Of a stretch of DNA of 64,000 nt, positions 1-64,000 are shown piece after piece. Each line of letters opens with the position of its first letter. Within the stretch, counting starts at the first letter, position 1. The translations under genes were made by a program, and so were the position numbers. The DNA comes from Monosporascus cannonballus (taxonomy: Eukaryota > Ascomycota > Sordariomycetes > Xylariales). Under the pieces are notes generated by a model. That model had not been told where the DNA came from, made no database searches, and worked only from the letters and a program-made list of their open reading frames with translations. The stretch spans positions 1 to 64,000 of the forward strand of contig QJNS01000170.1 of NCBI GenBank assembly GCA_004154925.1. The letters are read 5' to 3'.

Positions 1-88
<88 letters not shown>
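1..88. repeat. (ATT)n microsatellite
   Basis: An almost pure run of ATT trinucleotides opens the window and ends where the sequence becomes irregular AT-rich DNA. It starts at base 1, so its true length is unknown. No gene overlaps it. Confidence 0.95.
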
Positions 89-89
<1 letters not shown>

Positions 90-1400
90 GTATTTTTATT
101 TAAATTTATTAATAATAATTATAGTAAATATTTTTTTAAAGTTTAACGCGTTACAGTTATTTACGTTTACGTAACGTACGTAATATATACAAACGTTACT
201 ACTGCCGCCGTTATCGCTATTACTGCCGTTATTACCGTAAACGCCGCGGCCGACGCCAAACGCGAATAAAACTTTTTTATTTTACTTATGCTTACGCTTA
301 TTGCCGTATTTATAATTTTTATAACGCTCGTTCGCCCGTCTCGTTAGCGCCTTATGCGTGAAATACGCCGTGCCGAACTTTATTTCGGTTACTTACTTTT
401 GCGTTTGCCGGCCGTTTAGACGATACGTATTACGATGCCGCCGTAAGTAATCGTTATTAACGTTACGTTTCCGGGCATATTTACGTACCGATATATATAT
501 ATTTTTATTTTTTTAATTTTTTTCCTTTATTAATTATTAATTATAATTTTATTATTACTCGCGTTACAGTAATACGTTTTATAAAAATATTCGAAAATAC
601 CGTTTCTTACCGTATATATATATTTTATTACTTTTATTTTTATATTTTAACAAAAATATTAATCAAGATTATAAAAAGTAAATCGTTTTCGTACGGTTAT
701 TCGTATATTTTTCGAAAAATAAGAAAAAAAAAATAAAAAGCTACGGGTATGTTTACCGATATTATAATGTTTGCCGATAATACGATTGCCGTATGCGCGT
801 AAGTACTGGTCTTAATGAGGTAGATTTTCGATTTATTTCTGCCGTAAATATAATTATAATAATAATAATAATAATTTCCTTAGCTTTTTCTAAAAAATTA
901 AAAAGATTTATTTTAAGAATTTTGGCCTTAATATAATATTACGTATTTTATTTATTTTTACGTTTTTTCGATTATATTTACCGTAAGTTTTATAAATTAA
1001 AAAATAATTTAAAATATTTGAATTACTATTTAAAATTGTTTTTTCGTTAATCCGTTAATAAATATTTGAATTATAAATAAATAAGTTACGTTAAACGATT
1101 TACGGATATATTTTTAATATAACTATATATTTTATATATTAATGTAATCTAATTAAATATTGATTCTTTTGTTTTCTTTTATTACGAATTTAATCGTTTA
1201 TTAATTATCGCAAAAACTTTCTTAGGTTTAATCTAACATTAACTTTAAATCCTAAAATAACCGTTTAAAAGTTATAAGTTTTGTAATTATATACTTTAAT
1301 ACAAATAATTTAACTTTTATTATAAAAATTATTATCATTATTTAACGAATTATTTTTATATAATTAATTTTTGAAAAAAAGTTATTATATAACCTTAGAA
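89..1400. other. AT-rich RIP-degraded DNA, no gene seen
   Basis: Very AT-rich, with dense stops in all frames. Bases 160-450 keep many GCCG and CG dinucleotides while CA and TG are rare, so the sequence has been through RIP-type mutation with CpG spared. I could not tie this stretch to a named element; it may hold the decayed 3' end of the minus-strand copia element that follows. Confidence 0.6.
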
Positions 1401-4400
1401 ATTTTATTACGTTTTGAGATTATTAATAAACGATACGTTTTTTGTAATTAATAATGTTCGGGTTTCCGTATTTTCACCCTTATATATAATAGCTAAAAAA
1501 ATACATATAGTAAAAATAACGGATTATTTCATGAGCCGTTTTAATATACTTATCAAATGGATTAATGAGGAATTTTAATAATACGGAAATTACGTAAGTT
1601 ATATTTGGACGGATTATTATTATTATATACAAAATGAAATTTACGTACTTTTAATAATTTTTAATTTATTCCTTGAATATTATTCGGGTATTAGGGATAA
1701 ATTTTTTAATTTTTTAAAAAAAATTAACGGTGCGTAAATGTCTTTTGTAAGCTCAAAATGAATAATAATTTTCTTAATATAAGAATCATAAGTTAGAATT
1801 TTCTTTCTTTTATTTATCTCGGATTATTCGAATACTTAAAAATCAGTTCGTTTCGCCTTAATTTTTAATTTTATATATTCCCTTTAATTTCGAAACTAAT
1901 TTATCGGCTTAATGTTAATTTTTCCGATAATAGAAAAATAATAAATTATTAATAAAAAATATGAAAACGAACGTATGTTACTTATTATAAAACAGGTATA
2001 GTTTTTTCGAAAATGCGATATACTTTAGTGTTTGTAAGGTAAAAAAAAATTCCCGATATTATAATAAAGATAAATCCTTAAATCTATATAACATTCGTTT
2101 ATGTTTTACGTATATTCCGTTTTTCTTATAGCTATTAAGAAAAACGTAAGTTATTTTAATTTATCTTTTGCGAAAAACGTTTAAAAATTTGTCTCGATAT
2201 TAAATTAATAAATTTTACAGTTTAATTTAGCAGCTATAATTATGGCTATTTTAAAAGATTTAGCTGCGAACGTAATAATATAAATGCTAATAAACGAATT
2301 GATTTCCTAGAGATCCCCGCATATATAAATATGTAATTTGCAGCATTTAAACCAGCTATTTTTTTTACCGAATTTATATATAAAAACTTATTTTAAAGGA
2401 ATTAATTTGGATTTAGCTTATATAATCAGTATTTTCTTTCCATATTTCGCATTTCGTAAGCGCCTTAATTTCTTTTTTAGTATCTTTTTTAAAGGTTTGC
2501 CTTAAAAGGTATTTCTCGAATTTTTTTTAAAGCTTAGGCGGCTTAATTAGCTAATTCCTATAGATTTTAGATTTACCAGGTACTGCGTCTAATTTTTAAG
2601 ATTTTGTTGCAATATTCTTATTGCGATTATTATATAGAAGATATAAAACTTTTATATCTTTGTTTTATTACGTACTGTAATATCGAGAATAAATAATTAA
2701 TTTCCTTTTAATTTTAATTTAAAGTTAAACATATTTTGTTATTTCCGTAAATTACGACAATATTTACCGAATAAGCGCCGCCGTTATTAATATTATTAGG
2801 ATTTTTTCGTTTCTATAATCTTTTACTTTTGTTAATAGGTATTTGTAATTATTTTCTCTTATTTTCCTCAGATATGGAAATACGGGAGGCAAAGTTTTTC
2901 TAATTATCGGAACTTTCTTTACTTATTGAAGTCCCGAGCCTAACTTTAGATATATACGAATAGGCTACTTTACCTATGGTTTCCGTTAAATATATTTTCT
3001 AGGAAGTTTTTTCTATATTATTTTCCTTACGATAAACCTATAGATATTTTGCTGGTTTTACATTTTTAGTAAGTAGCTAAATTTCGGCTTTAGGAAATAG
3101 TTAAGTTTTGTTTTTTAAGCACTTTTTGGATCTTATTTTCCAGATTAAAAATATTTTTAAGAGTTAAAAGTTTACGATTAATTCTAGCTTTGCTCGTAAA
3201 TTTCTTTACCCCCAATTTTTAACCTCCCGGTTAGTTATCCGTCAAACATTTAAATTCGAGATTAAAGCTTTTTGCATTTTTGAAAATATTATTATTAATA
3301 TATAAGTTATTTTACGCGTTAAGTATTTCGAAGATTAAATCTTTTTTTTCAGATAGGCTTTTACAAATATAAAGATTTTATGCAAATTTTCAGCTTATAA
3401 CTAAGACGAATATTTCTTTTTTTTAGCTAATAAAAATATCTTTATCGAACGTAATATTACGCGTAATAATAACCTTATAGAATTCGAGTATTTATATTCG
3501 GTAAATATTAGAAATTCGGTATTTTACTAAATATTCGATATAAGTTTTTGGTTTAATTCTTTATATTTATCTATTTAACTTTGTTTTTCGTTTTTTTATT
3601 AACGGATACGCTTATGCGTCGTATGCAAAAACTTTAAATTAATTGAGCTTAAGATTTATAATAATTACGTAATTATAATAAGGCTATATTAACAGAAATA
3701 TATCTTAAATTAGCGAACGAATACTTTATTAAGTTAAAATTAATCGTAAAAATAATTCGGGTTTATATTATATAACTACGTTATTATTTTTATTATATCA
3801 AATTAAAACGGTTTTAAAAAATTTACTTCTAGTTGTATTTTAAAAATTTTATTAATTAATTTTGGCTTATGCGTTCGTTCCCTGTTATAAGTTTTTTAAT
3901 ATATAAGGTCGGAAATTTAAGTTTAATTTTTTAATATACTATATTTAACAAGTTTTATAACCATTTATTACGATTATTCTAATACCGTTATCTTATTGAA
4001 TCTTACAAATAAAAAACGTATATTATTTATATATTTAATATTCGAAATCCTTAATAGCCCCAAACCTTATTTTTTATATACAATTAATAATTAAAAAAAT
4101 ATAAGGTTTCTTATTATGTTTATTTTTAATTATGACAAATTATTTAAAAATATTATAATTCGCAGAATAATCAAAACAATCCTACGTAATACGCTAAAAG
4201 GGTTTAAAGGTTCGGCTTTTTAGTAAACGCCTTAAAATTACTTAAAAAACGTACGTACAAACATAAACCTTATATTTTCGATACGTTATTCTTTTTATAA
4301 TAATATTTCTAACGTTTTTAATAAACGATTTTAACGCTACAAATCTTAAGTACTCTAACTTTAAGTATTAAAAATTCTTTAATTTTAAAAAGGGGGTAAA

Positions 4401-6513
4401 TAATCTGTCGATTATTTCTATAACTTGTTTTCTAATTTTTTATTAATTATTAACTATATTAAAATTCTAGCTAAATTTTGCGAAATTATTAATAAAATAT
4501 TTAAATAAAAGGAAAATAACTGATATTCGAAAAGAACTGAGATATTTAATTATTAGAATTTCGCAAAAATAATATTTTCCTTAATTATTGTATTTTGAGA
4601 AAATAATCCAAATTGCAATATCAGATTTTACCTTTACGAAATAAAACTTTTAAAGCAACATTAACGTAAAGCTTTTCATTATTATTATATCTTTAAATAT
4701 AAAATTATATTTTAACTTATTAAAACCTTTATATAATATTTTCAAGTTATTTTTTTCTTTATATTATTAATCGAAAACGAAAATATACCTGTTTTTATTA
4801 TATGTTCCGTAATATTAAATATAAAGATACCGGAAATAAATAAGTTTCTAAAGTTTACTAAATATCTAGCCTTATAATTATTAATTAAGGTAAATTAAGA
4901 TAGAAACTATAAACCAAAATAAATAACAATATAAATCTTTAAAACTGGTTTAAAAAGATTAGAAGTACGGAAATAAATAAACGCCGTAATAATATTACCA
5001 AATTATATAATAAAAATAAATGTTAATCATTTTATAATATTCTGAGTAACTCTTTTTTTACTTAAGGAACTCTATAAAATATTTACGGAACTTTTTTTAC
5101 TAATTATACTTAAATTGTTCATAAATCTCCTTAATATTTTTTTTAACTTAAATATCGGAATTTTCGAATATTTATTTCTGTATTCGCAAAATACAAATTA
5201 ATATATTCGTTAAATTTCTATAACTAAGTTTTATTTAACGTAATTAAGCAAAAATATTTATTTCTTTTTTGAAATATATTTAACAAAATAAAAATTATGT
5301 TAAATTATGATAATATCTTTTTCAAATTAGGATTGTAATAACTCAATAATAAAAATTCCGAGTTTTTTGATTTCGGCCTTTAATTGGTTTTTATGGCGTA
5401 TAGCTGAAAACTAATTCTTGATTTTTTTAAAATTTATTATAGGCTTATTAAAAAACTATCCTTAATAAAATTAATTAATTTACGTTACCTTTAATCTGGT
5501 ACGAAATATCTTTTTTTACGGCATTTAAAAAATCTTTTGCCGTAAACGTTCCTTTAATGTTTTAAAAACTATATACTTTTACTTTAATATAAATAACGTA
5601 TTAAATTTAATGATATTAATTATGTTTTATATAGTCCATTTTAATTAGGTGCAAGATTTTACGGTAATTTTCGTATATTGTCGAAATAATACTTAGCAGA
5701 AAACAGGCGAATTAATCTTTTAATTCCCTAAGCAAATCTTATACCGTAAATTTTCTTTGAACGATTAAAGCAACTTGTACGTTTTTAAAAATTTGGGTTT
5801 TTATTATTATATGAATTTGTATCTAAATATTAAAATATCGGATATTAATTTTCAAAACTTTCCGTTATTTTTTGCATATAATTTCCGTAAAATATTTAAT
5901 ATTTTTATCGTATTTGTTTTCGAAATTATTAAGAAATACTTTTTTAAATTCTTTTATAAAAATTTAACGTTAAATAATATTAACATAAAAGTTTTTCTAA
6001 AGAGTTAATACATTTATTTATTACTTTTCGCTTTGGCGTTAATTTTTATAATATATTTCTTAATCGAAAAAACTTTTCGAAAACTTATAAAATAATTTAT
6101 ATCAAATATAGTAAATTTTATAAGATAATATATACCGTATAAAATAATATTAAATTATAAGGAAAAAATTATTTCACATAATTAAAATACTTTTTAAAAA
6201 ATACGATCTTCAAAATAAGTTTATCAGATATATTAATAAATAATATAATATTTCAAATTAATCAATAAAAAATTATAATTAATTTAATTATAATTATTTT
6301 ACATAATTAAAGTACCGAGCTTATAATTGTTATAATTAGGTTAATTACGAAAAGAATTATATAAAATATGGGAAATAATAGTTATCTAACTAGAATTAAG
6401 CTTTAAGGAACATTAGCTAAGAAACTCTCTATATACTATGGGAGCGTCGGAATAAAGTTCTTCCGGGTACTATAAAGCTTGATAACTAATACAGATATCC
6501 CTATTCTATAACA
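1400..6513 (-). mobile_element. RIP-degraded Ty1/copia retrotransposon (minus strand)
   Basis: Read on the minus strand, two copia landmarks lie in the right order. Near 3425-3462 is the post-integrase reading with R-N-I-T-F-D-K-D, matching the common fungal copia T-R-D-V-x-F-D-E-D motif. Near 2190-2262 is a reverse transcriptase block with A-A-K-L-N, then Q-F-N-I-E-T, matching the copia Q-x-D-V-x-T-A-F motif. Every frame is broken by stops, many of them TAA/TAG. The 186-bp LTR at 6328-6513 sits where the 5' LTR of a minus-strand element should be. I could not find the matching 3' LTR, so the left border is a guess. Clearly dead. Confidence 0.65.
6328..6513 (-). repeat. RIPed copia LTR (probable 5' LTR of the minus-strand element)
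   Basis: This aligns over its whole length with the undamaged solo LTR at 28725-28912. The two differ mainly by G-to-A and C-to-T changes here (for example TGTGGG to TATGGG, GACTAG to AACTAG). The shared CTCTCTATATACT block holds a TATA-like core. Ends are TG...CA. The neighbouring copia body on the minus strand makes this its likely 5' LTR. Confidence 0.75.
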
Positions 6514-8106
6514 GAACTAACATTCAATAGTTCTTAAATTTTAAACGGTACTCTGAATTTACCTCAGCTAGCTCAGGCCTTCCTGGCTCGTTTTCCCAAT
6601 TTTTTCAAAGTTACTCAAGTACTGCTCTATAACGCTAAATATTAACCAATCAAATCCCAAATCCCTGTAACGAATTAACAAGATCTAAGTTATAATTACG
6701 TAAAAACGGCTTTGTTTAGTATATTTGTTTTTTCAAAAAAATAAAAATTCGTAATAATTTAATAACAAAACTTTTTTTATAAATATATATATATATATAC
6801 CGTTATTTTTGCCATAACTTATTATTAATATTATTTTGATTTTAATCAAAACTTATTTGCTATTTTTAAACCGTAACGTATATAACTGTTATAACCCGAG
6901 CTTATCGCGTTATTATTTTCTCTTTTAAAATATGATAAATTTAAATTTTCGTAATTTTACCGGGGTACGCTCTTAGAATAAAATATATGTACGCGTACCT
7001 TAAATTTCTGGCATTAATATAAAGAAATTAATATAACGTTTAAAGGTTTTATTCGTAATTAGGTTTTTTATAACGATTTAAGCCGAATTATTAATTCGAT
7101 TATTTAAATTAATCGATTAATTAACGTTTTAAAAAAACAAATACGCGAAAAATTATTAATATGAGAAAATTAATATAACTTTTTAATTACGGTTTATTAA
7201 GACCTTATTATACGTAAATACCATAATATATTATACGGGAAACTTATAACTTTCGCAAAAAAACCTAAATTTCGTTATTCGTTAAAGAAATATTATTCGA
7301 AATTAAAATAATTCATATTACGTTAAGCGAAAATTAATATTTTATAAAAACGTTGATTTTTAATTAATTTAAATTTTTGAATTAAATAATTATATATTTT
7401 AGGAAAAAGTGGTAAATATATAATACAATACGAAAAACGAAACGGTTTTAAATAATAATAATCCGGATATTTCTATATATTTTGTTCTATAATTTTAATT
7501 ATTGTAATTCAAATAATTTCCAAAATTAATAGTAATTATCTGGTTTATTTATTAAGCAGGTTTTTATTATTTTTAGGTGTATTACGAAATAATATCGATA
7601 TATTAAGAAAATTAAATATTTGTAAAAATTGTTATACGTTAATTAAAAATGTAATTTAATAAATCGAAAAAGTTAAAATAACCGTATTAATTCCTTTATA
7701 ATTATATAATTTTAATTAAAATAAGTTACGTTTTATAATTAGATATAATAAGGCAATATTATATTTTAACAAAATAATTTTAATATTTAAAATTCTATTC
7801 GTAATATAACGTTTTAATATAATATTATTATGCGGAATAATATTATTGCTTTTATCTACTATTATAACCATATCTCTAAAGAAATTAAAATAATTTATAT
7901 TCCGGTTTAATTAATATTATAAAATAAAATAATTTTACAAAACATTATAATAATATCTAATACCGCTTAATATTTCTTGTTAAGTCGTAATTAATATTAT
8001 CCGGATATTATTCTTTATTTTTATTAATATACTTTATAAATATAACAAATAAAAATTTCTTATTTTTTCTAAATTAAAACGTATTCCGTATAATAAATAC
8101 CGTTTC
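6514..8106. other. AT-rich DNA, no assigned element
   Basis: Bases 6540-6680 are less AT-rich than the surroundings (CCTCAGCTAGCTCAGGCC region) and may be a fragment of an unassigned LTR or leader. From 6,700 on the DNA is RIP-like, with frequent CG and few CA/TG. No coding motif was recognised. Confidence 0.5.
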
Positions 8107-8111
8107 ATTTC

Positions 8112-8519
8112 TGTTACAACCTAACAAGCTCCGGTCTCAAGAAACGATCAGACAGGGAGCACACGGGCTACCTCCCGGGTTACGTGATGGTGATTACTAC
8201 CAAGCCAGTGATTATTAGTAATTAAAGGTAATTCCAAGCGATCGTAATTACCACCAACGGCGTAATCACGAATAATTAAACCAAGACAAAAATAAATATA
8301 TACGCTTATTATTTCTATAATTTAAATAGCTTTAATTTGCAATATTTATTAATATTAATCGTTTATAATATAATATCGTTATTTAAGGCATTTTTAATAT
8401 TACGAAACGTAATACGTTACTATATGTATTATTTAAATTCTCATAATATTTCTACTAACATAAACTCATCGACTTAAGATTTAATAATTGGTTAAATCGT
8501 TAAATCGTTATACGTTACA
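8112..8519 (+). repeat. 5' LTR of gypsy family A copy 1
   Basis: Starts TGTTAC and ends near GTTACA. It matches 14996-15370, 55044-55429 and, inverted, 48981-49358 through blocks such as AAGCTCCGGTCTC, TAATATCGTTA and TTAATAATTGGTTAAA. The first 170 bases remain fairly GC-rich; the rest is RIPed. About 24 of the extra bases relative to the 3' LTR are one internal AT-rich insertion near 8340-8370. Confidence 0.88.
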
Positions 8520-9239
8520 TATTCTTATTTAATAATACTGTCAAACTATAAGCAATATTTAATATTATCAAAATATCGACCAACGTTTAGAAAACCCTTA
8601 TTTAGCAATTTCAGGCTCGAATTCGGGAACTGGAAAAAAAAATCTGACAAATTAGGGTTACGTTACTTGCCTGACCTTTTTTTGCGTGCATAAAACCTAA
8701 GAAGCCGGAACCTTACGATAAAAAAAGTAACCTTTAAACCTTTTTAATTTAGATACGAATTTATTTTCGTTTCTTAAATCTTAATAATTTAACGGATTAA
8801 ATTCTAATAATAGGAATATACTTAATAAAAAATGCAGTTAATTAATTTAAACTTATTATAAGAAATTTTCTGGAAATAAAAAAGCTGGATAAAAAAAATT
8901 TTATTAAAAAAAATTTTCACTTTATATTAGTTTCGAAAATAAAGTACGCGATAACTTCGGTAATCCGGATGAAAAACGATTTACGGCTTAATAATTTTTG
9001 CAATTCCGATAAAAAAAATCCGCGTTTAAGTACGCCGTAACTTTTAAAAGTTTCGCGGTTAAGGCCGGATAAAGAAATAACGAAATTAACGCCTTTATCG
9101 ATATGTTTTATAAAAGGTTAAAAAATAATATAAAAAACGAAATTATTCGAATTAAACGACCAATTACCCTGGACCGGTATATTGCAAAAATAATTAAGAT
9201 TAACAATCGACAGTTTAAAAGACGATAGGAAAAAAAAAG

Positions 9240-12200
9240 AATAATATGCCTTACGTTCAGGATATAACAAATCCAACCAGGGGAAGAAATAAAATGCACC
9301 CCTTATTTCTTACGGAATGGCGCCAGGACCTATGGATCTCGGCGTTACTTACAGATAAAATGGGAACCAGATTAAATGCTTTAATTATAGCAAAATGGGA
9401 CATAAAGCCTATAAATATAGGAAGCTCAAGAAGTTATAACAAAATAACTGGACCCCTATATCGGAAAAATAATCCAGAAATAATTAAGGAAATAACAATA
9501 AGGCCATTAACATAATTTAAACCAAGTACATATCAGGCTTACGGCAAAAAATCCAATAAAGACTATTATAATAAGAAATTCGACGAAAAATGCAAAAAAA
9601 TTAAAAAGCTAACTTAATAAGTATCGTAAACATAATAAGAAACATTACGAAAATAGTTACGTAAATATTAAAACTAAATAAAAAACAATCTGTCCTGGAA
9701 CCCTTAATTAATATAACAAAATATATATTATATATTGGTAACGACGAAAATATCCCGATTACGAAAAATAAAAACAATATATTTATAAACGAATTACCCT
9801 TATATATTATAAGGGATTCGATTTTCCTAATCGTATCGGAAATAACAAAAACGATAAATAATAATATCGACATTTTCGAACTATAATTCCAGAAAATATC
9901 CAGCAACTGGCTAAGGCAAAAAGCTAATCCGAAAAAAAATAATGCCCGTAAAAAAACCCTTTTTGTTATTATAGATAATGTAATTATTAAACGGAAAAAC
10001 AATTAATTTAGCGTACGGTTAAAAAGCATTATTAAACAATTATTACGGACCTTTATTTTTAATTCATATTTATTATAGATCCCTAGGAAAAAAAATTATT
10101 AAGGAAAAAATACGTTACTTTATAAGAGATTTTTGGAACGATAATTAAGATAACGCATAATGGGATATAATTGCAAACATAAAAAAACAATTTATTTGAT
10201 AAGGTAAAAAATTGCAAAAAAACTAAAAACAATTAATACGGCTCGAAGGAATAATATGCCGGCAATTATCGACAGATATAATAATTTAATATGTTAAACG
10301 AAAAAATACAGAAAAAGTTCGATAAATTCGAACAGGAATTAAAAGAAAAAGGTTACTTATAAAAAAGCCGCAAAATAACAAAACCTAGAAAAATTAAAAG
10401 GAATTCTTTAAAAAGGTTTTAAATGCGATAATAGAAAACGTTAATGACCTTATTACTTTAGATATATAAATCGGAACGTATTGGTATACCGTAATAGTAA
10501 ATTACGGAGTTCTGGGCAGAAATTATATTATACCGAATATGGTTAATAAATTTAGATTGTTATGAAGATATAAGTTAAAATCTTATATAGCGACAAATAC
10601 CGAAAATTAGAAATTCGTTTACGACAACAGAAAAATCATATACGAAATTGATTACTTCGAGATTTTTATTTAAGGACGATATTAAATAATTAATTTCAAT
10701 ATCGTTTTATTCGGGAATTACGATATAATGTTAGAATTACTATGGATACGCTAGTACGGAATTTTGATTAACGGAGGAATTAGTTAAATAAAATTTATTT
10801 TACTTTTTATTAAAAATAAAAAAAAGAGAAATTAAGATCTTAATATTCGATTAATAATGACGACGAATATAGGCATAAAAATACGACAGAAACTTTACTA
10901 TTTAAAGGAATAAAATATAAGAAAAAAAACCGATATTAACGAAAAATACGACGTATCGTTATTATTATCAGAACGAAATTAAAATAATTAAATAACGACC
11001 TAAAAAAATAATAGCCTTAAAAATCAGAACATTTGATTAATATATTACTGCAATATTATAAATACGAATAACTTTTTAAAAAACAGTTTAATATAAAATT
11101 ACCAGAACATAACGAACAAAATTATAAAATAATCCTTAAAAAAGGATTTGCGATAAAGTTTTATCCTATTTATAACCTTAGCAGAAACGAATTACGTATT
11201 TTTAAAGAATACCTGGAAGATCGGTTACAGAAAAAATAAATTCGACTTTCGAAATTACCAGGAAGATATCTAATATTTTTCGTACTTAAAAAAACGGAAA
11301 ATTGCAACTTATAATTAATTATCGATAATTAAACGATATTATTATTAAAAATTGAATATTATTACCCCTAATTACGGAAATAAAAGACCGAGTTTATGAA
11401 GTTAAATAATTTATAGCATTCGATTTTAGAAATAGATATAACCTTATTAAAATTAAAAAAAATACAAATGGAAAATAACCTTTAGGACGAAATACGAAGT
11501 ATTTAAATATTTGGTTACATTAATGGAACTTACGAACGTATTAGCAACCTTTCAGTAAATATTTAATTACGTATTACGAAAATACTTCGATATTTTCGTT
11601 ATTTGCTATTTCGACGACATTCTTATTTTCTTAAAAACGGAAAAAACATACGTAAAATACGTTTATAAAGTTCTCTAAGATTTACAAAACGCAAGGTTAT
11701 TTATTAACGCAAAAAGAAATTAATTCCATATACAGGAAATAGAATATCTGGGACGTATTATTATCTCAGAATATATTAGGATAAACCCTAAAAAAATCGC
11801 TGCAGTTACAAAATGGCAAACGCTAATAATGGTTAAGGAGGTATAAGCATTTTTTGGATTTGCCAATTACTACAAGAAATTTATTCGAAACTTTAACAAA
11901 TTAATTATATTTTTAATGAATTTTACGAAAAAGAAAATTTAAATAAATGTTAAATATAGAAAAAGCATTTCGGACTATTAAAGATACGATTACCAGCAAG
12001 CTAATACTGATTATATACGATTTAAACCGCTTTATTAAGCTAAAAACCGATACTTCAGATTACGCGTTAAACGTAGTAATCGGATAATAAAATAATTAAA
12101 ACAAACTGTATCTTATTGCATTTTTTTCGTACAAATTGAAAAGAGCCAAGTTTAATTATAGCATTTCAGATAAAGAATTTATGGCTATTATTATGGCATT

Positions 12201-13700
12201 TCGAAAGTTTAGGCACTTCTTAAAGGAAAACTTGTACCAGGTTAAGGTTTATACGGATTATTAAAATTTTACCCGATTTACCACGACCAGGAAACTTACA
12301 GAATAATAATTAAAATACGTAAAAAAATTGGCGAACTTCGATTTCGTTATTATTTATAAAAAGGGCTTAAAAAATAACAAAGCAGATATTTTAAGTAAGC
12401 AACTAAATCTTAAGAAAAAATTGGTTAAAGTTAGCCATATAATTTTTAATACCATTATAAAAAAATATTTACGCTCACGATAAATTGCGATAATTCGCGC
12501 AATACGTTATGATATATATCCGAAAATCTAATAATATAATAACGGCTTCCCAAAAAACAAAAAAATAAATAAAATATAAGTTTTAAAGGAATACTAAAAG
12601 GATTTAATACGAGAAATATACGGACATTAATTATACGGATATTCAAGGATCCATAAGACCTTAAAATAACTTTAACGAACATATTCCTTTCTTAAAATAA
12701 AATTAACAGTACAGAAACTTATACGGCAATACAATATTTAAGCCAAAACAAAGGTTCGACAATATATATTATACGGAGAATTATAGCTATTACTAATCGT
12801 AAAGCGACTATGGTATTTAATTATATTCGACTTTATTACTAAACTTCCTATGCCAGAAAATTTAATTACGGAAATACATTACTATAGCATTTTCGTAATC
12901 GTCGATCGATTTACGAAATTTTCCTATTTCCTATTATATCATAAGGATACAAATACCGAATAATTAATGTACATTTTTTTAAACACATTTTTAACATATA
13001 CGGATTATTAATAAACATTATATTAAATAAAGGATTAAAATTTGCATTTAAGTTTTGGCAAAGCCTTATAGTATAAATCGGCTTAAATCACAAATTATTT
13101 AACGTATTTAAACCTTAAACAAATAAATAAATAAACCAAATAAACCAAATATTAAAAATCTATTTACAATATTATATTAACTATAAGCAAAATAATTAGG
13201 TTAAAAAACTACTAATCGCATAAATAATCTATAACATTAATTATTACAAAAATATTAAAATAATATTTATAAATATAAACTTTAATTTTATTTTAAAAAT
13301 TTAGAAAAAAGTACGGAATAACGGTTTAATTAATATTAAAATAATCATTACGTTAAAATAATTACGATAACTATATTAAAAAAATAAAGACAGAATTAGA
13401 ATTCGTACGAAATTAAATAAGTAAGTATTATAACCAGAAAAAATTAAAAAAATTTAATTTTCGAACAAAGGGAAATGGTTTTCCTCGCTACCAAAAACAT
13501 TTAAATAAAACGACCTAGCAAAAAACTTGATTTCAAATATATCGGTCCATACAAAATCGCCAAAAAAAATCTTAGAAAATAATTATTAATTAAAACTTTT
13601 ATCAAAAATCAAATTTCATCCAATTTTCTATATTTTTTTATTTAAATTAACCGCAAATACAATTAAGATATATACGGCACAAAACAATATAGAAATAAAA
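9240..13700 (+). pseudogene. Ty3/gypsy gag-pol remnant
   Basis: The gag CCHC knuckle is readable at 9377-9418 as C-F-N-Y-S-K-M-G-H-K-A-Y-K-Y: the first Cys and the His are kept, and the second and fourth ligands have changed from Cys (TGT) to Tyr (TAT), a G-to-A change as RIP makes. Reverse transcriptase Y-F-D-D-I-L-I-F is intact at 11607-11630, followed by the thumb/RNase H entry G-F-A-N-Y-Y-K-K-F-I (11856-11888). Further readings resembling RNase H and integrase follow but are full of stops. No function is expected. Confidence 0.85.
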
Positions 13701-13773
13701 GATAAATAGGTATACGAAATGAAAAGAATTATCGATATACGAAAATAAAACGGATTTACCTAATATTTAATTA

Positions 13774-14230
13774 CACTAGGGGACCAAATGGATCCGTGCA
13801 CTGGCCTATTTCCCACCAAAACATATCATTTTCAATTTATTATAACTAATTACAGAAATAAAACAAAAATAACGAGCTAATATTTATACGTTAATCAGTG
13901 CGTAAATTGTGTATTTTTAATATCAGTTACGATTTTAGATACGTTGTTTACGGATAGAAACTGAGGTATTTTATGATAGTAAAATATTTCATAGTAAAGA
14001 TTCTCAATTGTGTATAATAAAATTTATACTACATTAAAGTGGTCGCAATTTCCGCATTTATTATAAAAATTATGAGATTATTTCAAATATAGCTATATTT
14101 ATGAAAGTGTTAAGTACATATTATTTCTATTTAATTTTAATTAATTTGTTTGTTTTGTTATAATCGGTGTATAAAGTGTATGTTTTGGTGAGAAATAGGT
14201 GGGCGCATGGATCCATTTGACCGCTTAGTG
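13774..14230. mobile_element. MITE-like inverted-repeat element nested in the gypsy copy
   Basis: The 457-bp insert has terminal inverted repeats of at least 52 bp that match at 42 of 52 positions; both start with CACTA and share CAAATGGATCC and CACCAAAACATA. A TA dinucleotide flanks each side (13772-13773 and 14231-14232). The second gypsy copy near 54,307 has the same surrounding sequence without the insert and with a single TA, so it is a natural empty site. There is no coding capacity. TA duplication points to Tc1/mariner-type mobilisation; the CACTA start alone does not make it a CACTA element, which would give a 3-bp duplication. It is less damaged than the element around it. Confidence 0.87.
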
Positions 14231-14995
14231 TAAGTAGAAAAAATATCCGGATTCCGAAAATACCTAAGAACCCGCCAAAAACCTTATTGGCGCTTAGCGC
14301 CTATTAAAGAATTTTCACCGGTAACGATAAACGCGTCCTAATTAACAACCGACTAATCGGTAGCCGGGATATCGGGCCAACCGGCCGTAATATGTACTAA
14401 CGTAATAGTTATAATGGCAGCTTTTAATTATTTTTATTTTTAATGTTTTTGTTCTTTTAATTCGTTTAATAATTAAAACTTACGTTATATCATAATAATA
14501 CTCTTTAAACGAATTAACGCTTTTTGCTTACGTAAATAAATAAAACGAAAAAAAATTTTATTTATTTTTTCTTAATATTTACGTTAAGCCTCGAAATAAA
14601 GCTGTTAAAGCTTTAATAATTGCTTTTCGGCAAAGGTTTCTTTACGTTTTAAATATTAAGATTTACGACGAATATTTTATAAAGAAAAATTAAGTATACC
14701 GATACTATCGTAAAATCGGCCTCGATTAATATATTCCTTATACCTTAAAACGTTTTTTATTATTTCGTACCTTATATTTTTCGAAAAACAATAAAAGCAA
14801 GGTATAATTTCGTAATCAAATTCGTTAAAAACTTTTACAAGGTCAGTACGACGAACGGTAAAAGAACGAAAAACGCGACGAATTTTGAAAATACGAAACA
14901 ACATAATTAAGAACAAAGGGGAAAATATTTACCAAACGAAGAAAAGAAAAAAGAAAAGAAATTTTGAGAGTAAGATTTTGGGAGAGAGGAAATCG

Positions 14996-15370
14996 TATTA
15001 CGACCCAATAAGCTCCGGTCTCAAGAAACGATCAGATAGGGAGCATACAGGCCACCTTCCGGGTCACATAACGGTGATCACTGCTAAGCCAATGATCATT
15101 AGTGATCAGAGGTGATCCCAAGCGATCGTGATCACCACCAACGGCGTAATTACGAATAATTAAGCCAAAAAGAAAAAGGATATATACGTTTATTATTTCC
15201 ATAATTTAAATAATTCCAGTTTGTAATATAATATCGTTACTTAAAGTACCCTTAATATTACGAGACATAATACGTTATTATATTTATTGCTTAAATTCCC
15301 ATAATACTCCTGCTAACATAAACCCGTCGACTTAAGGTTTAATAATTGGTTAAACCGCCAAGTCCTCACA
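14996..15370 (+). repeat. 3' LTR of gypsy family A copy 1
   Basis: Starts TATTAC (a G-to-A version of TGTTAC) right after a purine-rich tract (GGGAGAGAGGAAAT, a likely polypurine primer) and ends CTCACA before the ATTTC duplication. Bases 15060-15150 are notably undamaged and hold several TGATCA copies forming short inverted repeats. Confidence 0.88.
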
Positions 15371-15375
15371 ATTTC

Positions 15376-16480
15376 GTTAAATATAATTGACGAAAATAAA
15401 AGTATTATTAACGGTATTTATAACGTTTATTAAAATTTTCTTAAAAATATATAAACTTTTAAAAATATAATTTTATTAATTGTCGAAATATTTTTATTTT
15501 ATTTATAAAAATTAAAAAGTAACTATTTATATTCGGAAAATATAAGCTAATTAAACTGAAATAACCAATCTATACGATAAAACACGGTAATTTCTTTTAA
15601 TTTTTATTTTATTCTATATATAAATAAATTTCCGGTTTATATTTATACGTATTTATTGGCCTAATAATATAACTAGAACTCATAAAATATAAATAATTTT
15701 AAAAATAAATTATTAATTTTTAAATACAATACCGTAATTATATGAAAAATCGCCGAAATTCCATTTTTTCGAACTTTTTATATTTTATAAATATAATATT
15801 CGTATATTTTCGTTATTTTTGCAAAAATTACATATCCAATACGAATTCCTTATAATAAAAGCGTTTAACGTATATAAACTTTCTTGGAATATTTCGATCG
15901 AAATTTTTTTTTCGAAAACCGAATTTATTAAATTTATAAAGTATATATGCTTTTGATTAACCGTTACCGAATTTGAATTTATCGTATATAACGTAATATC
16001 TAAGTATTTTAGTTATATTAGATAAATAAAAAAAAGATTACAAAAGTTTTATTAAGATATATTAATAAATACGGATTTTTCCGACAAAAACCTTTTGTTA
16101 TTATTTATTAATAATATATTTCTTAATAATATAAATCATTTAACGGATAACTTATAAATATTTTATTTTTTAATTAAGGAATATTACTTATTTATATTAT
16201 TTTTTAAATAACGTAATCTTAATTAAAATATATCGAATAAGGTCTTTTTATCGGATAATTACGGGACCGGAAATATTTTTAATACGGCCGATATTCTATA
16301 AGGTAATAACTTTTTTAACTTTATTAAAAATAATAATTAATTGTTAATTAATACCGTTTTTGTCGATAAAGAAATTTAAAATTATTATTATTATTTTTAA
16401 AAAAAGCCCAGATTTATTTATGCCCTTTATATATTATATAATATAATAACGTTAATTATATTAAGCGGTTAATATTAATA
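15376..16480. other. AT-rich RIP-degraded DNA, unassigned
   Basis: Stops in all frames and CG-preserving AT-rich composition. No motif was recognised; it may belong to the copia fragment that follows. Confidence 0.5.
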
Positions 16481-16760
16481 TTATTATTATTTTTATGGGG
16501 CCGGTTAATTTAATTACGGTAAAAAATGTTTTATTTTTATTAGATATTACGTCTTATAATATTAAATTTGGTTTCGATAAAATCCAAAACAAAATATGGA
16601 AAAGATTTAATTAAAAGGGCTAATATTATAATTTATCACTTATTAACGAATTCCGCCGGTCGAAAAATAATATATCTAATATTAATATTATTTTTTTTCG
16701 AAATTCGGTTTTAATTAAGTATTATATATTTTTATAACGCGAATTTTATGCCCGTTATAC
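16480..16760 (+). pseudogene. Ty1/copia pol fragment (protease-integrase linker)
   Basis: From 16501 the plus strand reads P-V-N-L-I-T-V-K-N-V-L-F-L-L-D-I-T-S-Y-N, resembling the conserved copia stretch after the protease (L-x-N-V-L-Y-V-P-x-x-x-x-N-L). The frame continues with few stops to about 16,760 and then fails. No LTRs were found around it. It could be a chance match in AT-rich sequence, but the motif length makes a decayed copia copy more likely. Confidence 0.4.
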
Positions 16761-18534
16761 TTTTTCGCGACATAAATATTACGTTATTTGAGATATTCGT
16801 AACGAAATTTTCAAATACGTTTATTTTTTATTTCGAAATTTCTAGTATATTATAGGATATTTATTTTGAATTGAAAAGAACAGCTAGGATTCCGAAAATA
16901 TTTTGATTATAGGCCGTAAAGTTATGGAAATTAAGTTTATCAATTTTAATAATATCGTACCTATTATCAACGACTTAACTAAACTTAATTAATTAAATAT
17001 AATAAAGGACGAAAATTAACTTAAAATAATTTTAACGTAATCACCCGAAAAATTCTAAATACTGAATGTGTTAAGAATAATTTGGTTTCGGACAACCGTA
17101 TTATCGTATATACGGGAAAAATTGTAATTTTATAGTACAAATTATCGATAACTTAATTAATAGTTTTAATTAAGGCGGTCCGTTATTATCCTTGTTGTTA
17201 TCAAATAAGTAAAATAAGGATTTATCGGACGAAAACGAAATATTAATATAATTTTTATCTATTTGTTATTTTATATTTTTTTATAAATAATATAACACTT
17301 ATATTATAATTTTAGTATTAATGTACACTTTGTTATTTATATAATTTTAATTAATTAATTTCGGAATCGTTTTATATCTTATTATAATTATTTAATCATT
17401 ATATTAATGTAATTTATTTGCTTTTGGTAATAAAATTACGCATAAAAAATAATATTTTGCGATACGATATACGGCATAATTATTAATAAAATTAACATAA
17501 GTAATTAAATTTATAATTTACGTAATTTTTATTAATTATATCCTATTTGAACGTTTTGTTTTTTGTAAAGGTATATAAAAATATTGCATTATTTATAATT
17601 AAATATGACGTATAATTTTAGGTTAACCCGTATATCCTATTTAGAATTAATTTATTAATCAATATTTTTAAATATTTTTTAAGATTTCTTTTTCCGTTTT
17701 ACCCTTTTTTACGTATTATTATAACTTATGTATTACTAATTGCTTTTATATTTTCGGGTCTTAAGATTTTATTCGTTTTAAGCGTAATATTTGCGTTTTA
17801 ATATTTTTAAAAACTTGGATTCGGATTATATAATAATATTAAATATTTAGGGATCGTATATAAATATTTTTTATTACGTTTTTATACCTAATTTGCATAT
17901 TTATTACTTATATAATTCCGTAAATTATAATATTTATAAAATAATTATATAATATGTATTTTTTAATTAAACGTCCCGGTTTATAAAGTTATAAACTTTT
18001 TTATATTATTTACATAATGCCCGATATATATAATTTTTTCGCTAAATTACAAAAGCTGTAATTAATCGAAAATTCGTAATTAATTTAATAATTTAATAAT
18101 TTATAAGGCCGGTATAATTCGTTATAACGTAAATTTTGTTTTGCCGATTATAATTTTAAAAAATATCTCGAATTATATTATCAATATTTAATGCTTATGT
18201 AAATGCCGTATATTTTCATAATAAAAGATTTTATTCGTAATATAAAGTTTTCGTAATATTATCGAATTTCTAAACTTTCAATAATTATAAGATTTTCTTA
18301 ATTAATATATATTTATATTAATATTAAAATATAAGGTTTTTATTTGTTTGTAATTTGTCGTTATATTAATATATTTTATGGCATATATTTAATATTTAAA
18401 AATAATTACTTATAATATAAATTTTCTGTAAAAAATATTTTATATCTTACGATAATTAAATATTATTTAATTAATACGAAAATATTTTAATCGGGATTTC
18501 GTTATGGGTTTCGCCTTATTATTAATTATTTTAA
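16761..18534. other. AT-rich RIP-degraded DNA, nothing recognised
   Basis: No open frame of note, no LTR and no hairpin that stands out. The composition matches the surrounding RIPed sequence. Confidence 0.5.
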
Positions 18535-18702
18535 TATTAATTCCGGCTATTTTTTAATTAAGGATCTTATTACCTATTTTTAAAATTATTTTTCAAGGAA
18601 AAATTATTTTTATTTTGATATTTATTCCGGTTATTTTTTAATCCGAAATTTTGTTACCTGTTCTTAAAGTTATTTCTCAAAAATAAGTTATTTTTCGGAA
18701 AT
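18535..18702. repeat. Two tandem units of about 84 bp
   Basis: Two successive units share, in order, ATTCCGG(C/T)TATTTTTTAAT, TTACCT(A/G)TT and AAATTATTT(T/C)TCAA, with the ATTCCGG anchors 84 bases apart (18541 and 18625). A third, shorter stretch of TTATTTTTCGGAAATAAG-type repeats follows to about 18,735. Function unknown. Confidence 0.6.
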
Positions 18703-19191
18703 AAGTTATTTTTTAAAAGTAAATTATTTTTCGAAAATATTATTAATAAATTTAATTCCTTTAGCCGGGCGAACAAAATTTTTTAAATTTATTTGAGATA
18801 TATTATCGGGAACTATAACGGAAATTACATTTATTAAATCGGTAAGAAATTTATTTACCTTTTATAATATCGTAAAATATATAAAAAATATATATTATAA
18901 TATGGATTTTCGGTATTAAGTAAAAAAAGATTAATTAATAATTATTATATTATAAATAACATAATTTTAAATATTAAGATATAGTAAATATTTAAAATTG
19001 TAAAAGATTATAATTAAATAAAAAATATTAATTATATATTAAATAATTATTATAATTATATTTAATATATATTTAATTAAAACAATTTTAAACAATATAT
19101 TAAGAAATTTATAATAAAAAATATATTTTATATAATTTATTTATAGTTATTAAGTTCTTTTTGTATATTTTATTATTTCGTTATAAAAAAA

Positions 19192-19222
19192 TAATATTAC
19201 AGCCGTGGTGTTTTGGTGTTTT
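19192..19222 (+). promoter_or_regulatory. Left half of split replication-origin hairpin with iteron-like repeats
   Basis: TAATATTAC at 19192-19200 runs straight into the stem arm CAGCCGTGGTGT (19200-19211). Two perfect tandem copies of GGTGTTTT follow at 19207-19214 and 19215-19222, next to the stem, where geminiviruses carry Rep-binding iterons. In the known families Rep nicks TAATATT/AC; that position here is between 19198 and 19199. The motif is seen; its role is inferred. Confidence 0.75.
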
Positions 19223-19541
19223 ACTAGGGTATGCACCAATCGGATATCTGGGATTCCGGTTTTGTTTTGGTATCCTACTAATGGGAAGCGTAGGATTTTT
19301 TAGCGCTGGTGTCCGTGCATCGGGTATCAGCTTTCCCGGCGTTAGTGGATACGCCAAGGTTCGTATTCAAATTTAGCTTGCTTTTTCGAGTTTGGCCTTT
19401 TTTGGCTTAATCTTAACATATGCGCCAAATTTCGTATTTTTGCGCATTAACACCATTTACTTTATTTACAAATTTTTTTTTCTGTTTATTTAATTCTTTT
19501 TTTTTATCTATTAAATCTTTTTTCCAGCTTTTTTTAATACT

Positions 19542-20600
19542 ATGTTCGGTTATCGTCGTCCTTATCGTCCTTATCGCCGCTATCGCCGCTATCGCCGCTA
19601 TCGCCCTAGGTTTTATTTTAATTGTCGGTACGGTATTATTCGTTATTCTGGATACGTACGTTATTATTAATATTTTCTGGTTAATTTATTTACTTATTTT
19701 CCGCGTTAATATATTATTAATTGCGAGGTTTAGGGTTTTGACTGTATTAAAGGGTTTTTACCTTATTGTCGCCGTATCTCTAAAAGTAATTAATTTATTT
19801 TTTAAAGTTATTTTTTTTTGCGTTTCGTATTCGTAAGTTAAACGGGTAACGTTTTAAAAATTTTATTTTATGGTATTTTTTTTTCGGATTAATTTTACGA
19901 CGATTATTTTTTTTGGCCGTATTGCGATTTTTCTTATTATTATGTTTAAAGGCTTTTTAGGCGGTTATCGCCGGTATTTCGATTATTTGCGCGTATTTTA
20001 TCGATTTGCGCGAGTTATGCGAAAAATTGCTTTTATTAATTATTACGTTAAAAAATTTATAAAATAATTTAATAAGATTTGGTACGTACTTATTATTTAT
20101 ACGGGTGATTCGGATTTTGTTTTTTTGGTTCCTGGTAATAAGGTTTATCGGTCCGATAATCAGATTACGCAAATTGTTATTATTAACGGCGTTCGGTTGG
20201 ATTTCGATATCGTTACGTCGCGTAATTATATTATGCGCGTTTTAGTTATCCGGGCTTATAATAATTTAGGTAATAATATTTTCGTTCTTGGGTTTCCTAA
20301 TTATTAACGTTTACTTAATGTTGCTAGGCGTTTTTTTAATTCTATTAAGGCTATTAATATTTACGCATTTAAGTTTTTATTTGGCGATAATATTTTTTTG
20401 GAACGTATAAAATTTAAAGCCTTTATTTATTAATTTATTCGGCGTAACGTTAAAAAACGTATTTTCGTTAATAAAGTTTATAATAAATATTTTATTTATA
20501 AAGTTAATAATTTGGAAAATTAATTTTTTAATATTTATGTTTAAATATTACGAAAATTAAAATTTAAGAATAACGTTAATAATTTTTTGCGTATTATTAA
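19542..20600 (+). pseudogene. CRESS-virus capsid-protein-like remnant
   Basis: An ATG at 19542 opens a frame whose first codons are an arginine/tyrosine-rich tract (repeated Y-R-R, bases 19551-19607), the usual basic DNA-binding N-terminus of small ssDNA virus capsids. The frame meets a TAA near 19,650. A coherent reading at about 20,110-20,305 carries N-G-V and T-S-R stretches spaced like the central capsid segment of genomoviruses. The first part is also open in another frame as a hydrophobic reading, which I take as a shadow because of the repeated CGCCGCTAT units. It is broken by stops and frameshifts. Position, strand and basic start support a capsid origin; sequence similarity alone is weak. 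Confidence 0.6.
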
Positions 20601-21400
20601 GGATATTTAAATTAATTTTAATATTTATTTCCTTATTATAATTTATATTTCCGTTTTTTATTAAACGTATTTTTCTGTTATCCGATTTACTTTTGATAAA
20701 TATTAATTCCGAGGATAAAAGTAAGTTATTAACGTATAAACGTTTAGGTTCTTAATTTCGGGTTTTTTTTGGCCTAATATTTTATTAAGTAAATAATTAG
20801 GTTAATCGGAGGTTTTTATTGTTATTTTAAATTATATTACGAAATACGCATTATTTATAATAAAATTTGGGAATATTCGAATTATATTTTATTAGAAAAA
20901 GTTAAATATTTAATATTAATAATTATTATCGTTTTTTATATTTTTTAAAAATAAATTTAATACCTTTATTTTATTATTTAATATTTTTATTTTTTTACTT
21001 TTATTAATAAAGGTTTTTATATTTTTATAAAAATGTAATTTCCCTTTATTTATTTTATATTTATTTTTATATATAACCGTAGGTTTTCGTTAATTAAGTA
21101 TATATATAATAACTCCTAATTAGGAAAATGTATTTTTCGTACGTATTTATTCGTAACGGAAAAACTTTGTTAATAACCGAATATTTGTTTGTAATATTTT
21201 AATATTTGTTTATCGTATAAAGGTATATTATTTATTATTATATATTAATTATGTGGAAATAATATAAAAGTAATATTTTATTTTCCTGTTATATAAATAT
21301 AAGGTTTTAATAAATATATTTATATTATTTTGTATATGCGTATTTTTTTCATATAAATATAGCGATTTCGGACGTATTATTTTTCCGTTAACTTTAGAAT
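20601..21400. other. Middle of the virus-like unit, no clear gene
   Basis: AT-rich sequence between the capsid-like and Rep-like readings. It may contain the ends of both genes and the short intergenic region of an ambisense genome, but I see no motif that fixes either stop. Confidence 0.4.
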
Positions 21401-22460
21401 TTACTTAATTTACGTTATTATTTTAGGCCTCCGCCAGGAGGGGCCGTTTGCGGTTATCTTTAGTTATCGTTCCGTTATTAGCGTTCCTGGGAAAATCCTT
21501 TTTCCCCTTTTTCGGTAAGCTTTGGCGAACTTTTGGGAGGGGGGGTATTTAAGGGGGGGTTGGCCCCCAGAAATAGAGAAAAGGTAATTTTTAATTAAAA
21601 TCCTGATTTACGTAAGGGGTTTTTCAAATTTTCTTTAATTTAATCGGAGGCTTTTTCTGATAGGTCCTATATTTCTTCAAATTTAAGTAAAATATATGTT
21701 AATATTAAGGGTTTAAAATGGTCGTTTATATAAGAACGTACGTTGTTATAATTAAATATTAGTTTTTTAAATACGTCCGACTTAAAGCAAAAGATAAATT
21801 TTTTTCGGTTAGTAATTATCGTTATTATTAATCAGAAGTTTTCTTTAATTTTTTTTTTTAAAAATTTCGGTTCCGTTATATCGCCGCCGATATAAATTAA
21901 ACGTTTTTTATTTTTGTGAAAATAACGTTAAGCCGTTAATTTGTTATATATTCTGGTAATATTTGGATAAAAACTTTTAATATGAAAATAACGGGGGTTT
22001 TTTAGGTTTTTTTTTGTGCTTATTTTCCGATTACGTAAAAATATGGTGTACCGTCTTTATGTTTTTTGCGGATTGCGTAATATTGTTAAAAATTAAATTT
22101 GTTAATTCTCGTAATGAATTCTTATGGGTTTAGGTAATATTTCGGGTATGTCAAAAAGATAGATTTCGCCGTTAATTTAAATCGGCCTATGTTATCGGCA
22201 AAAGGGTCTTTTAGAATTAGTTCTGGGGAGCTTTTTCGTATGTTTAGTGTAATCTGTGCGGTACTGGCAATTCCTGTTTCGAGGTCGAAAATGTTATTTA
22301 GTTATTTTTTAAAAGGCCAGCTATTTATAGCCGCTTTTGGTATATTTGGGATAATAAAATCGAAAAGTGATTTTAAGTTATCAGGTATTAATATCTGGGT
22401 TGGTATTGTTATCTGGAATAACTGGTTTGGTAATATGATTTACGATGCTATTTTGTGAAT
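21400..22460 (-). pseudogene. Geminivirus/genomovirus-type Rep (rolling-circle initiator) remnant
   Basis: On the minus strand motif I reads F-L-T-Y-P at 22157-22143. A motif II-like block follows at 22052-22026, 35 codons downstream in the same frame, with the metal-binding His positions now Tyr. A GRS-like segment lies at 22002-21958 in another frame, then motif III Y-F-H-K (YxxK) within 21927-21907. About 120 codons further on, W-G-P-T at 21578-21552 sits where the Walker A of the SF3 helicase is expected, but the following Gly-Lys is not seen and a stop intervenes. Spacing agrees with geminivirus Rep (nickase then helicase). The reading upstream to 22460 may be an N-terminal extension. 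It is broken by stops and at least one frameshift, so not functional. Confidence 0.78.
21430..21580 (+). other. G-run cluster inside the Rep-like region
   Basis: Plus-strand runs GGAGGGG, GGGAGGGGGGG and GGGGGGG (about 21436-21560) stand out in AT-rich surroundings and could form G-quadruplexes. An imperfect inverted repeat GGCCTCC/GGAGGGGCC lies at about 21426-21446. This is the least RIPed part of the unit. Confidence 0.5.
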
Positions 22461-22615
22461 ATGGAATTAATATTTATGCTTATTTTATTATGTAATACGG
22501 GATATTGGATTTTTTGGTATCTTTATGTACTTTATATGTATTTATTATTTGTTAGTTCGTTTTTTTATGTTTGTTTCATATTATGCGTATTGGTTTTTGT
22601 TATTTGGAATAAGGG

Positions 22616-22644
22616 ACACCACGGCTGAAAACTTTTAATATTAT
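22616..22644 (+). promoter_or_regulatory. Right half of split replication-origin hairpin
   Basis: The stem arm ACACCACGGCTG (22616-22627) is followed by AAAACTTT and then TAATATTAT (22636-22644). The arm is the exact reverse complement of 19200-19211. In a closed circle the two arms would pair, with a 16-base loop ending in the nonanucleotide. Confidence 0.78.
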
Positions 22645-24200
22645 AAATAAAATTATTCGATTATTTTAAATTATTGTATACTTAAATTTAATTTCTATAA
22701 TATATTTCGGAATTAAAAAACTTAATAATTTTTTATAACTTTTAATAAATATTTTTAATTTATTATGGTTCGAATTAAATAATTACGAATATTTATAATT
22801 TTCGACTTATTATTAATATAAATAATAGGTTAAATAATAAAATAAAAATTATTATATTAAATTTAAAAAATATTATTTAATAACGTAAATATATTTATTA
22901 TTAAAAAATCTAAATACCTTTAATTCAAACGTTAATTTTTAGATATTAAAAAAATAATATTATTAATTTCGAAACGATTAATATGAAAATATTGGATTTC
23001 CGCTTTATAATTATATTTAATTAAGCCGCCGATTTAAAAAAAACCATTATATTTCATAATTCTTTAATAATATTATTAATAATTATTATATATATAAATT
23101 AATATATATAAGTAGGGAAAATAAGACGCAAAATACGGATATTAATAAATTTAAACCGGAAATGTTTTCATTTTAATAATAAATATATTTCGGCAATAAT
23201 AATCAAATTATATTATTATTCGAAAATAAAATTTAATATAATAAATTTAAATTAATTATTCAATATTTATTTAAAATGAAAAATAATATAGTTATATTAT
23301 TTGGTAATTATAAAATCAAATATTTTTAAATTACGTTTTTTTTTATTTGCGGATATTAAAATAAAAATAAAATATAAAATATAAAATATAAAAACTTGAT
23401 ATTTTTTTAACTTAATTAATAATATAATTTAAATAATAATTAAAGTAATTATTTACGAAAAAAACTTAAATAATTAAAAGTTTTTTAAAATTTATTTTAA
23501 CAATGAAAAAAATATTAAACTTTTCGAAAATTAAATTATATACTGTATCGATTTATATTTTCCATAAAATATATCCTTATTTATTAAATATAACGCTTAA
23601 TACAAAGCAAATAAATTAACGGCGTAAAATTTTTATAATCTTATTAGCCGTATATATAATATTAATATATAAGTTAATTATTTTTATTTCGGCAAAAAAC
23701 CGGCAAAAATATTAAACAGAGATAAATACTTTATTTTGGAAAATTAAATATTTGAAAATTAAAAGTATTTATTTTAAAATTTTAAATATATTACCCGTAT
23801 TTGGCTAATTAAAAATATTTATTTCGGAGCTTATTACGGGGGATTTTAAACTTTTTGTATTATTATTTTAATTTATAAGATTATATTATTATCGTATTAG
23901 CTTAAATAGGATAAAAACTTATAATATATATTAATCGGGATTTTGGGCCATTTTTTTATTATAATAATTTTTATTTCGTATTAATCAAAATTATTATTAT
24001 AGTAAAAAATAAAAATTTTAATTTTGCAATAAATTATATAAATTAAAATATTAAGAATTTCGTAATTAATATATATTACCAAAGTTAATATTAATAATTT
24101 TTATAAATTTGTATAAAAGCGTATTAAACGGAACGAAAAAATCATAATATGTTATTAGGCCTTATTTTGGAGATTTTATTATTTTTGTAAGTATTATTCT
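22645..24200. other. AT-rich RIP-degraded DNA up to the island edge
   Basis: No recognisable motif; stops in all frames. Composition changes abruptly to normal GC at about 24,200-24,230. Confidence 0.6.
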
Positions 24201-24371
24201 TAAAGGAATTTAGCTGATATATTGGACCCCTGACAGATACTTCTTGATCAAAAGCTATGTCACGGCGCTGTACGTCTCTTGGGTTTCTGGAAGATATTCT
24301 GTTGTTGCACGAGGAAGAAAGAAGAGAGCTATCTAGTAAGCCCGTGGCGCTTACATATATATAGCGAAACG

Positions 24372-24389
24372 GCGGCTTAAATAAGCCGC
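24372..24389. other. Perfect 8-bp-stem inverted repeat at the left island edge
   Basis: GCGGCTTA, a two-base AA spacer, then TAAGCCGC form a perfect hairpin. A second stem, GTGGCT...AGCCAC, lies at about 24418-24451. They lie within the first 250 bases of normal-GC DNA and could be part of an old LTR or small element; GGACCCC (about 24223) and its complement GGGGTCC (about 24464) also bracket this stretch. Confidence 0.5.
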
Positions 24390-24482
24390 TTTGCTAGTGC
24401 CGTAACAAGCTATAGCTGTGGCTACGGCTGCTGTGCCGCAGGCGCAGCCACAACCTCCAAAATGGGGTCCTGATCAAGATGG

Positions 24483-24674
24483 GGTAACCCTGAATGGCAT
24501 AATACTTTTACAATCAAATCCCTGGATCCCAGCATAGAGCCTGCCAATCTTAAACCAGGGGACAAGCTGGACGTTGATATTAAAGGCTACCCCTTTAAGT
24601 TTCAATTCCAGCCAACAATTGTATTAAGTACGCTTGCATCAACATTATCTGACAAATTGGTTAACAGCTGTTAG
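24483..24674 (+). pseudogene. Unidentified 64-residue coding remnant
   Basis: An uninterrupted reading with protein-like composition ending in TAG: after N-P-E-W-H-N-T-F comes E-P-A-N-L-K-P-G-D-K-L-D-V-D and further polar/hydrophobic alternation. It has no ATG of its own and a stop just upstream, so it is a fragment or an exon. I do not recognise the family, and chance is possible at this length. Confidence 0.25.
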
Positions 24675-26043
24675 GAAAACTCTCCAAACTCTTTCCAATG
24701 GTATGGTGTGAGATTTATGACCTGATAGTGTCCCGCCGTAGTGTGGGGCCTCACATTTTTCGGCACTTTAGGATCTGACAGGAACCAACTAGAATAGTTT
24801 GTGCCGGATATGGCACCGTAACGCGAGATCCCTGTGCCAGTTGTAGTAGCACAACACAGGAATTCTTGGTTCGAATCTATATCTGATATATGGTTTAAAA
24901 GGGAAGGAGTAACAGGCCACTAACTGTCAAAAGATTGGATCGAATGCCCGTTAAATTCATGCTAAGTGATCAGTCCGAAGGGTTGTGAACTGCACCACTT
25001 TATATGCAGAGTTGTAGATCGCCTTAGTTACCCCTATTCTACCCCTGTTTCAGCACTGAGTAGAAGGCTCTCTGCAACTCTCAGCCGAACCCTCAATGGA
25101 CTTTTGCAAGTAGACTCGCGAAAGCCACCTTGGGCCGCAGGTGCCGCTCTAACGCTATTGTCTCCTCTTCTGCGGCGTCTGAAAAGAACCGCCATGCGCT
25201 GACACTATAATTAGTGCAATTAGAATCGTATGACTAATCCAGTTATGGCACCGGTAGCCAAGATACTTCACCGGAATGTGCTTGGAAATATGGACGTAGG
25301 TGGGGAGGTGCAACTGTAGAGGGCGTGGGCTCAACAGCAGCGTAGGTAGGATTATAGGCGGTACTCGTTAGGAACACGGTACTAATACTGCCGCTTGATG
25401 TGGTGTCGTGGTAAGAATTGACCATATATGACGCTATTGCTAGCCACGCATTAGCGGCGTCGTTTTCGCGACATGTGGGCATCTCAATAATTTCTTGACG
25501 ATATATAGAAAAGTGAACATTCGCATCAAAGACGGCGGAGCCCTCTTCGAAGGTGCTTAGAGAGCCCCTTGTCCATTCCTACGAGCCAAAGATAGCTCGA
25601 CACGTTATGACACTCTCTGTGGTCTCGGATCCGCGTTGTGAAAGCCGTATAGAAAAGGCAACATTTCGAATGGCATATGTGCAAGATCTTCTACGGGTAC
25701 AGGAACTGTAGCCTACTTAGTTGAAGAGACATAGGGACATGGTTTCCTGGTGTCACTTCAGTTTATGTCGCCTTGAGGGTTCACCTCAGAGTGGATAGGG
25801 CTGTTGCCGCAGTCTCCCGTCCAGCCGAAAGGAGGGAAGATTAATAAAGTCAATAGCAATGCTCAGCGTACCGTACACAACCAAGGAGAATGCGGTTCGT
25901 CATACGGAATCGGCGGTGCGCTGGAGCAAAAAGAGATAGTGTGTGTATTAAGGAGGAATGTTCCAGTGTCGTAGAAAAGGGGCCCCCTTGACGGCTCCAG
26001 GGATCATCCGGGACAAGGTTATTTCTCTTCTGGAGCCCTGGAT
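24675..26043. other. Normal-GC intergenic DNA, no supported gene
   Basis: Several frames of 70-90 codons occur on both strands, but none has protein-like composition, splice-site support or a recognisable motif. Confidence 0.5.
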
Positions 26044-26388
26044 CCCTATATCACTGGATCTCCGCACCACAGATGGGATCAGCGTCCTCAGGCTACCTAG
26101 ATATCATCGATATAGCCTCTCAAGAGCTGTGCAGCTGCCCCCTAGTAAGTGTGACATACAGCATACAACCGCAGCTAGAGGGAATGCTAGGAAAGACGAA
26201 TGCCATTGCCCAAGCATCAAAACGGGAGGCTAACAACTTAACCGCCTGGGTTAGAGCTGTTTGTCAACACATACGCCATGTCACACTTACTAAGGATCAG
26301 ATGCACAGCTCTTGAGGTTATATTGACTTGTCTCTAGGAAGCTCGAAACCGGTGATCCCAGTGGTGGTGGTGATCCACTGATATAGGG
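26044..26388. repeat. Long imperfect inverted repeat (two arms of about 112 bp)
   Basis: The left arm 26044-26157 and right arm 26278-26388 are reverse complements at roughly three quarters of positions. Best blocks are CCCTATATCA(C/G)TGGATC, CAAGAGCTGTGCA and TAGTAAGTGTGACAT. The spacer is 120 bp. No coding frame is convincing. It could be a decayed inverted-repeat transposon or a transcribed hairpin giving small RNAs. No target duplication was seen. Confidence 0.75.
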
Positions 26389-27321
26389 CTATTGGGCTCC
26401 GTTATTGGTGCCCAACAGCAGGGGGGTGCTCTTTTCTGTGACACGCCAGATACGTCGGACAGTCTATCAAGAGTAAGCGATGCCGGCCGACGAAGGACAA
26501 ATAAGACTTTTGGGCCGCCAACCCCTCCCATGATGATTATTCTATTGTCATAAGGTCCCTTGGCCTCCAATCATATGTGGGCGCTGGAAGTTAAAAGTTG
26601 TCTGCATGCTCAACGTCGCCGGGGTTATCAACATGAAGTCTCTTCCACTCCGCCGGCGCGGCTAGTAGGCCGGACAAGTTTCCATTGGTTGTTCTGGCGC
26701 TTCGTCAATGACAGGTGGTATTGAGACGCCAGGGCTGAACGTGTAGAAAGTTTGTCTGTAGGAGTGGCAGGGGTTCGTCCAGGCAGATACTATCAACTTG
26801 CTGTAAAGTGCGCCGGGTGGTTTTGCCTAAGTTTGGATATTCAAGGGAAGACATAAAGAGCGCTGGCAGAGAAACAGCACCCGAAGAAACTACGCAGCAA
26901 AGGCGCGATTTATTGCCTCGTTAGATCTTACCAGTCTTCTCCACGAGTATTAATATTCTCTAGCTATTATAAAGCAACAGATATCATACGTGTCACTGTG
27001 GGAACCGCGGTATTGGATATGCCACAGTCGAGACTCTGGTAAGTGGCATTGCTTCAACTCGACTTCCCTCCGTTTTCCTGTGGTTGCTCATGAGGACATC
27101 CTCAGCACTCAGTGACTCCCATCATTCCCGCCTACTCCTCAACCGCTGGCCTCAGGATGCCTTTGACTTTCAGAGCTCCAGTGCTTCCTTCGTCCATTCT
27201 TGGCATCTCCTCAGAGGCCCGCAAGGGTATAAACACCGAGGTCCATTATATTGCTTTTTGGGGACAGGAACCTCGCAGCAGATTTGCTCATCACGATCAA
27301 AATCAGCGACCAGGATCTTAC
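26389..27321. other. Normal-GC DNA, no supported gene
   Basis: Overlapping short frames lie on both strands around 26,334-26,570 and 27,084-27,321. Those near 26,400 only reflect GGT/CCA triplet runs. Nothing is recognisable. Confidence 0.5.
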
Positions 27322-27477
27322 CTTAAGCTCTTTGCCGAGAATCATGTCATCATCTCGGGCAGGCCGAAACTCGTAGGCCGTTCCTGATTGAATATTTCCG
27401 TTGACTTCGTAAACGCACTCACTAGCTGGCTTCCGGTTGGCCTTGGTATGGAGTTCTATCGTATTTTCTCTATAAAT
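27322..27477 (-). pseudogene. Possible exon of an unidentified gene
   Basis: A 52-codon minus-strand reading with protein-like composition (central segment V-Y-E-V-N-G-N-I-Q-S-G-T-A-Y-E-F) ends exactly at a GTAAGA donor-like site (27321-27316). Beyond it another frame reads I-L-V-A-D-F-D-R-D-E-Q with good composition to about 27,170, so there is either an intron or a frameshift. No start codon or family was recognised. Probably a decayed gene. Confidence 0.3.
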
Positions 27478-28318
27478 TGAGGAAAAGCTAATAGAGCGCT
27501 AGGACCGTACAAGGTTAAGTGTTGTCAATCTCCCCAGATCCCCAGGCTCGCTTAAAAAGCCTTTAACTGAGGGTGGCTTATGGCGTGTCGTCATGACCCA
27601 AAAATAAGACCATGCGAAGGGAAGAACAGGGGACTCTTGAATTAGTCTATAGTAGCATTTCCTTAATTTATCGAGTTAATACGGTATTGGTCCTTTTCAA
27701 ACTGTTGTCGGGTCGATCAGAATTGAGTGGTAGCCTTGCGCATCTATATCAAAGAGAGATCGCGAGGTATAGCTTTTAATACATGGTGCTTAGATGCCGT
27801 AACGTCAAATAGTTTAATCTTAGATGCCCGCAGCCTTTCTCGAGTTAGCCGGTAGTTACACTAGATTGTAGGGACCTAGTAATTTATATCAGCTCCGAAG
27901 TCGGCAAGCAGTTAAAGGGCTCTGTATGACTTACGCCTAGGCGCCTTGCTTTATCGAACAGACCCATTGTTCCAGATCCGCGTCTTTCAAGCCATGCTGT
28001 GTCTCATTAAGAATTGACGTACCAGAGACATCCAGCGTCCTGAATTACATCATCAAGGAGCGTATAAACGGCACGTTATGGGCGTACTGTGGCAGTCCAG
28101 AGGACGAAAGGAAATCCGCGGTCTCTCTACAGCTGAAGCACAGTTCCAATAGCTCCGCGATTTCTCTGATAAGGGCTACTGCGGCAGGCTCGGCCGGCGA
28201 TTCTTTGGCGACTTCATGTTCTGGGGCGGCCACGAAGAGCCCAAGTTCGTGATCTGTGAGATCTTTGAAACGGGTGATCGATCAGTTTAACGATGCTGTC
28301 GTTGACAGATGTCTGTAG
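27478..28318. other. Normal-GC DNA with a short orphan reading
   Basis: A plus-strand reading of about 44 codons at 28,150-28,289 has coding-like composition (G-D-F-M-F-W-G-G-H-E-E-P) but stops before the kinase-like fragment and is in another frame. It may be a further piece of that decayed gene or of an unrelated one. The rest shows nothing. Confidence 0.35.
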
Positions 28319-28621
28319 GAGGGCCGGGCCACCAAGAAGGCCGGGCATACCGTGCTTGCCGCTGTCATGCATAGCCTTAGACCTGCCTTCGTGCACGCAG
28401 ACATGCACAGGGAGAATGTGCTCACTCTCGGGGACGGGGGTCTGCGGATCGTCGACTGGGAGGCCGCCGCGTGGCATCTGGCCTACTGGGAGTACTTCAT
28501 GGCACCGGCGTCTTTTGGGCCCTGGGAGGATCGTTGGCTGGCTCTTATTGGCATGTTTCTTGATACGTATATAAACGAGTGCGGGTGGATGGACAAGATA
28601 CGCCAGGACTTGTGGTCCTAG
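28319..28621 (+). pseudogene. APH/choline-kinase-fold phosphotransferase fragment
   Basis: The reading after the stop at 28316-28318 contains H-A-D-M-H-R-E-N-V-L and I-V-D-W-E-A-A, the catalytic loop (H-x-D-x-x-x-x-N) and the metal-binding D-W-E of the aminoglycoside phosphotransferase/choline kinase superfamily (PF01636). The tail L-A-Y-W-E-Y-F is also typical. Only this C-terminal half is present, about 100 residues against the 250-350 usual for the family. No N-lobe with ATP-binding motifs lies in frame upstream. In filamentous fungi this family is large and mostly of unknown substrate. It could be the last exon of a gene with undetected introns, but the stop just upstream and the lack of an N-lobe favour a truncated pseudogene. 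A solo LTR lies 100 bp downstream. Confidence 0.6.
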
Positions 28622-28724
28622 ACGACTCACTATAAGCCAAGATGTAGAAGATGCCAACAATCGATCAACACTCCCCAGATGGGCTACCGACCAGCCTTTC
28701 GAAGGAGCTAGTTACATACACATT

Positions 28725-28912
28725 TGTGACAGTTAGGCTGATCGGTAGATAAGGTAACATAGAGTGTGGGAAGTGATAATTGTCTGACTAGAATTGAGCT
28801 CTAGGGAGCGGTGGCAAGGAAGCTCTCTATATACTGTGGGCGCGCCGGAATAAGGTTCTCCCGGTGTGCTGGGAGCTTGATGACTAACATAGATACCCCT
28901 ATTCCACGACAA
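28725..28912 (-). repeat. Undamaged solo LTR of the left copia family
   Basis: Full-length match to the RIPed LTR at 6328-6513. ACATT flanks it at 28720-28724 and 28913-28917, a probable 5-bp target duplication, though the right border would then be one base past the CA end. No internal copia sequence is present, so it is a solo LTR left by recombination. On the minus strand a TATATAGAGAG promoter-like core follows a GC-rich palindromic part. Confidence 0.75.
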
Positions 28913-30668
28913 ACATTAAAAAGTGATATCCATATAATAGAATCAGACAAAGCCGTAAATTGTCGCACATGTATCACACATTATATCTATCGTATCTTGG
29001 ATATGCATTCGCCATATTCCGTATTGCCTTCGAGCTCACAACGGAGAGGGGCGTTGAAAACGAGGCTGAACAGTATAACGAACCCAACTCCCACCCCTCT
29101 CCCTACCAAAAAGTAGTACGGGATCTTTGCTACATGTATATATTGAAAGTTGGAGCTCTCCTCCCTGATGAACCTACGCAGCCCGCCTAGTTCGGGATTC
29201 AAAGTATATATCTCCCTGGAAACCCATGGAATCTGTAGATATTGCTGAGCAGGATCGTCGCGGACAGCATGGAGAGGTCTTGTCTAAGTAGCACCTATAA
29301 CATCGGTGAACTGAACCGAAACTCTTTAGCGAAGGATTGTGTCCACACACAATATGCCATAGGTAGCCGCATGACACACTGCCAATCTCTGCGACGACGT
29401 TGTGCGGAATGTCAGGTGTGCCACCTCCCAAAAGCGTCTATAGTGCAGGGCCCGGAGTCCAGTCGACATTCTCCTATAAGGAGTTCCACTGCGGCATATT
29501 CTATCCCGGGGGTGTCAAAAAAGTCAGTGTACGGTTGACCCTAGTCTTCCATAATCTTACCGGTGAAACTGGCCCCAGAAGATGGGCTGTTAGCGATAGC
29601 AGGGGTGAGTATTGTAGCCTGATTGCGCTGTCGGGGTTCACTTACGGCTGTAGTGGCTGTTTTGATGGTGATCACACGAGTCAAGAAAGGGGGGTGGAAG
29701 TTTCTGGAGACAGTATAGCGTCATTTCACCTGTTGGTCACTGACCCCTGATTGTCAGAAGCCCCCTTATTAGCGTGTGGCCTGAACCCCATGGTTAATCA
29801 AGACCTGTATGCCCCGGGACCATTCATGTCGATATATTGCCCGCTATTATACATATCTCAATGGCGGCCGATGGATGTCAACACATTCCAGGGTAATGGA
29901 TGAACGGCATCGCGCTTTGTTGGCGTCTGGTGGCATCACAGTCACTGCCGCGTAAAGGGACCATGACGCCCTGGATGGACCATAGAGGCGGGACCAGCGG
30001 GCTCCTTCATATCATGGTCGTCTAGGTCTATCGACTCTGAAGGGGGAAAACTATTGTTAGAACTCCGTCGCGGTCTAGCCCTAAGCCGGAAACCTCTACG
30101 GAGAATCGTCGTATCATCACCAGCAGCAATATTCTGGCTGTAACACCCGTCAGGCAACGGACTGGCATAGTTTTATCGCAGGCGCTAGCTATGCACATAA
30201 ACTATAAAATATTCCTAGATGAGGGATATGACAGACTCCCGTACACATGGTGTCCCATACCGCGGTTAACATCACGAGTGGAGGCAGCTGGATCACGTCA
30301 AACTTGAATCGAACAAGTCTAAAAGAACAGAGTCGAATTTGGACTCGCTGCTATTGGGAGGACAGATTCGGCCTTCTTTGACTCTTGGGGGACAACTCCC
30401 AGCAAGTTCCCTGAAAAGAGTAGTACTCCGAGGGCCCGCCTGGAAGGAACCAAGCCACTGGTGTGTATCCGTATCCAGAACACAATTGAGATCGCCGCTG
30501 CGCCGCGTAATTCTTCATACGTATCTGGGATGGACTAAAGAATATCGACTCATCTTCAATGATTGGTTACAGCTCTTGCTATGCTTGATTGTTGTGACCC
30601 ATCTCTATATGTACAGTTTGAGTTTCTGCCCATGCCAAACACTCGTGCCGCCGCCAATCCGACCAGAT
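28913..30668. other. Normal-GC intergenic DNA, no supported gene
   Basis: Several frames of 70-116 codons (for example around 28,960-29,190 and 29,400-29,750) lack recognisable motifs and contradict one another on the two strands. I would not call any of them. Confidence 0.5.
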
Positions 30669-31024
30669 CTAGTGCTTCGTCTTCTCGTCCTTGTCCGCCT
30701 CCTTCAAAAAGTTCCTGCAACCGTTAGTATCGAGTGGAGTCTAGGGAATGTGGACTGGGTTGCGCACTGGATGAAGTCGGCCTCGTCGGAGCTGGATGCG
30801 TTGATCGGAGGGGCCTGAGTAGCGGGCCTCTTCTTACCACCGCCGATGGCCAGGTAGGAGCCAGCAAACAGAGTACTGAGAACACCGATTGCGAGCTGGA
30901 GGGGAGTTAGCGCAAGAAGCAATGTTTTCTATTGAGGCCAGTTCGTCGCCCTCGGCTAAACTGAAGTGAGACTTACATAGTGAGAGCCGACCTGGCGGCC
31001 GAAAACAGTGTACATCTGGACCAT
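30669..31024 (-). CDS. ATP19: ATP synthase subunit k, mitochondrial (three exons)
   Basis: Small inner-membrane subunit of the F1Fo ATP synthase Fo sector; in yeast it is linked to dimerisation of the complex. Exons (minus strand): 31024-30977, 30895-30768, 30714-30669. Introns are 81 bp (GTAAGT...CAG) and 53 bp (GTGCGC...TACTAAC...TTGCAG). Frames join exactly and give 73 residues, the family's usual size. Exon 1 ends G-R-Q-V-G-S-H-Y; exon 2 gives one membrane helix (L-A-I-G-V-L-S-T-L-F-A-G-S-Y-L) and the signature P-P-I-N-A-S-S-S-D-E-A-D-F-I; exon 3 is a charged tail ending K-T-K-H. A second ATG three codons in is an alternative start. The second donor, GTGCGC, is atypical. A 159-codon plus-strand frame overlapping exons 2 and 3 is spurious. 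Confidence 0.9.
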
Positions 31025-31713
31025 CTTGACGGCAGTGATCGAATTGACCTCGAGCGATACTCCTGGTAGGTGTCTCTGAGGAAGGGGAAGTCGTAGCTCT
31101 AAAAGGTCGACTGTTTGGCTGGCGGCTTCGAAGTTGTCAAAATACTCCTCAAAGCTCCGTCCCGAGAATTGACAGAAGGCTTCCAAATACGTACTAGCGT
31201 GGGTAGTTCGCCCAGCCACAGACGCCCGTAGATTACATAATCACAATCTCTCCGAAGATTTTCCATCATGTATGGAGTACTTACACGAAGTACTTCGCAC
31301 AGTGGTGACTCTAGGTTTTGCAGGGGGGCAGCATGTATTGATCGCCACAGTATGTACCTGTCCGGTTGTTGCCGGTCAACCCAATTCAGTGGAGGAGCCG
31401 GGACTGGGGCCAACTGCCAAGCTAGGCTCCGCCACTCCGGAGCCCCAACAAGCGAATCCCCGTTCAGTTTTCGGAGGGCAGTGTCGACGTCATTCTGATA
31501 ATGATAATAAAGCTATCACAAATCAGCTTCCCTTCCGGTACCTTCGTGGGGTCGCGACATATTTTCTGCCGAAGAAGTTAGCGCTAAGATCTCGCTCCAA
31601 CTTTCCTCCCGTTTGCGGCATTCATTCTACTCCTATACCGTTTGATCCTCGACGTTCTATTCGGCCGAGCTTTTAGTGTGCTTCCCAGCAAATCCAAATA
31701 ATAGCCATCCACG
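31025..31713. promoter_or_regulatory. Shared upstream region of ATP19 and MTP18
   Basis: A 689-bp divergent intergenic region between two nuclear genes for mitochondrial proteins, which suggests coordinated control. Frames of 87-134 codons on both strands have no recognisable motif. A 5'-UTR intron cannot be excluded. No specific factor site was identified with confidence. Confidence 0.5.
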
Positions 31714-32706
31714 ATGTTCTGGGATAGGCGATCACCAAAGAAACCGGAAGTCTCTAAAGATAACGGCCCCGAAGCCTCTCCGGCTGCCGCAACCCAAGCA
31801 GATCTGCGGAAAGATGCGACCGACTTCGATCTCGACAGACTCCCGGAACGGCGAAAGCTGCCCAAAGGCCTTCAGAAGATCGTCGAGAACTCAGACAAGG
31901 ATGAAAACTTCTTCGACGAGCTTGTAGAGGGCTAGTATGTGGTTCGCCCAATTTACCACCCACAAGCGCCGTTTGCGTAATACACGCGGATCCTTAACAA
32001 CCACGGGCTAATATTGTGCTTTCTCAGCGCCCCTGCATCCACCGAGTCGAACGTTCGATATGCCGCCTATGCAAACAGACTCCGTACCATCATGCTCTCG
32101 GCCCACCGCTATGTCGCATATACATCCGATATAGGGGAGTCTTTCCGCCCTGTTGCCCACCCCTGGCTCGTTCGTGGCGCATATGGAGTATCATGGGCCT
32201 ACATCCTCGGCGACGTCTCGTACGAGGGATATAAAGCCTACTGGCAGAATCAACGGAAGCTGAACCCCCAGCTGGTCCTGACCGAAAAGCAGCAGAAGGT
32301 TACCGGTCTCTCCGCACCGATGCCCGCAGACGCCAAGCCCGGCGTTCTCGCTCCCTTAGAAGACTACAGGACTGTCATGGTCCAGAGAGCGATCTTCCAG
32401 AGCATCGCGTCGATGGGGTTGCCCGCGTTTACGATTCACAGCGTCGTCAGATACTCCGGAAGGGCATTCAAGGACGCGAAGAACAAGATTATCAGGACAT
32501 GGGCCCCTATTGGTCTGGGTCTCGCTATTGTGCCATTCTTGCCTACGCTCTTCGACCACCCAGTCGAGAACGCCGTCGAATGGGCTTTCCACAAGGGCTT
32601 CGAATTGTATGGTGGCAAGGCGTTTGTCGGCGATACCCCGGCCACGGGACGCGAAGCGGCATTACACCAGAAACCCAAAACTGTGCCGAAGGAGAAAGAG
32701 CTGTAA
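31714..32706 (+). CDS. MTP18: Mitochondrial fission process protein 1 homologue (two exons)
   Basis: MTP18/MTFP1 family inner mitochondrial membrane protein; the animal homologue promotes mitochondrial fission and inner-membrane remodelling. Exon 1 is 31714-31934 and exon 2 32028-32706. The 93-bp intron starts GTATGT and ends CTCAG, with a GCTAAT branch-like site about 15 bases before the acceptor. The joined frame is 299 residues, normal for fungi. Residues 1-73 are a charged leader; the family domain follows, with Y-T-S-D-I-G-E-S-F-R-P near residue 105, W-A-Y-I-L-G-D-V-S-Y-E-G-Y-K near 135, and the C-terminal hydrophobic block W-A-P-I-G-L-G-L-A-I-V-P-F-L-P followed by D-H-P-V-E. The start ATG gives M-F-W-D-R-R. 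The gene converges on the AN1 gene. Confidence 0.92.
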
Positions 32707-32999
32707 AACGAAGGGGGGAAAAAGTTGTAGTAAATGGATTTTGACGGCAGTGGTACATGGAAATCTCCGCTGTTGTATTACCTAAACCGTTCAAATGGCA
32801 TTTAAATAGATATGTATGGACCAGATGTATATGTAGCATCATCGCTGGCTGTATCGGGCGCTTGGTTGTCGCTGCTTGAGGTATCTCTACTCTGGAATAC
32901 AAATACGTCACAACGCCGTCTTATGCAAAATCGCTCGTCATATCTCGTGATATTCTTCCGACGGAAAACCCCAACCCCCCCACCCCAAAAACAAAAACT
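32707..32999. other. Convergent intergenic region
   Basis: The 293 bp between the 3' ends of MTP18 and the AN1 zinc-finger gene. Bases 32967-32996 are C/A-rich (CCCCCCACCCC, then AAAACAAAAA). It must contain both 3' UTRs. No gene. Confidence 0.6.
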
Positions 33000-33956
33000 C
33001 TACATCTCGATCAAGTCAGGCCGCGGCCCGACCCCGCGCAGCAGGACGACCGTATTGCCGCTCGTCAGCGCGGCGCCGATCTTCTCGTTGAACTCCAGCA
33101 GCCGGCCGCCCTCGACGTGGAAGACGCGTAGCCGGTCCCGCTCGTCGGCGGACTGGTTGTTGATGTTCTCGACCTGCAGGCTGCGCGCGGCGGCGTCGAG
33201 CAGCCGGCCCACGACCCAGTCCTTCGAGTAGAAGAACTCGCCCCGCGGGTACTTGGCCGTCGTCGTCTCCGCCTCCGCCTCGACGTACAGGTACACGCGC
33301 TTCTCGGGCGGCAGCTTCGTATCGCCCTTGGCCGTCTTCTTCAGGTTGTTGACGGCGACGAGCCGTGCGCTCGCGCTCGTCGGCTTCGGCTTCGGTAGCG
33401 CCCGCGTCGTCAGCGTCTGCGCCTGCTCCCGCTTCGCGGAGCCCCAGGCCCTGAGCTTAGCGAGCGCCGAGCGCGCGCTCGACCCCGCCGCCGCCGCCCC
33501 CGCCGAGGGGCGCGCCCCGATCGGCGTCTTGCTCGCGCAGTCGTGCTCCTCGCGCAGCCGGTGCTTGAGGCAGTAGTCGCGGTTGCAGGTCGCGCAGTGC
33601 ACGCCCGGCACGAGCGACGTGCCGATCACGGTCCGGCAGTCGTCGGCGGCGCACGGCTTCTGTGTCGCGAGGTCGCGGTCCCGCAGGCGCCGGCCCTCGC
33701 CCGCCGAGGGGCGCGCCAGCTGCGCCTGCCGCCGGCGCTCGGCCCACGCGCCGCGGTTCGCGCACTGGTGCGCGTCCTCGGTCCGGTGGTCCAGGCAGAA
33801 TGTCTTCTTGCAGCTCTGGCAGAAAAAAGGTAGAAAGTCTAGCTGGTTGCAGTACTCGAGCTGGCAGTGCTTGCCCACCAGCGTCGGGTCGTTCTCTTTG
33901 TCCATCTTCACGTAGCTCGTGTCGGAGGGGTCCGGAGTTGTCGACGTTGACGCCAT
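33000..33956 (-). CDS. AN1-type zinc-finger protein (Cuz1/ZFAND-like)
   Basis: Proteins of this type (yeast Cuz1, human ZFAND1) bind Cdc48/p97 and the proteasome and act in arsenite and proteotoxic stress. From the ATG at 33956 (context AACCATGGCG, a good initiation site) the protein is 318 residues. An in-frame ATG at 34079 would add 41 residues with no conserved content. Two AN1 fingers are visible: residues 31-65 (C-Q-L-E-Y-C ... C-Q-S-C ... C-L-D-H ... H-Q-C) and 102-140 (C-A-A-D-D-C ... C-A-T-C ... C-L-K-H ... H-D-C). An Arg/Ala-rich linker follows, then a C-terminal ubiquitin-like region (Y-L-Y-V-E ... G-R-L-L-D ... L-R-V-F). It lacks introns and is very GC-rich. It is divergent from RAD4. 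Confidence 0.88.
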   Translation of the reverse strand: MASTSTTPDPSDTSYVKMDKENDPTLVGKHCQLEYCNQLDFLPFFCQSCKKTFCLDHRTEDAHQCANRGAWAERRRQAQLARPSAGEGRRLRDRDLATQKPCAADDCRTVIGTSLVPGVHCATCNRDYCLKHRLREEHDCASKTPIGARPSAGAAAAGSSARSALAKLRAWGSAKREQAQTLTTRALPKPKPTSASARLVAVNNLKKTAKGDTKLPPEKRVYLYVEAEAETTTAKYPRGEFFYSKDWVVGRLLDAAARSLQVENINNQSADERDRLRVFHVEGGRLLEFNEKIGAALTSGNTVVLLRGVGPRPDLIEM

Positions 33957-34499
33957 GGTTGCGGTCGGTCGATCGAATGGATCGAGCTCGCTTTTGTAGT
34001 CGTTCCTCGCAGGGAAAGGCTTTGCCTGAGAGTAGGCAGGCGGGGAATTCGTAAGCAGCGCTCGCGGAAGGATAACCACATCCGTAAGGAGAGGCGAGGC
34101 TGATGTTGGCTGAGGCTATCTAGAATGGTCTGGAAGGATTGGTCAGTCTCGAAGGGGCCGAGGCGAGCTAAAGGTACGTACCGTTAACCTTATCCGGCAC
34201 GTCGGTATCCGCGCGGAGCGGAATCTCCGGGTAGATGCGGGGCACGTTATGTAAGCCATAGCTAGCTTACTGAGGAGAGGGCGAGGCCGGACCTACTAGC
34301 TTAATTGAATGTGGGGCCCGGTCAGCTGCTTTCGTGTTTCCGATGACGCAGGCGCCCCTGCCTTTCATCGAGTGGCTAAATCCGGGTCATCGCGCTATCC
34401 GAGATCTGCACGAGTCCATGTCTGTCTGTTCCTTTACGTTGACTTGACAAACTCCAGTCTGAGATCAAATCGCACGAGATGTGATATGCTGCCCGAAAA
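33957..34499. promoter_or_regulatory. Divergent promoter region between the AN1 gene and RAD4
   Basis: 543 bp separates the two start codons. No frame here is convincing. No specific regulatory motif was recognised. Confidence 0.5.
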
Positions 34500-37400
34500 A
34501 TGCCCCCATACGTCCCGCGCAAGCACCTGCGCACCCCTTCGCCTACTGATAGTAAGCCCGTTGCCAAGAAGCCACGGTCGACTAAGGAAGGCGATGCAAT
34601 CCCGGTAGCAAACGTCCCGGCACGGAAGTCTACCTTATTTGATGACCTGGACGCTGGCGCGAAGAACCGGTCCGCCGAGAAGACCAAGTCGGCTATTCAG
34701 CAGATGCAAGATGACGATGATGAAAGCAGTTCGCTCAGCCCACTCTCGGACGCCGAGTTCGAGGATGTGCCGGCGCCAAAGAGACAGAAAGTGAGCCATG
34801 TCTCGGAAACTGATGAGGACGACTCTGATGACATAGAATTTGAAGATGTGCCCTCTCATGACCATCAACCAGACCCTATGCCTTCGGGCGACTTGGAGTT
34901 GACATTATATCAAGACAAGCGCGCTTCATTGGCGAACGAGTTGGGCAAGAAGGGGCCATCGAAGCGGGAGAAGGCAATCCGCATCGCGACCCATTGCATG
35001 CATGTGCAGTTTCTGCTTTGGCACAATGCAATCCGCAATTCCTGGCTCTGTGACGAAGAAGTTCAGGCCATCATGATTTCCCATCTTCCGCCAAGATTGT
35101 GGGGCGAAGTTGACCGTTGGAAACGGAGTAGCGGCTTAGACAGCAGTGACAGACAGCTACAGAACGCTACAAAGGCCGGGACGAGTGCTAGAGAAAAAGG
35201 GAAGGGCAAGCAGGCCGCCTCGAGGCCTGCCAAAGATTGGAGTGATGCAGCAGACCGTCTCGAACGAGGAGTCCCGGATATGAGCCATGGCGATCCTTTA
35301 CTACGACTTATGAAGTGCCTCCTATCTTGGTGGAAGCAACGGTTCCGGATCACGGCCCCGGGGTTGAGGAGATGGGGCTACATGGATGCCCGCAGGCTGG
35401 GTAAGCTCAGAGAGAGCTTCGACGAGGGCGAACATGACCCCGAGCGTCATGGCGAACGGATTAAGAATATCGAGGGGTTCCGGCGTCATGCTCAAGACTG
35501 CGCTGGAAGCCGTGATGTCGGGTCTCAGCTGTTCACTGCACTTCTAAGAGGCTTGCGGCTCGAAGCAAGGATGGTTGCCAATCTGCAGCCCCTGGGGTTC
35601 GGGTGGTGCAAGGCAGAGGAAGCGGGCGAAGACGTTTCCAAAGCGGACAAACCAGACGGCGGTGACAAGTCGAGCAAATCAGCCGCGAAGCAACTCAATG
35701 GAAAGTCAACTGGGACGAAGAAGGCTCGAGTGAGACCAGCGAGCCGCCGAAGAAGGAAAAGTGACCGAGATTCACTGAAGATGGAATTAGATGATTCCGA
35801 CGAATATGCGGAACCTCTCACGGAAGACAGTGATGACGATTCGGTTATTGACCTGACCGAAGAGATTCGGCCTAAGCAACCCGAGGCGAAGCCTTACGAC
35901 AAGGACCTCGAATTTCCACACTACTGGACGGAGGTGCTATCGCCAGTTACTAAGAGATGGATTCCCGTGGATCCCATTGTCAAGACCGTCGTGGCTAGTA
36001 ATAGAGACCTTATTGAGTCCCTTGAGCCGAGAGGAGGTAAAGCAGAAAAGGCGAAGCAGGTCATGGCTTATTGCATTGGGTTTTCTCAAGACGGCACAGC
36101 GAAGGACGTTACGGTACGGTATTTAAAGAAGCAGATATATCCCGGCAAGACGAAAGGCGTTAGAATTTCTGAAGAAAAGGTGCCTGTATACAACAAGCAT
36201 GGGAAGGTGAAGCGTTACGATCAGTTCGGCTGGTTTAGGTCAGTAATGCGAGGATATGTCCGCGGCGGCAGGAAGTGGCCGATCACTGAGACCGACGAAG
36301 CGGAAGATTCTACAGATCTCAAGCCGGCCAAGCCGGAGAAGAAGGAGGTCAAGGAGGGAGAAGAGACCCTACAGTATTACAAGACCTCGAAAGAATACGT
36401 ACTCAAACGTCATCTGAAGCGCGAGGAGGCACTGGTATCAGGTGCTGTCCCTGTGAAGGTCTTCCGCAACAAAAGCAAGGGCAGCAAAGTGGAGGAAGAG
36501 AATGTCTATCTCCGCAAAGACGTTGTGGCCGTCAAGAGCGCGGAGACATGGCACAAGCAGGGACGCGCCCCACTTCCAGGGGTGGTCCCTCTAAAACACG
36601 CACCGTACCGAGCAGCAACCACCAACCGACGTCGGGAGATCGCAGAAGCCGAGGCAGCTACCGGCCAGAAGGTACTCCAACCGCTCTACAGCTTCGATCA
36701 GACGGACTGGATCATACCGGAGCCGATCAAAGACGGCGTCATCCCCAAGAACGAGTACGGCAACATCGACATGTTCGCGGAGCACATGTGTCCCGAGGGC
36801 GCGGTGCACGTCCCCTACCGCGGCGTCGCGCGCGTCTGCAGGCGCCTCGGCGTCGACTACGCCGAGGCCGTCGTCGGCTTCGAGTTCGGCCACCGCATGG
36901 CAGTGCCCGTCATCCAGGGCGTCGTCGTCGCTGAGGAGAACCACGCGCGCGTCCTCGAGGAGCTTGAGCGTGACGAGGCGGAGCGCGCCCGCAAGGAAGA
37001 CGAGAAGCGACGCCGCGCCGCCCTCGCCATGTGGAGGAAGCTGCTCATGGGCCTCCGCATCGCCGACCGCATACGCCAGGACTACGGGCACCTCGACAAC
37101 AGTGTCGAGGTGTTTGGACACGCGGGGCGGGACGAGAAGGAGGGGGGCTTCGAGGAGACTACGCGCAAAGGGGGCGAGGAGGAGGATATGGCCGGTGGCT
37201 TCTTGCCCGAGGGGGACGAAGAGGAGGAAGAGGACGCGGGCGCTGGGACGCGGCATACTTCGAGCTTCTTCCCGGCCACCCACGATGATGAGGGTGGCGA
37301 CGGAGCCCACCACCTATTTGAAATCCGCGATGGGAGCGAGAGACCTGACGAGGCCGAGGCTGGGTTTGGAGGCGCTCCCGCCGCCGCGCCGAGCTCTCAG

Positions 37401-37568
37401 ACGGAGGAGTCCACCCGGCCGGTCCTGAAGAACCCGAAGAAAGCGGCAGCGAAACCGAAGGCCAGACATAAACAGACCAGTACCCGGAGGCGCACGCGCA
37501 GGAAGCGGGTCCCGGACTCGGAAGAAGATGACGATGATGACGATTTTGGACTCTCGGATAGCGATTAA
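34500..37568 (+). CDS. RAD4: DNA repair protein Rad4 (XPC homologue)
   Basis: Nuclear damage sensor of global-genome nucleotide excision repair; with Rad23 it binds helix-distorting lesions and recruits TFIIH. The single uninterrupted frame is 1022 residues, slightly longer than most fungal Rad4. The start gives M-P-P-Y-V-P-R-K, typical of fungal Rad4. An acidic disordered N-terminus runs to about residue 150. The transglutaminase-like domain spans about 160-520 (T-H-C-M-H-V-Q-F-L-L-W-H-N near 163; F-P-H-Y-W-T-E-V near 469). Beta-hairpin domain 1 starts near 625 (Y-V-L-K-R-H-L-K), domain 2 near 668 (V-Y-L-R-K-D-V-V) and domain 3 near 722-815 (P-E-G-A-V-H-V-P-Y-R-G). A coiled, Lys/Arg/Glu-rich segment and a long acidic tail ending in a poly-Asp stretch complete it. 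It shows no RIP damage. Confidence 0.95.
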   Translation: MPPYVPRKHLRTPSPTDSKPVAKKPRSTKEGDAIPVANVPARKSTLFDDLDAGAKNRSAEKTKSAIQQMQDDDDESSSLSPLSDAEFEDVPAPKRQKVSHVSETDEDDSDDIEFEDVPSHDHQPDPMPSGDLELTLYQDKRASLANELGKKGPSKREKAIRIATHCMHVQFLLWHNAIRNSWLCDEEVQAIMISHLPPRLWGEVDRWKRSSGLDSSDRQLQNATKAGTSAREKGKGKQAASRPAKDWSDAADRLERGVPDMSHGDPLLRLMKCLLSWWKQRFRITAPGLRRWGYMDARRLGKLRESFDEGEHDPERHGERIKNIEGFRRHAQDCAGSRDVGSQLFTALLRGLRLEARMVANLQPLGFGWCKAEEAGEDVSKADKPDGGDKSSKSAAKQLNGKSTGTKKARVRPASRRRRKSDRDSLKMELDDSDEYAEPLTEDSDDDSVIDLTEEIRPKQPEAKPYDKDLEFPHYWTEVLSPVTKRWIPVDPIVKTVVASNRDLIESLEPRGGKAEKAKQVMAYCIGFSQDGTAKDVTVRYLKKQIYPGKTKGVRISEEKVPVYNKHGKVKRYDQFGWFRSVMRGYVRGGRKWPITETDEAEDSTDLKPAKPEKKEVKEGEETLQYYKTSKEYVLKRHLKREEALVSGAVPVKVFRNKSKGSKVEEENVYLRKDVVAVKSAETWHKQGRAPLPGVVPLKHAPYRAATTNRRREIAEAEAATGQKVLQPLYSFDQTDWIIPEPIKDGVIPKNEYGNIDMFAEHMCPEGAVHVPYRGVARVCRRLGVDYAEAVVGFEFGHRMAVPVIQGVVVAEENHARVLEELERDEAERARKEDEKRRRAALAMWRKLLMGLRIADRIRQDYGHLDNSVEVFGHAGRDEKEGGFEETTRKGGEEEDMAGGFLPEGDEEEEEDAGAGTRHTSSFFPATHDDEGGDGAHHLFEIRDGSERPDEAEAGFGGAPAAAPSSQTEESTRPVLKNPKKAAAKPKARHKQTSTRRRTRRKRVPDSEEDDDDDDFGLSDSD

Positions 37569-38300
37569 TAGCTCTAATGCAAGGTTATTATACGGTGCCA
37601 GAGTGCTGGCACTGCCATCTATGAAAGGTCCTCTCCCAGCTAGGGAGGGAGTCCATTCTCATGGCCAACGCGCTACTCGCCCGTCGAACAGGTTTTTATG
37701 TCGATGGTCAATGACCGGTAGGGGCAGTCTAGCATACTCCGTGATTACTGTCGGTCCTAGTATGACAGGAGACTGTCAAGCAGGAAGGTTGAAAGCCCGG
37801 CAGCCCGTTCCTAATGTCAAGTTTAGAGGTGCATTGTAAGCTTACCATCGATCCCACATAGCAAGCTGCATTGTTTCTCGCATAGCCTAAGCTATTGGGT
37901 TTCAGGAGGTAGGAGCAACTGCTGCAGCACGGTAGCACAGACAGCGGTGTAACTGAGCACTTGGGTCATCACATACCTGGGTACTTGACTAATCATCCGG
38001 AAATAAGGCTACAGCTGTGTTGGAGAATTTTTGGCGAGGCTCTCTGGCGCTGTAAGCACTAAACCCTGCAGCAAGACAAGGGGATGATGGAACGGCTACG
38101 ACAGGTCAATGGATGGAAGTTGATTAATCCAGGAGCAAGATAGGTGTGGGTGGTACCACAACCCTTCACTGACATCCGAGTATAAATACATGGCGCCGTC
38201 CGATATATGCTAAACAAAGATGTAAAGACATACATACCTTGTGGCTCGAAGTGGAATTATTAGTCAAACCCCAATTTCATCAGTCTGTGCCGCTATCTTC
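37569..38300. other. Intergenic DNA downstream of RAD4
   Basis: 732 bp holding the RAD4 3' UTR and the downstream flank of the minus-strand pseudogene. No gene or structured element was recognised. Confidence 0.5.
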
Positions 38301-39420
38301 TTATAAGTGAAGGCCATTCGTAAGGTTAAACATTGCTTTGACTCCCAAGTGATCCGTAATCCAAGGCTTCTCAAAACCAAGTGATAATAACTGATCTCTC
38401 TGCTCCTTTTCCTGTTCATGAAGCTCGACATCTGCGCCAAGCCTCTTGAAACTCAACAATTTTAAGCTACCGCCACAGAAGTACACGTTATCCATCCGCG
38501 AGCAGCCGAACCGCTCCCGCGGCGCCGGCAGCGCCTGCTGCCCCCACGTGTACCCCCCGTCTCTGTTCTCCTGTCCGCCGAGGTAGAGATACGCGTCCTT
38601 CAGGCCGTTGTCCGAGTGCGGAGAGTTGTCGAACGGCCGGATGACGTTGAAGTCGCCCGCGGCTATGGCGCCCGAGACTCCGTCTGTGTGCATGTGTCTC
38701 GTGACGAGTTGCATCCGCCACGGCCAGAACGGGCGGCTCGAGCACGAACGACTCGAGGTGCGTGTTGCACAGCCGGAGCTTCTCGTCGCGCCCGGATGAC
38801 GTTGGCATCACCGCATCGACGAATAGCGCATCCCGCCCCATTCGGGTCATGGAGTAATGGACGCGGAAGCACGACGATATTCCTAGCCGACGATCGACCA
38901 GGGTAATTGTGCCGTAAGCCTCGGACGTCCAGGTAGAGATGTCGATGTCATGTAGAGCCGGTCTCGAATCCACTGCTTTTGGCTGATGGCAACGAGGTCG
39001 GACGGGACGCATTCTTGTAGGCTTATCACAACCGCTGTAGTTGTAGTTGACAGAGGTTGAGTTGTAAGCTCCTCCAGATGGGTCAATGCCGCATCCATCC
39101 GTATTTCCGGGAAACGGAACTTGAAGTCGATATTCCAACTATATAAAGCTGGTGTGGTAATACCAGTATACTGCCTCTAATCGCTGCTGTGTGGTGTAGA
39201 TGGCTTGATAGGCTGCCATTCTTCTTTTTCGGTGTTCCACAAATAGTAGGGCTGTGCCCATGGCTCATCCCGTCTCCATGGGATCGAAACCGGTTATATC
39301 TTCAGGGGTATAGCCCGCCGCATGGCATTCTGAATTAGCTCCTCTATCGTCGATGGTAGTTCTGGGGGATATTCTGCTGTAGACTCTGAAGGGCGAAAAG
39401 AATAGAAATTTGCATTAGCC
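38301..39420 (-). pseudogene. Endonuclease/exonuclease/phosphatase family (TDP2-like) pseudogene
   Basis: EEP-fold enzymes cut phosphodiester bonds with a metal ion; the fungal TDP2-like group is the nearest match by motif layout. Motifs in order: Y-S-W-N-I-D (about 39,140), L-Q-E (about 39,020), C-N-T-H-L-E-S (about 38,765), G-D-F-N-V-I (38657-38640) and a C-terminal I-T-D-H-L-G (about 38,345), so every catalytic block is present. The frame is broken four times: a TAA at 39296-39294 and a TAG at 39179-39177, both in the main frame and both explicable as C-to-T in a Gln codon, then a frameshift near 38,945 and a second near 38,725 that restores the original frame. The 5' end is uncertain; protein-like reading reaches about 39,420. 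Composition is normal. An assembly error could explain single breaks but hardly all four. Confidence 0.85.
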
Positions 39421-40075
39421 ACGAAGTTGTATTTGAAGCCTCATTGAAGAGCCCCTAAGAATCTCACGTCAGCTGTATTACATCGATTGTTACCGTCGCT
39501 CACATCGCTCTCTAACAAAATCTATAATTAGAGTCAGTCAATTCACAGCCCCTTTTCCGCCGCCCCCCCCAATGCTCCACCTTCCAGGCGGCAAGCTCAT
39601 ATTATTGCGTCCCATGTATGCTGCTCTAGAGCCTTCCCTCGGTCCGGCCCAAAGTCGGCAATATAGCTCGATGATACTCAGCTTGCAAGTTTAAGGGAGC
39701 ATCTGCTGTATTGTGCTGCGGCGTTTATTGAGTCCTCTCCTAGCGCAGCCTTGAGCCGTTCTTCCCGGGCACTTCATCCGCGCGCTCGTGAGCGCATCAT
39801 GTCTTGCGTGTTCCCTTGACGAGTTCCGACGTCAAATATTTTCAACAGTAAGAGTCGACCGAACATCTTCAAGGCCAGTCGACGCAAGGTGGTCTAAACA
39901 AGCAATAATCGGGACGGGACCGTTCGCATGCTTCGGTTCGCAGCTATCGAGCGTACCATAACAGCGTTGAAAGGCCATGCACGCATCCAATCCACAGCTC
40001 TTGCAACCAGGAATGTAATCGTACTTCAGCCAACAGTGTAAAGTACCCTCGAGTTAAAACAATTCGGGGCCGAGC
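39421..40075. other. Intergenic DNA, nothing recognised
   Basis: Normal-GC sequence with a C-run near 39,563-39,570. No supported gene. Confidence 0.5.
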
Positions 40076-40452
40076 TTGGCAACCTGTTACCTCTCCTCAA
40101 CTTGGAAAAAACGGCCCATCGAGATATATGGGCGTTCTTTGGGAGGGATGTTCGTGGCCGCTTGGCGGCAACACCTTCGAGCTGGCGATGCGGTAGGTAT
40201 GGCCCGAGCGAGCTTTACAGTTCCGATCAACTTCGCGACCGGACCTCTGTCCCCCTATTGACCAAGATCACCGTTCCTACGTTCCTGATCGATGAAGCTG
40301 CGAACGAGCCTCATGGCGTGGCAATGCAGCCGTTCATTGACCAAATTCAGAGGGTAAATGAGTCAAGCTTGATAATGTGGCGCACATGCACATCGACCAA
40401 CGAATCAAGTACATATGAGACCCTGACATCACACACTGAAGCATATATCTGA
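40076..40452 (+). pseudogene. Possible alpha/beta-hydrolase remnant
   Basis: Two overlapping frames each hold part of a hydrolase-like reading. One (40076-40261) contains G-R-S-L-G-G, resembling the nucleophile elbow G-x-S-x-G. The other (40102-40452) contains L-L-T-K-I-T-V-P-T-F-L-I-D-E, resembling the strand before the acid residue in this fold. Together they would be a frameshifted C-terminal half. The match is weak and no other catalytic residue is clear. It lies at the right edge of the normal-GC island. Confidence 0.25.
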
Positions 40453-42313
40453 AGAAGGTGAATTAACAGGTTGCATGACCTCTAGAAGGCCTTAGATAGA
40501 AGGTGAGGGTAGCGAACCCTCCTTTAATACACATAAATACAGCTGTAGCTAAGAGGAAAAGATACCAGGGGTGCATAAAGTAACCTCCTTTCAGTACGTA
40601 ATCAAACTAACCAGGAACCCCACATAATGAATTACTCTAACAATGAATATATATTTCTACCAAAACTCTCGACATAAAAAAATTAATAATAAATTAACAA
40701 AAATATATATATGATATAAAGATTATACATATAAAAAAGACATAATATTATATTTATTAAACTAGCTTTATATCAAATTATTACTTATAAAAATTGTTTT
40801 AAATTAACTATACTACTAAATTAACATATTTATATAAAAGTTAATAAATTATTAACTTTATATAAATTAAAAAATCAAATAATATAATGCCATTACTGTA
40901 TAATGAAATTTATAGTTTATAAGGTATTTACTACTATATATAATATAAGTTATATATATATAAATTCTAGAAAATGTAGGAGTTTATAATAATATATTTT
41001 TTAAGATAGTAATAGTTACGCAGAAATTTTTGAATATTAACAAAAGTTTATATTAAAATGTTTTACAATATATATTAAATTATTATATATTTTTTCTACG
41101 TTTTGATATATTAATAATATAGAATTATTTCTTTTCAAAATTGCAAAATTTAAAACTTTTATGTACCAGATATATAAAACTCAAAAGTTTAACTAATTAT
41201 AAATTTATATTTATAGAAATTAAGGCTAATTAATTTGTTAAACTCAAATTCATTTAAATTTATATTTAAAATTTATATTAAATTTTGAAATATATTATTT
41301 TATTATAACAATGTAATGATATTTTCGTATATTAAAAAGAAATAATTATTATAAGTTATTTATTAATTATAAAACACATAAATAAAAGTTTAATATAAAT
41401 ATGTTCTTATTTTATAAATTAATATTATAAAAATGTTAAATTCTAAGACCTAGAAAATTACGACCTTTTAGGACGTTCGTAATAATAGAAATTAAGAAAC
41501 CAAGTAAGTTAAGTCACGTAATAAATCACTAACTTTACTGATAATAAACCAGTAAGTTAAATCGCCAATTTACTAGTAACATATTAATCAGCAGGATTAT
41601 CAATATATTAATAATAAATTATTAGCTTAAGTTAAATATGTATATTTATTTTTAATATGATTTAAATAACATTAATATTTAACATATTTCGGCCATTGAA
41701 AATATCTTTAATATGACGAAATGTAATATATTTTTTTTAATATTTTAAGTTTACCATATTTTAATTATTATAAATTCGTGCGACTAAAATTTGATAACTA
41801 ATTAAACTTTTAAATATTATATTTTATAAATCTTTGTTTAATAATGCCGTTAAACCTGAAATAATATTATTAATATTATATTTACTAACTAAGTAATAAT
41901 TTATAAAATATTTAAGAAAAATATAAGTTTATATAAAAAAATAATGACCTTATTTAATTAAGAAAAAGACTTTTCGACGACTGGACTTTTTAAACGTACG
42001 CTCTATTAATTTAAAGGTGAAAAAACGTTAATTTTATCAAATTATTTCAAACGATATATAAAAAGTCCGAAAATAAAAATAAAATTTCGAATATTAAAAA
42101 ACTTTTTAAAATCATTTAAATTATTTAAGTAAATTGTATTAAAAATTAAAAAAAGTTTTAAAACCTTTTAAGTCCAAATTATTCGATAACATTTTTATAA
42201 AATTACAATTATTTTTAATATAACACCGAACTCTTACGAGTGCACTATATCACTACACCATCGAAGCTCAAAAGATTGGTGGAATGATCGCAATTGTAGC
42301 AATCATCCTGATC
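40453..42313. other. Island edge and AT-rich DNA, no gene seen
   Basis: Composition drops to very AT-rich between about 40,600 and 40,680. Here CG is scarcer than in other AT blocks (40,680-41,400), so this stretch may be ordinary AT-rich sequence rather than RIPed repeat. No motif was recognised. Confidence 0.5.
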
Positions 42314-42318
42314 CTTAC

Positions 42319-42481
42319 TGTCAGCTAGCAGGGGGTGCTCTAGCACCCCATATACGGAAGATTCCCTCTGATCGGAACATATATGTTCCGGGACTAGATT
42401 ATCTTAAAGTGCAGTGCGCGTTATAAAGCACCTGCGACTAGTTATCAATATATACATAACTGATATCCCTTATATCTAACA
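42319..42481 (+). repeat. 5' LTR of the copia element
   Basis: TGTCAG...CTAACA, 163 bp. It holds two strong hairpins: GGGGTGCT-CT-AGCACCCC and the perfect 18-bp palindrome CGGAACATATATGTTCCG. It is much less mutated than the body of the element. Confidence 0.92.
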
Positions 42482-42599
42482 ATTAAAAGTTTTATTCGCT
42501 TAATTAGGGCATATATTAATTGATTAAATGCTATTAAGATAATATAAGCTTTATATTAGTTATAATTATCGAAATACGCCAATAATAATAATGGCGATA

Positions 42600-45500
42600 G
42601 TACCGTTAACGTCCTCCGTTATTTACAAAGGACCTAAGAACTGGGATCGTTTTAAAAGCGAATTCCAATTTAAAGTATATACGTTTAATATTTGGGATTA
42701 TATCGATCCTAATTAGAACCTTTAATAACCTGTTAAACTTATAAAACCTAATATAACCTTTTATTTAAAGAAACGAATCCATTATATAATACGAACCAAT
42801 ATCCCAAGCGGTTTTTCGTCCATATTTATATTTTTCGGAAAAGTTACCGAAAAAATTAATTATACCAGTTATTTAACGAATACTTTTAAAATAACGACCG
42901 AAAGCAAATAAGCTTATAATTAGGATTTTACGGCATATACTTATAAAAATTAAAAATACAATACTTTCCGCAAAAATATTAACGATCTTACGAAATAGGT
43001 CCTAGAATTAGTATTTCCAGCAATTAAAAATATTAATTTTCTTCCAAGAAAAAACTTACGAAAATAATATACCAACCTGGGCAAATTAAATAAGGTATAT
43101 AATAACAAATTCTTAATTAATATTTAACGAAAATATCGTAAAAAGTTAAAATAAATTTCGAAATTTAGCAAAACATTAAACAAATAAATCGTAAAATAGC
43201 AAAAAATTATAGTTTTAAAATAATAATATGGTATTCCAAAAACGAAAATAACGATTAAATAAGTTAATAACTTATATATAATATTAATTCCTATAATTAA
43301 AATATGGATTATTACCTTTTAAATAATAAAAAAAACCGAAATCGATAACGGTATAATTAATTTCCAAAAAACGGTAATTAAATTTCTAAATTATTGGGTT
43401 ATAATTTATCCCATATTTATATTACGAAATATTAAAATAACGTTTTTAACGTTTTACGAAATATTCGCAAACTTTTTTAATTAAAACAATTTTAATTAGG
43501 AAAATCTTAAAAATATTAATTTTTAACCGCGAAAAAAAACCTTAAGCTATAGGCCGAAACGAGGTAACCGTAAAGATTTTTATATAAATCGAAATAATAA
43601 TAAGTAAAAACGTTAAAAATTAAACGCATAAAATACCTATTATAAAACGTACTTAATTAATTACTATATATTATTTAATTATTATTATGTATTTTTTGGA
43701 AAAACTTTAAAAAGTTTCCGTTTTAACGATAAAATAATAACATATATTTAAAGACGAATTTCCGCCGATTAATTTTTAAAGGAAAAAATCAACCGCTTAT
43801 CGAAAATTATAAAAAAACTTAATATACAAAATATAAAATAATTTTTAAAAAGGGTACGACAAATATTAATATATTTTTCCATTATTAATTAACGTAACGC
43901 CAGAAATATTTTATTTTACCCCTTAAAAAATTTAGCTATTTTGGATTTAAGGTTTACGATATATATTTTTAATTTAATTAATAGATTTTTGAATTTTATA
44001 CTTACCGTATAAAGTAACGGGATAGAGGTAAGCAATAATTTCGTCCCTAGTAAGAGGTACGAAAAGGTTGATATAATTTTTCGAAGCCTTAACGGTACGA
44101 AAAGGTTATGTTTATACGACGTAATATATTACGAAAATTTCGTATATAACCTGGTATTTTTCCGGCAATTTCGAAAAAAAAGTTATTAATAAGATAATCG
44201 AAAAACATATAATTTTATTCGAAATAAATATAATTAAATAATTATTACGTTAATAAATAAATTTAATTAATATATTATGAAAAATATTACTGTAATAATT
44301 ATTTATGTAATTTTAACAACTTATGAACGAAATGTTAATTTATAAATAACGAAACTATTATAAATCGGTAATAATATTATATGGCACCTGAAATTAAGAT
44401 ATTTAAAACCCGAAATAATCGCTTACTTACAATTTTATATATAAGGAATCCGCTTAAAAGGTTTAATAATAATCGAATATTAAATATGTATTAAAGCGAA
44501 AGCTAAAAGGCTAATACGCCGTAAACCAAAAAAAGATATATCTCGATTAAAATAAAAAATTGTTATCGATTTTATAATTCTTTTAAAAAAACCCTAAAAA
44601 ATATAAATACATTATATTTGTTATTAACAGATATTTAGGTTTTATCTAAAATATTTATTTTAAAAATTAAAAGCAAAGTATATTAATTATAACGTTTCTA
44701 TATTTTTTTAAAAAAATCTTAAAAAACCAAAATAAGGTCTTTTTATAAATAATCAAATATAATAATAAAATCCTAAAAATTTACCAATTTTGAAATATGC
44801 CTTAATTATTTCCTTTTAATATTGAATTTAAACTTGTAATATTGTATACCTAGATTTAAAACGGGAGTATAAAATATTTAAGGAATATAATTAAAAAAAA
44901 CGATTACGATACGAAATAGCATTAAATTATTTTCGTTTTTAATTATATATATCCTTAAACCGGTAATATATTTATATAACCGTATTTTTAAATACGCATT
45001 GTTTTAGCAAAGCTTATACGAAATTTATTATATTTATTTAATATATAAAAACGGCGTTGTAATACTTAATCGAAAGTTTTAATAACTTTATTTACGAACA
45101 TTCGGCTATATGGCTTACGTTATAATAATTATTACTATAAAAAAATAAAAATTTTAAAAGTTAAATTTTAAAACGTAAATTAATTATTTCGTTAATTACC
45201 GATTTACGAATATTTACGAAATCTGGAATTTATTAATTAATAAGGTTATTATTATTCGAAATATATAATATAATAAAAAAGGTATCTTTTTAACTAATAT
45301 TAAAAATTTAAAAAATAATTTCGTAAATTTTCTAGAAAGAAACTACAAAAATTATTACGATAAAATAAAAATATTTAATTAAAACGATAACTATTTAATT
45401 TATATATAAAAAAATAAAACATTGAGTAAAATAATTTAATTACCGGCTAAATAAAAAAATAGCTTTAAAAAGGTATTAACGTAAAATGCGTACGGAATAA

Positions 45501-47600
45501 GGAAAAATAAATTTATTTGTAAAGGATTAATTAGTTTTATACGATTATTATATTCGAATTATTTTTTTAAACCATTACGGTTATTAACGTTTACTTTAAT
45601 AATTATTACGATTATTACGCCGACGGAAAAAGTAAAAGTAATTTTAAGTTCCCTTTATATTAATTAACCTAGAATAACGGCAAAAAACGAATGTACCTTA
45701 CGGGTTGTAAACGTAAGCTCTCCGTATATTCTGTATTACGAAAATATTATCCGAAATAAATATAAGATATGGGAAACCGTATTTAATATAGGACGTTTAG
45801 TTTTTTCCGTATGTACGTACGATAACCGGCCGGTAAATTACGGAAATTTAAAGAAATTAACTACTCGAAATACGTATTACTTTAATCGGAAAAATAATAA
45901 TGCCTTAATATATAAAAAGGTATTTAAGTTATAAAACCGGGTATATAAACGTAATTTCCCGTTATTGCCGTAAGGCCATAAAAAATTAAATATATATTTA
46001 TTAAAAAATATATTTCGTAAAACCGAAAAAGCTTATTTATAAAGCTATAAGGAAATACGAATTTGGAAAGTTATTAATTAATTTTTTATTAAAAAGAAAT
46101 CGGTTTTAAGGTATATATAAGTTTACGTTTATAAATTTAATAAATATGGTTGGTTTTAAAAGTACAAAGCTCGTTTTGTCGTATAAAATGATTAATAATT
46201 TAAAACCGTTTATGGCGATATATACGTAATTATTTTCGTTAGAAAATCGTTTTAAACTTTAATTATTATTACAATTAGGTTCTATTTAAAACTTAAGTAA
46301 TATAACGTTATAAATACTTTTATAAATGTTAATTTACATTACGAAATAAATATAATAACGCCTTTAAAATATCCGTAATATAACAAATTTTTTTAATTAA
46401 AAAGCATAATATAAATTAAGGGAATTATTTTTATTATAATAAATAGATTTTATTAAAATGTTTAAAAAGTTGGGATTTAGCTCCGTTTTTTTACGAATTT
46501 TATTATTTTATTTATTAAAAAGTGTTTATTTTTTTCGTAAAGAATATTATTATAATATATTGCGAAAAGAATTAAAATTTCGTTAATTAATTAATTTAAT
46601 AAATATAAAAACGGTATATCTTAATATGGAATAAGGATTTATAATGGTTTTTCGATATCGAAATAATTAAAAATAAACTTAATAAAAAATTAATTATTTT
46701 AATCTGATTTTATAAATAAATTAATTAATTTAATACTTAAAAAAACTTAAATAATTTCTTAAATATATTTATAATTAATATTAAATTATTGCCGAATTTT
46801 GATTTAGCCTATTTAGGCTTTGTTAATAAATATCGGAAAAAAAATCGGGTTTATTTTTTTTGTAATAGTTAATATGTAACCCGATATATTTTTTGCGGTA
46901 TTCCGATTTATCCGATTTAACCTGAATTTTAATAACGTATGTTTTAATGCTACCGACCGAATTATATTATATTTAATCGGAATTAAAACGTTAACGTTAT
47001 AATTTGGGGATAAAGATTTATTAAATATTTAAAACGACATTTTTTTTACGAATAATACGATTAACCGAAAAAGCTTTTAAATTTACGTTACAAAATTATG
47101 TAGAAAAATAATAAGATAATAGGCGAATAAACAAAATATAATAAATATTTTTATAATAAAAACGAAATTGTTATTTTTTATATAAGTTATTAAAAAAAAC
47201 CTTATTTAATTTTCGATTAATTAAAAAATTAAAAGTTATTTTAAATATAAAACCGTTAAATATGTAGTACGATAATTAATATATTATATAATTTATTAAT
47301 GCTAATAATACCTTATTAATAACGAAATTGCGGTATATAAACATATATAATTATTAATTACGATAAGCTATAAAAAGAATTTAATTAAAATAAATTATAT
47401 ATTTACGAGCAATATATTAGCTAACGGTTTAACGAAAACCTTATTACGCAAACCTTTTAAGTATTTCAAAAAAATAATTAAGATTAATAAATATTACGGA
47501 AGCTTTTGATTAATGGAAAAATACCTTGCGAACAATTTCAAAAAAAAATTTACTAATTAAAAAGATTTAATCGCTAAAGAAAAATAAAATAAATAATTAT
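42600..47600 (+). pseudogene. Ty1/copia gag-pol remnant
   Basis: Gag-like start: Y-K-G-P-K-N-W-D-R-F-K-S-E-F (42620-42670), continuing open to about 42,715. Reverse transcriptase entry: K-Y-G-W-F, stop, K-Y-K-A-R-F-V-V, stop (46142-46192); in intact copia elements the stop positions are usually non-stop residues near the R-L-V-x-x-G motif. Stops occur at Trp/Gln-type positions throughout, as RIP produces. Not functional. Confidence 0.8.
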
Positions 47601-47656
47601 GGCTTTAGGAGTTGTAATAATTAATACCGTAAATACTTTAAGGTATTAAGGAGGTG

Positions 47657-47819
47657 TATTAGTTAGCAGGAGGTGCTTTAGTACCCCATATACGGAAGAT
47701 TCCTGTTGATCGGAACATATATGTTCCGGGACTAGATTATCTTAAAGTGCAGTGCGCGTTCTAGAGCACCTGCAACTAGTTATCAATACACATACAATTG
47801 ATGTCCCTTATATCTGACA
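47657..47819 (+). repeat. 3' LTR of the copia element
   Basis: Differs from the 5' LTR at about one position in nine, mostly transitions (for example TGTCAG versus TATTAG at the start). The first hairpin is weakened by two transitions; the 18-bp palindrome is unchanged. A purine-rich AAGGAGG lies just upstream. Confidence 0.92.
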
Positions 47820-47824
47820 CTTAC

Positions 47825-48369
47825 AGCTATATACGTATCGTGGAGCTTGTCCGATACCTTTAAACCGTAACACTAATTTACTTTAAATTTCTTTCCTACT
47901 TAATTCGTTATATTTACTTTTTAAATAAAATTTGTAATCGGATAACTTACTAAAATCGCGGTTGTTTAATTTATATTTATTATAAAACATAAAATCTTAA
48001 AATAAAACCAAAATAGAACAATTACGAATAATTGAAATAAATATTATTAAAAACTTTTAAAATAATAAACAAAAGAAATAAAACGTAAAATATAAATTTA
48101 ATAATTACAAACAAAATGTTAATATCTAACTACGGTAGAATATTTATTGGTTTCACTTCTATATGAAATTAACAATATCAAAATTAATAACTAATTTTTT
48201 TTAAATAACTTAAAAGTAATATAGAAAAAAGATTTCAAGATAAATTAACATGAATTTTTATTGAATTATATCGTTATAGTAATTAAAATCGATTATCTAT
48301 AAGATATTAAACGTATAAAAATATTAAGAATAAAAAATATGAAATTCTAAATATATAATAATGTAAGAT
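47825..48369. other. AT-rich DNA, nothing recognised
   Basis: Bases 47,825-47,880 continue at moderate GC after the CTTAC duplication; the rest is AT-rich with no motif. Confidence 0.45.
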
Positions 48370-48980
48370 AAGCCAAGGTGCGACGCTAACCACAAGATCA
48401 AAAGATATTTTTTAGTTTCGTTTTTTCGATTAACAGGGTCATAGATTTCCTTATTACGAACTTAAACCAAATAACCGCATTTTCGGAAAATTATTCGATT
48501 ACGAATTCGATTCGTATAATAAACGTAGTAAATCGAAAAAGAAAATACTCGAAATATATTCGGTATTAACTTAAAAATTATTATTACTTAATCGAAATTC
48601 CGCCGAAAAATGCTAATTTAAAAAATTTAAAAACTTTTTTTAATTCTTTGGTAATATTTAGCGAGATAATTTTACTTTTTCGAAAAGGCTTCTTAATTTC
48701 GAAAGCTTTCCCTTTTTCTTTCAGTTTCTTAACGGCGGCTTAAAAGGACGTTATAAGATTATTATTATCTCTTTTAAGTTAAAAAAGGCGTTCATTTATG
48801 GTAACCAAACGTCGAAAACATTTTCCGCGAAAAAAGCAAGGTTTTTCCTTTTTCTTCTCGGATTCCATTCTAATATCCGGGTATTCAAAAACTTGGTAAA
48901 TACGTTATTCGGGCTGCTTACTAATAGATATAATATCGGCGATATTGCTCAAAATGTGACGGTATTAATAAATAAAAACT
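48370..48980 (-). pseudogene. Gypsy gag-leader fragment, minus strand
   Basis: Directly downstream, on the minus strand, of an inverted gypsy family A LTR. A lysine-rich reading (V-K-K-L-K-E-K-G-K-A-F-E-I-K-K-P) near 48,720-48,660 is gag-like. With the LTR it looks like the 5' end of a copy oriented opposite to the element that starts near 49.9 kb. The family link is inferred from the LTR only. Confidence 0.45.
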
Positions 48981-49358
48981 TATAACGTATAACAGTTAAA
49001 CGCTTTAACCAATTATTAAACTTTAATCGTACGGATTTATATTAGCAGAAATATCGTAAGAAACTAAGTAATAAATATAATAATCGTATTACGTTTCGTA
49101 ATACCAAAGGTACCTTAAATAACGAATTGTTATTACAAGCTAAAGCAATCTAAATTATGGAAAATAACAAACGTATATATCTTAATTCTAGGACTGCTAT
49201 TTATCTTTATTCAGTAGATCTTTATTAAACAGTTGCTTAGCGCTAATCATTCGTGCTTAATAGATCTTTACTGAGCACTTCCGTTACATAGCCCGAGGGA
49301 TGGTCCGTATCACCCTTATTAACCGTTTTCTGAGGCTAGAACCCGTCAGGTCGTAACA
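48981..49358 (-). repeat. Gypsy family A LTR, inverted orientation
   Basis: On the minus strand it starts TGTTACGACCTGACGGG and ends near GTTATACGTTATA, aligning with the LTRs at 8112, 14996 and 55044. Bases 49,190-49,340 are relatively undamaged. Confidence 0.75.
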
Positions 49359-49899
49359 ATTTCGGATATTTTTTATTTGACTTATTATGCTCATTATATA
49401 AATCGAATTCGCCATTTAATAACTCATCAGAAATTTAATTATTTAGTTTAAGCCCGTTATAAGAAAATATATTATTACCTTATTAATCGAAAAACGAAAC
49501 CCGGAATACGACAAATATATAAGAATTACAAATAATTTAAATAAACATTAACCAAAATTTTCAGAATAATAAACGAAAAAATGAAAGCCAAGTTATACAT
49601 CTACTCATTACGATAAACAGGATTAATATTTAATTACGGTAATATATTAAGTTAATTAGTTGTTGAATTAAATTAAGCATAAAAAATATTAATAGCTAAA
49701 TTTTTAAATAATCTAAAATAACTTTTTAAGCTTAATTGGTCTAATTATTTTTCGGATTATATCGTTATAATAATTAAAATTAACGATTAACAAAATATAT
49801 AATATAATAAAAGTACGAAAAGAAAAGAAATAATAATAAATTTTGATATACGGCTAATATTAACGTTTTTCGACGTAATAAATTTTTTACGATATAGAA
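49359..49899. other. AT-rich DNA between inverted LTR and gypsy copy 2
   Basis: No plus-strand 5' LTR for the next element was found here, so that copy may be truncated or rearranged at this junction. Confidence 0.45.
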
Positions 49900-52800
49900 C
49901 TAGGACTTATGGAATTAAGAGCTATTTCAAGGAAAGATTAGAACCAGACCAAATGTTATAATTGTAATAAAATAGGATATAAGGTAGCATAATATAAGGC
50001 ACCTAAGAAACACCGTTAAAATAACTAAAAACTAATACCTAAGAGATAATCTCAAAAGAATAAAAGAAATACACGAAAATCTATCAATATAATAAAACGT
50101 AAATATATACCAGGCCCACTATAACGAAAAATCCAATATGGAATACGAAAAACTAAGAAACTAACTTAATAAATGTCGCGAACATAATAAAAAGCACTAT
50201 AAAGATAATTGCGTAAATACTAAGATTGGACGGACAAAATCTGTCCCGGAATCCCCAATCGATATGGCAAAATACATACCATACGTTGTCGATGACCAGA
50301 ATATTCCAATTACGAAAAATGAAAATAATATATTTACGGACGAACTATTCGTATATATTAAAAAAACGTTAATTTTTTAAACCGTACCGGAAATAATAAA
50401 AATGAAAACTATTAATATCGACATTTTCGATCTATAATCTCAAAAGATATTTAATAATTGGCCGAAATAAAAAACTAGTTCAAAACAAATGATATCTACA
50501 AGAAAGCTTTTTTTATTATTATTAATAATATAATTATTAAACGGAAAAAGAATTAGTTTATTATTTAATTGAAAAACATTACGAAAAAACCTGTTACGTA
50601 TTTCCATTTTCAGTTAGTATTTATTACAGACTTTTACGAAAAAATGCCATTAAGAAAGAAATACGTTAATATATAAGTAAACTTTTGTACGATAATTAAA
50701 ATAACGCATAATAAGATATAATTGCAAATATGAACAAATAATTTATTTAATAAGGAAAAAAAGTTTACCAATATTAAAAATAATTAATACGATTTAAAGA
50801 AAAAGTACGCCGGCAATAACGACAAATATAACAACTTAATACGTTATACAAAAAAACATAAATAAGGTTTGATAAATTCGAACAGAAATTAAAAAACAGA
50901 TTATTTATAAGAAAGCTGCAAAATAGCGAAATCCAGAGAAATTAAAACAATTTTTTTAAAAAAGCTTTAAACGCGACGATAAAAGCCGTTAATAAATTTA
51001 TTATTTTAGATATATAAATCGGAACGTACTAATATATCGCAACAATAAATTACAGAGCTTTGGGCAGGAATTATATTGTACCAAATATGGTTAATAACTT
51101 TAGATATTTATAGAAATATAAGTTAAAATCTTATATAGCCACGAATGCCAAAAGTCAGGAATTTGCTTACGATAACGAGAAATTTATACGCAAAATTAAT
51201 TACTTCGAGATTTTTATTTACGGACGGTATTAAACGGTTAATCTCGGTATCGTTCCATTTGGAAATTACGATATAATCTTAGGATTATTATAGATACGCC
51301 AGTACGGAGTTTTAATTAACAAAAGAATTAATTAGGTAAAATTCACCTTTTATTCTATTAGCAAATAAAAGAAATTTAAGATTTTAATATTTGATCGATA
51401 ATAGTAACGTATACGAATATAAGGATACGATAAAAACTTTATTACCTAAAGGGATAAAATGTAAAAAAGATAGGTATCAAAGAAAAATACAACGTATCAT
51501 TATTATTACCAAAACGAAATTATAGTAATTAAATAATAATTTAAAATAACTACCCCAAATATTAAAAAATATAATTAATATATTATTATAATATTATAAA
51601 TACGAATATCTTTTTAAAAAGGAATTTAAAATAAAGTTACCGAAATATAGCAAATAAAATTACAAAATAATCCTTAAAAAAGGTTTTTAATAACGTTTTA
51701 CTTCATTTACAACTTTAACGGAAATAAGTTACGTATTTTTAAAGAATATCTAAAAAATCGGTTACAAAAAAATAGATTTAACTTTCGAAATCGCCAGAAG
51801 AATACCTTATGTTTTTCCCACTTAAAAGAAACGAAAAATTACAATTTATAATTAATTATCGATAATTAAAGATATTACCGTGAAAAATCGAATATTATTA
51901 TCCTTAATGGGGGAAATAAAAAACTGATTTAACAGAACTAAATAATTTATAAAATTTGATCTTAAAAATGCATATAATTTAATTAAGATTAAAAGAAAAT
52001 ATAAAAAAACGGCTTTAAAAGGAAAATACGGATTATTTAAATATTTGATTATATTAATAAGATTTACGAACGTATTAATAATTGTTTAACGAATAATTAA
52101 ATACGTATTACGAAAAGATTTCGATATTTTCGTTATTTATTATTTCGACGTTAGTTTTATTTTTTTAAAAACAAAAAAACTATATTCAGAATAAGTTTAT
52201 AAAGTATTTTAAGTTATACAGATCGTAAAGATATTTGTTAATGTAAAAGAAAGTTAGTTTCACGTATAAAAAAATAGAATTTAAAATATAGTATTATTTT
52301 AAAATATATTAAAATAAACCCGAAAAAGGTTATTGCAGTTATAAAATAATTAACACTAATTATGATTAAAAAGGTATAGGTATTCCTTGGATTCGCTAAT
52401 TACTATAAGAAATTTATTCGAAATTTTTGCACAATAATTATGCTTTTAACGAATTTTATAGAAAAACAGTTTAAATAAACACCGGATATAAAAGAAATAT
52501 TCCAGGATATTAAGGATGCAATTATTAACGAATTAATATTAATTATATACGATTTAAACAGTACCGTTAAACTAAAAACCGATATTTCGGATTATGTATT
52601 AAATATAATAATCGGATAATAAAATAATTAAGGCAAATTATACCTTATTGTATTTTTTTATAGAAATTAAAAAAAGCCGAATTTAATTACGGTATTCCAA
52701 ATACGGAATTTACGGTTATTATTATGGCATTTCGAGAGTTGAAATATTTCCTAAAGGAAAACTTGTACTAGGTTAAGGTTTATATAGATTATCACAATTT

Positions 52801-55429
52801 TATCCGATTTATTACGATTAGGAAACTTATAGGACAATAATTTCGTTATACTGAAAAATTGGCGAATTTCGATTTCGTTATTATCTATAAGAAAGGATCA
52901 GAAAATAACAAAGCAGATATTCTGAACAAATAACCGGATCTCGAAGAAAAAATGGTTAAAATAAGTTATATAATTTTCGATATTATTATAAAAGGATATT
53001 TACGCCCGTTACAAATTGCAATAATTCGGACAATATTTTTGGATACGTACCAAAATATTTAGCAGCATAATAACGGTTTTCTAACAAACCAAAAAAAGGA
53101 TAAAATATAAATTTTAAAAGAATATTAAACAGATTTAGTACGAAAAATATACGAATATTAATTATACGGATATCCAGGGATCTATAAAACCTTAAAATGG
53201 TTTTAATATATATATATATATATATATTTAAAATAAAATTCATAGTATAAAAGATTATACGGCAATACGATATTTACGCTATAACGAAAGTGCGATAATA
53301 CAAATTATACGTAGAATTATAATTATTATGAGTCGTAAAACAACTATAATATTTAATTATATTTGATTTTATTATTAAATTTTCTATATTAAAACATTTA
53401 ATTATAACAGTATATTCCGATGGCATTTTCTTAATTATCCACCGATTTACTAAACTTTTTTATTTTTTATTATATTATTAAAATATAAATGCCGAACAGA
53501 TATCATATAATTTTTTCAGTTATATTTTTAGCAAATATCGTTTATTTATGTAAATTATTTCAAATAAAGAATAAATATTTGTATTAAAGTTTTGGCAAGA
53601 TTTTATAGTTTAAAGTAACCTAAATCGCAAATTATTTAATGTATTTAAACTATAAATAAATAAATAAACGTAATAAATAAACAAAAAATTAAAATTTTAC
53701 TTCCGATATTACATTGATAAGGAACAAAATAACTGGGTTAAAAAGCTTCCTGTTATTTAGCTAACTTATAATACCAGTTATTACAAAAATATTAAAATAA
53801 TATTTGTAAATGCAAATTTCGGTTTTATTTTAAAGGTTTATAAAAAAAAATATACTACGATAGTTTAATTAATATTAAAATAATCCTTATATTAAAATAA
53901 TTATAATAATTGTATTAAAAAATAAAAACAAAATTAAAATTCCTACGAAATTAAATAAGTAAGTATTATAATTAGAAAAGGTTAGAGGGATTAATTTTCG
54001 AAAAAAGGGAAATAGTTTTTTTCGCTATAAAAAATATTTCAATAAAATAATTTAACAAAAAACTCGATTTTAAATATATCGGTTTATATAAAATTGTCAA
54101 AAAAATCTTAGAAAATAATTATGAATTAAAAGTTTTATTAAAAGTTAAACATGATTTAATATTTTATATTTTATTATTCGAATTAATAGGAAATATAATC
54201 AAAATATATATGGCATTACCCAATATGAAAATAAAAGACGAATAAATATATAAATTAAAGAAATTTTTGATATGCGGAAATAAAATAGATTTACTTAGTA
54301 CCTGATTAAACGGAAAAAATATCCGGATTCCGAAAACGTTTAGAAATTTGTCAAAAATCTTATTGGCATTTAGCGTTTGTTAAAAACCTTTTACCAATAA
54401 CGACAAAATTATTAAAAATAAATGCGTCCTGATTAATATTTTTAACGAATTAATCGGTATCGCCGATACTAGACCAGTCCACGGGACTAGCGAGAGGAAT
54501 TAATGCGGCTATAGTAGCCTCGGCGATAGCCTGTTTCTGGCGTTTTTGTTTTTCCAGCTTTTCGAACAATTACAATTCTCGTTATATTTTTTTTATTCCT
54601 TTTCAGCGAAAAAAAAGTTTTTATTTCCGAAAGCGGATTACATACGCGATAAACGTATTTTTTATTGATAATATTTTTGCAATTTTAAAAAATACTTTTT
54701 TATAAAATCTTTTTTCGTTTTACGCGTTAGTTTCTAATACGAATATTTCTTTTTTTTTTAAAAAAAGGAACGTTAATCTTATTATAAAGTTATTTACATT
54801 TAATATAAGTTTTACATTTTAAAATGTTATTTATTATTTTATATTTCCAACCTTTGGAAATATACAATAAGTAGGGTATAACTTTAAACCTAAAATCGTT
54901 AAAAATAGAAAGCAGGTTTTGCCAATGAATAGTAGAAGAAACCTGATAACGATTTTTAAAAATACGACCCGATATTATGAAGAACCGGTGATACTTACTA
55001 GAAAAAATGAAATTTTAAGGGCAAGATTTAGGGAAAAAAATAATATTACGACATAACAGGCTCCGGCCTCAGGAAACGGTTAACGAGAATAATACGGACC
55101 ACCTCCCAGGTCACGTAATGGATGTTCAGCAAAGATTTGCTATGTACGAATAATTAATACTAAGTAATAGCTTAACAAGAACTTATTAAGCACATTTAAA
55201 CAAAGATAAGCAGTAATACTAAAAACTAATATATATACGCCTATTATTTCTATAATTTAAATAACCTTAACTTGCAATATAATATCGTTACTTAAGGCAC
55301 CCTTTGTATTACGAAATGTAATACGTTACTGTATTTATTGCTTAGTTTTCCACGATATTCCTGACAACATGAACCCGTACGACTAAGGTTTAATAGTTGG
55401 TTAAACCTCCTAGCCGTCATAAGCTTACA
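49900..55429 (+). mobile_element. RIPed Ty3/gypsy retrotransposon, family A copy 2 (5' end missing)
   Basis: Parallel to the copy at 9.3-15.4 kb over its whole length. A gag knuckle is readable as C-Y-N-C-N-K-I-G-Y-K-V-A at 49954 onward, with the His and last Cys ligands lost. A reverse transcriptase Y-F-D block near 52,140, G-F-A-N-Y-Y-K-K-F-I near 52,392 and the same integrase and 3' regions follow. The 3' LTR is 55044-55429. It lacks the inverted-repeat insert that copy 1 carries (empty site with a single TA at 54307-54308). Confidence 0.82.
55044..55429 (+). repeat. 3' LTR of gypsy family A copy 2
   Basis: Starts TATTACGAC and ends GCTTACA; shares AGGCTCCGG(C/T)CTCA, TTTCTATAATTTAAATA, ATATCGTTACTTAAG and TAATAGTTGGTTAAAC with the other family LTRs. 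It has diverged in the first third relative to copy 1. Confidence 0.82.
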
Positions 55430-58400
55430 GTTATCTATTATTTTACAATTTTTCCATCCTTATTATAGAAGGTAACGCGATAACCACCAAAAGCAGAATT
55501 CGCCGACTACAAAACGAACTTAGGTTACCAATCGAAAAAACCGCCGATCGGTACCTAACTAACGAATAATCGATTACGGTACGAGAATAAGCGAAAAAGC
55601 TTATAATAAAACTTTAACGAGCAAAGGACCATAATCTCTAGAATTCCGAATCACTTTATAAATACAATAAGGATACGTCCCGATAATCGTTAATTGAACG
55701 GTCGGAAAACGGACGTAACATAATAACTGCGTTCCGGAATTCAAAGCAAAAAAAAAATTAAGCCCTTTAATAATAATCAGATTTTAAAGATTATCGATTA
55801 ACAAAACGAATAACATTTGGAAATATTCCGATAGCTGGCCGAATAATAAGTAATAGCACAGATTAAAAAAAGCAAAACTTTATAAATTAATTGCGATATC
55901 GTCGCAAAAGCCCAAAGGTGATAAATAAATACCGTATTATAATTGCTCGAAGCTTTCCGAACGTACGTTAATTAAAAAAAAAATTAGATAAAAGTTGTTA
56001 CGAAAACTTATATCGAAAAGCCAGAACGAAATGCCTTTATTTATTTTTAATGGGTTATGGGCCATATAGACGTTTTCATTACGAACGTTTAACGATTATA
56101 TTACGTTGCGTTCGATTACTTTAATTACGAAAAAAAATTTAAAATTGGAAACTTATATATTGTTGTTAAGAAGAATTATATAAATCATAATTCTTTCGAT
56201 AAAGAATATAAGAAATAATTTATAGAATTACGATAACGATCCGATTAATCGCCCTTGGACTTTTACGTTAAATAAAAGCTCCTAGTTTATAAAACAAAGT
56301 TTACGAACGTTTTTAACTCGGAAAACTATCAGGATAATAAATGCTTTGCTTTTAATTACTTTTACAAATTAATATTAAGGTTACAAAATATTTTGTTATA
56401 AGAAAACGTTAAGCTGGAACAAGTTAATAACGTGACAAATAAGGTAAAGTGCTATTAAGATGCCTAGAAAAAGGCGAAAGAAAACCGATTATTTTTTCGC
56501 TAAAGGTATTAATAAGGATAAACAATTTTACTTCAATATTTTCGGGAAAAAAGATCTCTAAAGCAAATTAAAGACATTATGTAAAAGCAGTAAGGACCGT
56601 AGGCGTTCTTATATTCGGAAGGTAGATAATCGCCGATTTAATTCTAATTAAAGTATATCCGTAGAATTTAATATCCTGAATTTTTATAAGGGCGTATTTA
56701 AATATTATAACTATAAGAAACCAAATTATAAAAACGTAAATTATAAAACCAAAAGGGATACGAAAACCTTGTTATTTCGGCTATACGAAAACCAATTTCC
56801 GAAGGCTATATAGAACGTCATAGTATATAATAATAAATCAGATTAGTTCCTAGACGTGAACCCAAAAAAGGAGCCGGAGTAAGCGTATACGTTTAGTTTA
56901 TTTCGGCTAATAATTATAAAACGGTCGGAATAAAGCCGCCTTTTAAAGACAGGGTATTTATTAAGAAAAAGACGGGGGATGTGGTAATATAAGTGGATAT
57001 GGATATCGGAATACAGGTAAATACCGTAAGCAAAAGATTAATAAAAAAAAACTTAATGTGATGGGGCTGTATGGAGCCCTATTATAGAGCACCGGACAAA
57101 CGCCGGTTTCAAGCAGCACTAGCGCAGCGCCTTTTATGCGAACACATACAACTGTATTTTCATCTTTCCTTTCTTTTCTCTTTAGCTAGAAAATAAACCC
57201 TCATTAGCAACTGATTGCAGACCGCTCAGGTGAAGCCGTTTACACTTAACCTCCAATCAATTTCCGTAAATATTCCGGGCCTTATCGGCGTTAACGGCAA
57301 GTATATTAAATATTATAAGGTTTATAAGATTTCTGTTAACCTAATAAATAATAACGGGAACGAACGAAATTTAAGTAAATTTACTTTGTAATACGCCGTA
57401 ACCAGAAAGCGCCCCAGTTTTTATTATTTAAACCTGGAATGGGCAAATTAAACGTTTTATTGGACATAGTTATATGTTAATAATTATATAAACTATTATA
57501 AGAGGTTAACGAGCAGAAAATCGTAAATCTAATATTTTCCAATAAGAAAATCTATACCGTTAACCTGATAAATTTAGCCGAAAAGCTAGATATCTCGGAA
57601 TTTAGAGAATAACAAAAATAAAGGATAACTGATCTTCTTATATACTTAAAGAATTTCGGGTGAATGTATTCTAAAAAAATATCAAAAAATGGTTTAATTA
57701 CTAGGGGCAAAATATGCAATAAATCTGATCTCAGAGAAAACGCTCTTATTCGGCCTAATTTACCTTCTTTCGGAAACTTAAAAAAAGGTATTCGAAAAAT
57801 ATATCTAAGAAAACCTAATAGCAAATCTGATACATTATTCGAAAACAGACGTAAAGATATTAATATTATTCGTGCCTAAAAAACGATAATCTCCGATAAT
57901 GCGTTAATTATAGGAAGTTAAATCGAGTAATAATAAATAATTAATATTTTTTATCTTTAATTTCAAAAATAATAAAGGGCCTAAGATTAACTAAGGCATT
58001 TTTGAAAATTAATACTAAGAATATTTACTACAGTATTAGGACTAAAAAAGGCGATTAATAGAAAACCGTTATCCAAAAGTAATACGGGCAGTTTAAATAT
58101 ACGGTTATGCTATTTGGCCTTATTAATGTATTAGCCATATTTTAGGCCTATGTACATAAAGTATTAATTAAATTAATTAATTATATAGACGTAATATATC
58201 TAGAAAATATAATTATTTATTCGGATAACGAAAAAAGGTGTACGAAATATCTTTAATTGGTTTATGAATAGTTAATATAATATTAATTATTTGTTAAAAC
58301 GTTTAAACGCGAATTTTTTAAAAAATGGATAAAATTCCTAGGATTTATAATTAATATCGACGGCTTGGAAATAAATCGCCGACAAATCGATATTATCGAA

Positions 58401-60950
58401 ATATAGCCAAAACAAAAGTTAATTTATAACATTTAAGTATTTTTAAGATTCGTAAATGTTTATCGGAAATTTATAACTTATTATTTGCGCATTATCGAAT
58501 TTATTATTAGATTGTTAAAAAAGGTATAAGGCAAAGGTAAAATATCAAAATTCCGATAACCCAAAAAGGTTAAAAAGGCGTTTTAAAACTTAAAAGATAC
58601 CTTTTAGTCGGCCACCATTTTCTGATATTAAGATAATGTTAAAAATACCAAGGTTAAAATAAACGCCTTAGTAAAAGCCATATTAAGGATATTTTTATAA
58701 AAATACGAAAAATATTAATACATAATTATATATTAATCGCGAAAATTAAGTCCAACCGAAAAACGGTAAGTTGTAAAATAATAAAAATTATTGGCGATGA
58801 CAAAAAACTTAAAATAATAACGGTAATACTTTAAAAGTACAGAAAAAAAGTTTTTTAGTACTTATTAATTACATAATATTAAAGGACATAATAAAAGCGT
58901 CGTCGCGCAACCTTAAAAAAGAGTAACTTAATAAGTTAACCGCCTTACTTAATTTAATTTTAAAATTTAATACCGATTAGGCGCCGCCAACCCAGTAAAT
59001 AAGTTATTTAGACGTCCGGATTACATATTAATGGAAATTACGTATAAAAACGTAATTATTATATTATTTAAAAAATTCGGACTTACGAATAATATGCCGA
59101 AAAACGTACGAAAAACGGTCGCAAATATATATCGTAGCTTAAAGCATTATAAATAGGTAAAAGGCTTTATAAAAATAACGTAAAATCCGTTCGTTAAAAA
59201 CTTTTTAAATATATTTTAGGTAACAGAAATTCAAATAATTATTATTCGCGTAGAAAAAGCGGAAAACCCTTATTATACGATTATAAAAAACTTTTAAAAG
59301 AAAAAAAAGAAAAAAATTATATATATACCGAATTTATTATTTACGAATAATAATGTAAATACGAATCGTAATAATAATATTATTAACAGTTAAATAATAT
59401 TAACCGTAAATTACGACCGTATTATAATCGGATTCCGAAAATTTTAAAACGGACGAAATTAATATTAAAGTTATTATTTATAACCAGTACGTTTTACGTT
59501 CTTTGGCAAAAGAACTAGCTAAAAACGAAAGGGTATTATAACCGAAAATTTTCTGATAATTCTATAATCAGGTTCGAAAGCTATAAAGTAAAAATTTAAA
59601 TATTATAACGTTAATACGGAAAACTCAATGTTAAACGGAAATAAAAAGAAAATATTTTTTGAACTTAAATAAGGTTTTATATTATTAAAATATATTCGTA
59701 ATCTCGTTATAAAGCGCTTTACGAAAATAATTGATTAATTAATATCATAATAATTTAAAGGTAAAATATATAAAATATATTTATACGTTAAAATTAATAA
59801 TTAGAAAGTTTTACTGCGAAAATATAACGAACGATATCCGAAAGTATATGAAGTAATATCCGAATTATTAAGGTATAATAAAATTACGCCATAAAGCACA
59901 AGGATAGTAATAACCCTTACCGTTGCCTAAATAAGTTTTTTAAAAAATATCGTTAAATTTTATTACGAAACTTCCTAAACGCCTAGATTTAAAGTGGCTA
60001 AAATATAACGTAATTTTGATAGTTGTCGACCCTTTTACGAAATTAAAATTATTTGTTTTTACAGTTAAAACCTTAACCGTAATCAAATTAACTTGATTGC
60101 ATTACGATAAGGTGGAATGCAAATTCGATATATCGGTTGAAATTATTAATAATAAAAATAAATTATTAACAAATTAATTTTAGGTGAAATTTTATAAAAA
60201 GCAAAAAATAAAACGGCGAATATTAACTGCTTATTATTTGCAAACCGATAAATAAATAAAATGCATTTATTAGGTTTTGAAACATTATTTTCGTAATTAT
60301 ATTAATAAATATTAAAATAATTTGATAAAATTATTACGAAATACGGAATTCGTATATAATAATATGCGAAACATATTTATTAGCCGTTTTTCGTTCGAAA
60401 TCGTATATAAATATTATTTAAAAATAATGGAATATCTTTTATAAAGGTTTAAAAGATACGTATAAGAAATTAAGAAGCGCTTCGAAAAAATAATGGATAT
60501 TTTCGAATGATATAGGAATATTTAAAAAAATAACGATAATCAAGAAAAAGTATTAAAATTAATATTATACGCTTATAAAACTTTAATTAAAACAATAAAT
60601 AAATTTATGATTTAAATATTTTAAATTTTAGAATAAAGCAATTCGCACTTATTTAAAATTTAGGTTGCAGTTAAAACTAAATAGGTTTTTTAACGCATAA
60701 AATGATTTTATTTATTAAATATTAACGGATATATAAGATATTTTTAATATTTTTATTAAAACCGTAATATAACCGGAAACCGGATAACGTCCAGATAACG
60801 TTATTGGATTTAATAAAGGAATAGAAAAAATATATAATAAAGGATATCGTCCGTTACCGAAATAATTAAAGGGAGCGTAAATATCTGATTAAATAAAAAA
60901 GCTAGCCTACCGAAAACAATACGTAAAAGTCCCGAAAATACCTTAGGTAT
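55430..60950 (+). mobile_element. RIPed Ty3/gypsy retrotransposon, family B
   Basis: A different gypsy family from the flanking copies. The reverse transcriptase reads Y-I-D-V-I-Y-L-E-N-I-I-I-Y-S at 58182-58223, where intact elements have Y-L-D-D-I-L-I-Y-S, so the catalytic Asp pair is lost. An integrase core reading N-V-I-L-I-V-V-D-P-F-T-K is at 60007-60042, with the first catalytic Asp in place. Borders are uncertain: no LTR pair was identified with confidence. A solo LTR interrupts it at 57057-57244. Confidence 0.75.
57057..57244. repeat. Solo LTR inserted in gypsy family B, target duplication CTTAA
   Basis: The 188-bp insert starts TGTGATGGGG and ends GTTTACA, with the perfect duplication CTTAA at 57052-57056 and 57245-57249. 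It is GC-normal and carries the stems GGGGCT/AGCCC and CCGG/CCGG. It resembles neither the copia LTR at 42319 nor the one at 28725, so it represents a further family. It is undamaged inside a heavily RIPed host element. Confidence 0.8.
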
Positions 60951-62688
60951 GTATTTAAGATGTTATAGCGTTACTGAAAAGCTTTAACTATAAATATAAA
61001 AAATAAAACGACTTAAAAACCGGAAAGTAATAATAATGTAATCGGAAATTAATTACCTAGTAATTATACAAATTATAAAAAATAATATTAAACAAAATTA
61101 AAATATTAATATTAAAATTTTATTGAATTATATATTCATTTTTAAGTTTTTAATCAATAATGACCTTATTGTATACCGGTTAAAAAGATATAAATAACAT
61201 AAAGAAATTAAATCTTTATTTCGAAAATAAAATTATATATTTAATTATTAAATTTAATGTTAATTAGCCTTTATATATTGTATTAAAAAATTAACATAGG
61301 CATATTAGAAAGTAATCGAAAAACATATAACCGCAAAAAGCGGAAATATTTATTAAATTTATTTGGCGTAAAAGTGAAAAAAAACCTTAAAATGTTTTAT
61401 TTTTTATAGAAAATAAGGCTTAAATAAACGGAGTATAATTTCTTATTAATCGGAAATAAGGCGCCGGTTTTAAAGCGCTTAAGGTATTTAAATTTAATCA
61501 TAATTTTAGTAAGTAACGCTATTTTTTAATTATAATTATTAATAAATATCAAAATTTCGTTAAAACGTTAGAAAATAGATAAAAAATATTCGTAAACGAA
61601 AAACGTAATAACATAACGGTTTTCGAAAATTGCCTTATTTATAAACGTATTTTAAAATTACTTTTAATTAGAAATTTATCGCGAAATAATAAGAAAAAAT
61701 TTATAGTATTTACAAAAAAAATTTAAGTTTGCAAATTTATAAAACGGTATTAAAACTGGACTTTCGTAATTATAATAAACGATCGGAAATCGATTTCTGC
61801 TATATTAAGGAAACGATATTCCTTAATAATAACTTCATTAAATACGAATTTAGCCTCGCGAAAGATGTCGAGTCGACGATCGACCGTAATTACGTTAAAA
61901 CGTTCGTACTAGGTATATGTAATACGAATTTTTTCGAATTTGTCGATTAACTCCTAATTATTAGTGCCGAATTAAAAATTGGTTGGGGAAATACCTTTAA
62001 GTATAATCGGAATTTAAATAAAAATTAAAGAACGATATTAATAATATTAAAAATAATCATTTATTACGCAAAAGGTTTTATAATTATAATTAATTATAAT
62101 ATAATTTAAGGCGTACGGAATTTGAATATAAATCGTACGGTAATCGAAATAACGTTATGTTACGTAAATATAATACGGCTTATTACCGTCCGTAATACGA
62201 TTAGCATCCATTTTACCATTAGCGTTAAGGGGATAGCGTTAAAGAAAATCCCAATTTTTATCAGTATTAAAGTATTATTTTTTTTAAAAATATTCCTTAC
62301 GAGAAGAAAATATGGCGAATAGAGATAATACGTAAAATAAATGGAAAAGGCGAAATAAGAATAAAGAAAAACGGGAAACCGAATAGAACGCTTGTGCAAA
62401 AAATAAAGATATTGGTACGAAGGAAAAAAGGAAAAAAGGTAAATAAAATAAGGTTAAAAAATAAATTATAATAGGAAAATAGGCGAAATGTAATTATTTA
62501 CGAAATATAATATATATTAATTATTACGGTATTTACTTGTAATATAATATAACGATAAAATATCGGCAAATATACGTAATCAGATTTGCCAAACGTATTA
62601 TATCAAATTAATAATAATGTAATTAGGGATTAATAACTTAAAAAAAGGGAATAATTATAAAAATATAACCTTTATAAGGATAAAGCTG
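60951..62688. other. AT-rich RIP-degraded DNA, unassigned
   Basis: Possibly the 3' part of gypsy family B, but no LTR or motif was recognised. Frames of 66-79 codons at 61,729-61,950 and 62,122-62,399 have no recognisable content. Confidence 0.5.
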
Positions 62689-62721
62689 GTAACCGACCAG
62701 CTACCGATCAGTTACCGATTT
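62689..62721 (+). repeat. Three tandem 11-bp units
   Basis: GTAACCGACCA, GCTACCGATCA and GTTACCGATTT follow each other without gaps, consensus G(T/C)TACCGATCA. They sit at the start of a less mutated stretch (about 62,680-62,860) that resembles the end of an LTR. Confidence 0.7.
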
Positions 62722-62860
62722 ACTTATTAATATAAATCCATTATCCAGCAGCTAGTAAGAAATGCCAGATAAAAGTAATCTAATACATTTATTTCTTAAA
62801 ATCTGCTTTACGACTGGTCGGAGATCACCTTACCCAGCTTACAGCTATTCATTATTTTAC

Positions 62861-64000
62861 AGTATTTTGCTATTTCGACGACATTTTCATTTTTTAAAAA
62901 TGGAAAAAATATATGTAAGATATGTTTATAAGGTTTTGTAAGTTTTACAGAACGTAAAATTATTCATTAACGTAGAAAAATGTTAATTTTATATATAAAA
63001 ATGAAATATTTGAGATATATTATTACTTTTGAATATATAAGCATGGACCTTAAAAAGATTACTGCAATTATAAAATAGCAGACATTAATTACGGTTAAGG
63101 AGGTACAGGTATTCCTTGGATTTGCTAATTACTACAAGAAATTGGTTCGAAACTTTAGCAAAATAATTATACCCCTAACGAACTTTACGAAAAAAAAGTT
63201 TAAATAAATATTAAATATGAAAAAAACATTGTAAAACATTAAAGATATAGTTACTAATAAATCAGTATTAATTATATACGATTTAAACCACCTTATTAAA
63301 TTAAAAACAAATATATCGAATTAAGTATTAGGCATAATAATTAAATAACGAAATAATTAAGATAAATTATACCTTATTATATTTCTTTTATATAAGCTAA
63401 AAAGAGCCCAATTTAACTATAGTATTCCAGATAAGGAATTAATGTCATTATAATGGTATTTTAAGAGTTTAAATATTTCTTAAAGAGAAATCTGCACTAG
63501 GTTAAAGTTTATACGGATTATTAAAGTTTTACCCGCTTTATTACAATTAAGGAATTTATAGGACGATAATTTCGTTATGCGAAAAAATTAGCGAATTTCG
63601 ATTTCGTTATTATCTATAGGAAAGGCTTAAAAAATAACAAAACAAATACCTTAAGCAGGCAACCAAATTTCGAAAAGAAATTAATTAAAATTAATTATAT
63701 AATTTTCGATATTACTATAAAAGGATATTTACACCTGCGATAAATTACAATAATTTGGGTAATATCTTTCGGTATACATTAAAGACTTTTCGTTATATAA
63801 AGATAATTTCTCAGAAAACTACAGAATAAATAAGATACAAATTCTCGAAAAATATTAAAAACTTTTAATATTAAATATATAGGAATATTACTTATATAGA
63901 TATTCAGAAATTAATAAAATTTTAAAACGGCTTTAATAGATATATTTCTTTTTTAAAATATAAGTAATAATATAAAACATTATACGGTAATGTAATATTT
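62861..64000 (+). mobile_element. RIPed Ty3/gypsy family A copy 3, 5'-truncated, running off the window
   Basis: Begins abruptly within the reverse transcriptase: Y-F-D-D-I-F-I-F at 62871-62894, then F-L-G-F-A-N-Y-Y-K-K-L-V-R-N-F near 63,115-63,155, then RNase H readings parallel to the other two copies. The sequence just before the junction (62838-62860) matches the sequence at 55423-55447, after the copy 2 LTR, so the junction is probably a deletion or recombination point. Confidence 0.8.

What the first reader, a model, noticed from the sequence alone, without database searches (positions are those of the whole stretch)
19192..22643. Unit-length integrated circular ssDNA virus-like genome, opened exactly at its replication origin
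TAATATTA lies at both ends, and TAATATTAC, the geminivirus nick-site nonanucleotide, at the left. Two perfectly complementary 12-base arms sit just inside and would form the origin stem-loop if the ends were joined. The gap from nick to nick is 3444 bases. An ambisense layout (capsid-like rightward, Rep-like leftward) lies between. Seen directly: termini, arms, motifs and order. Known: geminiviruses and fungus-infecting genomoviruses share this plan, and Rep nicks TAATATT/AC. Inferred: a circular replicon was linearised at the nick and inserted whole, which Rep itself could have mediated. Integrated copies are usually Rep fragments; a full unit with both origin half-sites is unusual.
Basis: partly seen in the sequence, partly recalled or inferred. 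Interest (0 to 1): 0.95.

Follow-up and report, generated by a model that had tools for sequence, protein, structure and literature searches.

The report
Geminivirus-like element transposing through its origin
A fungal genome holds dozens of decayed copies and fragments of a small two-gene element whose ends lie at the geminivirus replication nick site TAATATT/AC and which, where empty sites could be compared, sits in host copies of that same site, so its own nicking enzyme (Rep) likely pasted it in, using a virus-type replication origin as a transposon end.

Summary
In detail: TAATATT/AC at 19192-19200, TAATATT/A at 22636-22643, perfect 12-base arms, 3444 bases nick to nick. It is not one stray virus. 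The host (88.8 Mb, Monosporascus-like) carries a RIP-decayed family: 28 left and 27 right ends were read at the same border, and 16 of 21 copies examined are unit length (3.43-3.56 kb). Empty copies of two host repeats (10 read of each) carry one TAATATTAC-type site where filled copies have two, with no host base lost at four filled sites; different subfamilies hit the same base. The window copy instead replaces about 3.8-4.0 kb of a third repeat. The leftward gene is Rep-like: three motif-I pieces match only Rep chains in the PDB (11 rows, each weak, E 0.012-0.72); four other pieces do not. The rightward gene shows protein-level constraint but no capsid match. No transposase or recombinase turned up among the pieces scanned. 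Best reading: a CRESS-type replicon that repeatedly integrated, likely by Rep-mediated strand joining into host TAATATTAC. The published truffle 'geminivirus-like transposon' differs: it carries transposase ORFs.

The parts
19192..19198 (+). TAATATT, left of the nick; host-supplied in the preferred model
   Evidence: 21 of 28 left ends exact, flank columns outside it not conserved
19199..22642 (+). nick-to-nick element unit, 3444 bases
   Evidence: 16 of 21 copies examined are 3433-3560 bases border to border
19200..19211 (+). left stem arm CAGCCGTGGTGT
   Evidence: 12 of 12 complementary in the window copy; at least 9 of 12 in 17 of 19 copies
22616..22627 (+). right stem arm ACACCACGGCTG
22636..22642 (+). 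TAATATT, element-supplied, preceded by the near-constant AAAACTTT
   Evidence: 25 of 27 right ends exact
19207..19219 (+). two GGTGT words (19207-19211, 19215-19219) with an inverted ACACC at 22616-22620; iteron-like (resemblance recalled, untested)
   Evidence: seen
19542..20755 (+). rightward gene remnant with Arg/Tyr-rich start (MFGYRRPYRPYRRYRRYRRYRPRFYF); capsid-like only by that start
   Evidence: third-position transversions 59/65/175 in the body; no family match
22122..22301 (-). open Rep piece with motif I (GRFKLTAKSIFLTYPKY; FLTYP at 22143-22157)
   Evidence: only PDB match at E<=10 is a Rep chain, 1l2m (E 0.72)
21913..21924 (-). motif III-like YFHK (YxxK)
   Evidence: read in the sequence; not matched by a tool
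21249..21404 (-). open piece with RPKSLYLY, possibly remains of the helicase P-loop context (resemblance recalled)
   Evidence: Pfam and PDB gave no match
18800..19198 (+). left flank: host repeat T3
   Evidence: 39 other copies listed, most matching up to the border; 19 read
22643..22950 (+). right flank: later part of the same repeat T3, normally 3759-3956 bases downstream of the left flank
   Evidence: 11 uninterrupted T3 copies found by pairing the two lists

Best explanation
This is one RIP-decayed copy of a multicopy fungal element that begins and ends at a geminivirus-type nick site and was likely inserted by its own Rep, which would cut TAATATT/AC both in the element's circular origin and in a matching host TAATATTAC and join the two. 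Shown: identical borders in many copies, a single nonamer at empty sites and two at filled sites, no host bases lost at four such sites, a leftward gene with a geminivirus-type Rep motif I, and a rightward gene kept under protein-level constraint. Inferred: the leftward gene's catalytic activity, the circular intermediate, the Rep-tyrosine joining step, and that the window copy's missing 3.8-4.0 kb of host repeat was lost between two nick-like sites during or after insertion. Unresolved: whether new copies came from an episomal or infecting virus-like replicon or from chromosomal copies, and whether the rightward protein is a capsid.
For: 37 of 40 left-end matches in the genome start within 4 bases of the query start and 27 of 27 right-end matches reach the border. 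In 28 of those 37 left ends (9 were not fetched) and 27 right ends the nonamer positions are conserved and the flanks are not: position 8 is A in 55 of 55, position 9 is C or T in 55 of 55 (C 41, T 14). 16 left/right pairs lie 3432-3565 bases apart, 9 further pairs 5-24 kb. Empty sites: repeat T1 reads TAATATTA[CT] in 8 of 10 copies read and T2 in 5 of 10; filled C289, C91, C245 (T1) and C30 (T2) equal those sites split at TAATATT/A. T1 is hit by subfamilies 3.3-3.5% apart in transversions (L058/L061 and L064), T2 by L060 and the distant L072 (8.8%). Rep motif-I pieces from three copies match only Rep chains in the PDB: 5 of 5, 1 of 1 and 5 of 5 rows; Gemini_AL1 is the family hit by most pieces, 3 of 10, below its cut-off. 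Informative transversion columns by codon position: rightward gene 10/10/36 and 14/8/23, Rep motif III region 6/7/16, non-coding left end 9/6/8 (chi-square p 6e-6, 0.02, 0.04, 0.74, rows share ancestry). The nonamer lies on the strand of the rightward gene, as in geminiviruses (recalled).
Against: Rep evidence is individually weak: Pfam scores are below cut-off and two unrelated families scored as well or better in E-value (0.022, 0.024 against 0.026); whole-genome searches with PF00799 and PF08283 found nothing, with silent controls; motif III, central and helicase pieces had no Rep match in the PDB. In 18 other measured copies no long open Rep frame remains. Capsid searches all failed. The basic start of the rightward gene showed no third-position bias (13/25/20). 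The window copy is not a clean insertion, and its right border in uninterrupted T3 copies is only nonamer-like (two read). A nine-base target duplication by another enzyme would leave the same letters; the excess of deviant left (host) nonamers over right ones is not significant (7 of 28 against 2 of 27, p 0.14; pairs 4:0, p 0.06).
Confidence: 0.72

Rival explanations
1. A conventional terminal-inverted-repeat transposon whose DDE transposase prefers TAATATTAC and duplicates nine bases.
For: Filled sites carry TAATATTAC on both sides and empty sites one, as a nine-base duplication would; 12-base inverted repeats exist.
Against: The right repeat is 8 bases (AAAACTTT) away from the duplicated word, the left one adjoins it. 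No transposase family in the pieces scanned. The arms plus loop form a geminivirus-type origin when the ends face each other.
Confidence: 0.07
2. A Crypton-like element moved by a tyrosine recombinase that crosses over between a circular form and a short identical host site.
For: One shared core word at empty sites, two at filled sites, inverted arms around it in the circle.
Against: No recombinase match in the pieces scanned; the spacer between arms would be 16 bases; the leftward gene resembles Rep.
Confidence: 0.05
3. Passive capture: nicked or broken virus circles were joined by host repair, by microhomology at TAATATT.
For: Seven-base homology is shared; the window copy is linked to a host deletion of about 3.8-4.0 kb, which repair events often give.
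Against: Borders are base-exact in nearly all ends read, and four filled sites lost no base; passive capture should give ragged ends and partial units often.
Confidence: 0.1

Closest known systems
Geminivirus-like transposon of Tuber melanosporum (Liu et al. 2011, PMC3198968; passages read)
   Same: Repeated geminivirus-Rep-bearing element in an ascomycete; 42 Rep genes or remnants there.
   Different: That element has two transposase ORFs and 37-bp terminal inverted repeats, no obvious target duplication; the passages do not describe nonanucleotide borders. Here: 12-base arms, nick-site borders, TAATATTAC targets, no transposase found.
Geminiviridae and Genomoviridae (origin, Rep, ambisense plan)
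   Same: TAATATTAC in a stem-loop if the ends are joined, ambisense genes around it, Rep motif I.
   Different: Integrated, multicopy, site-specific; 3.43-3.56 kb (genomoviruses are about 2.2 kb, e.g. 2090-2188 nt in PMC12656945, abstract only); capsid and helicase unconfirmed.
Endogenous geminiviral sequences of plants (GRD, EGV; PMC5014472 and PMC7758297, passages read)
   Same: Integrated geminivirus-like DNA, some with origin-like sequence.
   Different: In the passages seen these are tandem or partial integrations ascribed mostly to passive recombination; no nick-site target was described.
HUH transposons: Helitrons, Replitrons, IS91; integrated bacterial pCRESS plasmids (PMC10741241 and PMC6668415, passages read)
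   Same: HUH or Rep enzyme with mobility; pCRESS are site-specifically integrated between direct repeats.
   Different: Helitrons and Replitrons have other termini; pCRESS lack structural genes and are bacterial.

Membership tests
Geminivirus/genomovirus-type CRESS replicon | TAATATTAC nonamer between complementary stem arms at the origin | tested here: met
   (ends compared, not joined)
Geminivirus/genomovirus-type CRESS replicon | HUH Rep with motifs I, II, III | tested here: inconclusive
   motif I matched; motif II region degraded; motif III-like YxxK seen but unmatched
Geminivirus/genomovirus-type CRESS replicon | SF3 helicase domain in Rep | tested here: inconclusive
   no match; RPKSLYLY piece resembles it by eye only
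Geminivirus/genomovirus-type CRESS replicon | jelly-roll capsid protein on the virion strand | tested here: inconclusive
   gene under constraint but no match; model pLDDT 46
Geminivirus/genomovirus-type CRESS replicon | free circular ssDNA form | not testable with these tools
   needs DNA from the fungus
HUH transposon in the broad sense | HUH enzyme acting at the element's termini and at the target | not testable with these tools
   borders and targets fit; enzyme action inferred
Helitron | 5' TC and 3' CTRR ends, insertion between A and T (recalled) | tested here: not met
   ends read AC... and ...TAATATT, inserted in TAATATT/AC
TIR DDE transposon | inverted repeats adjoining the target duplication on both sides, DDE transposase | tested here: not met
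   right repeat 8 bases off; no transposase match in the pieces scanned
Crypton | tyrosine recombinase gene | tested here: inconclusive
   no match in the pieces scanned; genes are decayed

The most novel reading that the evidence does not exclude
A self-mobile eukaryotic element class in which a geminivirus-type origin is the transposon end, Rep is the transposase and the host nonanucleotide TAATATTAC is the target, so that virus replication and chromosomal transposition are one reaction.
Probability: 0.6. Interest if true: 0.92.

Novelty: new variant of a known kind. Interest (0 to 1): 0.82.

Why it matters
Whether CRESS-virus Reps integrate their own genomes, and whether such viruses turn into transposons, has rested on Rep phylogenies and on elements with other transposases. 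Here many copies, exact nick-site borders and empty target sites in one genome give direct structural evidence for origin-to-target joining in a eukaryote and make the question testable in living fungi. The second gene stayed under protein-level constraint while the family multiplied, which hints that a virus-like, not merely transposon, life was kept.

Tried and rejected
Single viral integration: rejected, the family is multicopy. Concatemers: by eye, 0 of 27 right ends is followed directly by a left end (both lists capped or best-candidate lists). Segmental duplication as sole source of copies: rejected for T1 and T2, where different element subfamilies sit at the same base, though conversion between resident copies is not excluded. 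Profile search for Rep in the whole genome: silent, controls silent too. Related loci in IMG/VR: 186, 170 and 21 pattern matches, none confirmed. Structure models of two natural open pieces were poor (pLDDT 52.9 and 46.0), so no fold search was run. Rfam on 18000-24000: no match. L071 was dropped from the unit-length count because its left border was mis-anchored (arms 3 of 12); L074 and L075 lack an end; L069 and L070 carry extra sequence.

Full report
Observation. The letters are as described: TAATATT/AC at 19192-19200, TAATATT/A at 22636-22643, 12-base arms at 19200-19211 and 22616-22627, 3444 bases nick to nick. In such AT-rich DNA the nonamer alone means little (10 in the window, 5.58 expected); the case rests on other copies.

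A family, not one provirus. In the host genome (G000, 88.8 Mb, 618 contigs) the first 249 bases match 40 places, 37 of them starting within 4 bases of the query start, and the last 251 bases match 27 places, all reaching the border. I read 28 of the 37 left junctions (9 were not fetched) and all 27 right ones. Left ends read unique flank + TAATATT + A[CT]AGCC-type arm; right ends read GGCTG-type arm + AAAACTTT-like spacer + TAATATT + A[CT] + unique flank. Exact TAATATT: 21 of 28 left, 25 of 27 right. Position 8 is A in 55 of 55; position 9 is C (41) or T (14). Columns outside are not conserved. By script, 25 left and right ends pair on one contig and strand; 16 pairs are 3432-3565 bases apart and 9 are 5-24 kb apart, presumably by later insertions. 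Of 21 copies examined in full (20 fetched, plus the window), 16 are 3433-3560 bases; two lack an end, two carry inserts, one was mis-anchored. The arms pair at 9 or more of 12 positions in 17 of 19 copies, 12 of 12 in four.

Host and decay. One neighbouring gene product (MTP18, 32014-32703) is 95% identical to a Monosporascus protein, so the host is Monosporascus-like (Xylariales); this rests on one protein. Rad4 and ZFAND1-type genes lie in the GC-normal island. The element shows the RIP-like signature: CpA observed/expected 0.33, (CpA+TpG)/(ApC+GpT) 0.57 against 1.12 in the gene island; all 18 other copies measured have GC 0.20-0.31 and indices of 0.52-0.69. None of the measured copies shows a long open Rep frame.

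Empty sites. The left flanks of C289, C91 and C245 belong to one high-copy host repeat (T1; 40 matches scored of 2397 candidates), those of C30, C216 and C20 to another (T2; 40 of 3193). I read 10 of the 39 other copies of each. They run through without an insert; the site reads TAATATTA[CT] in 8 of 10 T1 and 5 of 10 T2 copies, the others being close variants. Filled C289, C91, C245 and C30 equal such a site split at TAATATT/A with nothing lost; C20 fits but is diverged, and C216 has about 25 extra bases on the right. T1 was hit by subfamilies that differ by 3.3-3.5% transversions, and T2 by L060 and the distant L072 (8.8%), so the same base was probably hit more than once. The C207 copy has a T1 left flank and a T2 right flank, both ending at the nick.

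The window copy. Its left flank is repeat T3; 5 of 19 T3 copies read show TAATATT at the border and most others TAACGTT. Its right flank is a later part of T3: in 11 uninterrupted copies, found by pairing 39 left and 39 right matches, the two flanks lie 3759-3956 bases apart. In the two right borders read, the site is only nonamer-like (TAATAATAT and CGATAATAC). So this copy replaces that stretch. Either two cuts were bridged by the element, or an ordinary insertion was followed by deletion between two TAATATT words; I cannot tell which.

Genes. The leftward frame carries GRFKLTAKSIFLTYPKY (22122-22301, minus). Against all PDB sequences, this piece and two motif-I pieces from other copies match only chains named Rep or replication-associated protein: 1 of 1 row (E 0.72), 5 of 5 (best 0.11), 5 of 5 (best 0.012). 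The chains are geminivirus Reps by recall (TYLCV for 1l2m, wheat dwarf virus for the others). Pfam gives Gemini_AL1 for 3 of 10 pieces (best E 0.026) and Gemini_AL1_M for 1 of 11 (0.061), below cut-offs and beside unrelated hits of like E-value. Pieces with the YxxK-like motif, the central part and a possible helicase P-loop had no Rep match. In L056, L057, L058, L065 and L066 motif I and the YxxK stretch share a frame; in the window copy they do not.

The rightward gene starts with an Arg/Tyr-rich run. No family, structure or sequence match was found. Yet transversions, which RIP does not make, sit at third codon positions: 59/65/175, 88/41/153 and 83/69/172 in three stretches, 60/42/118 in the Rep motif III region, against 69/55/56 at the non-coding left end; counting informative columns once gives 10/10/36, 14/8/23, 6/7/16 and 9/6/8. 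The short basic start itself gave 13/25/20 and the putative helicase stretch 10/10/4, no support there. Copies share ancestry, so the p values are a guide only. A scan along the element shows the bias from about base 720 to 2280 in L064 and again in the Rep region.

Mechanism. A geminivirus Rep cuts TAATATT/AC in the origin loop, stays bound to the 5' end and can join it to another 3' end (recalled). If the second 3' end is a host TAATATT, the product is host-TAATATT/AC-element-TAATATT/AC-host: exactly what is seen, including the AAAACTTT spacer that belongs to the loop. A nine-base duplication by another enzyme would give the same letters but leaves the off-set inverted repeats and the Rep gene unexplained. 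The model predicts that the left word comes from the host; left words deviate more often than right ones (7 of 28 against 2 of 27; pairs 4:0) but not significantly.

Comparison with print. Searches of open PMC text listed no paper that, from title and abstract, describes this; most subscription papers and preprints are not held. Liu et al. 2011 (PMC3198968, passages) report a truffle geminivirus-like transposon with two transposase ORFs and 37-bp inverted repeats, a different architecture, and speculate that integrated Reps could catalyse their own excision and invasion. Plant endogenous geminivirus papers (PMC5014472, PMC7758297; passages), a review section on Replitrons (PMC10741241; the original paper was not read) and the pCRESS plasmid paper (PMC6668415, passages) describe related but different things.

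Verdict. A CRESS-type replicon family that used its origin as an integration site in a fungus; Rep action is inferred, capsid unproven.

Noticed in passing
L067 (C207:25369-28928): Left flank is host repeat T1 and right flank host repeat T2, both ending exactly at the nick: recombination between copies or two-target joining.
   Followed up: partly
L053/L032 (C163:29745-30274): A left end and a right end lie about 70 bases apart in opposite orientation, a miniature or rearranged copy.
   Followed up: no
L035 (C90:117893): Right flank is GC-richer (GGCCTGGTCACCCG...) although the left flank is T2; an insertion near a gene or a rearrangement.
   Followed up: no
L047 (C608:411587): A diverged left end with another arm sequence (CACCCCGGGGTAT) after the same TAATATTA; no right end found in the fetched stretch.
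   Followed up: no
window 18663-18738: 18-base tandem repeats (AAATAAGTTATTTTTCGG-like) in the left flank repeat.
   Followed up: no
window 24000-40000: GC-normal gene island with Rad4, an AN1/ZFAND1-type zinc-finger protein and MTP18, between AT-rich RIP-like blocks.
   Followed up: partly
window 21427-21560: GC-rich stretch inside the element at a place where element subfamilies do not align with each other (alignment depth drops).
   Followed up: partly
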